Shown piece by piece: positions 1 through 64,000 of a stretch of 64,000 bases of DNA; position 1 is the stretch's first letter; every line of letters starts with the position of its first letter. The stretch covers positions 5,634,501 through 5,698,500 of the forward strand of contig NC_009656.1 of the NCBI RefSeq assembly GCF_000017205.1, written 5' to 3'. The position numbers and the translations under genes are program-made. Origin of the DNA: Pseudomonas paraeruginosa PA7. GTDB taxonomy: Bacteria; Pseudomonadota; Gammaproteobacteria; Pseudomonadales; Pseudomonadaceae. The notes beneath the pieces are model-generated. The model was not told the origin of the DNA. It ran no database searches and saw only the letters and a list, made by a program, of their open reading frames with translations.

Positions 1-298
1 CTTTCTCTTGCTTCTGCTCCAGGACTGCCGGATCGGGCAGACCGATGTGTTGCAGAGCATCAGACTTCTCTTTAGCGAAGTACGCTAAGCCAAGGCTGGT
101 CAAGAAAAAAACCGCTGCCAGTATACCAGTAATCCGACTCAAAAAGGTAGCGGAACCTTGGCTTCCGAAAACAGTTGCCGAAGCACCGGCACCGAAAGAA
201 GCCCCTGCATCCGCGCCCTTGCCATGCTGGACGAGGATCAGGCCAACCAGACCCAACGCCATCAGCAGGTGCACGACAATTACGACCTTTTCCAGCAT
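1..298 (-). CDS. secG: SecG, protein-export membrane subunit (3' end cut by window edge)
   Basis: SecG is the small accessory subunit of the SecYEG translocon in the inner membrane. The reading frame opens at an ATG at 298 with [20 protein letters not shown], a first membrane segment. It is followed by the family's glycine/serine-rich loop ([15 protein letters not shown]) and a second hydrophobic helix around residues 55-72, then a charged tail that runs off the window start without a stop. The gene lies 2 nt downstream of the tpiA stop, so it is probably co-transcribed with tpiA. The length seen (about 99 codons) is typical for SecG plus part of its variable tail. Confidence 0.93.
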
Positions 299-300
299 TT

Positions 301-1056
301 TCAGCTTCCCGCGGCACGACAGATCGCACCGAACTCATCCGCATTCAGGGAGGCCCCACCTACCAGCCCCCCATCGATATCCGGCATGCCGAACAATTCG
401 GCTGCACTTGCCGCCTTTACGCTTCCGCCATAAAGGAGTCGCACACCTTTTGCGACCTCGGCATTTTCCGCTGCCAGTTGCGCGCGGATCGCCGCGTGCA
501 CTTCCTGGGCTTGCGCGGGGGACGCGGTCAACCCGGTCCCGATCGCCCAGACCGGCTCGTAAGCCACGACTGCGCGAGCAAAAGCTCCAACACCCAACTC
601 GTCGATCACGCTTCCCAGCTGCCTCGCGACAACCTCCAGCGTCTTGCCCGCCTCGCGCTCCGCCCGGGTCTCCCCGACACACAGCACCGGCACCAGGCCA
701 CACGACTGAGCCGCGGCAAACTTGCGACTCACAACCTCGTCACTCTCGCCGAGAATCAGGCGACGTTCCGAGTGTCCCACCAGGACCATGCCGCAACCGG
801 CATCCGCCAACTGACTGGGAGCTATCTCGCCGGTCAGCGCGCCTTGCATCGGCTCGACGGCGCTATTCTGCGCACCTACGCCGATCGCCTTGCCAGCCAG
901 GCCCTGAACGACCTGACTGATGAACAAGCAAGGCGGCATCACCGCCACATCGACTCCGCTCGGCAACGCCAGCTGACGCAAGCCTTTGATCAAGTCGGCC
1001 ACACTGGAATGCGTACCGTGCATTTTCCAGTTACCGGCCACCAAGGGTCGACGCAT
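301..1056 (-). CDS. tpiA: Triosephosphate isomerase
   Basis: This cytosolic glycolytic enzyme interconverts dihydroxyacetone phosphate and glyceraldehyde 3-phosphate. The 251-residue product is full length for the family. It starts [14 protein letters not shown], carrying the substrate-binding Asn-Lys. The catalytic His lies in VGHSERR (about residue 95), and the catalytic Glu in [11 protein letters not shown] with its flexible loop 6. The C-terminal phosphate-binding YGGSV and GGLVGGASL motifs are present. The gene lies 65 nt downstream of glmM and 2 nt upstream of secG, in the folP-glmM-tpiA-secG block. Confidence 0.97.
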
Positions 1057-1121
1057 GCTGTACCTCGCGGGGCAAAGTGGGCGCAGATGTTACTCAACAG
1101 TTCCCAGACTGGCAAGCAAAA

Positions 1122-2459
1122 TCAAGCACATACCTCAGAAACAATTTTCGCCAGCTGTTCGGCGTGCGCGCGGACCGTGGCCTCCTCGTCGCCTTCGACC
1201 ATCACTCGCACCAACGGCTCGGTCCCGGACTTGCGCAGCAGGACGCGGCCGCGCCCACCCATCTGTTCGGTGACCCGCGCGCTGGCTTCCTTGACCGACG
1301 GATGCTCGAGCGGATCGCTCTCGCCCTTGAAACGCACGTTGATCAGCACCTGGGGGCACTTGCGGATGCCCTGGCGGGCCTCGGCGAGGGTCTGGCCGCG
1401 ACGCTTGAGCGCCATCAGCACCTGCAGCGCGGCAATGATCGCGTCGCCCGTGGTGGTGTTCTGGCAGCAGACGATATGTCCGGAATTCTCTCCACCCAGC
1501 ATCCAGTTGCGCGCCAGCAGCTCGGCCATCACATAGCGATCGCCGACCTTGGCCCGCACGAACGGGATATGCAGGTCCTGGAGCGCGAGCTCCAGACCGA
1601 GATTGCTCATCAACGTACCCACCACGCCGCCCTGGAGGCGCCCGCTTTCCTGCATGTCGCGAGCGATGAGGAAGAGCAGTTCGTCGCCATCGACGATCGC
1701 GCCGGTATGGTCGACCATCATCACCCGGTCGCCGTCGCCGTCGAAGGCGATGCCCAGGTCGGCATGATGCTCGATCACCGCCGCCTGCAGGCCGTCCAGG
1801 TGGGTGGAGCCGCACTTGTCGTTGATGTTCAGGCCGTTCGGGCTGGCCGCCAGCACGGTGACCTCCGCGCCCAGCTCGCGGAATACGTTGGGAGCGATCT
1901 TGTAGGTGGCGCCGTTGGCGCAATCGAGCACGACCTTGAGGCCGTTGAAATCAGTGCTGGTCGGCACGCTGCTCTTGCAGAACTCGATATAGCGTCCCGC
2001 CGCGTCGTTGATCCGCGAGACCTTGCCGAGACGGGCCGACTCCACCACGGTCATCGGCGCATCGAGCAACTCCTCGATCATCAGTTCCACGTCATCCGGC
2101 AGCTTGGTGCCCTGACCGGAGAAGAACTTGATGCCGTTGTCGTCGTGGGGATTGTGCGAGGCACTGATCACCACTCCGGCCTCGGCGTGGAAGGTCCGCG
2201 TCAGGTAGGCGATGCCGGGGGTCGGCATCGGGCCGAGCAGCAGGGTGTCGGCGCCGGAGGCGGAGAGCCCGGCCTCGAAGGCGGATTCGAACATGTAGCC
2301 GGAACTACGGGTATCCTTGCCGATCAGCACCCTGCAATTGCCTTGCCGGCGGAACGCCATGCCCACGGCCCAACCCAGCTTGAGGACGAAATCCGGGGTG
2401 ATCGGGAACTCGCCCACACGACCGCGGATACCGTCGGTCCCAAAATATTTTCTGCTCAT
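1122..2459 (-). CDS. glmM: Phosphoglucosamine mutase
   Basis: GlmM converts glucosamine-6-phosphate to glucosamine-1-phosphate, the entry step to UDP-GlcNAc for peptidoglycan and LPS. The product is 445 residues and begins [13 protein letters not shown], the usual family N-terminus. The phosphoserine loop [13 protein letters not shown] puts the catalytic serine near residue 101. The metal-binding loop AFDGDGDRV and sugar-binding GGENSGH follow, and the phosphate-binding [12 protein letters not shown] is near the C-terminus. A TTG 21 nt further upstream is open but would overlap folP, so the ATG at 2459, with a purine-rich leader, is preferred. folP ends 17 nt upstream. Confidence 0.97.
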
Positions 2460-2476
2460 TTTCTTGTCTTCCGTGC

Positions 2477-3328
2477 TCAATCCGCCATTTCCACGGCGGA
2501 GATCATTCGCATCACGTCGACGGTCGCCGCCACGTCATGCACTCGTATTATCCGTGCGCCCCTGGCCAGCGCCAGGGCGGCGAGGGCCAGGCTGCCGTAG
2601 AGGCGTTCATCGACCTCCCGACCCAGCACCTTGCCGATCATGCTCTTGCGCGAAACCCCGACCAGCAGCGGCAAGCCCATGCCATGGAGAACCTCCATGT
2701 GCTTGAACAGCACCAGGTTGTGCTCCAGCGTCTTGGCGAAACCGAATCCCGGGTCCAGCAGCAACCGCTGCCGGTCGATCCCGGCCGCCACGCAGGCATC
2801 CACCCGCTCGCGCAGGAACAGCCCGACCTCGGCCACCACGTCCTGGTAGACAGGCGCGTCCTGCATGGTCTGCGGCTCGCCACGCATATGCATGAGGCAG
2901 ACCGCCAGACCGGTATCCAGCGCAGCATCCAGCGCGCCGTCGCGCTGCAGCGATCGGACGTCGTTGATCAGACCGGCGCCGAGACGGGCGGTTTCACGCA
3001 TGACCGCGGGCGTAGAGGTATCCACCGAGATCACCACATCGAGTTCGCGGGCGATGCGTTCGACCACCGGAGCGACCCGCTCCAGTTCCTCCGTTGGCGA
3101 CACATGGCGGGCGCCTGGCCGGGTCGACTCGCCGCCGACGTCGATCAGCGTCGCGCCTTCACGAACCATCCGCTCGGCGTGTCGCAGGGCATCGTCCAGG
3201 CGACCGAAACGGCCGCCATCGGAAAAGGAATCGGGAGTGACATTGAGGATGCCCATGACATGCGGGCGGGACAAATCAAGAACCCGACTGCCGCAAGGCA
3301 GTCGGGTCGGGTATTGCGGGTTGCTCAT
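2477..3328 (-). CDS. folP: Dihydropteroate synthase
   Basis: DHPS condenses p-aminobenzoate with hydroxymethyl-dihydropterin pyrophosphate in folate synthesis and is the sulfonamide target. The 283-residue protein is a TIM barrel of normal length. It shows the signature [15 protein letters not shown] (about residues 25-39), the second signature [11 protein letters not shown] (about 63-73) and the C-terminal IRVHDVAA. It starts 9 nt downstream of the ftsH stop and ends 17 nt before glmM. This ftsH-folP-glmM order is common in gammaproteobacteria. Confidence 0.97.
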
Positions 3329-3337
3329 TCAGGGCTC

Positions 3338-5257
<1,920 letters not shown>

Positions 5258-5455
5258 GTCGTTCAATTGACTACCCTCTGAAGCCGGCTCCGTCCTGGAA
5301 ACCGCTTCACACGACGGCCAGACTCCTTCCGGCCAAAAGTACTACACAAGCACCTACGCACGCAGGCGTTGTCTGTAACCCTTTATGAACCCTCGCCCGT
5401 CCCGGCACAACAGGTCATCGACCAATAGACAGGCTATAGGGTCAATCATTCCAGT

Positions 5456-6079
5456 CTATTCCCCACGAAAGCCGCGTGCGAGCAGATACTGCTCCCGCGA
5501 ACGGTCACGCGACGACAGGGGCTTGCGCATCTGTACCTTGTCGAACATTTCCCGGGCCTGCTTGTGGTACTGGTCGAAACCTTCGCCCTGGAAAATCTTG
5601 ATCAGGAAATCGCCGCCCGGCCGCAACACCCGGCCAGCCAGGTCCAGCGCCAGCTCGCAGAGATACATGGCGCGCGGTTGGTCGGCAGCCCGCACCCCAC
5701 TCATATTGGGGGCCATATCGGAAATCACAAGGTCCACCGGATGCTCGCCGATCGCCTCGAGGATCCGCGCGAACACCGCGTCCTCGGTGAAGTCGCCCTG
5801 GATGAAGGTGACGTCGGGGATGCTGTCCATCTCCAGGATGTCCGAGGCGATCAGCCGGCCGCGGTCGCCGATCACCCGGCTGGTGACCTGCGACCAGCCG
5901 CCCGGGGCCGCGCCGAGGTCGACCACGGTCATGCCCGGACGCAGGATGCGGTCCTTTTCCTGGATTTCCAGCAGCTTGTAGCTGGCGCGCGAGCGATAGC
6001 CGTCGCGCTGGGCCATCTTCACGTAGGGATCGTCGAAATGTTCTTTCAGCCAGCGCTGGCTGGTTTTGGAGCGGGCCAC
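5456..6079 (-). CDS. rlmE: 23S rRNA 2'-O-ribose methyltransferase RlmE (FtsJ/RrmJ), GTG start
   Basis: RlmE is a heat-shock-associated enzyme that methylates U2552 in the ribosomal A loop. The 207-residue frame starts at a GTG (6077-6079) giving [22 protein letters not shown], the known family N-terminus with the first catalytic lysine. The SAM-binding motif is [13 protein letters not shown], and [11 protein letters not shown] carries the catalytic Asp. The second catalytic Lys is in [10 protein letters not shown]. An open extension upstream to 6184 would run into the divergent yhbY gene and lacks family similarity, so it was not used. The gene lies upstream of ftsH, as in E. coli. Confidence 0.95.
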
Positions 6080-6173
6080 GGAATACCTCTTCGGGCACCC
6101 CCGGTCGGCGGGGGCAGCATCACTTGGACTAAATCTGGGGTAAAATAGACGACTTTTTCCCAGGGGTCTGATT

Positions 6174-6488
6174 ATGGCGCTCACTCAAGAGCAGAAGAAA
6201 CAGTTCAAATCTATCGGTCACCACCTGAAACCGGTATTGATCGTAGCCGAGAACGGCTTGACCGAAGGCGTCCTCGCCGAACTCGAGCGCGCACTCAACG
6301 ATCACGAACTGATCAAGGTGAAGCTGGCGCTGGCCGAGCGCGACGACCGCCGCGCCCTGCTCGACGAACTCTGCGCGCAGTCGCGCAGCGACCTGGTGCA
6401 GAGCATCGGCAAGATGGCGCTGGTCTACCGGAAGAACCCGAAGCCGAACAAGAACCTCTCCAACATCAGCCGCTTCGCCGGCATCTGA
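6174..6488 (+). CDS. yhbY: YhbY-type CRM-domain RNA-binding protein
   Basis: This small (104-residue) single-domain protein of the CRM/YhbY family is associated with the 50S subunit precursor in E. coli. The start [20 protein letters not shown] and the segment [19 protein letters not shown] match the family, including the conserved GxxG-like turn. The C-terminal [10 protein letters not shown] is also typical. It is divergent from rlmE with only 94 nt between the starts, so the two ribosome-maturation genes share a compact promoter region. The TAAAAT at 6141-6146 is a possible -10, but no good -35 is visible. Confidence 0.93.
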
Positions 6489-6503
6489 TGTCTCTTCGAG
6501 CCA

Positions 6504-6525
6504 AGGTCGGGATGCTTCCCGACCT
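6504..6525. terminator. Hairpin between convergent yhbY and the DUF4149 gene
   Basis: The inverted repeat AGGTCGGGA...TCCCGACCT has a 4-nt loop and lies in the 40-nt gap between two convergent stop codons. It has no T tract, so a terminator role is inferred from position only. Confidence 0.4.
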
Positions 6526-6528
6526 GGT

Positions 6529-6984
6529 TCAGACGCTCTCCTCGTCCCGCCCCGGCACCGGTTGCAATACCAGCAACAGGCCGCACATCGCCACCGCCAG
6601 ATAGTTGAACAGCAGCCAGCGCGCCGCATCGGGTGCCATGCCGCGCACCAGGAAATACGCCAGGCTGAGCGCCACCACGGCGAGCAGCAACTGCCCCCGA
6701 AGGTCGCGCCACAGGCTCATCGGCCCATGACTGGAGACCAGCACCAGCGCCTGCAGTACCGCGCAGAAGCCGGCGAAGCCGATCAGCAGCGGGGTCAGTG
6801 CCGCGGCCACGGTTTCCACAAGCAGGGGCGCCAGCCCGGTCTTGCCGAGCGCCGGCAAGACCACGAATTGCAGCAACCAGAGGCCGCCGACCCAGAACGT
6901 CTGGGCCAGCAGCCAACTGATCGCGCCCGCGCGCAACGGAGCGCGCTTAGATATGGCGAACCTCGACGATCTCGTACTCGACAT
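6529..6984 (-). CDS. DUF4149-like small integral membrane protein
   Basis: This is a protein of about 151 residues with four predicted membrane helices (roughly residues 20-42, 55-78, 90-108 and 115-135). The first helix carries the [16 protein letters not shown] pattern typical of DUF4149. Function is unknown. It overlaps the 3' end of greA by 38 nt if the ATG at 6984 is used. A TTG at 6936 would start just before the first helix and avoid the overlap, so the start is uncertain. It is the last gene of the carA-carB-greA transcript and is probably translated by coupling. Confidence 0.75.
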
Positions 6985-7419
6985 CGCCGCCCGGGGTCCT
7001 CACCAGCACGGCATCCCCCTCGGTCTTGCCGATCAGTGCACGGGCGATCGGCGAGTTCACCGAGATCTTGCCGCCCTTGATGTCGGCCTCGTCGTCGCCG
7101 ACGATCTGGTAGGTCACGGTCTCGTCGGTCTCGACGTTGGCGATGTCGACGGTGGTGCCGAAGATCACCTTGCCGCTGTGCGGGATCGCGGTGACATCGA
7201 TGACCTGGGCGTTGGACAGCTTGGCCTCGATGTCGCGGATGCGCGCCTCGACCATGCCCTGCTGCTCGCGTGCCGCGTGGTACTCGGCGTTTTCCTTGAG
7301 GTCACCCAGTTCGCGCGCTTCGGCGATGGCCTGGCTGATCTGCGGGCGCAGCACGCCCTTCAGGTGTTTCACTTCTTCTTCCAGGGCGCGGGCGCCCTGG
7401 ACGGTCATGGGGAACTTGC

Positions 7420-7423
<4 letters not shown>
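6947..7423 (-). CDS. greA: Transcription elongation factor GreA
   Basis: GreA inserts its coiled coil into the RNA polymerase secondary channel and stimulates cleavage of backtracked RNA. At 158 residues it is standard length. The N-terminal coiled coil (about 1-75) contains the acidic tip [14 protein letters not shown]. The C-terminal FKBP-like domain contains VIFGTTVDI and [18 protein letters not shown]. The ATG overlaps the carB stop as ATGA, indicating coupled translation at the end of the car operon. Confidence 0.97.
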
Positions 7424-10641
<3,218 letters not shown>

Positions 10642-10660
10642 GGGACTCTCGTTGCAATAA

Positions 10661-11311
10661 TCAGGACAGGGTTGCGGTGGCCAGCTTCACACCAAAGCCG
10701 ACGAACAGGGCGCCGACGCCCGAAGTGGCGCCGGCAGCCAGCCGTTGCCGCCGGCGGAACCAGGCCGCCAGCCGCACACCGGTGAAAATCAGGAAGCTCA
10801 GGTAAAGGGCGCTGACCAGTTCCAGGATCACCGCCAGCACCAGGAACGACAGGCCCGGGTAGGCATAGCCGGGATCGACGAACTGGATGAAGAAGGAGAT
10901 GAAGAACAGGATCGCCTTGGGGTTCGACAGACTGAGCAGCAGCGCCTTGCGGAACGGCTGGTGGACATCCACCTGTTCCGCCTGCGCCGCCGTCGCCTCG
11001 GGGTTGCGCAGCTTGCGCCAGGCGCCCCGCAGCATGCCGACGCCGAGATAGAACAGGTAGGCCGCACCGAGGTACTTCAGGCCGACGAACAGCATCGGCT
11101 CGGCCTTCAGCAGGGACGCCACGCCGAGGGCCGACAGCAGCATCAGCAGCGCGTCGCCGAGGAACACTCCGCAGGCGGCCCGGTAACCGGTCGCCACGCC
11201 ACGCTGGGCCGAGGTCGCGAGGACGAACAACGAGTTCGGTCCGGGCAACAGGATCACGAAAACCACACCCAGCACGTAGGTCCAGAAATCGGTTATCCCC
11301 AGGGTCGGCAT
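10661..11311 (-). CDS. LysE/LeuE-type amino-acid exporter inside the carAB operon
   Basis: This 216-residue inner-membrane protein of the LysE/RhtB family shows the signature [25 protein letters not shown] at its N-terminus, then [14 protein letters not shown] and [20 protein letters not shown]. About six hydrophobic segments are visible. It is closest in pattern to LeuE/YeaS, but the exported substrate cannot be read from sequence. The ATG at 11311 lies 11 nt after the carA stop and the gene ends 19 nt before carB, so it is locked into the operon. The longer upstream open frame is the antisense shadow of carA and was rejected as a start. Confidence 0.9.
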
Positions 11312-11322
11312 GGCTCTGCTCC

Positions 11323-12459
11323 TCAGCGGCGCTCGGCCATCGCCGAGATGAAGCGGTCGAACAACGGGGCGACGTCGTGCGGGCCAGGACTGGCCTCGGG
11401 GTGGCCCTGGAAGCTGAAGGCGACCTTGTCGGTGCGCTCGATGCCTTGCAGGGTGCCGTCGAACAGCGACTTGTGGGTGGCGCGCAGGTTGCCCGGCAGG
11501 GTCGTCTCGTCGACCGCGAAGCCATGGTTCTGGCTGGTGATCATCACCACGCCGCTGTCCAGGTCCTGCACCGGATGGTTGGCGCCGTGGTGGCCGTGGC
11601 CCATCTTCAGGGTCTTGGCGCCGGAAGCCAGGGCCAGCAACTGGTGGCCGAGGCAGATGCCGAACACCGGGATCTCGGTATCGAGGAACTCGCGGATCGC
11701 CTGGATCGCGTAGTCGCACGGCTCGGGATCGCCGGGGCCGTTGGAAAGGAAGATGCCGTCCGGGTTCAGCGCCAGCACTTCGCTGGCCGGCGTCTGCGCC
11801 GGCACCACGGTCAGGCGGCAGCCGCGCGCCACCAGCATGCGCAGGATGTTCAGCTTGACGCCGTAGTCATAGGCCACCACATGGTACGGCAGCTCTCCGG
11901 CCGGGATCTCCGGGTGGCTGTCGTTTTCCAGGTTCCAGACGCTGGAGCGCCATTCGTAGCGCTCGGTGGTGCTGACTTCCTTGGCCAGGTCCATGCCCTT
12001 CAGGCCGGGGAAGGCGCGAGCCAGTTCCAGCGCGCGCTCCTCGGTAGCGTCGGCACCGGCCAGGATGCAGCCGTTCTGCGAACCCTTCTCGCGGAGGATG
12101 CGGGTCAGGCGACGAGTGTCGATGCCGGCGATGGCGACGGTGCCGTTGGCTTTCAGGTAGTCAGGCAGCGACTGCTGGCTGCGCCAGTTGCTGGCGATCA
12201 GCGGCAGGTCGCGGATGATCAGGCCGGCGGCCCAGACGCGGTTGGCCTCGGCGTCTTCCGGGGTGGTGCCGGTATTGCCGATGTGCGGGTAGGTCAGGGT
12301 GACGATCTGCTGGGCGTAGGAAGGATCGGTGAGGATTTCCTGGTAGCCGGTCATGGCGGTGTTGAACACCACCTCGCCAACGGTCTGGCCGTCGGCACCG
12401 ATGGCTTCACCGCGAAAAATGCTGCCGTCGGCAAGTGCAAGTATGGCTGGCTTAGTCAA
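11323..12459 (-). CDS. carA: Carbamoyl-phosphate synthase small (glutaminase) subunit, TTG start
   Basis: CarA hydrolyses glutamine and channels ammonia to CarB. The 378-residue protein starts at a TTG (12457-12459) behind a strong GGGAGG ribosome site, giving [18 protein letters not shown], the family N-terminus. The N-terminal CPSase_sm domain is followed by the class I amidotransferase domain, with nucleophile Cys in [10 protein letters not shown] and the His and Glu of [13 protein letters not shown]. Upstream GTG codons are in frame but fall in the untranslated leader. The UUG start and leader agree with what I recall of earlier work on this operon. Confidence 0.96.
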
Positions 12460-12475
12460 GAAGACCTCCCGTAAA

Positions 12476-12532
12476 TCAAGCCTGACTGGTCGCGCAGGTG
12501 TAAAAAAGCGGGATGACACCGTGAAGAGTCAT
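12476..12532 (-). CDS. Candidate 18-residue carA leader peptide
   Basis: A short frame, ATG at 12532 to TGA at 12476-12478, encodes [18 protein letters not shown] just upstream of carA. It begins inside the distal arm of the leader hairpin, so ribosomes on it would cover the hairpin and U tract. That arrangement suits attenuation coupling transcription to pyrimidine supply. I recall an 18-residue leader being described for the P. aeruginosa car operon. The ribosome site is weak (AAAAGCGGG). Confidence 0.55.
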
Positions 12533-12544
12533 CCCGCTTTTTTT
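12502..12544 (-). terminator. Rho-independent terminator/attenuator in the carA leader
   Basis: A 9-10 bp GC-rich stem (AAAGCGGGATGAC paired with GTCATCCCGCTTT) around a 10-nt loop is flanked by A and T tracts on both sides, so it can terminate in either direction. It lies 43 nt upstream of the carA TTG and about 100 nt downstream of dapB. On the minus strand it could both end dapB transcription and attenuate carA. Confidence 0.8.
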
Positions 12545-12641
12545 CGATTCATGCTGCGCTGCTTTTAGTGGACACACTAAAGCTGTAGTTTACAGAATCG
12601 CGACATTCCGGTCCACCAATAAGACGACGTGCGGCAGTCTC

Positions 12642-14637
<1,996 letters not shown>

Positions 14638-14672
14638 AACCTTTCCGTCTCAAATAAGGACCCTCCAGACAC

Positions 14673-14701
14673 GCCAACGCGGGAGCAGGCTCCCGCGTGG
14701 C
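14673..14701. other. Strong hairpin in the dnaK-dnaJ spacer
   Basis: GCCAACGCGGGAG and CTCCCGCGTGGC form a 12-bp stem with a short loop in the 117-nt gap between dnaK and dnaJ. There is no T tract. A role in mRNA processing or partial termination, keeping DnaJ below DnaK levels, is inference. Confidence 0.5.
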
Positions 14702-14754
14702 GGATCATGCGTACCGGCCGAGGACCGGCACGCGGGGCAGAAGCAAGCCGGGGC

Positions 14755-16668
14755 TTACTTGTTGTCCTTGACCTCTTCGAACTCGGCGTCCACCACGTCG
14801 TCAGCGGATTTCGCCTGCTCGCCCTGGGCAGCGCCTTCGCCCTGCTGGGCCTGCTCGGCGTACATCTTCTGCGCCAGCGGGGCGGAAGCCTGGGACAGGG
14901 CGTTCATCTTGGCCTCGATCTCGGCCTTGTCGTCGCCCTTCACCGCCACTTCCAGCTCGCCCAGCGCCTTCTCGATGGTCGCCTTGTCCTCGGCGGTGGC
15001 CTTGTCGCCCGCCTCGGTGATCATCTTGCGGGTCGCATGGACCAGCGCGTCGCCCTGGTTGCGCGCGGCCGCCAGTTCCTCGAACTTGCGGTCTTCCTCG
15101 GCGTTCGCCTCGGCGTCGCGGACCATCTGCTGGATCTCGTCCTCGGACAGGCCGGAAGACGCCTTGATCACGATCGACTGCTGCTTGCCGGTGGCCTTGT
15201 CCTTCGCCGAGACGTGCAGGATGCCGTTGGCGTCGATGTCGAAGGTCACTTCGATCTGCGGCACGCCGCGCGGAGCCGGCGGAATGTCGGCCAGGTCGAA
15301 CTTGCCCAGCGACTTGTTCTGCGCGGCCTGCTTGCGCTCGCCCTGCAGCACGTGGATGGTCACCGCGCCCTGGTTGTCGTCGGCGGTGGAGAACACCTGC
15401 GACTTCTTGGTCGGGATGGTGGTGTTCTTCTCGATCAGGCCGGTCATCACCCCGCCCAGGGTCTCGATGCCCAGGGTCAGCGGGGTCACGTCGAGCAGCA
15501 GCACGTCCTTCACGTCGCCGGCCAGGACCGCGCCCTGGATGGCGGCACCGACAGCCACGGCTTCGTCCGGGTTGACGTCCTTGCGCGCTTCCTTGCCGAA
15601 GAACTCGGCAACGGTCTTCTGCACCAGCGGCATGCGGGTCTGGCCACCGACCAGAATCACTTCATGGATATCGGAAACATCCAGGCCGGCATCCTTCAGC
15701 GCGGTGCGGCACGGCTCGATGGTGCGCTGCACCAGGTCTTCGACCAGGGACTCCAGCTTGGCGCGGGAAACCTTGACGTTCAGGTGCTTCGGACCGCTGG
15801 CGTCGGCCGTCACGTACGGCAGGTTGACGTCGGTCTGCTGGGTCGAGGACAGCTCGATCTTGGCTTTCTCGGCGGCTTCCTTCAGGCGCTGCATGGCCAG
15901 CGGGTCGCCCTTCAGGTTGATGCCGCTTTCCTTCTTGAACTCGTCGACGAGGTAGTCGATCAGGCGGATGTCGAAGTCTTCGCCGCCGAGGAAGGTGTCG
16001 CCGTTGGTGGCCAGCACTTCGAACTGGTGCTCGCCGTCGACTTCGGCGATCTCGATCACCGACACGTCGAAGGTACCGCCGCCCAGGTCATAGACGATCA
16101 CGGTGTGGTCGCCCTTGGCCTTGTCCAGGCCATAGGCCAGCGCCGCGGCGGTCGGCTCGTTGATGATCCGCTTGACGTCCAGACCGGCGATCCGACCGGC
16201 GTCCTTGGTGGCCTGGCGCTGGCTGTCGTTGAAGTAGGCCGGAACGGTGATCACCGCTTCGGTGACCGGCTCGCCGAGATAGTCTTCGGCGGTCTTCTTC
16301 ATTTTCTTCAGCACTTCGGCGGAGATCTGCGGAGGCGCCATCTTCTGGCCCTTCACTTCCACCCAGGCGTCACCGTTGTCGGCCTTGACGATGCTGTACG
16401 GCACCATCTGGATGTCTTTCTGCACCACGTTCTCTTCGAAGCGGCGGCCGATCAGGCGCTTCACCGCGTACAGGGTGTTCTGCGGGTTGGTGACCGCCTG
16501 GCGCTTGGCCGGCTGGCCCACCAGGGTCTCGCCATCGTTGGTGTAGGCGATGATCGAGGGGGTGGTACGCGCGCCCTCGGCGTTCTCGATGACCTTGACG
16601 TTACCGTTCTCCAGGATAGCCACGCAGGAGTTGGTGGTACCCAGGTCGATGCCAATGATTTTGCCCAT
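14755..16668 (-). CDS. dnaK: Chaperone DnaK (Hsp70)
   Basis: DnaK is the central ATP-dependent Hsp70. The 637-residue product begins [18 protein letters not shown] (phosphate loop 1). It contains [15 protein letters not shown] and [14 protein letters not shown] of the nucleotide-binding domain. The interdomain linker [10 protein letters not shown] is followed by the substrate-binding domain and a helical lid, ending in EEVKDNK. The ATG at 16668 is chosen over the in-frame ATG two codons earlier because it gives the standard N-terminus behind GGAGAG. It lies 90 nt downstream of grpE. Confidence 0.99.
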
Positions 16669-16758
16669 ATTCACTCTCCAGAAACTTTGATTCCGTGCGA
16701 TCCGTCTGCCGGATCTCCCGCTCGGTTGACTACCCAGATGGGGTCAGCGGAGCAAATT

Positions 16759-17328
16759 TCAAGCCTGTTCGTCGATCGACGGCGGGGTTTCGCTCGGCGC
16801 CTTGCTCACCACGACCATCGCCGGGCGCAGCAGGCGACCGCTGATCAGGTAGCCTTTCTGGAACACCTTCAGCACGCTGCCGGGCTCGGCGGTCGCGCTC
16901 TCCTCCATCACCATCGCCTGGTGCTGCTCGGGATTGAAGGGCTCGCCCTCGGGGTTGATCGCCTCCACCTGGTAGCGGCGCAGGGTGTCGTCGAACATCT
17001 TCAGGGTCAGCTCCATCCCTTCGCGCATCGGCCTGATCGCTTCGTCGTCGGGATTGGACATCTGCAGGCCGCGCTCGAGGGTGTCGACCACCGCCAGCAG
17101 GTCGCCGGCGAACTTCTCCAGGGCGAACTTGTGCGCCTTCTCCACGTCCTGCTCGGCGCGGCGGCGCACGTTCTGCAGGTCGGCGACCAGGCGCAGGGAC
17201 TGGTCCTGGGCCGCGGCCAGTTGCTCTTCCAGTTCCTGCACGCGGGCGGTCAGATCCTTGGCTGCTTCCGGCGCATCGGTCTGCTCGGGGGCTTGCGGGT
17301 CCAGGGTCTGCTGCTGTTCGTCAGCCAT
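16759..17328 (-). CDS. grpE: Nucleotide exchange factor GrpE
   Basis: GrpE releases ADP from DnaK. The product is 189 residues from the ATG at 17328, which follows AAGGAG. It has an acidic/Gln-rich N-terminus, a long coiled coil (about 30-90) and the conserved [21 protein letters not shown] segment. The C-terminal beta domain contains [15 protein letters not shown] and [23 protein letters not shown]. It is the first gene after the sigma-32 promoter, so the order grpE-dnaK-dnaJ is a single heat-shock operon. Confidence 0.96.
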
Positions 17329-17398
17329 GCCACTCTCCTTCACAAAATAAGCTGGCAAATACAAGGCGAACGCGTGGGTTCGCTAAACGTTGCCCCCT

Positions 17399-17426
17399 AT
17401 ATGGGGTCGGGTTCGCCACCTTCAAG
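17399..17426 (-). promoter_or_regulatory. Sigma-32 (RpoH) heat-shock promoter of grpE-dnaK-dnaJ
   Basis: Read on the minus strand, CTTGAA (17426-17421) is separated by 14 nt from CCCCATAT (17406-17399), a near-perfect match to the RpoH consensus. It lies about 70 nt upstream of the grpE start. Confidence 0.88.
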
Positions 17427-17459
17427 GGGGCGAGCGGCAATTGCCAGGCGGAAAAAATA

Positions 17460-17475
17460 CTGTATAAATAACCAG
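17460..17475 (+). promoter_or_regulatory. LexA box upstream of recN
   Basis: CTGTATAAATAACCAG matches the gammaproteobacterial SOS box (CTG-N10-CAG) with an AT-rich centre that doubles as a -10-like element. It ends 24 nt before the recN ATG, so recN is expected to be SOS-induced. Confidence 0.88.
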
Positions 17476-17499
17476 ACAAAACCCACGGAGCCGCCCGCC

Positions 17500-19176
17500 A
17501 TGCTGGTTCACCTGTCCGTTCACAACTACGCCATCGTCGAGCACCTGGACCTCGAGCTCGCCACCGGCATGACCGTGATCACCGGCGAGACCGGCGCGGG
17601 CAAGTCGATCATGCTCGACGCCCTCGGCCTCACCCTCGGCGACCGCGCCGACAGCGGCGCGGTCCGCCCCGGCGCGGACAAGGCCGACATCCTCGCCAGC
17701 TTCGACGTCAGCGCCATCGCCGAGGCCCGCGACTGGCTCGCCGAACGCGACCTCGAGCAGGACGGTCCGTGCATCCTGCGCCGGGTGATCACCGCCGAGG
17801 GCCGTTCGCGCGCCTACATCAATGGCACGCCCTGCCCGCTCGGCGACCTGAAGAGCCTCGGCGAGCTGCTGATCGATATCCACAGCCAGCACGAGCACCA
17901 GTCGCTGCTGAAGAGCGAGACCCACCGCCGCCTGCTCGACGAGTACGCCGGCTGCCAGGAACTCGCCCGCCAGGTGCAACTGGCCGCGCAGCGCTGGAAG
18001 CAGACCAGCCAGGAACTCGAGCGCCTGTCGCGCAGCGGCGACGAGCAGCGCGCCCGTCATCAGCTGCTCAGCTACCAGTTGGAAGAACTGGAGAACCTGT
18101 CCCTTGGCGAGAACGAACTGGAAAGCCTGGAGCAGGAACAGAAGACCCTGAGCAATGCCGAGAGCCTGCTCGCCGCCTGCCGCCAGGTGGTGGAGATGTG
18201 CAGCGAGAGCGACGCCGGCAACGTGCTTTCCGCGCTCAATGCCAGCCTCAACCGCCTGACCTCGTTCAGCAGCCAGCCGGGCGCGCTCGGTGAAGCGGTC
18301 AACCTGCTGTCCAGCGCGCAGATCCAGGTCGAGGAGGCGATCGGCGAACTGAACCGCTTCGTCGATCACTTCGACGCCGATCCCAACCGCCAGCAGCAGG
18401 TCGAGGAACGCCTCGACGCCATCTATTCACTGGCGCGCAAGCATCGGGTCCAGCCGACCGAACTGGCCGACCTGCAGCAGCGCCTGTTCGACGAACTGGA
18501 GGCGCTGAACGCCGACGACGAGGCGGTCGAGCGACTGGGCGACGAGCTGGCCGCCTACGCCCGCCACTACCAGGAAAAGGCCGATGAGCTGAGCCGCCTG
18601 CGCCAGGCCGCGGCCGAGCCACTGGCCGCCTGCGTCGAGCAGGAGATGCAACGCCTGGGCATGCCCGGGGGGCGCTTCGCCATCGTCCTGCGTCCCGCCG
18701 ACACCCACGAACCGCAGGCCAACGGCCTGGAAAGCGTGGAGTTCCTGGTCAGCGCCAACCCCGGGCAGCCGCTGAAAGGGCTGGCCAAGGTCGCCTCGGG
18801 CGGCGAGCTGTCGCGGATCAGCCTGGCGATCCAGGTGATCACCGCGCAGACCTCGCGCATCCCGACCCTGGTCTTCGACGAAGTCGACGTCGGCATCGGC
18901 GGCCCCACCGCCGAAGTGGTCGGCCAGTTGCTCCGACGCCTCGGCGAGCGCGGCCAGGTCCTGACCGTTACCCACCTGCCGCAGGTCGCCGCCCAGGGCC
19001 ACCAGCACCTGTTCGTGCACAAGGAGCGCGGCAGCAGCGAGACCCGTACAGCCGTGGCCAATCTGAACAAGGCGCAGCGGATCGAGGAGATCGCGCGCAT
19101 GCTCGGCGGCGTCGACCTGACCAAGGAATCCCTGGCCCACGCGAAGAAGCTGGTAAACCTGGCGGCGCAGAGCTGA
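17500..19176 (+). CDS. recN: DNA repair protein RecN
   Basis: RecN is an SMC-like ATPase that acts early in double-strand-break repair. The 558-residue product starts MLVHLSVHNYAIVEHLDLEL, with Walker A GETGAGKS at about residues 29-36. A central antiparallel coiled-coil region rich in Glu/Gln/Leu spans roughly 170-370. The C-terminal ABC signature is ASGGELSRISLAIQVI, followed by Walker B LVFDEVDVGIGG. The long open frame extending upstream is the antisense of grpE/dnaK/dnaJ and is not coding. Induction by DNA damage follows from the LexA box. Confidence 0.97.
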   Translation: MLVHLSVHNYAIVEHLDLELATGMTVITGETGAGKSIMLDALGLTLGDRADSGAVRPGADKADILASFDVSAIAEARDWLAERDLEQDGPCILRRVITAEGRSRAYINGTPCPLGDLKSLGELLIDIHSQHEHQSLLKSETHRRLLDEYAGCQELARQVQLAAQRWKQTSQELERLSRSGDEQRARHQLLSYQLEELENLSLGENELESLEQEQKTLSNAESLLAACRQVVEMCSESDAGNVLSALNASLNRLTSFSSQPGALGEAVNLLSSAQIQVEEAIGELNRFVDHFDADPNRQQQVEERLDAIYSLARKHRVQPTELADLQQRLFDELEALNADDEAVERLGDELAAYARHYQEKADELSRLRQAAAEPLAACVEQEMQRLGMPGGRFAIVLRPADTHEPQANGLESVEFLVSANPGQPLKGLAKVASGGELSRISLAIQVITAQTSRIPTLVFDEVDVGIGGPTAEVVGQLLRRLGERGQVLTVTHLPQVAAQGHQHLFVHKERGSSETRTAVANLNKAQRIEEIARMLGGVDLTKESLAHAKKLVNLAAQS

Positions 19177-19198
19177 GATACCTCCCCGGGCAGAAATG

Positions 19199-19227
19199 AA
19201 AACGGCGACCTTCGGGTCGCCGTTTTC
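19199..19227. terminator. Bidirectional terminator between convergent recN and fur
   Basis: AAAACGGCGACC, loop TTCG, GGTCGCCGTTTT: a 12-bp stem with a UUCG-type tetraloop and A/T tracts on both flanks, between two convergent genes. Confidence 0.92.
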
Positions 19228-19241
19228 GTATCCGTGCACGC

Positions 19242-19646
19242 TTACTTTTTCTTGCGTACGTAGAGCACCAGATTGTGATCGACCAGTTCGAAGCCGCGCT
19301 CGCGCACGATCTCCTTCTGCCGCTTCTCGATCTCGGCATCCATGAACTCGATCACTTCGCCGGTATCGACGCAGACCATGTGGTCGTGGTGGCCGCTGTC
19401 GGCAAGCTCGAACACGGCATGGCCGCCATCGAAGTTGTGACGCACCACCAGGCCGGCGGCCTCGAACTGGGTCAGCACCCGATAGACGGTCGCCAGGCCC
19501 ACGTCCTCGCCCGCATCCATCAGCGCCTTGTACACGTCTTCGGCGCTCATGTGGCGTTGCTCGGCGGAGTCGAGCATCTGCAGGATCTTGACCCGCGGCA
19601 GGGTCACTTTAAGGCCGGCTTTTCGAAGTTCGCTATTTTCAACCAT
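19242..19646 (-). CDS. fur: Ferric uptake regulator Fur
   Basis: Fur is the Fe(II)-responsive global repressor of iron acquisition. The 134-residue protein has the N-terminal winged helix (ELRKAGLKVTLPRVKILQML) and hinge AEDVYKALMDAGEDVGLATVYRVL. The metal-binding C-terminal half contains GHHDHMVCVDTGEVIEF, and the protein ends with a lysine-rich tail. It lacks the second CxxC pair found in the E. coli protein, as is usual in Pseudomonas. It is divergent from bamE/omlA across a 97-nt region. Confidence 0.97.
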   Translation of the reverse strand: MVENSELRKAGLKVTLPRVKILQMLDSAEQRHMSAEDVYKALMDAGEDVGLATVYRVLTQFEAAGLVVRHNFDGGHAVFELADSGHHDHMVCVDTGEVIEFMDAEIEKRQKEIVRERGFELVDHNLVLYVRKKK

Positions 19647-19743
19647 GTCTGCTTTCTCAGCGCGGGATGTTTCGCAGCATCCCGGAATACGGGTATGATC
19701 GGGCTTTTATTTGCCCAGCCAAGATAGTGGAAGTCGCTCACCG

Positions 19744-20274
19744 ATGCAAAACGCCAAGCTCATGCTGACCTGTCTCGCTTTCGCGGGGCTTGCCGCACTC
19801 GCCGGTTGCTCGTTCCCTGGCGTCTATAAAATCGACATCCAGCAAGGCAACGTCGTAACTCAGGACATGATAGACCAGTTGCGTCCCGGAATGACCCGAC
19901 GCCAAGTGCGGTTTATCATGGGCAACCCGCTGATCGTCGACACCTTCCACGCCAATCGCTGGGACTATCTCTACAGCATCCAGCCCGGTGGCGGTCGCCG
20001 CCAGCAGGAGCGCGTCAGCCTGTTCTTCAACGACGCCGACCAACTGGCCGGCCTGAACGGCGACTTCATGCCCGGCGTCAGCCGCGACGAAGCGATCCTC
20101 GGCAAGGAAGGCAGCACCACGGTCACCCAGCCGGCCGACCAGCAGAAGCCGGAAGAACAGAAGGAAGAGCCGCCGAAACCGGGCTCCACGCTGGAACAGC
20201 TGCAGCGCGAAGTGGACGAGGCCCAACCGGTCCCGGTTCCCACACCCGAACCGCTGGATCCCAGCCCGCAATAA
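19744..20274 (+). CDS. bamE: Outer-membrane assembly lipoprotein BamE (OmlA/SmpA)
   Basis: This lipoprotein is a subunit of the BAM complex inserting beta-barrel proteins into the outer membrane. The 176-residue product starts [21 protein letters not shown], with the lipobox LAGC giving a lipidated Cys near residue 23. The SmpA/OmlA fold follows: [24 protein letters not shown] and [15 protein letters not shown]. The C-terminal Pro/Gln/Glu-rich extension is longer than in E. coli, as in other pseudomonads. TATGAT at 19694-19699 is a likely -10. It is divergent from fur. Confidence 0.95.
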
Positions 20275-20288
20275 AGAGCTGGTGGTTC

Positions 20289-20324
20289 CACGAAAAAGCC
20301 CGGCGAACACCGGGCTTTTTCGTG
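20289..20324. terminator. Bidirectional terminator between bamE and rnfH
   Basis: CACGAAAAAGCCCGG and its exact complement CCGGGCTTTTTCGTG flank a 6-nt loop. The A and T tracts inside the arms make it a terminator on both strands for the convergent genes. Confidence 0.92.
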
Positions 20325-20340
20325 GGTGCGCGAGACGGAC

Positions 20341-20643
20341 TCAGTCGCCGCGCTCGGCCCGGGCCCGCGCGGCGCGCTGCTTGCGGACCTCCTTGGGGTC
20401 GGCGATCAACGGCCGGTAGATCTCCACCCGCTCACCGGCCTCCAACGGCCGCTCCTCCGGATTCGCCAGGGCCTTGCCGAAGATACCCAGCGGACAGCAG
20501 TGTATGTCCAGTTCCGGAAAAACCTCGGCGATACCAGAGAGCCGCACCGCTTCGCGCGCGCTGGTCCCCGCCGGCACGCTCAGGCGCAGCAGCGCCTGGC
20601 GCTCGGGCAGGGCATAGACCACCTCGACGGCGATCTCAGCCAT
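20341..20643 (-). CDS. rnfH: RnfH family ubiquitin-like protein
   Basis: This 100-residue beta-grasp protein (UPF0125/RnfH) starts [21 protein letters not shown] and contains HCCPLGIFGKAL and the conserved VEIYRPLIADPKEVRKQRA. The exact function is unknown. The ATG at 20643 overlaps the end of ratA by 8 nt, as in the widely conserved smpB/ratA/rnfH neighbourhood. Ribosome-linked or toxin-antitoxin-like roles have been proposed for the pair; nothing in the sequence decides this. Confidence 0.9.
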   Translation of the reverse strand: MAEIAVEVVYALPERQALLRLSVPAGTSAREAVRLSGIAEVFPELDIHCCPLGIFGKALANPEERPLEAGERVEIYRPLIADPKEVRKQRAARARAERGD

Positions 20644-21070
20644 ACAGTTGCTTGGCGCGCTGGCAGAAAGCATCGACCATGGTGTTGGCTGCCTGGGTGA
20701 ACAGCGGACCGAGGGTCGCCTTGACCAGCGGACCGGCGTAGTCGAAGGTCAGGTCCAGGGTGATCTTGCAGGCCTTCTCGCCCAGCGCCTTGAACTGCCA
20801 GACGCCATGCAGTTCGGTGAAGGGACCGTTCTCCAGGTTCATCTCGATGGATACCCCGGGCACCAGCACGTTGCGCGTGGTGAAGCGCTGGCTGAGGCTG
20901 CCCTTGGCCACGGTCAGTTCGGCGCGCATCAGGCTTTCGCTCTCCTCCAGCACCTCGCTGGCAGAACACCAGGGCAGAAACTCCGGATAGCGCCTCACGT
21001 CGTTCACCAGATCGAACAGCGCGCGGGCGGGATAAGGCAACAGCGCCGAACGCTGGATATGGGTGCTCAT
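20636..21070 (-). CDS. ratA: RatA/COQ10-like START-domain protein
   Basis: This 144-residue polyketide-cyclase/START-family protein starts [35 protein letters not shown]. The hydrophobic cavity strands include [23 protein letters not shown]. In E. coli RatA interferes with 70S assembly, while the related COQ10 binds ubiquinone; either activity is possible. The ATG at 21070 is preferred to a longer frame reaching 21109. The gene is divergent from smpB, with 274 nt between the starts. Confidence 0.9.
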
Positions 21071-21329
21071 AGAACTCTCACTTCTGCTGTCGAGCGGGCG
21101 ACTCCCCAAGCATAGCCGGCGAGGCGGCGGCAGCCGCTCCGACGGCGCGCTGCGCCCGCCGACCGGGACCAGGGTCCGAGGAAAAGACGTTCCGCGCGGC
21201 CTGATGCCACTTGAAGACTTTTCTTACAAAACCTTGGCCAGCGGCCAGGAAAAGAGTGGGCATTGTCCGAAATTCACCTCTATCCCTCAAGCGCGACGCC
21301 GCCCCATAGCGGGGAAGCCGGCGACTCCC

Positions 21330-21335
21330 TATAAT
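21330..21335 (+). promoter_or_regulatory. Consensus -10 (TATAAT) immediately upstream of smpB
   Basis: A perfect TATAAT ends 9 nt before the smpB ATG. A start point 6-7 nt downstream would fall within about 3 nt of the ATG. No Shine-Dalgarno sequence is visible between them. No clear -35 is seen. Confidence 0.55.
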
Positions 21336-21344
21336 GCGCCGCCT

Positions 21345-21824
21345 ATGGCTAAGCAGAAGAAACACCCTTCGGGGACCATCGCGCAGAACAAGAAGGCTCT
21401 GCACGACTACTTCATCGAACAACGCTTCGAGGCGGGCGTCGCCCTGGCGGGCTGGGAAGTGAAAAGCCTGCGCGCCGGCAAGGCCCAGCTGGTCGACAGC
21501 TACGTGCTGCTCAAGGACGGCGAGGCCTGGCTGCTCGGCAGCCACATCACGCCGCTGACGACCGCCAGCACGCACGTGATCGCCGACCCGGTGCGCACGC
21601 GCAAGTTGCTGCTGCACAAGCGCGAACTGGGCAAGCTGTTCGGTGCCGTGCAACAGAAGGGCTACGCCTGCGTTGCCCTGTCGATGTACTGGAAGAAGCA
21701 CCTGGTCAAGTGCGAGATCGCCCTGGCCAAGGGCAAGAAGGACTTCGACAAGCGCCACACCGAGAAGGAGCGCGACTCCGACCGGGAGATCCAGCGCGCC
21801 ATGCGCCACGGCAAGGACGACTGA
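21345..21824 (+). CDS. smpB: SsrA (tmRNA)-binding protein SmpB
   Basis: SmpB carries tmRNA to stalled ribosomes for trans-translation. The 159-residue protein starts [34 protein letters not shown]. The OB-fold core contains [17 protein letters not shown] and the segment [15 protein letters not shown]. The basic C-terminal tail ([29 protein letters not shown]) mimics the missing codon-anticodon duplex. Longer upstream in-frame starts lie in the intergenic region and do not match the family. The ATG sits almost on the predicted transcription start. Confidence 0.97.
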
Positions 21825-21845
21825 CAGCGTCCCTGCCGTGCCCCG

Positions 21846-22619
21846 CTAGTCTTCCTGCACGCTGCGCCGGCGCTGCGAGCGCTTCATCCTGCGCGCCTCT
21901 TCCTGGACCTCCGCCAGGACCTCCTGCACATAGTGGATGTGCTGGTTGGACACTTCCCGGGCCAGCTCCGCCTGACCGCTGACGATCGCGTCGTACAGGC
22001 GCTGATGCTGCTCCATCAGCTGCGCGCGGGTTTCCGTGCGCTGCGCGTACATCCCGCCGATATTGGTCACCACGTTGCGCCGCAGCAGGTCGAACAGGCC
22101 CTTGATGGTGTGCAGCAGCACTGTGTTGTGGCTGGCCTCGGCGATCGCCAGGTGGAAGCGCGCGTCGGCGGCGCCCTCTTCCGCGCTGACCTGGTCGTTG
22201 CGCGCATAGCATTCCTGCAATGCCTCGAAGGCCTCGGTGAGACGCTGGTGATCCAGGGAGGTGGCGCGCAACGCCGCGTAGTAGGCGCAGGATCCCTCCA
22301 GGGTGTGGCGGAACTCCAGCAGGTCGCGCTGGGCATCCGGATTGCCCTCCAGCAGGTGCAGCAACGGGTCGCTGAAAGTCGCGCCCAGCGACTCGGTCAC
22401 ATAGTTGCCACCACCCTGGCGGCTGACCAGCAGCCCCTTTGCCACCAGCTTCTGGATCGCCTCGCGCAGCGACGGACGGGAAACCCCGAACTGCTCGGCG
22501 AGCACGCGCTCGGCCGGCAGCCGCTCGCCGGACTTCAGCGTGCCCTCCAGGATCATCGCCTCGAGCTGCGCCACGATGTCATCCGACAGACGGCGCTGCC
22601 TGACCTGACCAAATTCCAT
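21846..22619 (-). CDS. lldR: FadR/GntR-family regulator of lactate genes, LldR
   Basis: This 257-residue GntR-type regulator has an N-terminal winged helix (RRLSDDIVAQLEAMILEG...LPAERVLAEQFGVSRPSLREAIQKL, about 8-70). A C-terminal all-helical FCD ligand-binding domain follows, with metal-site histidines, e.g. FHLAIAEASHN and LHTIKGLFDLL. It ends in an Arg-rich tail. Divergence from lldP and the FadR-type operator between them support the assignment as the L-lactate-responsive repressor of lldPDE. Confidence 0.9.
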   Translation of the reverse strand: MEFGQVRQRRLSDDIVAQLEAMILEGTLKSGERLPAERVLAEQFGVSRPSLREAIQKLVAKGLLVSRQGGGNYVTESLGATFSDPLLHLLEGNPDAQRDLLEFRHTLEGSCAYYAALRATSLDHQRLTEAFEALQECYARNDQVSAEEGAADARFHLAIAEASHNTVLLHTIKGLFDLLRRNVVTNIGGMYAQRTETRAQLMEQHQRLYDAIVSGQAELAREVSNQHIHYVQEVLAEVQEEARRMKRSQRRRSVQED

Positions 22620-22947
22620 ATCCCGACACCTTCAACCGAAGCTTTGTCGCAAAGCCTCTGCCATGCGCCCAGCGCGAAAAAGAGAGGAAGCGTACCGAGC
22701 CGCATTCCGCACTACAAGCCAGGCGCCAAAGGCCTGGCCTACCACCTCTTAGACAAAAGTCGTAGACGGGCAAATTGACACGCCGAACGCCTGACTTTTA
22801 ACCTGAGCGCTCGCTCTTGTAAATTGGTCTTACCAATTAAGCGAACTTCGCCAGATTCGACTGCCCAGCGCCCTTGCACACACAGGTCTCGGCGCCCGTC
22901 CGATCTGGTCACAGGCAAACCCAACAACAATTAGGGAGCCAACCCCC
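22620..22947. other. lldR-lldP intergenic regulatory region
   Basis: This 328-nt region between divergent genes is lower in GC than its surroundings. Apart from the LldR-type operator at 22822-22838 I see no open frame or RNA. The lldP ribosome site TTAGGGAG ends about 10 nt before its ATG. Confidence 0.6.
22822..22838. promoter_or_regulatory. LldR operator (perfect 7-3-7 inverted repeat)
   Basis: AATTGGT-CTT-ACCAATT is a perfect palindrome containing TGGT-N3-ACCA, the core bound by FadR-subfamily lactate regulators. It lies 110 nt upstream of lldP and about 200 nt upstream of lldR, so it can serve both. Confidence 0.82.
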
Positions 22948-24621
22948 ATGCAAGCCTGGCAGCAACTCTATACCCCCCTGGGCAGTCTCGGCCTGTCGGC
23001 CGCCGCCGCCGTCATCCCGATCGTGTTCTTCTTCCTCGCCCTTGCGGTGTTCCGCCTGAAAGGCCACATCGCCGGCAGTGTCACCCTGGCCCTGGCCATC
23101 GCGGTGGCCATCTTCGCCTTCCGCATGCCCGCCGACATGGCCTTCGCCGCCGCCGGCTACGGCTTCCTCTACGGCCTCTGGCCGATCGCCTGGATCATCG
23201 TCGCCGCGGTGTTCCTCTACAAGCTGACGGTGAAGAGCGGCCAGTTCGAGGTGATCCGCAGCTCGGTGCTGTCGATCACCGGCGACCAGCGCCTGCAGGT
23301 GCTGCTGATCGGCTTCTCCTTCGGCGCCTTCCTCGAGGGCGCCGCCGGATTCGGCGCGCCGGTGGCGATCACCGCCGCCCTGCTCGTCGGCCTCGGCTTC
23401 AATCCGCTGTACGCCGCCGGCCTCTGCCTGATCGCCAATACAGCGCCGGTGGCCTTCGGCGCACTGGGCATCCCGATCGTCGTCGCCGGCCAGGTGACCG
23501 GTATCGACGCCTTCAAGATCGGCGCCATGACCGGCCGCCAGCTGCCCTTCCTGTCGATCCTGGTGCCGTTCTGGCTGGTGTTCATGATGGACGGCTGGCG
23601 CGGCATCCGCGAAACCTGGCCGGCCGCGATCGTCGCCGGCGGCAGTTTCGCCATCACCCAGTACCTGACCTCGAACTTCATCGGCCCGGAACTGCCGGAT
23701 ATCACCTCGGCGCTGGTCAGCCTGGTTTCCCTGACCCTGTTCCTCAAGGTCTGGCAACCGCAGGGCGCAGCCGCGGTGGAGGCCGGCAACGGCGGCGCGG
23801 CGCTGGCCGGCGGCGGGCAGCGCGGCGTGGAACCATCCCCTTACAGCTTCGGCGAGATCCTCAAGGCCTGGTCGCCCTTCCTGGTGCTCACCGTGCTGGT
23901 GACCATCTGGACGCTGAAGCCGTTCAAGGCGATGTTCGCCCCCGGCGGCGATCTCTACTGGCTGGTATTCAACTTCGCCATCCCGCACCTCGACCAACTG
24001 GTGCTCAAGGGCGCGCCTATCGCCACCAGCACCGCGCCTATCGCCGCGGTGTTCAAGTTCGACCCGATCTCCGCCACCGGCACCGCGATCTTCCTCTCCG
24101 CGGTGGTCTCGATGTTCATCCTGCGCATCGCTCCGAAAATTGGTATTACCACTTTCAAGGAAGTGCTGATAGAACTGAAGTGGCCGATCCTGTCCATCGG
24201 CATGGTCCTGGCCTTCGCCTTCGTCACCAACTACTCGGGCATGTCCACCACCCTGGCCCTGGTCCTGGCCGGCACCGGCGCGGCCTTCCCGTTCTTCTCG
24301 CCGTTCCTCGGCTGGCTGGGGGTGTTCCTGACCGGTTCGGATACCTCGTCCAACGCCCTGTTCAGCTCGCTGCAATCGACCACCGCGCACCAGATCGGGG
24401 TCAGCGACACCCTGCTGGTGGCGGCCAACACCAGCGGCGGCGTGACCGGCAAGATGATTTCCCCGCAATCCATCGCCGTGGCCTGCGCCGCGACCGGAAT
24501 GGTCGGCAAGGAATCCGACCTGTTCCGCTTCACCCTGAAGCACAGCCTGATCTTCGCCGCGCTGGTCGGCCTGATCACCCTGGCCCAGGCTTACGTCTTT
24601 ACCGGCATGCTGGTGCACTGA
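22948..24621 (+). CDS. lldP: L-lactate permease
   Basis: LldP is a proton-lactate symporter of the LctP family in the inner membrane. The 557-residue protein starts [25 protein letters not shown]. It has about 12-14 hydrophobic helices and the family signatures [16 protein letters not shown] and [20 protein letters not shown]. The ATG at 22948 follows TTAGGGAG. It heads lldP-lldD-lldE. Around 24139-24153 the coding sequence uses ATT GGT ATT ACC ACT, codons rare in this gene, coinciding with an operator-like palindrome. Confidence 0.96.
24141..24151. promoter_or_regulatory. Second LldR-type core site, inside lldP
   Basis: TGGT-ATT-ACCA repeats the operator core TGGT-N3-ACCA about 1.3 kb downstream, within codons for I-G-I-T-T. 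Neighbouring codons are almost all GC-ending, so the AT-rich codons here stand out. Binding is inferred. Confidence 0.45.
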
Positions 24622-24706
24622 CTCGCGCCGACGGGGCCGCGCCGGCCGGCGCGCCCCGCTCCGCGACGAGCCAGGCCCGCAGCCACCACCCATCGGTACG
24701 AAAAAC

Positions 24707-25852
24707 ATGATCATTTCCGCCTCTACCGACTACCGCGCCGCCGCCCAACGCAAGCTGCCGCCGTTCCTCTTCCACTACATCGACGGCGGCGCCTACGCCG
24801 AATACACCCTGCGGCGCAACGTCGAGGACCTGTCGGCCATCGCCCTGCGCCAGCGGGTGTTGAAGAACATGTCCGAGCTGAGCCTGGAGACCCGCCTGTT
24901 CGACGAGACCCTGGCGATGCCGGTGGCGCTCGCCCCGGTCGGCCTCACCGGCATGTACGCCCGCCGCGGCGAGGTCCAGGCGGCGCGCGCGGCAGCGGCG
25001 AAGGGCGTGCCCTTCACCCTGTCGACGGTGTCGGTCTGCCCGATCGAGGAAGTCGCCCCGGCCATCGACCGGCCGATGTGGTTCCAGCTCTACGTGCTCA
25101 AGGACCGCGGCTTCATGCGCAACGCCCTGGAGCGGGCCAAGGCCGCCGGCGTCACCACCCTGGTGTTCACCGTCGACATGCCGGTCCCCGGCGCCCGCTA
25201 CCGCGACGCCCATTCGGGCATGAGCGGCCCCTACGCCGCCCCGCGCCGCATCCTCCAGGCCATGACCCACCCCGCCTGGGCCTGGGATGTCGGCCTGCTG
25301 GGCAAGCCCCACGACCTCGGCAACATCTCCACCTACCGCGGCAACCCGACCGGCCTGGAGGACTACATCGGCTGGCTGGGCGCCAACTTCGACCCGTCGA
25401 TTTCCTGGAAAGACCTGGAGTGGATCCGTGAATTCTGGAACGGGCCGATGGTGATCAAGGGCATCCTCGATCCCGAGGACGCGAAGGACGCGGTGAAGTT
25501 CGGCGCCGACGGCATCGTCGTCTCCAACCACGGTGGCCGCCAGCTCGACGGCGTGCTCTCCAGCGCCCGCGCGCTGCCGGCGATCGCCGACGCGGTGAAG
25601 GGCGAGCTGGCGATCCTCGCCGACTCCGGCATCCGCACCGGTCTCGACGTGGTGCGGATGATCGCCCTCGGCGCCGACAGCGTGCTGCTCGGCCGCGCCT
25701 TCGTCTATGCCCTGGCCGCCGCCGGCGAGGCCGGGGTGCGCAACCTGCTCGAGCTGATCGAAAAGGAAATGCGCGTGGCCATGGTCCTCACCGGGGCCAA
25801 GTCGATCGGCGAGATCAGCGCCGACTCTCTGGTCCGCGAACTGGGCGCCTGA
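24707..25852 (+). CDS. lldD: L-lactate dehydrogenase (FMN, quinone-linked)
   Basis: LldD oxidises L-lactate to pyruvate at the inner membrane, passing electrons to quinone. The 381-residue alpha-hydroxy-acid oxidase begins [32 protein letters not shown]. It has [10 protein letters not shown] at the FMN site, the motif [10 protein letters not shown] with active-site His275, and the C-terminal phosphate site [25 protein letters not shown]. It lies 85 nt downstream of lldP. Confidence 0.97.
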
Positions 25853-25919
25853 GACGCCCGTCAGAAAAAGCCTGAAAGCGCCCGGGGCGTGACCGTCGCC
25901 CCAGGGCCGAGGAAAGCCG

Positions 25920-28740
<2,821 letters not shown>

Positions 28741-28745
<5 letters not shown>

Positions 28746-28761
28746 CCGCTTCGCGGTCATT
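28741..28761. terminator. Inverted repeat overlapping the lldE stop codon
   Basis: AATGACCGC-TTC-GCGGTCATT, a 9-bp perfect stem, includes the TGA stop of lldE. It has no T tract, so it may protect the mRNA end or terminate weakly. Confidence 0.45.
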
Positions 28762-28785
28762 CGCCGGGCCATGCCCCGCAAAGGC

Positions 28786-28814
28786 GGCGGATAGCGCCGC
28801 TGGCGCTATTCGCC
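28786..28814. repeat. REP-like intergenic palindrome, copy 1
   Basis: GGCGGATAGCGCC-GCT-GGCGCTATTCGCC is an imperfect palindrome with the same outline (GGCGGATA..C / GG..TATTCGCC) as those at 39750-39776 and 49848-49877. All three lie between genes. Confidence 0.75.
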
Positions 28815-28874
28815 CTACGTCAGGCGAAATGGGTGCTCCGGCGTCGCTCGACCGGGCCGGGCAAAAAATCCGTC

Positions 28875-28891
28875 GTTAAGCACCCCTTAAG
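28875..28891 (+). promoter_or_regulatory. PmrA box upstream of speD2
   Basis: GTTAAG-CACCC-CTTAAG is a direct hexamer repeat with 5-nt spacing, the PmrA (BasR) box pattern, 68 nt upstream of the speD2 ATG. It would let PmrAB control the operon that encodes it. Confidence 0.8.
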
Positions 28892-28958
28892 TCAGCCGCG
28901 CCTATCGTGCCTTCCAGCGCGAGGACAACCCTCGCCGAAACGGAAGCAGGAGGCCTTC

Positions 28959-29441
28959 ATGGCAATTCAACCGTTGCGACTCGACCCGATCACCGTGCTC
29001 GGCAAGCAACTGGTCATCGAGCTGTTCGACTGCGTCGACACGCGCTTCGACGATATCCAGTGGATCGAGGAAAGCATGCTCGAGGCGGCCCGCCAGGCCA
29101 ACGCCACCATCATCACCTCGGCCTTCCACAAGTTCAGCCCGATCGGCATCTCCGGCGTGGTAGTGATCGCCGAGTCGCACCTGGCCATCCACACCTGGCC
29201 GGAATACGGCTACGCCGCGGTCGACGTATTCACCTGCGGCGACGTGCTCGACGGCGCCCAGGCCGTGCGCGTGCTCAGCGAGCGCCTGGGCAGCCAGCGG
29301 CACCTGATCTCGAGCATGGACCGCGGCCTCGGCGGCCACCGCCTGGGCCTGCTCAGCCGGAGCCTGGCCGGCAATGCCCCGGTCGACGGAGACAGCCCTA
29401 CCCTGCGCTGGGCGCTGGGCCAGGGCACGGGGGTGGCATGA
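28959..29441 (+). CDS. speD2: S-adenosylmethionine decarboxylase proenzyme (SpeD2)
   Basis: This pyruvoyl enzyme decarboxylates SAM to provide the aminopropyl donor for polyamine synthesis. The 160-residue class 1B-type protein has the self-cleavage site in VVIAESHLAIHTWPEYGYAAVDVFTCG, with Ser73 the expected pyruvoyl precursor after Glu72. FHKFSPIGISGV precedes it. The start at 28959 follows GGAGG. The TGA overlaps the start of speE2. First gene of the PmrA-controlled operon; the family usually has 120-130 residues, so the C-terminal tail is somewhat longer. Confidence 0.93.
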   Translation: MAIQPLRLDPITVLGKQLVIELFDCVDTRFDDIQWIEESMLEAARQANATIITSAFHKFSPIGISGVVVIAESHLAIHTWPEYGYAAVDVFTCGDVLDGAQAVRVLSERLGSQRHLISSMDRGLGGHRLGLLSRSLAGNAPVDGDSPTLRWALGQGTGVA

Positions 29442-30568
29442 TGGACACGCCGATCGAACGCGCCCCGCTGACTCCCGACCTGAGCCAGGCCCGCTACGCC
29501 GTCGACCTCACCGGCCTGGTGCCGGCGGAGGTCGCCGCGACACTGCCGCCGCTGCCGCCGAACCACTTCTACTTCTATCCGCCGGACCCGTTGCTGGAAG
29601 GCGACGGCGCGATCACCGCGGTCGAGGACAGCGATCCCTTCGACCAGTACGTCTACCGCCTGCGCCGGGTGCTCTACCAGGGCCGCACGCGCTGGCAGAA
29701 CGTGCTGATCGCCGACACCTACAACTACGACCGCGTGCTGATGCTCGACGGCGCTATCCAGAGCGCCGAGAGCGACGAGTCGCTGTATCACGAGCTGCTG
29801 GTGCAGCCGGCCATGCTCGCCCACGACGAACCGCGCGACGTGCTGATCATCGGCGGCGGCGAGGGCGCCACCCTGCGCGAGGTACTGGCCCATGCCAGCG
29901 TACGGCGGGCGGTGATGGTCGATCTCGACCAGGAACTGGTGGAACTGTGCCGCGAACACCTGTTCCAGTGGCACCAGGGCGCCTTCGACGACCCGCGCTG
30001 CGAACTGCTGGCCGAGGACGGCCGCGCCTATCTCGAACGCGACCCGTCGCTCTTCGACGTGGTCATCATCGACGTCGTCGACATGCTCGACAACGGTCCG
30101 GCCCAGGCCCTCTACACCCGCCAGTTCTACGAATTGCTGCACGCGCGCCTGCGTCCGGGCGGAGTGATCGCGGTGCAGGGCCTGGAGTTCTCCCACAGCG
30201 ACGACAAGCCCCACGCCGCTCTCGCCCGCACCCTGCGCAGCGTCTTCGCCCAGGTCCACAGCTACCGCGCCACGGTGCCTTCGTTCCTCTCGTCCTGGGG
30301 CTTCCTGCTGGCCTCCGACTGGCTCGAGCCGAACCACTGGCCGGCCGAGGACATCGACCGGCGCATCGAACGCAAGCTCGGCCCGCAGTGGCTCGACCAC
30401 CTCGACGGCGACTACCTCAAGGCCTGCTTCGTGATGGACCGCGAAACCCGCTTCCTGCTCGCCCAGCCGGGGCCGGTCCTGGAGGATGGCGTGCCCTTCG
30501 TCGCACCGCCGGACATCGAAGAGATCGAATTCGGCCCGGCGCAACTGCCGGCCCTGGCGAGGACCTGA
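29438..30568 (+). CDS. speE2: Spermidine synthase-like aminopropyltransferase (SpeE2)
   Basis: This cytosolic enzyme transfers the aminopropyl group from decarboxylated SAM to a diamine. The 376-residue frame starts at tandem ATGs overlapping the speD2 stop. An extra proline-rich N-terminal segment of about 50 residues precedes the usual strand domain. The core has ESLYHELLVQPAM, a Rossmann motif LIIGGGEGATLREV (GGGEG where most have GGGDG), VMVDLDQELVELC and IIDVVDMLDNGPAQALYT. The linked polyamine genes are thought to supply surface spermidine that lowers outer-membrane permeability. Confidence 0.9.
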   Translation: MMDTPIERAPLTPDLSQARYAVDLTGLVPAEVAATLPPLPPNHFYFYPPDPLLEGDGAITAVEDSDPFDQYVYRLRRVLYQGRTRWQNVLIADTYNYDRVLMLDGAIQSAESDESLYHELLVQPAMLAHDEPRDVLIIGGGEGATLREVLAHASVRRAVMVDLDQELVELCREHLFQWHQGAFDDPRCELLAEDGRAYLERDPSLFDVVIIDVVDMLDNGPAQALYTRQFYELLHARLRPGGVIAVQGLEFSHSDDKPHAALARTLRSVFAQVHSYRATVPSFLSSWGFLLASDWLEPNHWPAEDIDRRIERKLGPQWLDHLDGDYLKACFVMDRETRFLLAQPGPVLEDGVPFVAPPDIEEIEFGPAQLPALART

Positions 30569-30570
30569 GG

Positions 30571-31437
30571 ATGCCCGCCGCCCCCCTGGCCAGCGTCCCG
30601 CTGGCCCCGCCCGCCGCGCCCGCCGCGCCCTGCCTGCTGCACCGGGTGCGCTTCAGCCCCGGCACCGACAGTGGCGGCCTGCCACTGCTGGCCCGCCTGT
30701 ACGACCCGCAGCCGGCTCTGGCGCTGCTGGCGCAGCGCAGTGAGCTGGCGGAAAACGATGAATTGCCGGCGACCGCCGGCGACGACGAACTGCTGGTGGT
30801 CTTCGCCAGCGCCGGCCTGCAGACCGGACATGCCTGGCGCCAGCGCCTGGAAGCCTGGATGGCCGCCGCCGAGGGCGACCGCCAGCCGACCCTGGAGGCG
30901 CCGTCGTTCGGCGAGCGGGTGCTGTGGCGCCCCGGTCGCGCGCTGATCATCGGCAACCCCGAGCGGTGCCGGGAGCTGCTCGACGGGCTGGTCGCCTTCG
31001 CCTGGTACGAAAGCCGCCTGCGCCGGCTCGAGGACGAGACCGCGGCGGCCTGGGAACCGGCCCAGGCCGACATCGAACTGACCCAGCTGCCCCGCGCCGG
31101 CCACCTGTCGCGCCAGGCCCACGTGAACGAACAGGTGCGACGCACTACACTCTGGCGCATGGGCTACACCCGCCTGGAGTCGCACCTGGAGAAAGCCCCC
31201 GCGCACCTCGACGGCGCGGTGCGCCGGCTGTACAACGAGCTGGCCCTGCAGGCCGAGGTCCATGATCGGCTGGCGACCCTCGACGACCGCATCGAAGTGC
31301 TGCAGGACCTGTACGAACTGGCCACCGACCGCCTCGGCGAATACCGTTACTTCCGTGGCGAGTTGCGGGTCGAATGGCTGATCGTCGCCCTCCTCCTGCT
31401 GGAGGCCGCCCTGAGCCTGTGGGAATTCCTGGATTAG
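30571..31437 (+). CDS. Conserved protein with C-terminal membrane helix, RMD1/DUF155-like tail
   Basis: This 288-residue protein of unknown function is encoded between speE2 and pmrA. It has a proline/alanine-rich start and a soluble N-terminal half. From about residue 160 come long amphipathic helices. The tail LDDRIEVLQDLYELATDRLGEYRYFRGELRVEWLIVALLLLEAALSLWEF resembles the C-terminus of RMD1/DUF155 proteins: coiled coil then one membrane helix (about 264-284). It starts 2 nt after speE2, so it is certainly in the operon. A membrane-surface role in the polyamine/polymyxin response is inferred from location only. Confidence 0.8.
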   Translation: MPAAPLASVPLAPPAAPAAPCLLHRVRFSPGTDSGGLPLLARLYDPQPALALLAQRSELAENDELPATAGDDELLVVFASAGLQTGHAWRQRLEAWMAAAEGDRQPTLEAPSFGERVLWRPGRALIIGNPERCRELLDGLVAFAWYESRLRRLEDETAAAWEPAQADIELTQLPRAGHLSRQAHVNEQVRRTTLWRMGYTRLESHLEKAPAHLDGAVRRLYNELALQAEVHDRLATLDDRIEVLQDLYELATDRLGEYRYFRGELRVEWLIVALLLLEAALSLWEFLD

Positions 31438-31455
31438 CGATTGAAGAGGTCTGCG

Positions 31456-32121
31456 ATGAGAATACTGCTGGCCGAGGACGACCTGCTGCTCGGCGACGGC
31501 ATCCGCGCCGGGCTGCGCCTGGAAGGCGATACCGTGGAGTGGGTGACCGACGGCGTGGCCGCGGAGAACGCCCTGGTCACCGACGAGTTCGACCTGCTGG
31601 TGCTCGACATCGGCCTGCCGCGTCGCAGCGGCCTGGACATCCTGCGCAACCTGCGCCACCAGGGCCAGCTCACCCCGGTGTTGCTGCTCACCGCACGGGA
31701 CAAGGTGGCCGACCGCGTCGCCGGCCTCGACAGCGGAGCCGACGACTACCTGACCAAGCCCTTCGACCTCGACGAACTGCAGGCGCGGGTCCGCGCCCTG
31801 ACCCGCCGCACCACCGGTCGCGCCCTGCCGCAACTGGTGCACGGCGCGCTGCGCCTGGACCCGGCGACGCACCAGGTGACCCTCGCCGGCCAGGCGGTGG
31901 AGCTGGCGCCGCGCGAATACGCGCTGCTGCGCCTGCTGCTGGAGAACAGCGGCAAGGTACTCTCGCGCAACCAGCTGGAGCAGAGCCTCTATGGCTGGAG
32001 CGGCGACGTCGAGAGCAACGCCATCGAGGTCCATGTCCACCACCTGCGGCGCAAGCTCGGCAACCAGTTGATCCGCACCGTCCGTGGCATCGGCTACGGC
32101 ATCGACCAGCCGGCCTCCTGA
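31456..32121 (+). CDS. pmrA: Response regulator PmrA (BasR type)
   Basis: PmrA is an OmpR/PhoB-family regulator of LPS modification (aminoarabinose addition) and cationic-peptide resistance. The 221-residue protein has a receiver domain (MRILLAEDDLLLGDG, phosphoacceptor Asp51 in LVLDIGLP, Lys in DYLTKPFDLDEL). A C-terminal winged helix (PREYALLRLLLENSGKVLSRNQLEQSLYGW) follows. The ATG at 31456 was taken over an upstream GTG/TTG-type extension. It precedes pmrB by 23 nt. Autoregulation through the PmrA box 2.6 kb upstream is likely. Confidence 0.96.
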   Translation: MRILLAEDDLLLGDGIRAGLRLEGDTVEWVTDGVAAENALVTDEFDLLVLDIGLPRRSGLDILRNLRHQGQLTPVLLLTARDKVADRVAGLDSGADDYLTKPFDLDELQARVRALTRRTTGRALPQLVHGALRLDPATHQVTLAGQAVELAPREYALLRLLLENSGKVLSRNQLEQSLYGWSGDVESNAIEVHVHHLRRKLGNQLIRTVRGIGYGIDQPAS

Positions 32122-32144
32122 AACCGCCCACCGGAGTCGTCCCG

Positions 32145-33548
32145 ATGTCCCGTGCCGCCGTTCCCTCCGTCCGCAGGCGCCTGCTGGTCAACCTGCTGGT
32201 CGGCTTCGTGCTCTGCTGGCTGAGCGTGGCGGCGCTGACCTACCACGTCTCGCTGAAACAGGTGAACCGCCTGTTCGACGACGACATGGTGGACTTCGGC
32301 GAAGCAGCCCTGCGCCTGCTCGACCTCGCCAGCGAAGACCAGGCCGGCGAGGACGGCTCGATCAACCAGATCATCGAGCGCAGCCGCGAAGCGATCCAGG
32401 GCCTGCCCCTGCTGCGCCGCGAAAGCGCCCTCGGCTATGCCCTGTGGCGCGACGGCCAGCCTTTGCTGGCGAGCCTAAACCTGCCGCCGGAGATCACCGC
32501 CCAGGGCCCCGGCTTCAGCACCGTCGAGGCCCAAGGCACCAGCTGGCGGGTGCTGCAACTGAACATCGACGGCTTCCAGATCTGGATCAGCGAGAACCTG
32601 ATCTACCGCCAGCACACCATGAACCTGCTGCTGTTCTACTCGCTGTTCCCCCTGCTGCTGGCCCTGCCGCTGCTCGGCGGGCTGGTCTGGTTCGGCGTCG
32701 CCCGCGGCCTGGCGCCGCTGCGCGAGGTGCAGGCGGAAGTCCAGCAGCGTTCCGCGCGGCACCTGCAACCCATCGCCCTGGACCAGGCGCCGCTGGAAAT
32801 CCATGGCCTGATCACCGAGCTCAACCTGCTGCTGGAACGCCTGCGCGCCGCCCTCGAGGCCGAGCGCCGGCTGACCAGCGATGCCGCCCATGAGATCCGC
32901 ACGCCGCTGGCCAGCCTGCGTACCCACGCCCAGGTCGCGCTGCGCTCGGCGGACCCCAAGGCGCATGCCCGCGGCCTGCTGCAGGTGAGCCGCAGCGTCG
33001 AGCGGATCAGCACCCTGATGGAACAGATCCTCCTGCTCGCGCGCCTCGACGGCGACGCCCTGCTCGAACAGTTCCATCCGATCAACCTGGCCACCCTGGC
33101 CGAGGACGTGCTCTCGGAACTGGCGCCCCAGGCCATCGACAAGGACATCGAGCTGTCGCTGCACCAGGAGGCCGTGTACGTGATGGGCATCGACCTATGG
33201 CTGCGGGCGATGGTCGGCAACCTGGTGGGCAACGCCCTGCGCTACACCCCGGCCGGCGGCCAGGTCGAGATACGTGTCGAGAACCGCGCCCAGCATGCCG
33301 TGCTGCGCGTGTGCGACAACGGCCCCGGCGTAGCGCAGGAAGAACAGCAGGCGATCTTCACCCGCTTCTACCGCAGCCCCAGCACCAGCAGCGGCGAAGG
33401 CAGCGGCCTTGGCCTGCCGATCGTCAAGCGTATCGTCGAACTGCATTTCGGCAGCATCGGCCTCGGCAAGGGGCTCGACGGCCACGGGCTGGAAGTCCAG
33501 GTGTTCCTGCCCAAGACCCGGCCGGAGACATCGCGGACGCCCAGCTGA
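32145..33548 (+). CDS. pmrB: Sensor histidine kinase PmrB
   Basis: PmrB is an inner-membrane sensor partnering PmrA. The 467-residue product has a first membrane helix (about 12-33), a periplasmic sensor region (about 34-160) and a second helix (about 161-186). HAMP and the dimerisation box SDAAHEIRTPLASL follow, with phospho-His249. The ATPase has N (GNLVGNALRYTP), G1 (VCDNGPGV) and G2 (GEGSGLGLPIV) boxes. Residues Ala247/Ala248 next to the His and Tyr345 are in the form I associate with reference, polymyxin-susceptible alleles. Confidence 0.95.
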   Translation: MSRAAVPSVRRRLLVNLLVGFVLCWLSVAALTYHVSLKQVNRLFDDDMVDFGEAALRLLDLASEDQAGEDGSINQIIERSREAIQGLPLLRRESALGYALWRDGQPLLASLNLPPEITAQGPGFSTVEAQGTSWRVLQLNIDGFQIWISENLIYRQHTMNLLLFYSLFPLLLALPLLGGLVWFGVARGLAPLREVQAEVQQRSARHLQPIALDQAPLEIHGLITELNLLLERLRAALEAERRLTSDAAHEIRTPLASLRTHAQVALRSADPKAHARGLLQVSRSVERISTLMEQILLLARLDGDALLEQFHPINLATLAEDVLSELAPQAIDKDIELSLHQEAVYVMGIDLWLRAMVGNLVGNALRYTPAGGQVEIRVENRAQHAVLRVCDNGPGVAQEEQQAIFTRFYRSPSTSSGEGSGLGLPIVKRIVELHFGSIGLGKGLDGHGLEVQVFLPKTRPETSRTPS

Positions 33549-33643
33549 GCTTGGCGCGCCGCGCACCTGCGCATATCTGATAGCCTGCGCCGCCGCCGCG
33601 AAAGGGATAGGCTAACGGCTTCGCAACCTCCCAGGAGATTCCG

Positions 33644-34042
33644 ATGAACATCGGTGAAGCGGCGAAGAAAAGCGGTCTGACGCCGAAGATGATCCGCTAC
33701 TACGAATCGATCGAACTGCTCAAGCCGGCCGGCCGCAGCGCCAGCGGCTATCGCCACTACAACGACAACGACCTGCACACCCTGGCGTTCATCCGCCGCT
33801 CGCGGGACCTCGGCTTTTCCCTCGACGAAGTCGGCAGGCTGCTGACCCTCTGGCAGGACCGCCAGCGCGCCAGCGCCGACGTCAAGGCCCTGGCCGCCCA
33901 GCATGTGCGCGAGCTGAACCGCAAGATCGAGGAGCTCAGCACCCTGCGCGACACCCTCAAGGACCTGGTCGAACACTGCCAGGGCGACCACCGTCCCGAC
34001 TGCCCGATCCTCAGGGACCTGGAGTCAGGCTGCTGCCACTGA
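33644..34042 (+). CDS. cueR: Copper-responsive MerR-family regulator CueR
   Basis: CueR senses Cu(I)/Ag(I) and activates copper efflux genes. The 132-residue protein has a MerR winged helix (MNIGEAAKKSGLTPKMIRYYE) and the dimerisation helix. The metal loop carries Cys112 and Cys120 (CQGDHRPDC), the same spacing and numbering as E. coli CueR, followed by a CCH tail. The start is supported by CCAGGAG. The last 32 nt overlap the 3' end of the convergent downstream gene. Confidence 0.93.
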   Translation: MNIGEAAKKSGLTPKMIRYYESIELLKPAGRSASGYRHYNDNDLHTLAFIRRSRDLGFSLDEVGRLLTLWQDRQRASADVKALAAQHVRELNRKIEELSTLRDTLKDLVEHCQGDHRPDCPILRDLESGCCH

Positions 34043-34577
34043 TCCGCAACAGCGGCCAGCGCGCCGTCCAGTCTTTCTCCCGCAGGCGCTGCCGATAGAG
34101 TTCCGGCTTACCGGCGAAATGCGCCGTCGGCCGCACCCGCAGCGCCAGCAGATCGTCGACGCCCAGCGGCGCCAGCAGTTCCAGGCGCTCGCCGGCCAGG
34201 CGCAGCGCCACCGCCGTGCACGCCTCCGGCCAGTGGCACAGCGCGTCGGCGCAATCGCGGTAGGGCCGGTCGCCGTTGCGCAAATGCATGCGCGCCTGAT
34301 TCTTAACCGACCAGGGTGCTGCGCGGCGACGCCGCAAAGCAGCCTCGAAGGCCACGTCGGCCCGTGGATCGAGCTCGTCGGCGGCGAAATACAGCACGTC
34401 GATGTCCGCCAGCGGCGTTGCCTCGCGGTAGCCGTGCAGGCGGTCCCACACCGCGTTGCGCACGAAGCCGGCGCCGATCCAGGCATCCTCCGGCCCGACC
34501 TCGCGCAGCGCGCGCAGCAGGCCCATGCGCCAGGCATCGGCGGCGACCAGTGCGAGGATCTCCTGCGCCGAGGTCAT
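34011..34577 (-). CDS. Nucleotidyltransferase-like protein (DUF925 type)
   Basis: This 188-residue protein starts MTSAQEILALVAADAWRMGLLRALREVGPEDAWIGAGFVRNAVWD and has ATPLADIDVLYFAADE, a polymerase-beta-like D-x-D strand. DCADALCHWPEACTAVALRL also fits the DUF925 family. No biochemical role is established to my knowledge. Its ATG overlaps the stop of the EamA gene upstream (ATGA), so the two are co-translated. Its 3' end overlaps cueR antisense by 32 nt. Confidence 0.8.
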   Translation of the reverse strand: MTSAQEILALVAADAWRMGLLRALREVGPEDAWIGAGFVRNAVWDRLHGYREATPLADIDVLYFAADELDPRADVAFEAALRRRRAAPWSVKNQARMHLRNGDRPYRDCADALCHWPEACTAVALRLAGERLELLAPLGVDDLLALRVRPTAHFAGKPELYRQRLREKDWTARWPLLRISGSSLTPGP

Positions 34578-35467
34578 CCCGTGCGCCGCGCCGGCCAGGC
34601 GAAACGCCGCAGGACGCCGGCCGGCAGCAGGGCGATGGCCAGGCCGGCGAACACCAGCGCGCAGGCCAGCAGGCTGTCGGGGTCCAGGCGTTCGCCGAGC
34701 AGCAGCCAGCCGGCGAGCAGGCCCGACACCGGCACCGCGAGGGCGAATGGCGTGACCAGGCTGGCCGGGTAGTGGCGCAGGAGGAAACTCCAGATGGCGA
34801 AGCCCACCGTGGTCGCGCCGAAGGCGATGTAGAGCAGCGCGCCGAAGCCGCCCCAGCTCATGTGCAGCACGGCCTGCTCGATGGCCCGGGGACCTTCGAA
34901 CACATAGGAAAGCGCCAGCAGCGGCAGCGGCGGGACCAGGCTGACCCAGCAGATCAGGCGCAGCATGTCGGTGGCCCCGGAGCGCTTGGTGGCGATGTTG
35001 GCGAAGGACCAGGCCAGCGCCGCCGCGATCACCAGCAGGAACGCCAGCAGGCTGTCGCCCAGCGGCCGCTCCAGGCCGATCAGGAGCAGCCCGGCCGCCG
35101 CCAGCAGCAGGCCGAACAGGCCGCGCGGCGAAGGTCGCTCGCCCAGCCACAGGGCGGCGATGAGGATGGTGAAGAACACCTGGCTCTGCAGCACCAGCGA
35201 GGACAGCCCGGCCGGCATGCCCTGGGCCATGCCGACGAACAGCAGGCCGAACTTGACCACCCCGAGGAGCACGCCGATCAGCAGGATGCGGCCCGGCGGA
35301 GCCGGCAGCGGGCCGCGCAGGAACAGCAGCGGCAGCGCCGCCAGGGCGAAGCGCAGGGCGCAGAACAGCAGCGGCGGGAAGTCGCCGAGACCGACCTTGA
35401 TCACGACGAAGTTCAGGCCCCAGATCAGGGTGACCAGCAGGGCCAGCAGGATATGCGCGACGGGCAT
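34574..35467 (-). CDS. EamA/DMT-family transporter
   Basis: This 297-residue inner-membrane protein has ten predicted helices in two EamA repeats: one from VTLIWGLNFVVIKVGLGDFPPLLFCALRFALAALPL, the other from AAALAWSFANIATKRSG. The substrate is unknown; relatives export metabolites or amino acids. The ATG at 35467 begins MPVAHILLALLVTLIWG, while the longer open frame lacks hydrophobic character. It is coupled (ATGA) to the DUF925 gene. Confidence 0.88.
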   Translation of the reverse strand: MPVAHILLALLVTLIWGLNFVVIKVGLGDFPPLLFCALRFALAALPLLFLRGPLPAPPGRILLIGVLLGVVKFGLLFVGMAQGMPAGLSSLVLQSQVFFTILIAALWLGERPSPRGLFGLLLAAAGLLLIGLERPLGDSLLAFLLVIAAALAWSFANIATKRSGATDMLRLICWVSLVPPLPLLALSYVFEGPRAIEQAVLHMSWGGFGALLYIAFGATTVGFAIWSFLLRHYPASLVTPFALAVPVSGLLAGWLLLGERLDPDSLLACALVFAGLAIALLPAGVLRRFAWPARRTG

Positions 35468-35556
35468 GGGAGGCTCCGGAAAAACTCGGCCCACGCTAGC
35501 AGGTGCGGCGGCGGCGGTCGCGGTACAGATGGCGGGGAAAAACGCCCGCCAGCCAT

Positions 35557-36450
35557 TCACTGCAACCAGGGCGGCGGCGGCTCCTCGCGGTTGCCGCGCG
35601 GCTCGTCCTCGGCCTGGCGCTGGGCCTGGCGGCGCGCCTCCTCGCGTTGCGCGGCCTCGATCTCGCGGAGCACCGCGCGCACGTCGGCGGCCTCCTCCGC
35701 TTCGACGAAGGTACCGCTGAGCGGGGTTTCCGGCGTCAGCCTGCCGGCTTCGTAGAGCGCCCACATTTCCCTGGCGTAGCGGGTCTGCCTGAGTTCCGGG
35801 GCGAAGCGGCCGAAGTAGGCGGCCATGTTGCCGACATCGCGTTCGAGCATGCTGAACGCATGGTTGTTGCCAGCCGCGTCGACCGCCTGCGGCAGGTCGA
35901 TGATCACCGGACCGTCGGGCCCCAGCAGCACATTGAACTCGGAGAGGTCGCCGTGCACCAGGCCGGCGCAGAGCATGGCGACGATCTGGCGGATCAGGAA
36001 GGCGTGGTGGCGACGCGCCTCGTCGGCGTCCAGCGTCACGTCGTTGAGACGCGGCGCGGCGTCACCCTCGGCATCCGTCACCAGCTCCATCAGCAGCACG
36101 CCGTCGAGGAAGTCATAGGGCTTCGGCACCCGCACGCCGGCTCCGGCGAGGCGGAACAGCGCCGCCACCTCGGCGTTCTGCCAGGCCTCTTCCTGCTCGC
36201 GGCGGCCATATTTCGAGCCCTTGGCCATGGCCCGCGCCTGGCGGCTGTTGCGCACCTTGCGGCCCTCCTGGTACTCGGCGGCCTGGCGGAAGCTGCGCTT
36301 GCTGGCCTCCTTGTAGACCTTGGCGCAGCGCAGGCTGTCGCCGCAGCGCACCACGTAGACCGAGGCCTCCTTGCCGCTCATCAGCGGGCGCAGGACCTCA
36401 TCGATCAGGCCGTCTTCGACCAGCGGTTCCAGGCGTCTGGGTGTCTTCAT
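35557..36450 (-). CDS. RIO-type serine/threonine protein kinase
   Basis: This 297-residue bacterial RIO1-like kinase has the P-loop analogue SGKEASVYVV (25-34) and ATP-site lysine in CAKVYK (Lys44). The catalytic loop is LVHGDLSEFNVLL (Asp168, Asn173), and the metal motif is VIIDLPQAVD (Asp185). A charged, proline-containing C-terminal tail follows. Catalytic residues appear intact, so activity is likely; the substrate is unknown. The start MKTPRRLEPLVEDG at 36450 was chosen over the longer frame. It sits 106 nt downstream of the HD-GYP gene start region on the same strand. Confidence 0.88.
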   Translation of the reverse strand: MKTPRRLEPLVEDGLIDEVLRPLMSGKEASVYVVRCGDSLRCAKVYKEASKRSFRQAAEYQEGRKVRNSRQARAMAKGSKYGRREQEEAWQNAEVAALFRLAGAGVRVPKPYDFLDGVLLMELVTDAEGDAAPRLNDVTLDADEARRHHAFLIRQIVAMLCAGLVHGDLSEFNVLLGPDGPVIIDLPQAVDAAGNNHAFSMLERDVGNMAAYFGRFAPELRQTRYAREMWALYEAGRLTPETPLSGTFVEAEEAADVRAVLREIEAAQREEARRQAQRQAEDEPRGNREEPPPPWLQ

Positions 36451-36573
36451 CGGTGCTACGCGGTTCCTCGGGGCAGGATGGAAGGCAAGGGGTCTGACGT
36501 TATACGGCAAACGCCGTGCCGAGCACAGCCGGGCGCAGCGGCTTTCCGCCGGACTGCGCACGGGTCGGCGCAC

Positions 36574-37755
36574 TCAGGCCGGCGGCGGCGCGGTGATCTC
36601 GATGCTTTCCGCCACCTGCTCCAGCCGCTGCACCTCCACGTCCAGCGCCTCGGCGCTGTCGGCGTAGCGCCGGGCGACCTCGGCGAAGGCGTCGGCAACG
36701 GCGACGAAGGCCTTCACCAGGCGCGGGTCGAATTCGCTGCCGGCGCCGGCCTGGATCAGCAGCACCGCCTCGGCATGCGCCAGCGGCGTGCGGTAGGCGT
36801 GCCGGCTGGTCAGTTCGTCATAGCGATCGGCGATGGCGACGATCCGCGCCGCCAGGGGAATCCGTTCTCCGGCCAGGCCTTCCGGGAAGCCTCGGCCGTC
36901 CCAGCGCTCGTGGTGGCTGTAGGCGATCTGCCTGGCGAAACGGAGGAACCCGGAAGGTTGGCCGAGCCGGCGCTCGGCATCGGCCAGGGCGTCGCGGCCG
37001 ACGCGGGTGTGGGCCTGCAGCAGGGCGGTGTCGGCGGCGTCGAGCTGGCCTGGGTTGAGCAGCACCCGGTCGGGCACCGCGACCTTGCCGATATCGTGGA
37101 GCAGCGCCGACTTGCTCAGCAGTCCGACGGCCTCAGGGGTCAGCGCGTCGGCGAACGCCGCCTGCGTCGCCAGCCGCTCGGCGAGCAGCCGGACGTAGCG
37201 CTCGATGCGCGGCAGGTGGCGGCTGCGCGGATTGTCGCGGAGATCGCCGAGGGTCGCCAGGGCCTCGATGGTGACGTCCTGCAACTGCTGCAACTGGCGC
37301 GTACGGCGGCGCACCTCCAGCTCCAGGTATTCGCTCTTGTCGCGGAGGAAGTCGGCCGTGGCCTTCAGTTGCAGATGGGTGCGAACCCGCGCCAGGACGA
37401 TCGGCGGGCTCACCGGCTTGCTCAGGTAGTCCACCGCGCCCAGCGCCAGCCCGCGCTGCTCGTCGGCCTGCTCGGCGCGGGCGGTGAGGAACATCAGCGG
37501 GATATCGCGGGTCAGCGGATCGGCCTTGAGCCGCTGGCAGACCTCGTAGCCATCCATCCCCGGCATGCTCACATCGAGCAGGATCAGGTCCGGCCGCGGC
37601 TCCTCGCGCGCCGCGCGCAGCCCGGCCGTGCCGCTGTCGGCGGTGCGCACGCGGTAGCGCTCCTCGAGCAGCTCGCGCATCAGCAGCAGGTTGTCGGGGG
37701 TGTCGTCCACCACCAGCACGAGCTCCTGCTCGGACCTGTCCAGCATGCTTTCCAT
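36574..37755 (-). CDS. Response regulator with HD-GYP cyclic-di-GMP phosphodiesterase domain
   Basis: This 393-residue REC-HD-GYP protein has a receiver (Asp17/Asp18, phosphoacceptor Asp61 in [13 protein letters not shown], Lys113) linked by a coiled coil (about 135-165) to the HD-GYP domain. That domain has [12 protein letters not shown] (His220, Asp221) and [16 protein letters not shown] (His281, His282, Glu283). The GYP triad reads GFP here. Metal ligands are present, so hydrolysis of c-di-GMP or pGpG is plausible. There is no adjacent histidine kinase. It corresponds, from memory, to a structurally studied P. aeruginosa protein (PA4781). Confidence 0.92.
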
Positions 37756-37859
37756 CGCCCCTCCGACCTTCGCGACGCGGCCGCCCGGCGGCCGTCACTC
37801 CGTATTGAAGACGCTGATGGAAACTTCTGCACGCCCGGCCAGGCATGCCAGGCGACCGT

Positions 37860-38057
37860 TCAGGGCGTCAGGCGGAACCGCAGCAGCGAATCCTCAGGCT
37901 CGGCGCCGCTCTCCGTCTCGCCGAAGGCGCGGCGTTCGAGCGGGTCCTGGCCGAAGTACTCCTTGATCGGCGACTCGATGGCCTTGCCGCCAGGACTCAC
38001 GTGACTGGCGCAACCGCCAAGGAACACCAGGACCACACCGATGACCAGCGCTTTCAT
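37860..38057 (-). CDS. Small lipoprotein
   Basis: This 65-residue protein has a lipoprotein signal peptide, MKALVIGVVLVFLGGCASH: basic start, hydrophobic core and lipobox LGGC with the lipidated Cys at 16. Ser/Gly follow, suggesting outer-membrane sorting. The mature part (about 50 residues) contains SPIKEYFGQDPLERRAFGE and has no recognised domain. The ATG at 38057 was chosen over a longer frame because it starts the signal peptide. It is flanked by an EamA gene and the HD-GYP gene on the same strand. Confidence 0.8.
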   Translation of the reverse strand: MKALVIGVVLVFLGGCASHVSPGGKAIESPIKEYFGQDPLERRAFGETESGAEPEDSLLRFRLTP

Positions 38058-38137
38058 CTTCGTACCCCCGTCTGCCCGGCCCGTCCGGACGCTGCGCCGC
38101 AGCATGGCGCAGCGCGGCTTAGGGATCGCTTAAGGAT

Positions 38138-39028
38138 TCAGGCGGCGGCGCGGCTGGCGCGCCACTGGGGCAGGCCGATGAGCACCACGGCGCTGATGAT
38201 CACCACCATCGCCAGAGCTTCCATGCCACCGATGTGCTCGCCGGCGAACAGGGTACCGAGCAGCACCGCCACCGCCGGGTTGACGTAGGCGTAGCTGGTG
38301 GCGGCCGCCGGGCGCACGTTGCGCAGCAGGTACTGGTAGGCGCTGAAGGCGATGATCGAGCCGAACAGGATCAGGTACACCAGCGCCAGCCAGCCGCTGG
38401 TGCTCGGCCAGTGCTCCATGCGCTCGCCGCTGGCCAGGCTGCCGACCAGCAGCACCGCGCCGCCGACCAGCATTTCCGCGGCGCTGGCCATCGGCCCGGC
38501 CGGCAGCGACAGGCGCCGGCTCCATACCGAGCCGAAGGCCCAGGAAGCGGCGGCGAACAGGATCAGGCCGGCGCCGGCGGGGCTGGCCTGGAGGTTCGAG
38601 CCGAGGTTGAGCAGGACGATGCCGGACAGCCCGAGGACGATGCCGCCCCACTCCAGGGTGGTATTGCGCTGGCCGAAGAGCTGGCTGAACAGCAGGGTGA
38701 ACAGCGGCACCGTGGCCACCGCCAGGGCCGCCACTCCGGAGGACACGCCCCAGTGCTCGGCCACCGTCACCCCGCCGTTGCCACAGCTGAGCAGGAGGAT
38801 CCCGACGATCCCCGCCCCACGCCATTCGCGCCAGGTCGGCAGCGGCGCGCCGCGCCAGCGCAGCCAGGCGAACATCAGGCCGCCGGCGATGACGAAGCGC
38901 ACCCCGGCCATCAGCATGGGCGGCCAGGACTCGACGCCGAAGCGGATCGCCAGGTAGGTGGAGCCCCAGATGAAATACAGGGCGAAGAACGCACCGAGAA
39001 GCAACAGCGGAATGCGGCGGGCTGGCAT
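38138..39028 (-). CDS. EamA/DMT-family exporter (YedA-like)
   Basis: This 296-residue protein with ten membrane helices contains the YedA-type N-terminus LLLGAFFALYFIWGSTYLAIRFGVESWPPMLMAGVRF and second-repeat motifs YQYLLRNVRPAAATSYAYVNPAVAVLLG. The substrate is unknown. The ATG at 39028 gives MPARRIPLLLLGAF. It is divergent from an Lrp/AsnC regulator 154 nt away, an arrangement typical of amino-acid exporters under control of their adjacent Lrp-like regulator. Confidence 0.88.
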   Translation of the reverse strand: MPARRIPLLLLGAFFALYFIWGSTYLAIRFGVESWPPMLMAGVRFVIAGGLMFAWLRWRGAPLPTWREWRGAGIVGILLLSCGNGGVTVAEHWGVSSGVAALAVATVPLFTLLFSQLFGQRNTTLEWGGIVLGLSGIVLLNLGSNLQASPAGAGLILFAAASWAFGSVWSRRLSLPAGPMASAAEMLVGGAVLLVGSLASGERMEHWPSTSGWLALVYLILFGSIIAFSAYQYLLRNVRPAAATSYAYVNPAVAVLLGTLFAGEHIGGMEALAMVVIISAVVLIGLPQWRASRAAA

Positions 39029-39182
39029 GGAGGACACTCGACAGGACAGGCAGGAGTAAGACCTCATTTTATGAGCCCGCTACCCGGCGGTTAAGGCACA
39101 GCCGCTGGTTATCGCGGCGTAACACTTTTCTTTCCACGGAAATCGGCCATGCTTTCCGTCGATTCGACAATCGGGATCCACC

Positions 39183-39650
39183 ATGGACAAATATGACCGC
39201 GCGCTCCTCGCCGCCCTGATCGACAATGGCCGCCTGACCTTCGCCGAACTGGCCCGGCGCATCAACCTGTCGCCGCCGGCGGTGGCCGACCGGGTCGCCA
39301 AGCTGGAGGCCGAAGGGGTGATCACCGGCTACCACGCCTCGGTGAACCTGGCCAAGCTCGGCCTGCCCATCGAGTGCGTGATCGAACTGCGGATCACCGA
39401 GAAGGATTGCCAGTCGGTGCTCGACGAACTGGCGCGGATTCCCCAGCTGACCCTCTGCCACCGGATCACCGGCGACGCCTGCGTGCTGATGAAGGCCGCC
39501 GTGGCCTCGATGCCGGAGCTGCAGGACCTGATCGACCGGCTGATGAAGTTCGGCATCAGCAAGACCTCGATGATCCTCTCCACCCCCTTCGCCGACCGCC
39601 AGCCGGCGAGCCTGCGGGGACAGGACGGGAATGGCGGATACGCGGCGTGA
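39183..39650 (+). CDS. Lrp/AsnC-family transcriptional regulator
   Basis: This 155-residue regulator has an N-terminal helix-turn-helix (MDKYDRALLAALIDNGRLTFAELARRINLSPPAVADRVAKLEAEGVI) and a C-terminal RAM domain (INLAKLG-like strand, VIELRITEKDCQSVLDELARIPQL, CHRITGDACVLMKAAV). It is divergent from the YedA-like exporter, which is its most likely target, in response to an amino acid. No palindromic site is obvious in the 154-nt gap. Confidence 0.9.
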   Translation: MDKYDRALLAALIDNGRLTFAELARRINLSPPAVADRVAKLEAEGVITGYHASVNLAKLGLPIECVIELRITEKDCQSVLDELARIPQLTLCHRITGDACVLMKAAVASMPELQDLIDRLMKFGISKTSMILSTPFADRQPASLRGQDGNGGYAA

Positions 39651-39749
39651 GCCCTTCGCCGGGGTTGTCCCGGCAGGCGCCGGGAACGGTACCTTCATCA
39701 CCGCCCCCCGAACCGTAGGGCAATGAAATGGACTCCTCCCTCCTAATTA

Positions 39750-39776
39750 CGAATAACGCCAATGGCGTTATCCGCC
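39750..39776. repeat. REP-like intergenic palindrome, copy 2
   Basis: CGAATAACGCC-AATG-GCGTTATCCGCC, the same element as copies 1 and 3 in the opposite orientation. Confidence 0.75.
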
Positions 39777-39811
39777 GCAGCGGCATTTCAGGCCGATAGC
39801 GGAGCCGCCCT

Positions 39812-39834
39812 CTCTCTTCAGCGAGAGCTTTTTT
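39812..39834 (+). terminator. Possible terminator downstream of the Lrp gene
   Basis: CTCTC-TTCAGC-GAGAG followed by CTTTTTTC: a short 5-bp stem but a good T tract, 160 nt after the stop codon. Confidence 0.4.
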
Positions 39835-39990
39835 CGTGCAGGCGTCGAATCCGATGTCTCCACCGCCGTCGGCCAATCCGAACCCGAACCGTAGGTCGCC
39901 GGCAAAAAAAGGCGGTCCCGCTCGCACGGCACCGCCCAAGTCACGGAGTTGCTTACATCGTCGAGCGACAACGCCGCTCGCCCTATTGGA

Positions 39991-41268
39991 TTACCGTTCG
40001 ATGATCGCGGTCACACCCTGCCCACCGGCCGCGCAGATGGAGATCAGCCCGCGCCCCTGTTCAGCCGTCGAAAGCAGCTTGGCCAGGTTGGCAACGATCC
40101 GCCCGCCGGTGGCGGCGAACGGGTGGCCGGCGGCCAGCGAGCTGCCCTTGACGTTGAGCCTGCCGCGGTCGATCGAGCCCAGCGGCTGCTCGAGGCCGAG
40201 GCGCGTCTTGCAGTACTCGGCATCCTCCCAGGCCTTCAGGGTGCAGAGCACCTGGGCGGCAAAGGCCTCGTGGATCTCGTAGTAGTCGAAGTCCTGCAGG
40301 CTCAGCCCGTTGCGCGCCAGCAGCCGCGGTACCGCGTAGACCGGCGCCATCAGCAGGCCTTCCTCGCGGTTGACGAAGTTCACCGCCGCCGCCTCGCCAT
40401 CCTTGAAGTAGGCCAGGATCGGCAGGCCGCGCGCCTTCGCCCACTCCTCGCTGGCCAGCAGCACCACCGAGGCGCCGTCGGTCAGCGGCGTGGAATTGGC
40501 CGCCGTGAGGGTGCCACGCGCGCCGCGCTCGAACACCGGCTTGAGGGTGCCGATCTTCTCCAGGTCGATATCCGGGCGCAGGTTCTGGTCGCGGGTCAGG
40601 CCGCGGAACGGCGTCATCAGATCGTTCTGCCAGCCTTCGTCGTAGGCCGCGGCCAGCTTGTGGTGGCTCTCGAAGGCCAGCCTGTCCTGCTCGTCGCGGG
40701 GGATCTGCCAGGTCTGCGCCATCAGTTCGCAGGATTCGCCCATCGACAGCCCGGTACGCGGCTCGCCGTTGCGCGGGATGGCCGGGACCACATGGCGCGG
40801 GCGGATCTTCAGCAGGCTCTTGAGTTTGTCCAGGTTGCTCTTGCCACGGTTGGCCTCGAGAAGGATCTTGCGCAACCCTTCGTTGACTCCGATCGGCGCG
40901 TCGGACGTGGTGTCGACGCCGCCGGCGATACCGCTGTCGATCTGCCCGAGAGCGATCTTGTTGGCCACCAGGATCGCCGCCTCCAGCCCGGTGCCACAGG
41001 CCTGCTGGATGTCGTAGGCCGGGGTTTCCGGGGCCAGGCGCGAGCCGAGCACGCATTCGCGGGTCAGGTTGAAGTCGCGCGAGTGCTTCAGCACAGCGCC
41101 GGCCACCACCTCGCCAAGGCGCTCGCCGTGCAGGTTGTAGCGTTCCACCAGACCTTCCAGCGCGGAAGTGAGCATCTCCTGGTTGCTCGCCGTGGCATAC
41201 ACGGTGTTCGAGCGGGCGAAGGGAATACGGTTGCCGCCGACAATGGCGACCCGGCGCAGCTGGGTCAT
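39991..41268 (-). CDS. Acyl-CoA thiolase (FadI/FadA2-like)
   Basis: This 425-residue thiolase cleaves or forms 3-ketoacyl-CoA. The acylated nucleophile Cys lies in YDIQQACGTGLEAAI, with GIAGGVDTTSDAP following. The C-terminal site has EIHEAFAAQVL, GSSLAAGHPFAATGGR and the second Cys in SICAAGGQGVTAI. Length and the PVYAVPRLLAR region fit FadI-type enzymes. It is divergent from the FabG4-like gene with 254 nt between, and together with the MaoC gene forms a ketoacyl-processing set. Confidence 0.92.
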   Translation of the reverse strand: MTQLRRVAIVGGNRIPFARSNTVYATASNQEMLTSALEGLVERYNLHGERLGEVVAGAVLKHSRDFNLTRECVLGSRLAPETPAYDIQQACGTGLEAAILVANKIALGQIDSGIAGGVDTTSDAPIGVNEGLRKILLEANRGKSNLDKLKSLLKIRPRHVVPAIPRNGEPRTGLSMGESCELMAQTWQIPRDEQDRLAFESHHKLAAAYDEGWQNDLMTPFRGLTRDQNLRPDIDLEKIGTLKPVFERGARGTLTAANSTPLTDGASVVLLASEEWAKARGLPILAYFKDGEAAAVNFVNREEGLLMAPVYAVPRLLARNGLSLQDFDYYEIHEAFAAQVLCTLKAWEDAEYCKTRLGLEQPLGSIDRGRLNVKGSSLAAGHPFAATGGRIVANLAKLLSTAEQGRGLISICAAGGQGVTAIIER

Positions 41269-41320
41269 GGAAGAACTCCTTGCTGGAATCGTTTACGCCG
41301 AGCCGAGGCTCGACCCGTTA

Positions 41321-41334
41321 ACTGAGCGGTCAGT
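41321..41334. promoter_or_regulatory. Inverted repeat between thiolase and FabG4-like genes
   Basis: ACTGA-GCGG-TCAGT, preceded by TTA, resembles TetR-family operators. It lies 53 nt upstream of the thiolase start. The regulator is unknown. Confidence 0.45.
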
Positions 41335-41522
41335 GGCGCACAGGCTAACCTTAGCCGGTCGCGTCGCATTGGCCGCCCTGCCGTTATCCCGGTCAGCGCG
41401 GTCAATTGCGGCGAACAGGTGGCTGCGTAGAGTTGTCCACACTGTTACCCGCGTTCCCTCGGCATCGTTGGCCGGCGGAATCCACCTTCAGCCTTGGAGC
41501 CTTTCCACCGGGAGCTCGTTCC

Positions 41523-42878
41523 ATGACCGATCGTTACATCGCCTTCGCCAACTCCCCCGTCGGCCGCCGCCTGGTTGGCGCCGTCGGCCTTCCCTCCCCG
41601 CTGCGCCTGGAGCGCTGGCAGGCCGGCCGGGTGCGGCCGGTGGACGGCCCGCTGGTGATCGGCGGGAACGGCGCGTTGGCCGAGGCCGTGCTGCCCTTCG
41701 CCGGCAAGCTGACCGACGCGGTATTCGCCGCCGTCGAGGGGCAGTTCGACCTGCCGCGCTGGACCGCCGAACACAGCCCGCGGGCCAAGGCGGTGCTGTT
41801 CGACGCCAGCGGCCTGACCCGCTTCGAGCAGCTGGTAGCGCTGCGCGACTTCTTCCAGCCGGTGCTCAAGGGCCTCGACAAGTGCCCGAAAGTGGTGGTC
41901 CTCGGACGCGCCCCGGAATCCCTCAAGGACCCGGTCGCCGCCAGCGTGCAACGCAGCCTGGAAGGTTTCACCCGGTCCCTGGGCAAGGAAATCCGCCGCG
42001 GCGGCAACGTGCAGCTGCTGTACGTCGGCAAGGGCGCCGAGGACCAACTGGAAGGCGCGCTGCGCTTCTTCCTCTCGCCGAAGAGCGCCTACGTCTCCGG
42101 CCAGGTGATCCGCCTCGCCGCCAACAGCGCCCAGGTCCACGACTGGAGCAAGCCACTGGCCGGCCAGCGCGCGTTGGTCACCGGCGCCGCCCGCGGCATC
42201 GGTGCGGCCATCGCGGAAACCCTGGCACGCGACGGCGCCGAAGTGGTGCTGCTCGATGTGCCGCCGGCCAGGGACGCCCTCGAAGGCCTCGCCGCGCGCC
42301 TCGGCGGCCGCGCCGTGGCCCTCGACATCTGCGCCGCCGACGCCGGGCAGAAGCTGGTGGACGCGCTGCCCGACGGCATAGACATCGTCGTGCACAACGC
42401 CGGGATCACCCGCGACAAGACCCTGGCGAAGATGAGCAGCGACTTCTGGAATTCGGTGATCGATGTCAACCTCAATGCCCCGCAGGTGCTGACCCAGGCT
42501 CTGCTCGACGGCGGCAAGCTGCACGACAACGGCCGGGTGGTGCTGCTGGCCTCCATCAGCGGCATCGCCGGCAACCTCGGGCAGAGCAACTACGCGGTGA
42601 GCAAGGCCGGCCTGATCGGCCTGGCCCAGGCCTGGGCGCCGGCCCTGGGCAAGCGCGGCATCACCATCAATGCGGTGGCGCCGGGCTTCATCGAGACGCA
42701 GATGACCGCCGCCATCCCGCTGACCATCCGCGAGGCCGGCCGGCGAATGAACTCCATGAGCCAGGGCGGCCTGCCGCAAGATGTCGCCGAGACGGTGGCC
42801 TGGTTCGCCCAGCCATCGTCCGGCGCGGTCAGCGGCCAGGTGCTGAGGGTATGCGGGCAGAGCCTGCTGGGGGCTTGA
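41523..42878 (+). CDS. High-molecular-weight 3-oxoacyl-reductase (FabG4-like SDR)
   Basis: This 451-residue short-chain dehydrogenase carries an N-terminal, degenerate flavodoxin-like domain of about 205 residues. It is followed by a complete SDR domain: ALVTGAARGIGAAIAETLARDGAEVVLLD for NAD(P), VHNAGITRDKTLAKM, catalytic Ser in LLASISGIAG and NYAVSK with Tyr and Lys. This layout matches mycobacterial FabG4, which reduces long-chain 3-ketoacyl-CoA. The ATG at 41523 follows GGGAG. The neighbouring thiolase and MaoC genes fit one pathway. Confidence 0.9.
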   Translation: MTDRYIAFANSPVGRRLVGAVGLPSPLRLERWQAGRVRPVDGPLVIGGNGALAEAVLPFAGKLTDAVFAAVEGQFDLPRWTAEHSPRAKAVLFDASGLTRFEQLVALRDFFQPVLKGLDKCPKVVVLGRAPESLKDPVAASVQRSLEGFTRSLGKEIRRGGNVQLLYVGKGAEDQLEGALRFFLSPKSAYVSGQVIRLAANSAQVHDWSKPLAGQRALVTGAARGIGAAIAETLARDGAEVVLLDVPPARDALEGLAARLGGRAVALDICAADAGQKLVDALPDGIDIVVHNAGITRDKTLAKMSSDFWNSVIDVNLNAPQVLTQALLDGGKLHDNGRVVLLASISGIAGNLGQSNYAVSKAGLIGLAQAWAPALGKRGITINAVAPGFIETQMTAAIPLTIREAGRRMNSMSQGGLPQDVAETVAWFAQPSSGAVSGQVLRVCGQSLLGA

Positions 42879-42948
42879 GGCGGCCCTGTCGCCCACGGCG
42901 ACGGCCTCCCGCACCGGGAAAACGCCGGCAGCCCCCTGCGGGCAGGTC

Positions 42949-43950
42949 CTAGCCGCGTCCCTGTTGCCCGCGCCGGCGGAATTCCACCGGCGTCTCGCCG
43001 ACCCAGCGCTTGAACGCGCGATAGAAGGTGCTCGGCTCGGAAAAACCGGTGCGTTCGACGATCACTTCGATGCGCTCGTCGGTCTTCAGCAGCAGTTCCT
43101 TGGCCAGGCGGCAGCGGTAGTCGGTAACCAGATCGTTGAAGCGCACCCCGGCCATCGCCAGGCGTTCGCGCAGACGTCGGGCCGGCATGCCGAGGCGGGC
43201 GGCGACCTGCTCCAGGGTGGCGCCGCCGTCCACCAGCAGTTCGCCGATCAGTTCGCGAACCTGGCGCACCAGGTCCAGGCGCTCGACCTCGGCCAGTTGC
43301 CGGCGCGCCAGCGACTCGTGCATGCGCAGCAGTTCCGGGGCGGCATGGCGCGAGGGCTTGTCCAGCACCGCGGCGTCGAACACCAGCGCGTAGCGCGGCA
43401 TGCCGAGGATCGTCGGGCAGCCATAGACCGCGCGGTAGCGCTCCATCGGCGCGCCGGTTTCGTTCATCAGTTGCACTTCCAGCGGCCTGAACTCGCCCTC
43501 GGTGAGCGCACCGAACAGGCGGATCACCGCGCCGGCGAGCATTTCCGGGAAGTGCCGGTTGATCGCCGGCGATTCGCCCAGCGACAGCACCGCGCGCTCG
43601 CCCTCCACCTCCAGTTGCGCCTGCAGGGTGTCGGACAGCAGGCGTACATAGCGCAGGGAATGGCGCAGGCCGGCGCCGAAGGTATCGCTGGAGAGGAACA
43701 GGTATTCCAGGAGCAGGCCGTGGAACGCCGGCAGGTGCTCGGCCAGGTGCAGGCCGACATGCTCTTCGCCGCACTCCTCGGCGGCGGCCTTCCAGAACAG
43801 GTTCTGTGCGGAATGGGGGAAACGGCCGGCCGGCAGGCCACCCGGCGGCAGCCCGACACGGACCAGGACCCGGTCCGGATCGCAGCCGCTGGCGCGCAGG
43901 GCGTCGATCACCGGGCGCATCAGCGCTACATCGTCGGTCAGATCACGCAT
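42949..43950 (-). CDS. AraC-family transcriptional regulator (OruR-like layout)
   Basis: This 333-residue regulator has an N-terminal Arabinose_bd/DUF domain (about 1-190, starting MRDLTDDVALMRPVIDALRASG) and a C-terminal double helix-turn-helix (LEQVAARLGMPARRLRERLAMAG and VIVERTGFSEPSTFYRAFKRWVGETPVEFRR). It lies between the FabG4-like and MaoC genes on the opposite strand and is the plausible regulator of that set. The effector is unknown. It is convergent with the FabG4-like gene, with a 70-nt gap. Confidence 0.9.
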   Translation of the reverse strand: MRDLTDDVALMRPVIDALRASGCDPDRVLVRVGLPPGGLPAGRFPHSAQNLFWKAAAEECGEEHVGLHLAEHLPAFHGLLLEYLFLSSDTFGAGLRHSLRYVRLLSDTLQAQLEVEGERAVLSLGESPAINRHFPEMLAGAVIRLFGALTEGEFRPLEVQLMNETGAPMERYRAVYGCPTILGMPRYALVFDAAVLDKPSRHAAPELLRMHESLARRQLAEVERLDLVRQVRELIGELLVDGGATLEQVAARLGMPARRLRERLAMAGVRFNDLVTDYRCRLAKELLLKTDERIEVIVERTGFSEPSTFYRAFKRWVGETPVEFRRRGQQGRG

Positions 43951-44210
43951 GGTGTTTTTTCTAGTTATCCATGGGGCGGGCCCATCTTAGGCAGCTTTGC
44001 CGTCCCCTCTCAAGGAGAGGCCATAGAAATAACCCAACCCGCAGGATGGAAAAACCCTCAGATCGACTAGCCACCGGCGTGGTCGAAAATCTCGATGCAG
44101 ACGCATCCCGGAGCCGATTGACCGCCCTGCCAGCGGCGCCGGCCAGGCGGCCAATGCCTGCGCCGGGAGCTCGACTAAGCTGACAGCCACCAATTTCGAG
44201 GAGATGTCCA

Positions 44211-45068
44211 ATGCCCACCGCCTGGCTCGACCTGCCCGCCCCCCCCGCCCTGCCCGGCCTGTTCCTGCGCGCGGCCCTGCGCCGCGGCATCCGTGGCAAG
44301 GTCCTGCCCGAACGCGGCCTGCGCAGCCAGGTCACGGTGGACCCGAAGCATCTCGAGCGCTACCGCCAGGTCTGCGGCTTCCGCGACGACGGCCTGCTGC
44401 CGCCGACCTACCCGCACATCCTCGCCTTCCCGCTGCAGATGGCGCTGCTCACCGACCAGCGCTTCCCCTTCCCGCTGCTCGGCCTGGTCCACCTGGAGAA
44501 CCGCATCGACGTGCTGCGCGCGCTCGGCGGCCTCGGCCCGTTCACCGTGAGCGTGGCGGTGGAAAACCTGCAGCCGCACGACAAGGGCGCCACCTTCAGC
44601 ATCGTCACCCGCCTGGAGGACCAGCTCGGCCTGCTCTGGATCGGCGACAGCAAGGTACTCTGCCGTGGCGTCAAGGTAGCCGGCGAGATTCCGCCGAAAG
44701 CCGAGCAGGAGCCGCTGCCGCTGGAGCCGGTCGACAACTGGAAGGCGCCCGCCGACATCGGCCGGCGCTATGCCCGTGCCGCCGGCGACTACAACCCGAT
44801 CCACCTGTCGGCCCCCAGCGCCAGGCTGTTCGGTTTTCCCCGCGCCATCGCCCATGGCCTGTGGAACAAGGCGCGCAGCCTGGCCGCCCTCGGCGAACGC
44901 CTGCCGGCCTCGGGCTACCGGGTCGAGGTGCGCTTCCAGAAGCCGGTGCTGCTGCCGGCCAGCGTCACCCTGCTGGCCAGCGCGGCGGCGGCGGACGGCC
45001 AGTTCAGCCTGCGCGGCAAGGACGACCTGCCGCACATGGCCGGCCAGTGGAGCCAGCTACAGGGCTGA
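44211..45068 (+). CDS. MaoC-family (R)-specific enoyl-CoA hydratase/dehydratase
   Basis: This 285-residue protein has two hot-dog folds. The first is degenerate. The second contains the hydratase motif YARAAGDYNPIHLSAPSARLFGFPRAIAHGLW, with the catalytic Asp and His of (R)-hydratases. The size and layout match HtdX/FAS1-type MaoC proteins. The start at 44211 is 3 nt after GAGGAGATGTCCA; an upstream ATG at 44204 is out of frame. It is separated from the FabG4-like gene by the AraC gene. Confidence 0.88.
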   Translation: MPTAWLDLPAPPALPGLFLRAALRRGIRGKVLPERGLRSQVTVDPKHLERYRQVCGFRDDGLLPPTYPHILAFPLQMALLTDQRFPFPLLGLVHLENRIDVLRALGGLGPFTVSVAVENLQPHDKGATFSIVTRLEDQLGLLWIGDSKVLCRGVKVAGEIPPKAEQEPLPLEPVDNWKAPADIGRRYARAAGDYNPIHLSAPSARLFGFPRAIAHGLWNKARSLAALGERLPASGYRVEVRFQKPVLLPASVTLLASAAAADGQFSLRGKDDLPHMAGQWSQLQG

Positions 45069-45149
45069 CGCCGGTCCGCCATGCCTTGAAGCTTCGGGCG
45101 CAAAGCCCGAAGCTATGCGGCTGCTTCCCGCCACCGCGAAGAACCCCGC

Positions 45150-45455
45150 ATGAACCTGCACGAACTCACCGCGCGCCTGCACGCCATCCGCGACCGCAAC
45201 GACTGGCGCCAATTCCACAGCCCGAAGAACCTGGCCATGGCCGCCAGCGTCGAGATGGCCGAACTGGTGGAGATCTTCCAGTGGCTGACCGAAGAGCAGT
45301 CGCGCACGCTGCCGGCCGACCAGCTCGAGCACGCCGGCCAGGAAGTCGGCGACATCGTCCTTTATCTATTGCTGTTCTGCGCGGAAACCGGCCTCGACCT
45401 GGAACAGGTGGTGCGCGCCAAGCTGGCTGACTGCGAAAGGCGCTTCCTGTCATGA
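45150..45455 (+). CDS. MazG-like nucleotide pyrophosphohydrolase
   Basis: This 101-residue all-alpha NTP pyrophosphatase of the RS21-C6/dCTPase type has metal-ligand motifs EMAELVEIFQWL (E-x-x-E) and EVGDIVLYLLLF (E-x-x-D). It probably hydrolyses a non-canonical or dCTP-like nucleotide. The stop overlaps the cmoM start as ATGA, so the two are translationally coupled. Confidence 0.88.
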   Translation: MNLHELTARLHAIRDRNDWRQFHSPKNLAMAASVEMAELVEIFQWLTEEQSRTLPADQLEHAGQEVGDIVLYLLLFCAETGLDLEQVVRAKLADCERRFLS

Positions 45456-46201
45456 GTGACCGCCACTTCGACGAGTTGGCGACGCGCTTCGCCGAAAAGA
45501 TCTACGGCGGCGCCAAGGGCGCGATCCGCCTCGCGGTGCTCCAGGCGGACCTCGCCGAGGCGCTGCCGCAGCGGCCGCTGCGGGTCCTCGACATCGGCGC
45601 CGGGCTCGGCCACATGTCGCTCTGGCTGGCCACTCGCGGCCACCGCGTGACCCTCGCCGAGCCGGCGCTACCCATGCTCGACGGCGCCCGCCAGCGCTTC
45701 GCCGAGGCCGGGCAGGCCGCCGAATTCATCCAGGCGCCCTGGCAGGAACTGCCCGGCCAGCTCACCGAGCCCTACGACCTGGTACTCTGCCACGCCGTGC
45801 TCGAGTGGCTGGCCGAACCCCATGCGATCCTGCCAGTGCTGCACCGACTCTGCGCACCCGGCGGCTGGCTGTCGCTGGCCTTCTACAACCGCGATGCGCT
45901 GATCTACCGCAACCTGCTCAAGGGCCACTTCCGCAAGCTGCGCAAGGAACGCTTCGCCGGCGAGGGGCGGAGCCTGACCCCACAGCGCCCGCTCGACCCG
46001 CGCGAGCTGGAACAGGCGCTGGAAACGCGCTGGCGCATCGAGGCGCGCAGCGGCGTACGGGTGTTCCACGACTACATGCCGAGCGAGTTCCAGGCCAAGG
46101 CCGAGCCGCTCGACCTGGTGGAAATGGAACTGGCCTACCGCCGCCATCCGGCCTTCGCCGGGCTCGGTCGCTACCTGCACTGGCTGTGCCGACCGCAATG
46201 A
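45452..46201 (+). CDS. cmoM: tRNA 5-carboxymethoxyuridine methyltransferase CmoM
   Basis: CmoM methylates cmo5U34 in tRNA using SAM. The 249-residue class I methyltransferase matches E. coli CmoM along its length: FDELATRFAEKIYGGAKGAIRLAVLQADL, motif I VLDIGAGLGHMSLWLA, HAVLEWLAEP, LSLAFYNRDAL and the C-terminal GVRVFHDYM plus LGRYLHWL. It is coupled to the MazG-like gene by an ATGA overlap. Confidence 0.92.
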   Translation: MSDRHFDELATRFAEKIYGGAKGAIRLAVLQADLAEALPQRPLRVLDIGAGLGHMSLWLATRGHRVTLAEPALPMLDGARQRFAEAGQAAEFIQAPWQELPGQLTEPYDLVLCHAVLEWLAEPHAILPVLHRLCAPGGWLSLAFYNRDALIYRNLLKGHFRKLRKERFAGEGRSLTPQRPLDPRELEQALETRWRIEARSGVRVFHDYMPSEFQAKAEPLDLVEMELAYRRHPAFAGLGRYLHWLCRPQ

Positions 46202-46266
46202 AAGGCGCAGAATGCGGTCTGAGCCTGCAAGCGCCGCCGTCGTAGCGCGGCCACGGAGCGTCGAGC

Positions 46267-46887
46267 ATGCCATCGCGACTGTTGATCCTGCCGTTACTCG
46301 CCAGCCTGGCCGTACTCGCTGCCTGCCAGGGCGACAATCCCTATCGCGCCAGCGCCCTGCCCTACCCGCCGCAGCCGGCGGCGGCGGCCAATCCCGGCCT
46401 CGACCCCGGCGCCTACCCGGCGGCGCCGCGCGACTACGCCCGCTACCGCAGCTGGGACTGGGCCGCCGCCGGGGTCAGCGGCTTTCCCCAGGGCCTGGAC
46501 GACAACCAGCTACGCGACGCCGTCAGCCAGCAGCTCGATCAACGTGGCCTGCGTCCGGCGCGGCCGGGCACGGCCGCCGACCTGAAGGTCAGCGCCTTCC
46601 TGCGCAACGAGCTGCGCACCCGCCAGGTCACCGACTACTACGGCGGCTACTACGGCAACTACGGCGGCTGGCGCGATCCCTGGTACGGCTATGGCGCCAG
46701 CTACCCGGTGACCCGCAGCTACACCGTGCAGGTCACCGTGGTTCGCGTCGAGCTGGCCGACGCCCGCAGCGGCCAGCCGGTGTGGGGCAACAGCGCCGAG
46801 TTCGACTCCGGCGACTCCGCCAGCGAACAGGCCAAGGCCCTGCGCGAGGCGGTGAAGCGGGCGCTGTCGAACTACCCGCCGGGCTGA
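46267..46887 (+). CDS. DUF4136 lipoprotein with Tyr/Gly-rich insert (paralog 1)
   Basis: This 206-residue lipoprotein has signal MPSRLLILPLLASLAVLAAC with lipidated Cys20. A Pro/Ala-rich linker (about 30-55) precedes the DUF4136 domain: DYARYRSWDWA, DDNQLRDAVSQQLDQRGLRPA and ADLKVSAFLRN. A Tyr/Gly-rich insert (YYGGYYGNYGGWRD, about 124-137) precedes strands TVQVTVVRVELADARSGQPVWGNSAE. Function is unknown. It is related to the gene at 47936. The 3' end overlaps the convergent GDPD-like gene by 16 nt. Confidence 0.85.
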   Translation: MPSRLLILPLLASLAVLAACQGDNPYRASALPYPPQPAAAANPGLDPGAYPAAPRDYARYRSWDWAAAGVSGFPQGLDDNQLRDAVSQQLDQRGLRPARPGTAADLKVSAFLRNELRTRQVTDYYGGYYGNYGGWRDPWYGYGASYPVTRSYTVQVTVVRVELADARSGQPVWGNSAEFDSGDSASEQAKALREAVKRALSNYPPG

Positions 46888-47807
46888 TCGGCAAGCGCCC
46901 GGCGGCGGATCGCCTCCATCTTCCTCGGCGAGTTGGTCATCACCGCATCGGCCCCCAGGTCGCGCGCGGTGCGATAGTCCGCCGCGGTCTCGATGCCGAA
47001 CATCACCACCTTCACCGGCTCGCGACGTACGCAGTCCATCGCCTTGCGCGTCCACAACCGCGCCGCCGGCACCTGGTAGGACGACTCGCCGAGGGTGAAG
47101 CGCTCGGTCACGGTCAGTTCGCGGCGCAGCTCGATGCCCATCCAGGTGCCCGCGGCCGGCGGCGTCTCGCAGCGCTCGCCAAAGGCCAGGCCGACCAGGC
47201 GGTTGCGCGTGGCGTCGCGGCTTTCGAACTGCTGTGCCTTGTCCGCGTAGCGTCGCGCGAGGTAATCGTTGGCGGCCTTCTCGGTGGAATAGAAACGCAC
47301 CCGCGACCAGGCCTGCTGGAGCTCCAGCTCGCGGGCCACGGCGTCGACCAGCGGCTCCACCGGCACCGACTTCATGTCGAGGAACACCGGCACCTGCGGC
47401 GGGATCACCCGCAGCGCCTGGCGCAGCGTGGGGATCGGCAGCGGCTTCTGGCGATAGGGATAGCTGCCGTCCGCGGCCTTGAACATGTAGCCGGCGTTCA
47501 GCTGCGCCAGCTCGGCCAGGCTCGACTGGCCGACCGCGCCGGCGCCCTGGGTCAGCGCGGCGAGATCGGCCGGACGGTAGAGCACCGGATGGCCATCGGC
47601 GCTCAGCTGTACCGACAGCCACAGCGCATCGCTGCCGTTGTCCAGCGCCTTGCGGATCGCCAGCAGGGTGTTTTCCGGGTAGTCCGCGGTGCCGGCGCGA
47701 TGGGCCACCAGCAACGGGCCCGGCGCATCCGCTGGCGGTACCGAGCGCGCCTGCGCACATGCGGTCAGCGTCAGGCCGACGCAAAAGATCGCAACACTTC
47801 GATTCAT
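46872..47807 (-). CDS. GDPD-like lipoprotein lacking catalytic acids
   Basis: This 311-residue protein has a lipoprotein signal (MNRSVAIFCVGLTLTACAQA, Cys17). Its TIM-barrel domain resembles glycerophosphodiester phosphodiesterases: VAHRAGTADYPENTLLAIRKALDNGSD keeps the first His-Arg (36-37). But the metal-binding E-x-D reads W-x-S (LWLSVQ, 63-65), and the His of the usual HD is Arg (LYRP, 78). VFLDMKS keeps the Lys. Classical metal-dependent catalysis is therefore doubtful. The ATG at 47807 follows AGGGGAG. It is flanked by two DUF4136 genes. Confidence 0.85.
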   Translation of the reverse strand: MNRSVAIFCVGLTLTACAQARSVPPADAPGPLLVAHRAGTADYPENTLLAIRKALDNGSDALWLSVQLSADGHPVLYRPADLAALTQGAGAVGQSSLAELAQLNAGYMFKAADGSYPYRQKPLPIPTLRQALRVIPPQVPVFLDMKSVPVEPLVDAVARELELQQAWSRVRFYSTEKAANDYLARRYADKAQQFESRDATRNRLVGLAFGERCETPPAAGTWMGIELRRELTVTERFTLGESSYQVPAARLWTRKAMDCVRREPVKVVMFGIETAADYRTARDLGADAVMTNSPRKMEAIRRRALADQPGG

Positions 47808-47850
47808 ATCCACTCCCCTTCACCTGTATGGCGCTTTCGCACCGACGTTT

Positions 47851-47860
47851 TCTCTAGAGA
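47851..47860. promoter_or_regulatory. Palindrome in the GDPD-like/DUF4136 divergent promoter region
   Basis: TCTCTAGAGA, a 10-bp perfect palindrome inside a larger ACGTTT..ACGTTT direct repeat, in the 128-nt divergent gap. A regulatory role is speculative. Confidence 0.3.
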
Positions 47861-47935
47861 CGTTTCGACGCCGCGTTTCCTCTTGCCTTTCATCCGGCGC
47901 TGAGCTTGGATGTGAACTCTGACTGGAGAAAAACC

Positions 47936-48499
47936 ATGATCCGCCGAATCCTGCTGCTCGGCCTGTTCCTCAGCCTCGCAGCCTGCGAAACCACCCAGCT
48001 CGACCGCGACTTCGACAGTTCCCGTGACTTCGCCGCCTATCGCAGCTGGAGCTGGTCGCAACCCGCCTTCGAATACCGCCCCGACGATCCGCGCATCAAG
48101 AGCGACCTCACCGAGCAACGCATCCGCGAAGCCGTCGCCCAGCAGCTCGACCAGCGCGGCCTGCGCCCGGCGCAGGGCAACGCCAGGGGCGACGTCACGG
48201 TGCGCGCCTACCTGATCGTCGACGATCGCCAGGACCAGATCACCACCAACTACGGCGGCGGTTACTGGGGCGGCTACTGGGGAGGATACTGGGGCGGCCC
48301 GGCGATGGCCGAGACGCGCACCGTGAATTACAAGGTCGCCACCCTCCAGGTCGACCTGTTCGACGGCCGGGACGGCAAGCTGGTCTGGCGCGGCAGCGGC
48401 GAGCAGATCATGCGCACCAGCCCGCCGAGCCCGGCCGAGCGCGAGCAGGCGATCCGCGAGACGGTGCAGAAAATCATGTCGCAATACCCGCCGCGCTGA
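47936..48499 (+). CDS. DUF4136 lipoprotein with Gly/Tyr/Trp repeat (paralog 2)
   Basis: This 187-residue lipoprotein starts MIRRILLLGLFLSLAAC (lipidated Cys17). The DUF4136 domain follows: DFAAYRSWSWSQPAFEY, LTEQRIREAVAQQLDQRGLRPA and GDVTVRAYLIVDDRQDQI. An aromatic insert of repeated GGYW units (about 103-120) and TVNYKVATLQVDLFDGRDGKLVWRGSGEQIM complete it. The alignment with the protein at 46267 is clear, so the two are duplicates. It ends 1 nt before the GNAT gene; TGGAGA supports the start. Confidence 0.87.
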   Translation: MIRRILLLGLFLSLAACETTQLDRDFDSSRDFAAYRSWSWSQPAFEYRPDDPRIKSDLTEQRIREAVAQQLDQRGLRPAQGNARGDVTVRAYLIVDDRQDQITTNYGGGYWGGYWGGYWGGPAMAETRTVNYKVATLQVDLFDGRDGKLVWRGSGEQIMRTSPPSPAEREQAIRETVQKIMSQYPPR

Positions 48500-48500
48500 C

Positions 48501-48983
48501 ATGCAGCTCAGCCACCGCCCGGTGGAGACCGGCGACCTCGAAGCGGTCGTCGGCTTTCCCCAGGACCGCGACGAACTCTTCTACTGCTACCCCAAGGCGA
48601 TCTGGCCGTTCAGCATCGCCCAGCTGGCCGCCGCCATCGCCGAACGCCGCGGCAGCAACGTGGCCGTGCATGACGGGCGGGTGGTCGGCTTCGCCAATTT
48701 CTACCAGTGGCGACACGGCGACTTCTGTGCCCTCGGCAACATGATGGTGGCACCGGCCGCGCGCGGCCTGGGCGTAGCCCGCTACCTGATCGGGGTCATG
48801 GAAAACCTCGCCCGCGAGCAGTACAAGGCGCGCCTGATGAAGATCTCCTGCTTCAACGCCAATGCCGCCGGGCTGCTGCTCTACACCCAGCTCGGCTACC
48901 AGCCGCGCGCCATCGTCGACCGCCGCGACCCGGACGGCCGGCGCGTGGCGCTGATCCAGATGGACAAGTCCCTTGAACCCTGA
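48501..48983 (+). CDS. GNAT-family N-acetyltransferase
   Basis: This 160-residue acetyltransferase has the acetyl-CoA pyrophosphate-binding motif APAARGLGVARYLIGVM (the R-x-x-G-x-G/A pattern) and the C-terminal NANAAGLLLYTQLGYQPR. From memory the P. aeruginosa protein (PA4794) has been crystallised and shown to acetylate C-terminal lysines of peptides. The start is 1 nt after the DUF4136 stop. It overlaps the next gene by 11 nt, giving a compact operon with the DsrE-like and GcvH-like genes. Confidence 0.92.
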   Translation: MQLSHRPVETGDLEAVVGFPQDRDELFYCYPKAIWPFSIAQLAAAIAERRGSNVAVHDGRVVGFANFYQWRHGDFCALGNMMVAPAARGLGVARYLIGVMENLAREQYKARLMKISCFNANAAGLLLYTQLGYQPRAIVDRRDPDGRRVALIQMDKSLEP

Positions 48984-49350
48984 CACCCACGCCCAGCGCG
49001 TCCTCATCATCGTCTCCAGCGGCCCGAGCACCCCGGCCCGCTGCGCCGCGCCCTTCCACACCGCGACCCTGCTGGCCTGCATGGACGCCGAGGTGACCCT
49101 GTTCCTCAGCGGCGAAGGCGTGCAACTGGCGTGCCGCGCCGTCGCCGACCAGCTGCGTGCGCTGGACGGCGGCGAGCCGGTGCGCCACTTCATCCGCCAG
49201 GCCCGCGAGGCCGGCGCGCGCCTGCTGATGTGCCGCCAGCCGGGAGTGAGCATCGACGCAAGCGAACTGATCGAGGAACTCGACGAAATTTCCAGCGGCG
49301 GCGAGCTGGCGCGGCTGATCCTCGAGTCCGACCGGGTGCTGACCCTATGA
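48973..49350 (+). CDS. DsrE/F-like small sulfurtransferase-type protein, TTG start
   Basis: This 125-residue protein of DsrE/DsrF/TusD fold has the first strand QRVLIIVSSGPS, the helix TATLLACMDAEVTLFLSGEGVQLA and GARLLMCRQPG, with Cys87 in the position where DsrE-type sulfur carriers have their active Cys. The frame opens at a TTG (48973) overlapping the GNAT stop; no closer start fits, because the next ATG would delete the first strand. It overlaps the GcvH-like gene by ATGA. Confidence 0.8.
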   Translation: MNPDTHAQRVLIIVSSGPSTPARCAAPFHTATLLACMDAEVTLFLSGEGVQLACRAVADQLRALDGGEPVRHFIRQAREAGARLLMCRQPGVSIDASELIEELDEISSGGELARLILESDRVLTL

Positions 49351-49814
49351 GCCCGAACCTGCATGGCCTGGAATTCCCCGACGGGCTGTTCTACGCCCCG
49401 GACTACAACCTGTGGCTGCGCGAGGAGACCGACGGCAACCTGACCCTCGGCCTGAGCGCCTACGGCTGCGCGCTGTACGGCGAGATCTTCGCCTTCACCC
49501 CCAAGCGCGACGGCTGGCACATCGAGCGCGACCGCAGCTTCGGCGTGGTCGAATTCGCCAAGGCCGCCTCCTCGGCCCGCAGCCCGCTGGCCGGGACGCT
49601 GGTGGCGAGCAACGCGGCGGTGGTCAAGCGCCCGGCGCTGATCAACCGGGATTGCTACGGCGAGGGCTGGATGGTGCGGCTGCAACCGGACGACTGGGCT
49701 TCGGCGAAGGGCACGTTTCTCCAGGGAGAGGCGGCGCGGGAGGCATTCGCGGAGCGGATGCGGCTGGATGGGTTCGATCCGCAGCATCCGGGGGTGCAGG
49801 CGCTGGATTTCTGA
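49347..49814 (+). CDS. GcvH-like lipoyl-carrier protein
   Basis: This 155-residue protein aligns with glycine-cleavage H protein. NLTLGLSAYGCALYGEIFAF corresponds to the first barrel strands. GVVEFAKAASSARSPLAGTLV matches the lipoyl hairpin, with Lys72 at the lipoylated position. ALINRDCYGEGWMVRL matches the C-terminal LVNxxPYxxGW motif. The genes around it are not those of glycine cleavage, so it is likely a specialised lipoyl carrier working with the DsrE-like partner, as in the sHdr/LbpA sulfur systems (inference). Confidence 0.82.
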   Translation: MSPNLHGLEFPDGLFYAPDYNLWLREETDGNLTLGLSAYGCALYGEIFAFTPKRDGWHIERDRSFGVVEFAKAASSARSPLAGTLVASNAAVVKRPALINRDCYGEGWMVRLQPDDWASAKGTFLQGEAAREAFAERMRLDGFDPQHPGVQALDF

Positions 49815-49847
49815 GATTCCCCGGGCTTACTCGCACTCTGCATGATC

Positions 49848-49877
49848 GGCGGATAACGTCGCTGGCGTTATTCGCCC
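49848..49877. repeat. REP-like intergenic palindrome, copy 3
   Basis: GGCGGATAACGTC-GCT-GGCGTTATTCGCCC, the same element as at 28786 and 39750, 34 nt after the GcvH-like stop. Confidence 0.75.
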
Positions 49878-49928
49878 CACCCCAGGTTCCCATCATCTCC
49901 AATCTCCCGAATCTCTCCGGAGCCCGCC

Positions 49929-50165
49929 ATGCCCCCACCCCAACCGCCCCGCTTCGACGGCCAACGCTGGAGCAACGCCGACGACGCCCGCCTCTATGCC
50001 GAAACCAAGCATGCCTTGGCCCGCCGCCACCCGACCGACCGCGAGGCCTACACCCGTGGCAAGGACGAAGTCGTCGCACGGATTCTCGGCCGGGCGCTGG
50101 CGCCAAACGACACCGTCGCTAACGGTGGTCGCGAAGGAAGCACGATTCAGGGCGCGAGGGGCTGA
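49929..50165 (+). CDS. Small hypothetical protein
   Basis: This 78-residue frame starts MPPPQPPRFDGQRWSNADDARLYAETKHALARR. The first 58 residues have the codon bias of a real gene and an amphipathic helical pattern. The last 20 (from PNDTVANGG) look less biased, as if the C-terminus had been replaced or frameshifted. There is no recognised domain. An ATG at 49929 is preceded by CCGGAG. Confidence 0.5.
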   Translation: MPPPQPPRFDGQRWSNADDARLYAETKHALARRHPTDREAYTRGKDEVVARILGRALAPNDTVANGGREGSTIQGARG

Positions 50166-50275
50166 TATCGCCTTGATGAATCTTTCCGACAATACCCCCG
50201 GCGATTTCCCCGCGGCTCACGCCCGGGGAGAACCTCCACCGTTGTGCTCCATCCCGAGCTTCATGCCGAATTCAT

Positions 50276-50305
50276 GGCTGCCGGCCCGGTCGCGAACCGG
50301 CAGCC
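50276..50305. terminator. Hairpin after the TM-protein gene
   Basis: GGCTGCCGG / CCGGCAGCC, a 9-bp stem with a 12-nt loop, lies between convergent genes. It has no T tract. Confidence 0.35.
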
Positions 50306-50308
50306 CGC

Positions 50309-50842
50309 TCACTCGCGGAATTGCAGTCCGATACGGGCTCGGCAGGCGCGTCTCTCCAGACTGCCTTCCTTGAAAGCGCCGCAGGCGCGATCCTTCAAAG
50401 GCAGCGCCTGCTCGACCACGCTCACCCGCACCCTGTTCGCGGGTTGCCGCCGCTCGGCGGGTCGCGGCGCCTGGCGCAGGCTGAGCAGGTTGTCGGCCCC
50501 GCGTGGCTGGTAATTGCCATCGTTGTATACGGTCTGGCGCATGGCGGGAGCGGCGCTTTCCTCGATGGCCTGCGGCAGGGTGCTGGTGTTGCGCCGCGCC
50601 ACCTCCTCGACGATCCTGTCCCCGTCCTTTCTCACGGCCGGGTCTTCGTCCCGCAGCGCCGGCCGGTTGCCATCCTCGGCCACCAGCGGGCTGGCGCCCG
50701 CCCGGAACAACGCCCCCGCCGCCAGCAGCGCCGCCAGGGTGATGCCGCCACCAATCGCCGCGAATACCAGCCAGCCGGCGCCCACCCCTTGCCGGGAAGC
50801 GCGCCCGAGACGTGCCGGCGCGTCGCTGCGATCCGCCCGCAT
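50309..50842 (-). CDS. Hypothetical single-pass membrane protein
   Basis: This 177-residue protein has an Arg-rich cytoplasmic start, one membrane helix (about 24-46, AGWLVFAAIGGGITLAALLAAGALF) and a charged extracytoplasmic part. The tail ends in LKDRACGAFKEGSLERRACRARIGLQFRE, with two cysteines that could form a disulfide. No family is recognised. The ATG at 50842 is 2 nt after the stop of the gene upstream, so the two are an operon. Confidence 0.65.
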   Translation of the reverse strand: MRADRSDAPARLGRASRQGVGAGWLVFAAIGGGITLAALLAAGALFRAGASPLVAEDGNRPALRDEDPAVRKDGDRIVEEVARRNTSTLPQAIEESAAPAMRQTVYNDGNYQPRGADNLLSLRQAPRPAERRQPANRVRVSVVEQALPLKDRACGAFKEGSLERRACRARIGLQFRE

Positions 50843-50844
50843 GC

Positions 50845-51285
50845 TCAGTAGAGCCCGGTGGCGCTGCCCGGCTCGAACAACGGCACCTGGTTGGCCAGGA
50901 TCATGTTGTAGCTGAGCATGAACGGCACCCCGCCGTCGCCTTCGACGATCTGGCTGACCCAGCCGATGGGGTTGTTGAACAGCGATTCGTCGGGGCTGAG
51001 CACGCCGACGGCGGCGCTGTCCGGGTCGCCGTCCCAGGTCACGTCGCTCCAGTGCCAGCCGAGGCCACGCACATACTGCGCCCCGAGCAGCGCGCCGAGG
51101 GCGAAGACCGCCTCGTCGTCGAGGCTGCGCCCCTGCTCCCTCGCATCGCGCACGTAGTCGGTGACGGCGGCGACGATCTGCGCCGGCGTCTCGTCCGCGG
51201 CGACGCCGAGCAAGGCGAGCCCCTGTGTCTGCAAGTCCGCCAGTTGCTGTTGCAGGTCCGTTGAAAGCGGATTGATCTCGGCCAT
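50845..51285 (-). CDS. Hypothetical protein, possibly DUF3806-like
   Basis: This 146-residue soluble, acidic protein contains DEAVFALGALLGAQYVRGLGWHW and SLFNNPIGWVSQIVEGDGGVPFMLSYNMI, which resembles the DUF3806 pattern (helix plus conserved GW and N-P). Identification is tentative and function unknown. It is the first gene of a two-gene operon with the membrane protein downstream. The start at 51285 is supported by a leader with GGGA. Confidence 0.6.
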   Translation of the reverse strand: MAEINPLSTDLQQQLADLQTQGLALLGVAADETPAQIVAAVTDYVRDAREQGRSLDDEAVFALGALLGAQYVRGLGWHWSDVTWDGDPDSAAVGVLSPDESLFNNPIGWVSQIVEGDGGVPFMLSYNMILANQVPLFEPGSATGLY

Positions 51286-51487
51286 CCCTGTTCTCCCGAG
51301 GCAAGCGTGCGCACCCGTCCGTCGGGCGCGCCATGAAGCGCGTTATCTTACGGCTTCGCGCCGGCAAAAGCGCCCATCCCATGGCACCTGGCGGAACCGC
51401 CGAGCCAAACGCAGCGCAGTCGCCTCTTCCCGGTCACGCCGCCTTGGGCTCTACTGGCGACTCTACGCCCCTGCCCGAGACAGCCCC

Positions 51488-52118
51488 ATGTCACTGATTG
51501 CCGCCGCCCAGAGCCGCGCCCACCCCGCCGACCTGCCGCGCAACCTGGTCGACCACCTGCGCCTGCTGGTGTTTCCCGAACTGTCGCTCACCGGCTACGA
51601 ACCCACCGCTGCCGCTGCGCTCGCCGAAGCACGCCAAGCCGCTGATCGCCGCCCTGGTCCTCGGCGCCGACGGCAGCCTCGGCGTCTATGCCAAGCAGCA
51701 CCTGCACCCGGGCGAAGAGCGCCATTTTTCAGCCGGCGAAGGCGGCCCACTGCTGGAGATCGACGGCCTGCCGGTGGCGCTCGCGGTATGTGCCGACTTC
51801 AGCCAGCCCAGCCACCCGGCCCACGCCGCCCGTGCCGGCGCTCGCCTCTACATCGCCAGCGCGCTGATCGGAGAAAACGGCTACCCGGCCGACTCGGCCC
51901 TGCTCGCCGGTCATGCCCGCGAGCACGGAATGGGCGTGCTGCTGGCCAACCATGGCGGGCCGACGGGTGGCTGGAAGGCGGCGGGCAGGAGTGCGTTCTG
52001 GAATGAGCGGGGGGACCTGCTCGGGGAGGTGCCAAGGACGGGGGATGCGCTACTTCTGCTGGAACGGGCCGAGAGAGGCCGGCTCGATCGTGGCTACGAG
52101 AGATCCTCTGATGGCTGA
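51488..52118 (+). pseudogene. Decayed carbon-nitrogen hydrolase (nitrilase family)
   Basis: The family's three catalytic residues are all present but in two frames. Frame A from the ATG at 51488 encodes MSLIAAAQSRAHPADLPRN and LLVFPELSLTGYEPT (catalytic Glu31). About 51,630 the similarity jumps to another frame with KPLIAALVLGADGSLGVYAKQHLHPGEE (Lys) and LAVCADFSQPSH (Cys), continuing to 52118. Compared with intact relatives, segments before LLVFPELS and between Glu and Lys are missing, so at least one out-of-frame deletion has occurred. It is unlikely to make a working enzyme. Confidence 0.75.
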
Positions 52119-52142
52119 ACACGGGAAAGTGCTAATATTTTC

Positions 52143-52157
52143 TGGCAAATTTTGCCA
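52143..52157. promoter_or_regulatory. Palindromic operator of the ParD/ParE operon
   Basis: TGGCAAA-T-TTTGCCA is a perfect inverted repeat 19 nt upstream of the antitoxin ATG, in an AT-rich promoter region. It is a typical autoregulatory site for an RHH antitoxin. Confidence 0.7.
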
Positions 52158-52176
52158 TTCCAGAGAGACTGGTCCC

Positions 52177-52413
52177 ATGAGCACGATGAACATTTCCCTG
52201 CCGGATACGCTCAAGAGCTTCGTCGATGAGCAGGTCAGCCAGCGTGGTTACGGCACCAGCAGCGAGTACGTGCGCGAGCTGATTCGCAAGGATCAGGACC
52301 GTCAGCGTCTGCGGGGCCTGCTGATCGCCGGCGCCGAGTCGATGCCTGCGGCGCCTGCCGACGATGACTATTTCGAATCGCTCCGCACACGGGTGCATAA
52401 GGCCCGTGGATGA
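52177..52413 (+). CDS. parD: ParD-family antitoxin
   Basis: This 78-residue ribbon-helix-helix protein starts STMNISLPDTLKSFVDEQVSQRGYGTSSEYVRELIRKDQDR, the classic ParD DNA-binding N-terminus. A short acidic C-terminal tail (PADDDYFESLRTRV) would bind and neutralise the toxin. It overlaps the toxin start by ATGA. Expected to repress its own promoter through the palindrome at 52143-52157. Confidence 0.9.
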   Translation: MSTMNISLPDTLKSFVDEQVSQRGYGTSSEYVRELIRKDQDRQRLRGLLIAGAESMPAAPADDDYFESLRTRVHKARG

Positions 52414-52745
52414 AGGCCAAGCCAGTCATTCCGCGAGTACTCGCCAATCAGGATGTTGAAGCGGCCGTCGATTACTACCTGAGCGAAGACGCCGAACAGG
52501 CCGCTCCGGGTTTTGTCGGCGCCCTGGAAAAGGCATACGCCCATATCGCCCGTCACCCTGGCAGCGGCTCGTCCCGCTATGCCCATGAGCTGGATTTGCC
52601 GGGACTGCTTTGCTGGCCACTCAAGCGCTATCCCCACCTGGTGTTCTACGTCGAACGCGACGACCACATCGACGTATGGCGTGTCCTGCACGGCATGAAC
52701 GACATCCCTTCCTGGATGCAGGCTGGTGAGGGCGTATCGCACTGA
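52410..52745 (+). CDS. parE: ParE/RelE-superfamily toxin
   Basis: This 111-residue protein has the ParE/RelE fold pattern: VIPRVLANQDVEAAVDYYLSEDAEQAAPGF, ALEKAYAHIARHPGSGSSRYA, then the strands PLKRYPHLVFYVERDDHIDVWRVLHGMNDIP. ParE members inhibit DNA gyrase, and the partner ParD supports that subgroup. It is located 81 nt from the tRNA-Sec gene, a likely accessory insertion. Confidence 0.88.
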   Translation: MKAKPVIPRVLANQDVEAAVDYYLSEDAEQAAPGFVGALEKAYAHIARHPGSGSSRYAHELDLPGLLCWPLKRYPHLVFYVERDDHIDVWRVLHGMNDIPSWMQAGEGVSH

Positions 52746-52826
52746 AAGTCTTTCGACACCGGCATCGAGCCGCCGTCCCGGACTGAGCCGGAAGCCTGGA
52801 GCCACGCCGGCTGTGGACAGGGGATA

Positions 52827-52922
52827 TGGCGGAAGGCAGTGGGAGTCGAACCCACCCAGGAACGGCTGCCGTCCCCCACCGGATTTGAAGTCCGGCCACG
52901 CCACCGGGCGTGATTGCCTTCC
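52827..52922 (-). tRNA. selC: tRNA-Sec (anticodon UCA)
   Basis: Minus-strand gene, 96 nt including an encoded CCA. The acceptor arms GGAAGGC and GCCTTCC are followed by G73 and CCA. The anticodon arm is GGACTTCAAATCC with anticodon TCA. The T arm reads GGGTGGGTTCGACTCCCACT. The long acceptor/T stack and the long variable arm (about GGGGACGGCAGCCGTTCC) are features of selenocysteine tRNA. It lies next to selB-selA. Confidence 0.95.
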
Positions 52923-53130
52923 TCTTTGATTTGCAAGAAGTTTTCTTCGAGGCGGGAGCTTATCAGGCCTGCGTCCGAAGAAGAAATGCCAGACGTCATG
53001 GAAGCCGCCTGCGGCGTCGGGCGAGCAGAGCGTAGCCCACCCGGCGTGCGCTTCACAGGCATTTCGGGGAAAGCCCGCCGTCGCGCTGCCCGCCGGCAAG
53101 CCAGGGACAGCGCGACGGCGGGCCCTCGCA

Positions 53131-55056
53131 TCAGGACGTGGACCCACCGAGCAACTGTTCGGCCAGCGCCGAGCCCTCACGTAGGCGGCGGTCATTGCCG
53201 ATGCGGCGGGTCAGGCCGATGCGGTCGAAATGCTCGAGGATCTGGATGCTGCGCTTGCGGCCGATACCCAGGCGGTCGCGGAACTCCGCCGGACGGATCA
53301 GCCCGGACGGGTCGCGCACCTGCAGAGCGATCCCGGCCAACTGGCGCAGGGTGGCCTCCGGGTAAAACAGGTCGCGCACCACCTGCTGCACCTGGCCCAG
53401 GCGCGCCAGCTTGCGCAACAGGTGGCGCATGGCGGCTTCGTCCTGGCCCAGCTCGCGAGCCAGGTCGCGGACCCAGGGCGGGTCGTAGCGGCCGGCTTCG
53501 AGCAATGGCCAGAGGCGCGCGCGCAACTGTTCCTCGCTGTCGCTCAGGCGTACCTCGTGGCCGGGCAGGTGCAGCCAGGGGCCGCTGCTGTGCACGTCGC
53601 CGCCGGCCAGGGCGGCCTCCAGCAGGGCGATGAACACCGGCCGCTCGAGCTGCGGCAGGGCATAGCGGCGCAGGCGGTCGCGGTCTGGGCCGAGTTCGTC
53701 CGGCAATTCCTCATGGAAGCGCCGCAGGCCGGCGAGCAGTCGCTCGACCAGGGCGAACCAGCGCTCGCCGGCGAACAGCCGCGGGCCGAGGCGGGTCTGT
53801 ACCTCGACCATCTCCTCCGGCAGCCGCCAGTGCTCGCGCGGGCGGTTGAACAGTTGCACCAGGCGTTGCGGATCGAGGCCGTTCTCGGCGGCGCCGAGCA
53901 GGGTCGGCAGCGCCTCCTCCAGGCTGTCCTGGCGCAGCGCCTGGAGTTGCGCCAGACGCGCCGGGGTTCGCCGGTTGCGCGCCGGCGCGGCGCTGTCGAG
54001 CACCCGTCCGCCGCCGAGGGTGCGCTGCGCCGACTGGTCGCGCAGCACCAGGCGATCGCCGTGCAGGGCCTGGATCGGCGCGTTCAGCACCAGTTGGGCG
54101 AAGGCGCGATGGCCAGGTTCCAGTTGCTCGCCCTCGAGCAGGGCCAGGCGCCCGGTGACGTCCTGGGTCCCCAGGTGCAGGTGCACCGGGGTCCAGTGGG
54201 TGAAGTCGCGGAGTTCGTCGGGGAGCAGGCGAAAGTCGATGTCGACCCGCGTGGTCGGCGCGTGCAGCGCTGCCTGCAGCAGCCAGTCGCCGCGCTGGAC
54301 CTGCTCCAGCGCGAGGCGCTCGCCGGCGATGTTCAGGGCCACGCGCTGGCCGGCCCAGGCCTGTTGCGCGGGCCGGTTCTGCGCGTGCAGGCCGCGCACC
54401 CGCACCGGCCGCCCGGCGTTGCCGAGGAGCAGTTCATCGCCCACCGCGACCTGTCCGGAGAAGGCCGTGCCGGTGACCACGATGCCGCTGCCGGCGACGC
54501 TGAAGGCCCGGTCCACCGCCAGCCGGAAATACCCTTCGCGGCCGCGCTCGCGGACTTCGCCGGCAAGCCCGCGCAGAGCCTCGCGCAACGCCGCCACGCC
54601 CTCACCGCTGCTGCTGGAGAGCGGAAAGATCGGCGAGCGCGCCAGCGGTCCGGAGGCCAGCAGGTGCTCGACCTGGATCTGCACCTGCTGCACCCGCTGC
54701 GGCTCGACCCGGTCGATCTTGGTCAGCGCCACCAGTGCCCGGCGGATACCGAGCAGCTCGACAATCGACAGATGCTCGCGGGTCTGCGGCATCAGGCCGT
54801 CGTCGGCGGCCACCACCAGCAGCACGCAATCGATGCCGCTGGCGCCGGCCAGCATGTTGTGGACGAAGCGCTCGTGGCCGGGCACGTCGATGAAACCGGT
54901 GGGGCTGCCATCGCCGAGGTCGGCGTACAAATAGCCGAGGTCGATGGTGATGCCGCGCTGGCGCTCGGCCGGACGGCGGTCGCCTTCGATCCCGGTGAGG
55001 GCGCGCAGCAGCGAGGTCTTGCCGTGGTCGATATGCCCGGCGGTGCCGACGATCAC
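53131..55056 (-). CDS. selB: Selenocysteine-specific elongation factor SelB, GTG start
   Basis: SelB delivers Sec-tRNA to UGA codons marked by a SECIS hairpin. The 641-residue protein starts at a GTG (55054-55056): [15 protein letters not shown] with the G1 loop at 4-15. [12 protein letters not shown] and [20 protein letters not shown] (G3) follow, then VALTKIDRV (G4). The C-terminal half holds winged-helix repeats, with the last ([40 protein letters not shown]) contacting SECIS RNA. The GTGA overlap with selA indicates coupling. Confidence 0.97.
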
Positions 55057-56459
55057 GACAGTTCGCCCCGCAGCCGCGGCAACTGGGCGCGGAACGCAGG
55101 CTCGTCGTCGAGCTGGCGCAGGTCGAGCCAGAGGGCGTCGTCGTCGAGCCGGCCGATCACCGGCAGCGGCAGGCCGCGCAGGGCTTCCTCGAGGTTGCGC
55201 AGGGTGCGTCCGCGCAGGCGCCTGGGCTGCCTCGGACGCAGGCACAGCGCGGCGCTGGCCAGCCGCGCCACCGGCTGCGCGCCGCTGCCGATCATGCCCA
55301 GGGCGTCGACCACGGCGACCTCCCAGTCCTCGCCGAGCGCTTCGGCCAGCGCCGGCGCCAGCCGCTCGGCCTGGGCGCGGATCTCGACCGCCGGACGGCT
55401 GAGCAGGCGCAGGGTGGTCAGGCGTTCGGCGAGGCGATCGGGATCGCGGTACAGGCCGAGCACCGCCTCGAGGGCGGCGAGGGTCAGCTTGTCGACGCGC
55501 AGGGCGCGCTTGAGCGGGTTCTTCTTGATCCGTCCGACCAGTTCGCGGTTGCCGAGGATCAGCCCGGCCTGGGGCCCGCCGAGCAATTTGTCGCCGCTGA
55601 AGGTGACGATGTCGGCGCCGTCGGCCAGGGCTTCCTGCACCGTCGGTTCCTTGGGCAGGCCCCAGCGGGTCAGGTCCACCAGGGTGCCGCTGCCGAGATC
55701 TTCCAGCAGCGGCAGGCCGTGGCCATGGGCGATGGCCGCCAGTTGCGCGGTGGGCACGCTGGCGGTGAAGCCCTGGACGCTGTAGTTGCTGGTGTGTACG
55801 CGCATCAGCAGGCCGCTGCGCGGGCCGATGGCGGCTTCGTAGTCCCGGGCGTGGGTGCGGTTGGTGGTGCCCACCTCGTGCAGGCGCACGCCGGCGCGGG
55901 TCATGATGTCGGGAATGCGGAAGGCGCCGCCGATCTCGATCAGCTCGCCGCGCGAGATGATCCCTTCCTTGCGCGCCCCCAGGCTGTTCAGCGCCAGCAG
56001 CACCGCCGCGGCGTTGTTGTTGACCACGGTGACCGCCTCGGCGCCGGTGAGCTCGCGGATCAGTCCGGTGATCAGGTCGTCGCGGTCGCCACGCTTGCCG
56101 CTGGCCAGGTCGAACTCCAGGTTCAGCGGGTAGCGCGCGGCGAGGGTGATCGCCTCGATGGCCTCTTCCGGCAACAGGGCCCGGCCGAGGTTGGTATGCA
56201 ACACCGTGCCGGTCAGGTTGAACACCCGCCGCACGCGGCTGGCATGCTGCGCGGCGAGGCGTTCACCGGCACGGCCGGCGAGCACCGCCTCGCTCAGCTC
56301 GATCGCGGCGAGGGCGCCCTGGCGAGCCGGCTCGCGCAGTTCGTCGAGCAGGTCGCGGAGGGTCGCCAGCAGCGCCTCGCGGCCGTAGCGCTGGTGCAGG
56401 GGAGCGGCCGCCGCGCTACGCAGCAGGCGGTCGACCGAAGGCAAGCGAACGGAACTCAT
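55053..56459 (-). CDS. selA: L-seryl-tRNA(Sec) selenium transferase SelA
   Basis: SelA is a decameric PLP enzyme converting Ser-tRNA(Sec) to Sec-tRNA(Sec) using selenophosphate. The 468-residue product has [46 protein letters not shown] and the PLP lysine in [14 protein letters not shown] (Lys291). It starts at the ATG at 56459 and overlaps selB by 4 nt. selD (selenophosphate synthetase) is not in the window. Confidence 0.97.
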
Positions 56460-56538
56460 GGAGAAACCTTATCCACAGGGAAGGGGCCACCGACACGCCC
56501 ATCATAGACGCGTCGGCGCGGGCCCGCAGCGCCTTCGG

Positions 56539-57468
56539 CTATTCGCCGCCGGGGGCCAGCAGAAGGTTGGGCGAACGCCGCAGGTAGCCATCCTCGGCCA
56601 GGCGCATGTCCAGCGCCAGGCTGGCCAGGTCGTCGGCGAGAGCATCGGCGTGACGGTCGAATTCCAGGTAGAACTGCTTCAGGTAGCCCTGGCAACCGGG
56701 GCAGGTCTCGGCGCGCAGCACGGCCTTTTCCGCCGGCTGCCCGTCATGCTCCAGGGACAGGTAGGCCAGGTGCTTGCTTTCCTCGCAGTGGCTGCACTTG
56801 ATCCGCACGTAGTGCCATTCGCAGGCGCACAGCGAGCAGCTCAGGTAGCGCAGGCCGGTTTCCTTGCCGCCCTGGCGGATCATCCCGGCCATCGGTGGCG
56901 AGCCGCAGGCGGGGCACAGGGTCCGGCTCTCGGTCTCGACCACCGCGCCCTCCTCCAGCCCCAGCAGCCAGTGGCTCCAGGCTACCTGCAGGGCGGCGCC
57001 GAGGAACGGCACCAGGGCCGCCGGCAGGAGGTCGAACTGACCGCTGAGCAGGGCGATGGCCCAGGCCTTGCGCTGGCCTTCGTCGGCTTCGCGCAATTGT
57101 TCGAGTGCCGCGCCGACGGCGGCGTTGGCCGGCGCCGGGTAGCCCGCGAGCAGGGCATCCAGCCAGGGCAGCCAGGCGCCTTCGCGCACCAGCAGGTCAT
57201 AGGCCAGCGGCGGCATGCCGTGCTCGCGACTCTTGCGCAGGCGCTCGGGATCGAGCGGGGCCAGCGCCGGCGGGTTGTCCAGCAGCGCCTGCTGGAGCTG
57301 GCAGAGACCGGCGACCAGGCGCAGGTAGTCGCCCATCGGGTGCCCATCGGCCAGTTGCAGCAGGCGCTCGCCACGGCGGGCGAACAGGTCGCGCGACGGC
57401 TGGTGCAGGTGCGGGGGAATGTTGGCGGCGGCTTCGATCTGCCCCGGTTGAAGAATGGTGCGTGACAC
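56539..57468 (-). CDS. fdhE: Formate dehydrogenase accessory protein FdhE, GTG start
   Basis: FdhE is a cytoplasmic factor needed for assembly/activation of respiratory formate dehydrogenases. The 309-residue protein begins at a GTG behind CGAGGAG: V/M-SRTILQPGQIEAAANIPPHLH. The C-terminal half carries zinc-ribbon type CxxC pairs (CPACGSPPMAG, CSLCACEWHYVRIKCSHCEES, CPGCQGYLKQFYLE). It sits between selA and fdnI, separated from fdnI by a hairpin. Confidence 0.95.
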   Translation of the reverse strand: MSRTILQPGQIEAAANIPPHLHQPSRDLFARRGERLLQLADGHPMGDYLRLVAGLCQLQQALLDNPPALAPLDPERLRKSREHGMPPLAYDLLVREGAWLPWLDALLAGYPAPANAAVGAALEQLREADEGQRKAWAIALLSGQFDLLPAALVPFLGAALQVAWSHWLLGLEEGAVVETESRTLCPACGSPPMAGMIRQGGKETGLRYLSCSLCACEWHYVRIKCSHCEESKHLAYLSLEHDGQPAEKAVLRAETCPGCQGYLKQFYLEFDRHADALADDLASLALDMRLAEDGYLRRSPNLLLAPGGE

Positions 57469-57551
57469 GGGAACTCCTCGGGTCTGCGCCGGCGGGCCGA
57501 TGGGCCACGCCGCAACGATCGGGCGCCCGGAGGGGCGCGGAATGAATGCAA

Positions 57552-57571
57552 AGGCCCCATCGCTGGGGCCT
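57552..57571 (-). terminator. Hairpin between fdnI and fdhE
   Basis: AGGCCCCA-TCGC-TGGGGCCT forms an 8-bp GC stem. On the minus strand it is followed by TTTGCATTCATT, a weak T tract. It could partly terminate the fdnGHI transcript before fdhE. Confidence 0.55.
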
Positions 57572-57600
57572 CCGGTCGGGCGATGGCGACACTATACGCG

Positions 57601-58227
57601 TCAGTGCTCCTCGCCCTTGCCGACTTCCTTCAGCCAGCCGTTGTGGTGCTTGCGCGCCCAGGCGCGGCTGACCTTGCCGTAGAGCATCGCGCCCATCGAG
57701 CCCTTGACCCAGATGCCGGCATAGATGTGCACGATGATGCTGGCGATCAGGACGAAGGCGGCGAAGGCGTGCAGCAGCGCCGACAGGCGGATCGCCTCGA
57801 TGCCGAACCAGGCGCTGAAGTACTGGCGCCAGATCACGATGCCGGTGACCAGCAGGGTCAGCATGCTCAGCAGCAGCACCCAGAACAGCAGTTTCTGCCC
57901 GGCGTTGTAGCGGCCGACTTCCGGGAGGTTCTCCTCGCGGTTGCTGACCACGTCGCGCCACTGCCTGAGCCACTGGATATCGCTCTTCTGCACCCGGTTG
58001 TGATGGGCGAAGCGCACCACCAGGCCGAGAAAGAAGACGAACATCGCCAGCCCCAGGAAGGGGTGCAGGATACGCGTCCAGGGCCCGCCGCCGAACAGGT
58101 TGGTCAGCCAGAACAGCGCCGGGTGGAACAACGCCAGACCGGACAGCCCGGCCATGAAGAACAGGATCGCCACGGCCCAGTGGTTGCTGCGCTCGTTGGC
58201 GTTGTAGCGCTGGATTTCATTTTTCAT
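57601..58227 (-). CDS. fdnI: Formate dehydrogenase cytochrome b556 (gamma) subunit
   Basis: This 208-residue inner-membrane di-haem cytochrome b passes electrons from FdnH to quinone. It has four helices: about 17-35 (NERSNHWAVAILFFMAGLSGL), 52-72 (LHPFLGLAMFVFFLGLVVRFAHH), 112-132 and 150-172 (LHAFAAFVLIASIIVHIYAGIW). The His residues in these helices are haem ligands. MKNEIQRYNANER at 58227 follows GAGGAG. Confidence 0.95.
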   Translation of the reverse strand: MKNEIQRYNANERSNHWAVAILFFMAGLSGLALFHPALFWLTNLFGGGPWTRILHPFLGLAMFVFFLGLVVRFAHHNRVQKSDIQWLRQWRDVVSNREENLPEVGRYNAGQKLLFWVLLLSMLTLLVTGIVIWRQYFSAWFGIEAIRLSALLHAFAAFVLIASIIVHIYAGIWVKGSMGAMLYGKVSRAWARKHHNGWLKEVGKGEEH

Positions 58228-58298
58228 TTCCGACTCCTCGAGAGCGCCGCCGCTGCCGCCGGGTCGCGGAGGACCGGCGGCAGCGCCCGCGCGCAGGC

Positions 58299-59228
58299 TC
58301 AACGACGCTCGTGCGGGTCAAAGGTGTGTACCGACGGATCGACCTGGTGCACCGGTGCCTCGGCTTGCCCGTGGTCTTCCTCGTCGTCCGCGCGGTTGGG
58401 GCCGACGCGCACGTAGTGGAAGAACCCGGCGAGCACCGTGGCACCCATGGCCAGCAGCGCCAGCGGCTTGGTCACGCCCTTCCACAGGCTGACCATCGGA
58501 CTGACGCTCGGCTGCTCGGCGAGGCCGGCGTAGAGCGACGGCTTGTCGGCATGGTGCAGCACGTACATCACGTGGGTGCCGCCCACCCCTTCCGGGTCGT
58601 ACAGGCCGGCGTTCTCGTAGCCGCGACTCTTCAGGTCGACGATGCGCTCGGCGGCGTGCTCCTTCATGTCCTCCTTGCTGCCGAAGACGATGGCGCCGGT
58701 CGGGCAGGTCTTCACGCAGGCCGGCTCCATGCCCACCGAGACGCGGTCGGAACACAGGCTGCACTTGTAGGCCTTGTGGTCCTTCTGCGAGATCCGTGGG
58801 ATGTCGAACGGGCAACCGGTGATGCAGTAGCCGCAGCCGATGCACTTGTCCTGGTTGAAGTCGACGATGCCGTTGGCGTACTTCACGATCGCCCCCGGGC
58901 TCGGGCAGGCCTTCAGGCAGCCCGGCTCGGCGCAGTGCATGCAGCCGTCCTTGCGGATCAGCCACTCGAGGTTGCCGGCCTCGTTCTCGTGCTCGGTGAA
59001 GCGCATCACCGTCCACGAGTCGGCCGTCAGGTCCTGCGGGTTGTCGTAGGTGCCGTGGTTGTGGCCGACCTCGTCGCGCAGCTCGTTCCATTCCGAGCAG
59101 GCGACCTGGCAGGCCTTGCAGCCGATGCACTTGGACACGTCGATCAGTTTCGCCACTTCCTGCTGGTTCCGCACCGAGGGCATCGGCGTGGTGGTTGCGG
59201 AGCGGGCGTGGATGTCCTGACTACTCAT
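58299..59228 (-). CDS. fdnH: Formate dehydrogenase iron-sulfur (beta) subunit
   Basis: This 309-residue subunit has four 4Fe-4S clusters wiring FdnG to FdnI. Ferredoxin-type motifs are [50 protein letters not shown] and [26 protein letters not shown] single C-terminal membrane helix (about 250-270, [19 protein letters not shown]) anchors it. It starts 8 nt after the fdnG stop. Confidence 0.96.
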
Positions 59229-59236
59229 GTTTCACC

Positions 59237-62200
59237 TCACGCCTTTTCCACGTTGACCAGGAACGACTTGAACTCCGGCGTCTGGGTGTTCCCGTCGCCC
59301 ACGAAGGGGGTCAGGGTGTTGGCCAGGAAGCCGTTGCGCGCCATGCCGGCGAAGCCCCAGTGGATCGGGATGCCGACGTGGTGCACGGTCTTGCCGTCCA
59401 CCTGCAGCGGGCGGATGCGCTTGGTCACCACCGCCACCGCCTTGATGTAGCCGCGGTTGGAGGAGACCTTGACCTTGTCGCCGGCATTGATGCCCAGCTC
59501 CTTGGCCAGCGCCTCGCCGATCTCGACGAACTGCTCGGGCTGGGTGATCGCGTTCAGCCGGCAGTGCTTGGTCCAGTAGTGGAAGTGCTCGGTGAGCCGG
59601 TAGGTGGTCGCCGCGTAGGGGAACTCGTCGGCCGTGCCGAACAGCTCCATGTCGTTCTTGAACACCCGCGCCGCCGGGTTGCTGATCGCCTTGCGGTTGT
59701 CGCGGTGCAGGGGGTTCACCCCGATCGGCGTCTCGAACGGCTCGTAGTGCTCGGGGAACGGGCCTTCGGCCATCTTGTCGACGGCGAACAGGCGGGCCAC
59801 CCCTTCGGGGTTCATGATGAACGGGTTCATCCCGGCTTCCGGCGGTACGTCGGCCTTGTAGTCGGGCACGTCGGTGCCGCCCCAGGACTTGCCGTTCCAC
59901 CACACCAGGCGCTTCTTCTCCGGGTCCCACGGCTTGCCGCTGAGGTCGGCCGAGGCGCGGTTGTAGAGGATCCGCCGGTTCGCCGGCCAGGCCCAGGCCC
60001 AGCCGAGGGTCTGGCCCATGCCGTAGGGGTCGCTGTTGTCGCGGCGCCCCATCTGGTTGCCCTGCTGGGTCCAGGAGCCGGCGAAGATCCAGCAGCCGCT
60101 CGCCGTGCTGCCGTCGTCGCGCAGCAGGGCGAAGCCCGGCAACTGCTCGCCGGCCTTGGCCAGGATCATGCCGTTGGCCGGGTCGACCAGGTCGCTCAGG
60201 GCCTTGCCGTTGAATTCCCGGGCCAGTTCGTCCGGGCCCGGCTCGTCGGGCTTGAGGTAGGACCAGTCGAGGCCGAGGATCGGGTCGGGGAAGGCCCCGC
60301 CGTCCTTGCGGTACATCTCGCGCAGGCGGTGGAACAGCCCGGCCATGATGGCGATGTCCGGCCGCGCCTGGCCCGGCGGCTCGGCACCCTTCCAGTGCCA
60401 CTGCAACCAGCGACCGCTGTTGACGATCGAGCCATCCTCCTCGGCGAAGCAGGAGGTGGGCAGGCGGAACACGGTGGTCTTGATGCTGGCGGTGTCGACG
60501 TCGTTGTACTCGCCGACGTTGCGCCAGAACTCCGAGGTCTCGGTCACCAGCGGGTCCATCACCACCATCCACTTCAGGCGCGCCAGCGCGGCGCCGACCT
60601 TGGCCTTGTTGGGGAACGAGGCGATGGGGTTGAAACCCTGACAGAAGTAACCGTTGACCTTGCCCTGGTACATCATGTCGAAGTAGCGCAGCACGTCGTA
60701 GCCGGCGCCCGGCATGTCGAGCTTGGGCAGCCAGTCGTAGCACCAGTTGTTTTCCCTGGTCGCCGACTTGCCGAACCAGGCCTTCATCAGGCTGACGTGG
60801 AACTTGCCGTAGTTCTGCCAGTAGGACAGCTGTCCCGGGCGCAGCGGCTTGGCCGTGCGCTTGGCGATGTAGGCGTCGTAGTCCTGCTCGGCGTCCATCG
60901 CCAGGGTCAGGTAGCCCGGCAGCGAGTTGGACAGCAGGCCGAGGTCAGTCAGGCCCTGGATGTTGGAGTGGCCGCGCAGGGCGTTCATGCCGCCGCCGGG
61001 CATGCCGATGTTGCCCAGCAGCAACTGGACCATCGCGCCGGTGCGGATCATCTGCGCGCCCACCGAGTGCTGGGTCCAGCCCAGGGCGTACATGATGGTC
61101 ATGACCTTGCCCGGCTTGGAGGTCTCGGCGATTTCCGCCCAGACCTTGAGCATCATGTCCTTCGGCGTACCGCAGATGTTGCTCACCACGTCCGGGGTGT
61201 AGCGGCTGTAGTGCTGCTTGAGCAGGTTGAACACGCAGCGCGGGTGGGTCAGGGTCGGGTCGACCTTGGCATAGCCGTCCTCACCGATCTCGTAGCCCCA
61301 GGAGGACTTGTCCGGATAGGTCCGCTTCTCGGCGTCGTAGCCGTTGAACAGGCCGTCCTCGAAGCTGAAGCCTTCCTTCACGATGAACGAGACGTCGGTG
61401 TAGTTGCGCACGTATTCATGCTGGATCTTGTCGTTTTCCAGCAGGTAGTTGATCAGGCCGCCGAGGAAGGCGATGTCGGTGCCGGTCCGGATCGGCGCGT
61501 AGTAGTCGGCGACCGAGGCGGAACGGGTGAAACGCGGATCGACCACCAGCAGCCGCGCCTTGTTGTGCGCCTTGGCTTCGGTGACCCATTTGAATCCGCA
61601 CGGGTGGGCTTCGGCGGCGTTGCCGCCCATGATCAGCACCAGATCGGCATTCTTGATGTCGGTCCAGTGGTTGGTCATGGCTCCACGGCCAAACGTCGGG
61701 GCAAGACTTGCCACCGTCGGGCCGTGTCAGACACGCGCCTGGTTGTCGAATCCCAGGATGCCGAGGGAACGCATCACCTTGTGGGTGATGTAGCCGGCCT
61801 CGTTGGACGAGGCGGACGCGGCGAGGAAGCCGGTGGTCAACCAGCGGTTGACGGTCTGGCCCTGCTCGTTCTTCTCGACGAAGTTGGCGTCGCGGTCTTC
61901 CTTCATCAGCTTGGCGATGCGCTCGAGGGCTTCGTCCCACTCGATGCGCTTCCACTCGCTGGAGCCGGCCTCGCGGACTTCCGGATATTTCAGGCGGTTC
62001 GGGCTGTGGATGTAGTCCAGCAGGCCGGCGCCTTTCGGGCAGAGAGTGCCGCGATTGACCGGATGGTCGGCGTCGCCCTCGATATGGATGATGTTCTGCG
62101 CGACGTTCTTGGCGCCGTCGCCCTGGCTGTACATGATCAGGCCGCAGCCGACCGAACAGTAGGTACAGGTGTTGCGGGTCTCGACCGTGTGCGCCAGCTT

Positions 62201-62317
62201 GAAGTGGCGGACCTGGTCGGCGAAGGCCTCGGTGGGGGCCATTCCGAGCGCCGCAAGGCTCGATCCTCCAAGGCCTATACCGCAGACCTTGAAGAATTGC
62301 CGACGGTTCATATCCAT
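59237..62317 (-). CDS. fdnG: Selenocysteine-containing formate dehydrogenase catalytic (alpha) subunit
   Basis: This periplasmic molybdopterin enzyme oxidises formate. Read through an in-frame TGA (61727-61729) as selenocysteine it is 1026 residues. The Tat signal is MDMNRRQFFKVCGIG. The 4Fe-4S motif Cys51-x2-Cys54-x3-Cys58...Cys93 follows (CTYCSVGC, TLCPKGAGLLDY). Selenocysteine is at residue 197, in the context NQARV-U-HGPTVASL with the conserved His next to it. MGD-binding segments continue to the C-terminal VGIPIHWGF. Without readthrough only a 196-residue stub would be made. First gene of fdnGHI. Confidence 0.96.
61684..61726 (-). promoter_or_regulatory. SECIS element directing selenocysteine insertion in fdnG
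   Basis: Directly after the TGA, CACGGCC pairs perfectly with GGCCGTG. Inside it GGCAAG and CTTGCC form the upper stem with an apical AAGUCUU-type loop containing the G-U that SelB recognises. The position, right behind the UGA, matches bacterial SECIS hairpins. Confidence 0.85.
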
Positions 62318-62565
62318 CGTGCATCTCCTGCATCAGGCAAAGGACACCCGGGACATGGCCGGATGTCTCTGGTTGAAAGATAGCCAGCCTGGCGGCGTAT
62401 GCCAGCCGGGCACGACTATGGGGCAGCGAACCCTACACGAACGCTGGGTTTTTCTGCCTTGACCAGAGTCATTACACGGCGGGGCAAACCTTGTCCAGCA
62501 AGGAATCCCGAATTGGGACGGGTCCGAAGGACGCGACGCGCGGGAGACGCAAGCGATATCACTGC

Positions 62566-62582
62566 GCCATTATACTAATGGC
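62566..62582. promoter_or_regulatory. Perfect 7-3-7 palindrome upstream of fdnG
   Basis: GCCATTA-TAC-TAATGGC, 249 nt upstream of the fdnG start. TATACT within it could be a -10. No known regulator site was recognised. Confidence 0.5.
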
Positions 62583-62623
62583 TAGTGCCGGGCTGCCGTC
62601 GCAGGGGCGGCCCGAGCATGGGG

Positions 62624-62710
62624 TCAGAGCCCGATATTCCTAAGACGATTCGCGTGCTGCCGGTAGACCTGGGTCGGGTTGCTCTCGAACAGGCTGACCC
62701 TCTTGTTCAT
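62624..62710 (-). pseudogene. C-terminal remnant of a class I lipase (LipC-like)
   Basis: A 28-codon tail reads VSLFESNPTQVYRQHANRL then RNIGL-stop. It closely resembles the end of Pseudomonas lipases (SLFETSPVSVYRQHANRLK, from memory of LipA). Nothing upstream in the same frame continues the lipase: there is an in-frame stop about 50 nt upstream. I recall lipC lying between fdnG and the dienoyl reductase gene in PAO1, so this looks like a deletion scar. Confidence 0.72.
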
Positions 62711-62973
62711 TCTCGACACTCCACTGGCATTGCACGGTCAGCTTGGCAAGAGCGCCACAGCGACGCCGAACGGCAGGTTGCCAGCACGTACCGAGGCGTC
62801 GAGCCGATCTTGAGTCGAGGGGCGTGCGTCCCCCATTACGCGGCGTAACAGCGGCCGCCGGGCGACGGCTCGGCATATCGCCCGCAAGCCTTCCGATATC
62901 TGCCTTGACCGAATTGCCCGTGGGTCGTGGCAACCCGGCCGCATCCGCGTCGGCCGCATCTTTTTTATGGTGA

Positions 62974-64000
<1,027 letters not shown>

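Follow-up and report, generated by a model that had tools for sequence, protein, structure and literature searches.

Lipoyl carrier proteins paired with DsrE-family proteins are known from the sHdr system of sulfur oxidation, in which genes for an LbpA2-type lipoyl carrier and a DsrE protein stand side by side. Another protein with the H-protein fold, GcvH-L of Streptococcus pyogenes (PDB 5a35), is reportedly encoded in a macrodomain/sirtuin operon. The LbpA of sHdr is reportedly not modified by E. coli, and the nearest characterised relatives of the gene pair described here carry sulfur, according to PMC6067878. A DsrE domain has also been tied to selenium: PMC5322559 connects YedF/FdhU, in which SirA and DsrE are combined, with selenium and with the biogenesis of formate dehydrogenase, a precedent for a DsrE domain in the biogenesis of selenium-dependent formate dehydrogenase. 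No report tying a GcvH-like or lipoyl protein to selB or selC was found in the open-access literature searched, as far as the texts were available. In their accessible portions, four selenium-gene papers (PMC5322559, PMC13188914, PMC9312934 and PMC2432076) mention DsrE and gave no match for lipoyl, GcvH or glycine-cleavage, while the word Pseudomonas is absent from two LbpA papers (PMC6067878 and PMC10332631), the latter also being without words in selen-.

The locus analysed here lies in a window of 64,000 nucleotides (the whole stretch of DNA that was analysed) from the genome of Pseudomonas paraeruginosa PA7, a single contig of 6,588,339 bases. The original prediction had described three genes overlapping head to tail in this window, and the same coordinates and overlaps (11 nt between the first and second genes, 4 nt between the second and third) were recovered, as follows.

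48501..48983, plus strand: GNAT acetyltransferase, ortholog of PA4794 (Acetyltransf_1, 1.4e-13; PDB 3pgp, E 6.1e-101)
48973..49350, plus strand: DsrE-family predicted carrier with a TTG start (Pfam DsrE, 3.2e-16), the Cys87 codon at 49231-49233
49347..49814, plus strand: GcvH-like predicted lipoyl carrier with an ATG start (GCV_H, 4.7e-25), the Lys72 codon at 49560-49562, in VEFAKAAS

Start codons in the computed gene calls were chosen by rule, and under this choice the DsrE gene starts with TTG in relatives of the same genus as well.

A search across 244 genomes of the order gave matches only in the window's own genus (4 genomes, E up to 1e-24). Within that genus a strong ortholog of the GcvH-like gene is present in 24 of 25 genomes, G017 being without it, and across the window's family, Pseudomonadaceae (f1), the gene occurs in 38 of 148 genomes (E < 1e-60), with one decayed copy in addition. 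We fetched 40 family loci (L055-L074 and L095-L114), covering 34 of these 38 genomes, the decayed copy and five additional loci from the genus. In all 40 the GcvH-like gene has the DsrE gene next to it, and the pair is intact in 39, the remaining copy (L074) being decayed; a gap of about 140 bases separates the two genes in L059 and L114. The GNAT gene adjoins the pair in only 21 of the 40. Thus, of the co-conservation proposed for the three genes, the part concerning the DsrE and GcvH-like genes stood and the part concerning the GNAT gene did not, and the conserved unit is the two-gene pair. The decayed copy belongs to genome G032, which keeps selB on another contig.

Both residues on which a carrier function was predicted to depend proved to be conserved among orthologs: among 41 aligned sequences (the window and the 40 loci), 40 retain Lys72 of the GcvH-like protein and 40 retain Cys87 of the DsrE protein, L074 being the exception for both. 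Across all three groups aligned, Lys72 is invariant in 22 GcvH-like sequences and Cys87 in 15 DsrE sequences; Cys24 is not invariant. The predicted alignment with the glycine-cleavage H protein was likewise borne out, Lys72 aligning with the lysine of solved H proteins. The two models predicted, built from 22 and 19 sequences, have mean pLDDT values of 90.2 and 91.3. In that of the GcvH-like protein, residue 72 is placed at the tip of a beta-hairpin between strands 64-70 and 73-78, and in that of the DsrE protein Cys87 ends strand 83-87, positions that would be expected for working carriers. The GcvH-like model matches best PDB 3ab9, the lipoylated E. coli H protein, and matches the GcvH-L structure, despite the common H-protein fold, less well than 21 H-protein chains; a macrodomain/sirtuin operon of the GcvH-L type was not seen among the annotated neighbours. 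The DsrE model matches best PDB 3mc3 (TM 0.83), followed by other DsrE/DsrF and DsrEFH chains, and the DsrE protein scores 60 bits against a cut-off of 22.7 for the DsrE/DsrF family (PF02635), with both the fold and the strand-end cysteine present.

The likeness of the pair to sHdr lies in the same two families side by side, with the same lysine and the same cysteine. When the window's GcvH-like protein was searched against 369 genomes of the class, matches of a second tier showed about 36-46% identity over residues 5-144, and 17 of the first 20 such loci fetched had hdr genes around (two cut by contig ends), with the DsrE gene adjoining an LbpA2-type gene in the same 17. The relatives found first outside the family therefore lie in sHdr loci, in line with the precedent invoked originally. 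A second set of 20 loci, 14 of them from the class and 6 from a search of the phylum, comprised seven with hdr genes, ten with dsrE3A or lipoylation genes and no hdr gene in the stretch, two with neither, and one selenocysteine locus (L075). The labels hdr, lbpA, dsrE3A, LipS, sLpl and LipT denote what we take these genes to be from gene order and recall, and the LipS1-type protein gave a radical-SAM match only, just below the cut-off.

By contrast, two sHdr components sought genome-wide do not accompany the pair. Neither sHdrB1 nor sLpl, the sHdr lipoate ligase, was found in any of 22 pair-bearing genomes including that of the window (15 genera; 14 genomes from Pseudomonadaceae and 8 from a second family, introduced below), whereas both were found in two of two sHdr control genomes; the absence of sHdr stated in the original prediction is thereby supported. 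Moreover, no hdr, sLpl or LipS gene lies within the fetched stretches of 80 loci from named genomes. The neighbours differ as well, hdr genes there and selB and selC beside the pair, and so does the lysine motif, which is VEFAKA in Pseudomonadaceae, VEL[AS]KS in the second family and ESGKW in most sHdr LbpA2 proteins.

A maximum-likelihood tree of 129 proteins (40 GcvH-like proteins from Pseudomonadaceae, 21 from Burkholderiales, 19 LbpA1, 34 LbpA2, 5 other LbpA-like and 10 GcvH, with L074 left out and the LbpA1 and LbpA2 labels assigned from motif and score) placed the 40 and the 21 together on one branch with support of 97/89. These 61 selenium-linked proteins lie apart from LbpA1, LbpA2, the five LbpA-like proteins and GcvH, and the pair's GcvH-like protein belongs to neither the LbpA1 nor the LbpA2 clade. 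The ten GcvH proteins are on one side of a branch with 100/100 support; their join to the selenium-linked clade, its neighbour in the midpoint drawing, has 92/72 only and involves long branches. By its sequence, then, the lipoyl-type protein of the pair is a branch of its own. True membership in sHdr was rejected on the separate clade and on the missing sHdrB1 and sLpl matches in 22 of 22 genomes.

Among the LbpA-like proteins seen outside the pair, those of L082, L089, L094, L091 and L093 are without the lipoyl lysine at its usual place (ESLVWVG, ESQVWVG, ETKDWVG and ETRDWVG), and in L082, L089 and L094 the gene adjoins one of dsrE3A type. Judged from these motifs, they are possibly carriers that lost lipoate.

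At a distance of 3 kb, the window also contains a selenocysteine and formate dehydrogenase locus, all of whose genes are on the minus strand and point toward the pair.

52827..52922, minus strand: selC, tRNA-Sec (ARAGORN)
53131..55053, minus strand: selB, start approximate (TIGR00475, 472.5 bits, cut-off 242.25)
55053..56459, minus strand: selA (TIGR00474, 592.4 bits)
56539..57468, minus strand: fdhE (TIGR01562, 508.6 bits)
57601..58227, minus strand: fdnI, formate dehydrogenase gamma subunit (TIGR01583, 202.5 bits)
58299..59228, minus strand: fdnH, formate dehydrogenase beta subunit (TIGR01582, 475.8 bits)
59237..62317, minus strand: fdnG, selenocysteine formate dehydrogenase alpha subunit (TIGR01553 on both sides of an in-frame TGA)

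The in-frame TGA of fdnG is at 61727-61729, in RV*HGPTV. About 3 kb of extra genes (49815-52826) separate selC from the pair, and the stretch contains a C-terminal fragment of GrpB at 49929-50165 and, by eye, a ParD/RelE-type toxin-antitoxin pair at about 52034-52745.

The same association recurs elsewhere. In genome G742 (L075) the pair follows fdnI-fdhE-selA-selB, and in the family of this genome (f109, which we take to be Burkholderiales), the second family mentioned above, the GcvH-like gene is present in 17 of 200 genomes from 13 genera. Of the 17 loci of this family, 15 include selB in the stretch retrieved and 14 include fdhE or fdnI; the two without selB (G1123 and G1243, from one genus) have it at distances of about 15 and 29 kb. 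For Pseudomonadaceae, with stretches of at most 7.5 kb, 16 of the 40 loci include selB, which otherwise lies farther off or on another contig; it is 27 kb from the pair gene in G008 and about 714 kb away in G094, both genomes keeping both. A scan of named genomes with the pattern VVEL[AS]KSIV gave loci mostly from Burkholderiales genera (Rubrivivax, Hydrogenophaga, Roseateles, Brachymonas, Comamonas, Piscinibacter and others), some being assigned only to Pseudomonadota or uncultured. For the best 80 of 82 such loci, selB is in the stretch in 74 (within 322 bp of the pair in 59 of them) and outside it in 6, and DsrE is somewhere in the stretch in all 80 and within 400 bp in 76. The presence of VEL[AS]K in 80 of 80 is biased because of the scan pattern. 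The DsrE cysteine is found in 79 of 80 (76 by pattern and 3 by eye), the match in L198 ending before the cysteine.

The arrangement around tRNA-Sec is equally regular. The tRNA gene lies between selB and the pair in 15 of 15 Pseudomonadaceae loci chosen for having selB in view and in 15 of 17 loci of the second family. Across the 88 loci with tRNA-Sec, the pair is on the 3' side of selC in every one and co-directional with selC in 81. In the window's own family the order is dsrE-lbpA, convergent with selB, whereas in the second family it is selB-selC-lbpA-dsrE, mostly co-directional; the linkage thus persists despite a gene order flipped between the two groups. The proposed "lipoyl/sulfur carrier" accordingly needs to be amended: the co-conserved pair with Lys72 and Cys87 kept stands, and it is better read as a selenocysteine-linked carrier, given the sel and fdn genes 3 kb away and their recurrence as partners. 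A neighbourhood search for DsrE and GcvH-like pairs, which the original prediction had suggested, returned a co-conserved pair with selenocysteine and formate dehydrogenase genes as its recurrent partner. Twelve selB loci without the pair (L131-L142) contain sel and fdh genes, and the window's upstream neighbours appear in L140 and L141, the query genes of the analysis being the ones sought.

For the co-occurrence counts, which include some incomplete genomes, presence was scored for the GcvH-like gene and for selB, the latter by its curated cut-off. In Pseudomonadaceae (148 genomes), 38 carry both, 60 carry selB alone, 50 carry neither and none carries the GcvH-like gene alone; the corresponding numbers in the second family (200 genomes) are 17, 33, 150 and 0. 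All 55 genomes bearing the GcvH-like gene thus carry selB, with selB itself in 98 of 148 and 50 of 200 genomes, and the GcvH-like gene is found in none of the 200 genomes without selB over the cut-off (50 and 150 in the two families). In each of the 52 of these genomes whose loci were inspected (all but G008, G019 and G021), the DsrE gene adjoins the GcvH-like gene. Fisher tests gave 1e-8 and 5e-12 for the two families with relatives treated as independent, and the counts are not independent because linked genes can be lost together. In a tree of 38 SelB sequences, presence of the pair needs only 5 changes, the tree retaining 38 of 51 sequences after 13 under 350 residues (translated from the match start) were dropped, among them L140-L142, which are three of the four loci from the window's family that have no pair. 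One genus (g18) includes five genomes with both genes and seven with neither, some incomplete. In the two families, then, the pair follows selB, whereas selB often occurs without the pair: 93 of 148 selB-bearing genomes lack it (60 of 98 and 33 of 50), indicating that the pair is not essential for selenocysteine as such.

YedF/FdhU (TIGR03527) resembles the DsrE half of the pair in being a DsrE-type protein tied to selenium and formate dehydrogenase, according to PMC5322559, and differs in joining SirA to DsrE, whereas the partner of the window's DsrE protein is a lipoyl-type carrier. An NCBIfam search with the latter DsrE protein gave no match at E 0.1. Replacement of the pair by YedF where the pair is absent was considered and rejected: TIGR03527 was over its cut-off in none of 80 genomes (44 with the pair and 36 without), and also in none of 14 controls, so that the search has no positive control. 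YedF thus does not explain presence or absence of the pair.

The association of the pair with selenocysteine genes is an observation, from which we infer its cargo and mechanism. The DsrE and GcvH-like proteins may well form a two-gene carrier module serving the selenocysteine system, either its synthesis or its formate dehydrogenase; the chances of this reading seem to us about even. Selenium would most likely be the cargo on Cys87, with sulfur less likely. A more specific proposal, which we put forward tentatively and regard as possible but doubtful, is a lipoic-acid-based selenium delivery from a perselenide on Cys87 of DsrE to the lipoyl arm and, as protein-bound selenide or selenotrisulfide, to SelD. 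Lys72 of the GcvH-like protein would be lipoylated by the ordinary LipB/LipA route, Cys87 would take up the chalcogen as a persulfide or, most likely, a perselenide, and the dihydrolipoyl arm of the GcvH-like protein would reduce or accept the chalcogen bound to Cys87. Selenide would then be handed on from this arm, most likely to SelD, and lipoamide dehydrogenase would recharge the arm. Under selenium shortage, such a pair would hold reactive selenide in bound form and separate from sulfide. Selenide is toxic and sensitive to oxygen, and how it arrives at selenophosphate synthetase without being outcompeted by sulfide is, to our knowledge, still debated; a small, deletable module of two genes close to tRNA-Sec, offering a single lysine and a single cysteine for mutation, would make selenide delivery directly testable. 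If correct, the proposal would provide a defined selenide donor in bacteria and would add a third role of protein-bound lipoate to those in carbon metabolism and sulfur oxidation.

The chalcogen might instead be sulfur, with the pair relaying sulfane sulfur for the molybdenum site of formate dehydrogenase (the FdhD step) and being linked to sel genes via that enzyme. This would suit the presence of fdnGHI and fdhE in the same locus of the window, the frequency of fdhE or fdnI in loci of the second family and the sulfur cargo of the nearest characterised relatives. However, molybdenum formate dehydrogenases without selenocysteine also need FdhD, and the GcvH-like gene is missing from every one of the genomes without selB over the cut-off in both censuses. 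We consider this reading unlikely.

Position alone might also account for the linkage, because the pair always lies 3' of selC, where insertions often land, and because extra genes are found there in the window. The 3' side of selC is a typical place for mobile insertions and may be an insertion site here. On this account, a general sulfur carrier pair would have settled at a hot spot without serving selenocysteine, which would fit the roughly 3 kb of additional genes that separate the pair from selC, and the many selB-bearing genomes that have no pair. Against such a passenger, the pair was not found without selB in the 348 genomes of the two families, and pair and selB are both kept where they are far apart (G094, G008, G1123 and G1243). 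The same linkage, moreover, appears in two families with flipped gene order, and the strand of the pair agrees with that of selC in nearly all loci with tRNA-Sec. A positional passenger is accordingly a slightly weaker candidate than the relay of sulfur to formate dehydrogenase.

Handling of excess reactive selenium or sulfur, that is, selenium or selenite redox chemistry and detoxification instead of supply to SelD, would suit a lipoyl dithiol and a DsrE cysteine, and flavoprotein and nitroreductase genes are near some pairs. The pair is restricted to selB-bearing genomes in both censuses, however, and detoxification would not need selA or selB, which makes this role improbable.

In the original prediction the GNAT enzyme was a member of the operon and could act on the carrier lysine. 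This part is not supported. The genes do overlap in the window; however, the partial adjacency in family loci given above, together with locus L141 (G034), which has the GNAT gene and the selB neighbourhood without the pair, makes the GNAT gene a local neighbour outside the conserved unit, and as a member of that unit it was rejected since co-conservation fails. PA4794, whose one sequence alone accounts for 18 PDB entries, acts on a C-terminal lysine with a free carboxylate, according to PMC4964394, whereas Lys72 is internal, and acetylation of the carrier lysine by this enzyme is very improbable. The window's GNAT protein is the ortholog of PA4794 and differs from what a partner would show in lacking co-conservation with the pair. 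PMC12893005 and PMC8768829 describe PA4793 and PA4792 as a DUF4136 protein and a phosphodiesterase, so that the pair should be PA4795/PA4796 in PAO1. In the window a glycerophosphodiester phosphodiesterase gene stands between two DUF4136 genes (46267-48499); in several relatives, e.g. L056 and L057, the phosphodiesterase gene had no match at that place.

Least probable of all is that the gene encodes an additional glycine-cleavage H protein, the third of this genome, a reading that score and tree led us to reject. The protein shares the fold of PDB 3ab9 and, in alignments and the predicted model, a lipoyl-type lysine in the hairpin, but scores 71.1 bits against a cut-off of 115.85 (TIGR00527), falls outside the GcvH clade, has other neighbours and coexists with two other, higher-scoring H proteins in the same genome. 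No gene for a P- or T-protein is present among the annotated ORFs at 44.2-50.2 kb and 53.1-62.3 kb of the window, in agreement with the original remark that none is nearby.

Several other genes were seen around the pair in 97 loci (the 17 of the second family and the 80 named, some genomes being in both sets). Of 47 loci with a nitroreductase-family gene, L127 (8340-8927) among them, 35 have it no more than 500 bp from the pair; one of 8 selB loci lacking the pair has it as well. A flavoprotein resembling flavocytochrome-c sulfide dehydrogenase, with, by eye, a Tat-like start, is encoded in 23 loci (in L121 at 15311-16780). In 17 of them its gene separates selA from selB, and none of the 8 selB loci without the pair contains it. 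After dsrE in L075 there is a DUF2478 gene (10494-11024), with a relative in 2 of the 97 loci. A phosphonate-type ABC transporter, consisting of a PF12974 binding protein, an ATPase and a permease, is encoded at 10174-13428 of L130, with counterparts at 14259-15134 of L121 and in other loci. Of the 97 loci, 24 contain the gene for the binding protein (some genomes entering twice); it separates selA from selB in 7 of them and is no more than 500 bp away from dsrE in 11. One of the 8 selB loci without the pair has it too. This transporter is a candidate importer of selenium oxyanions.
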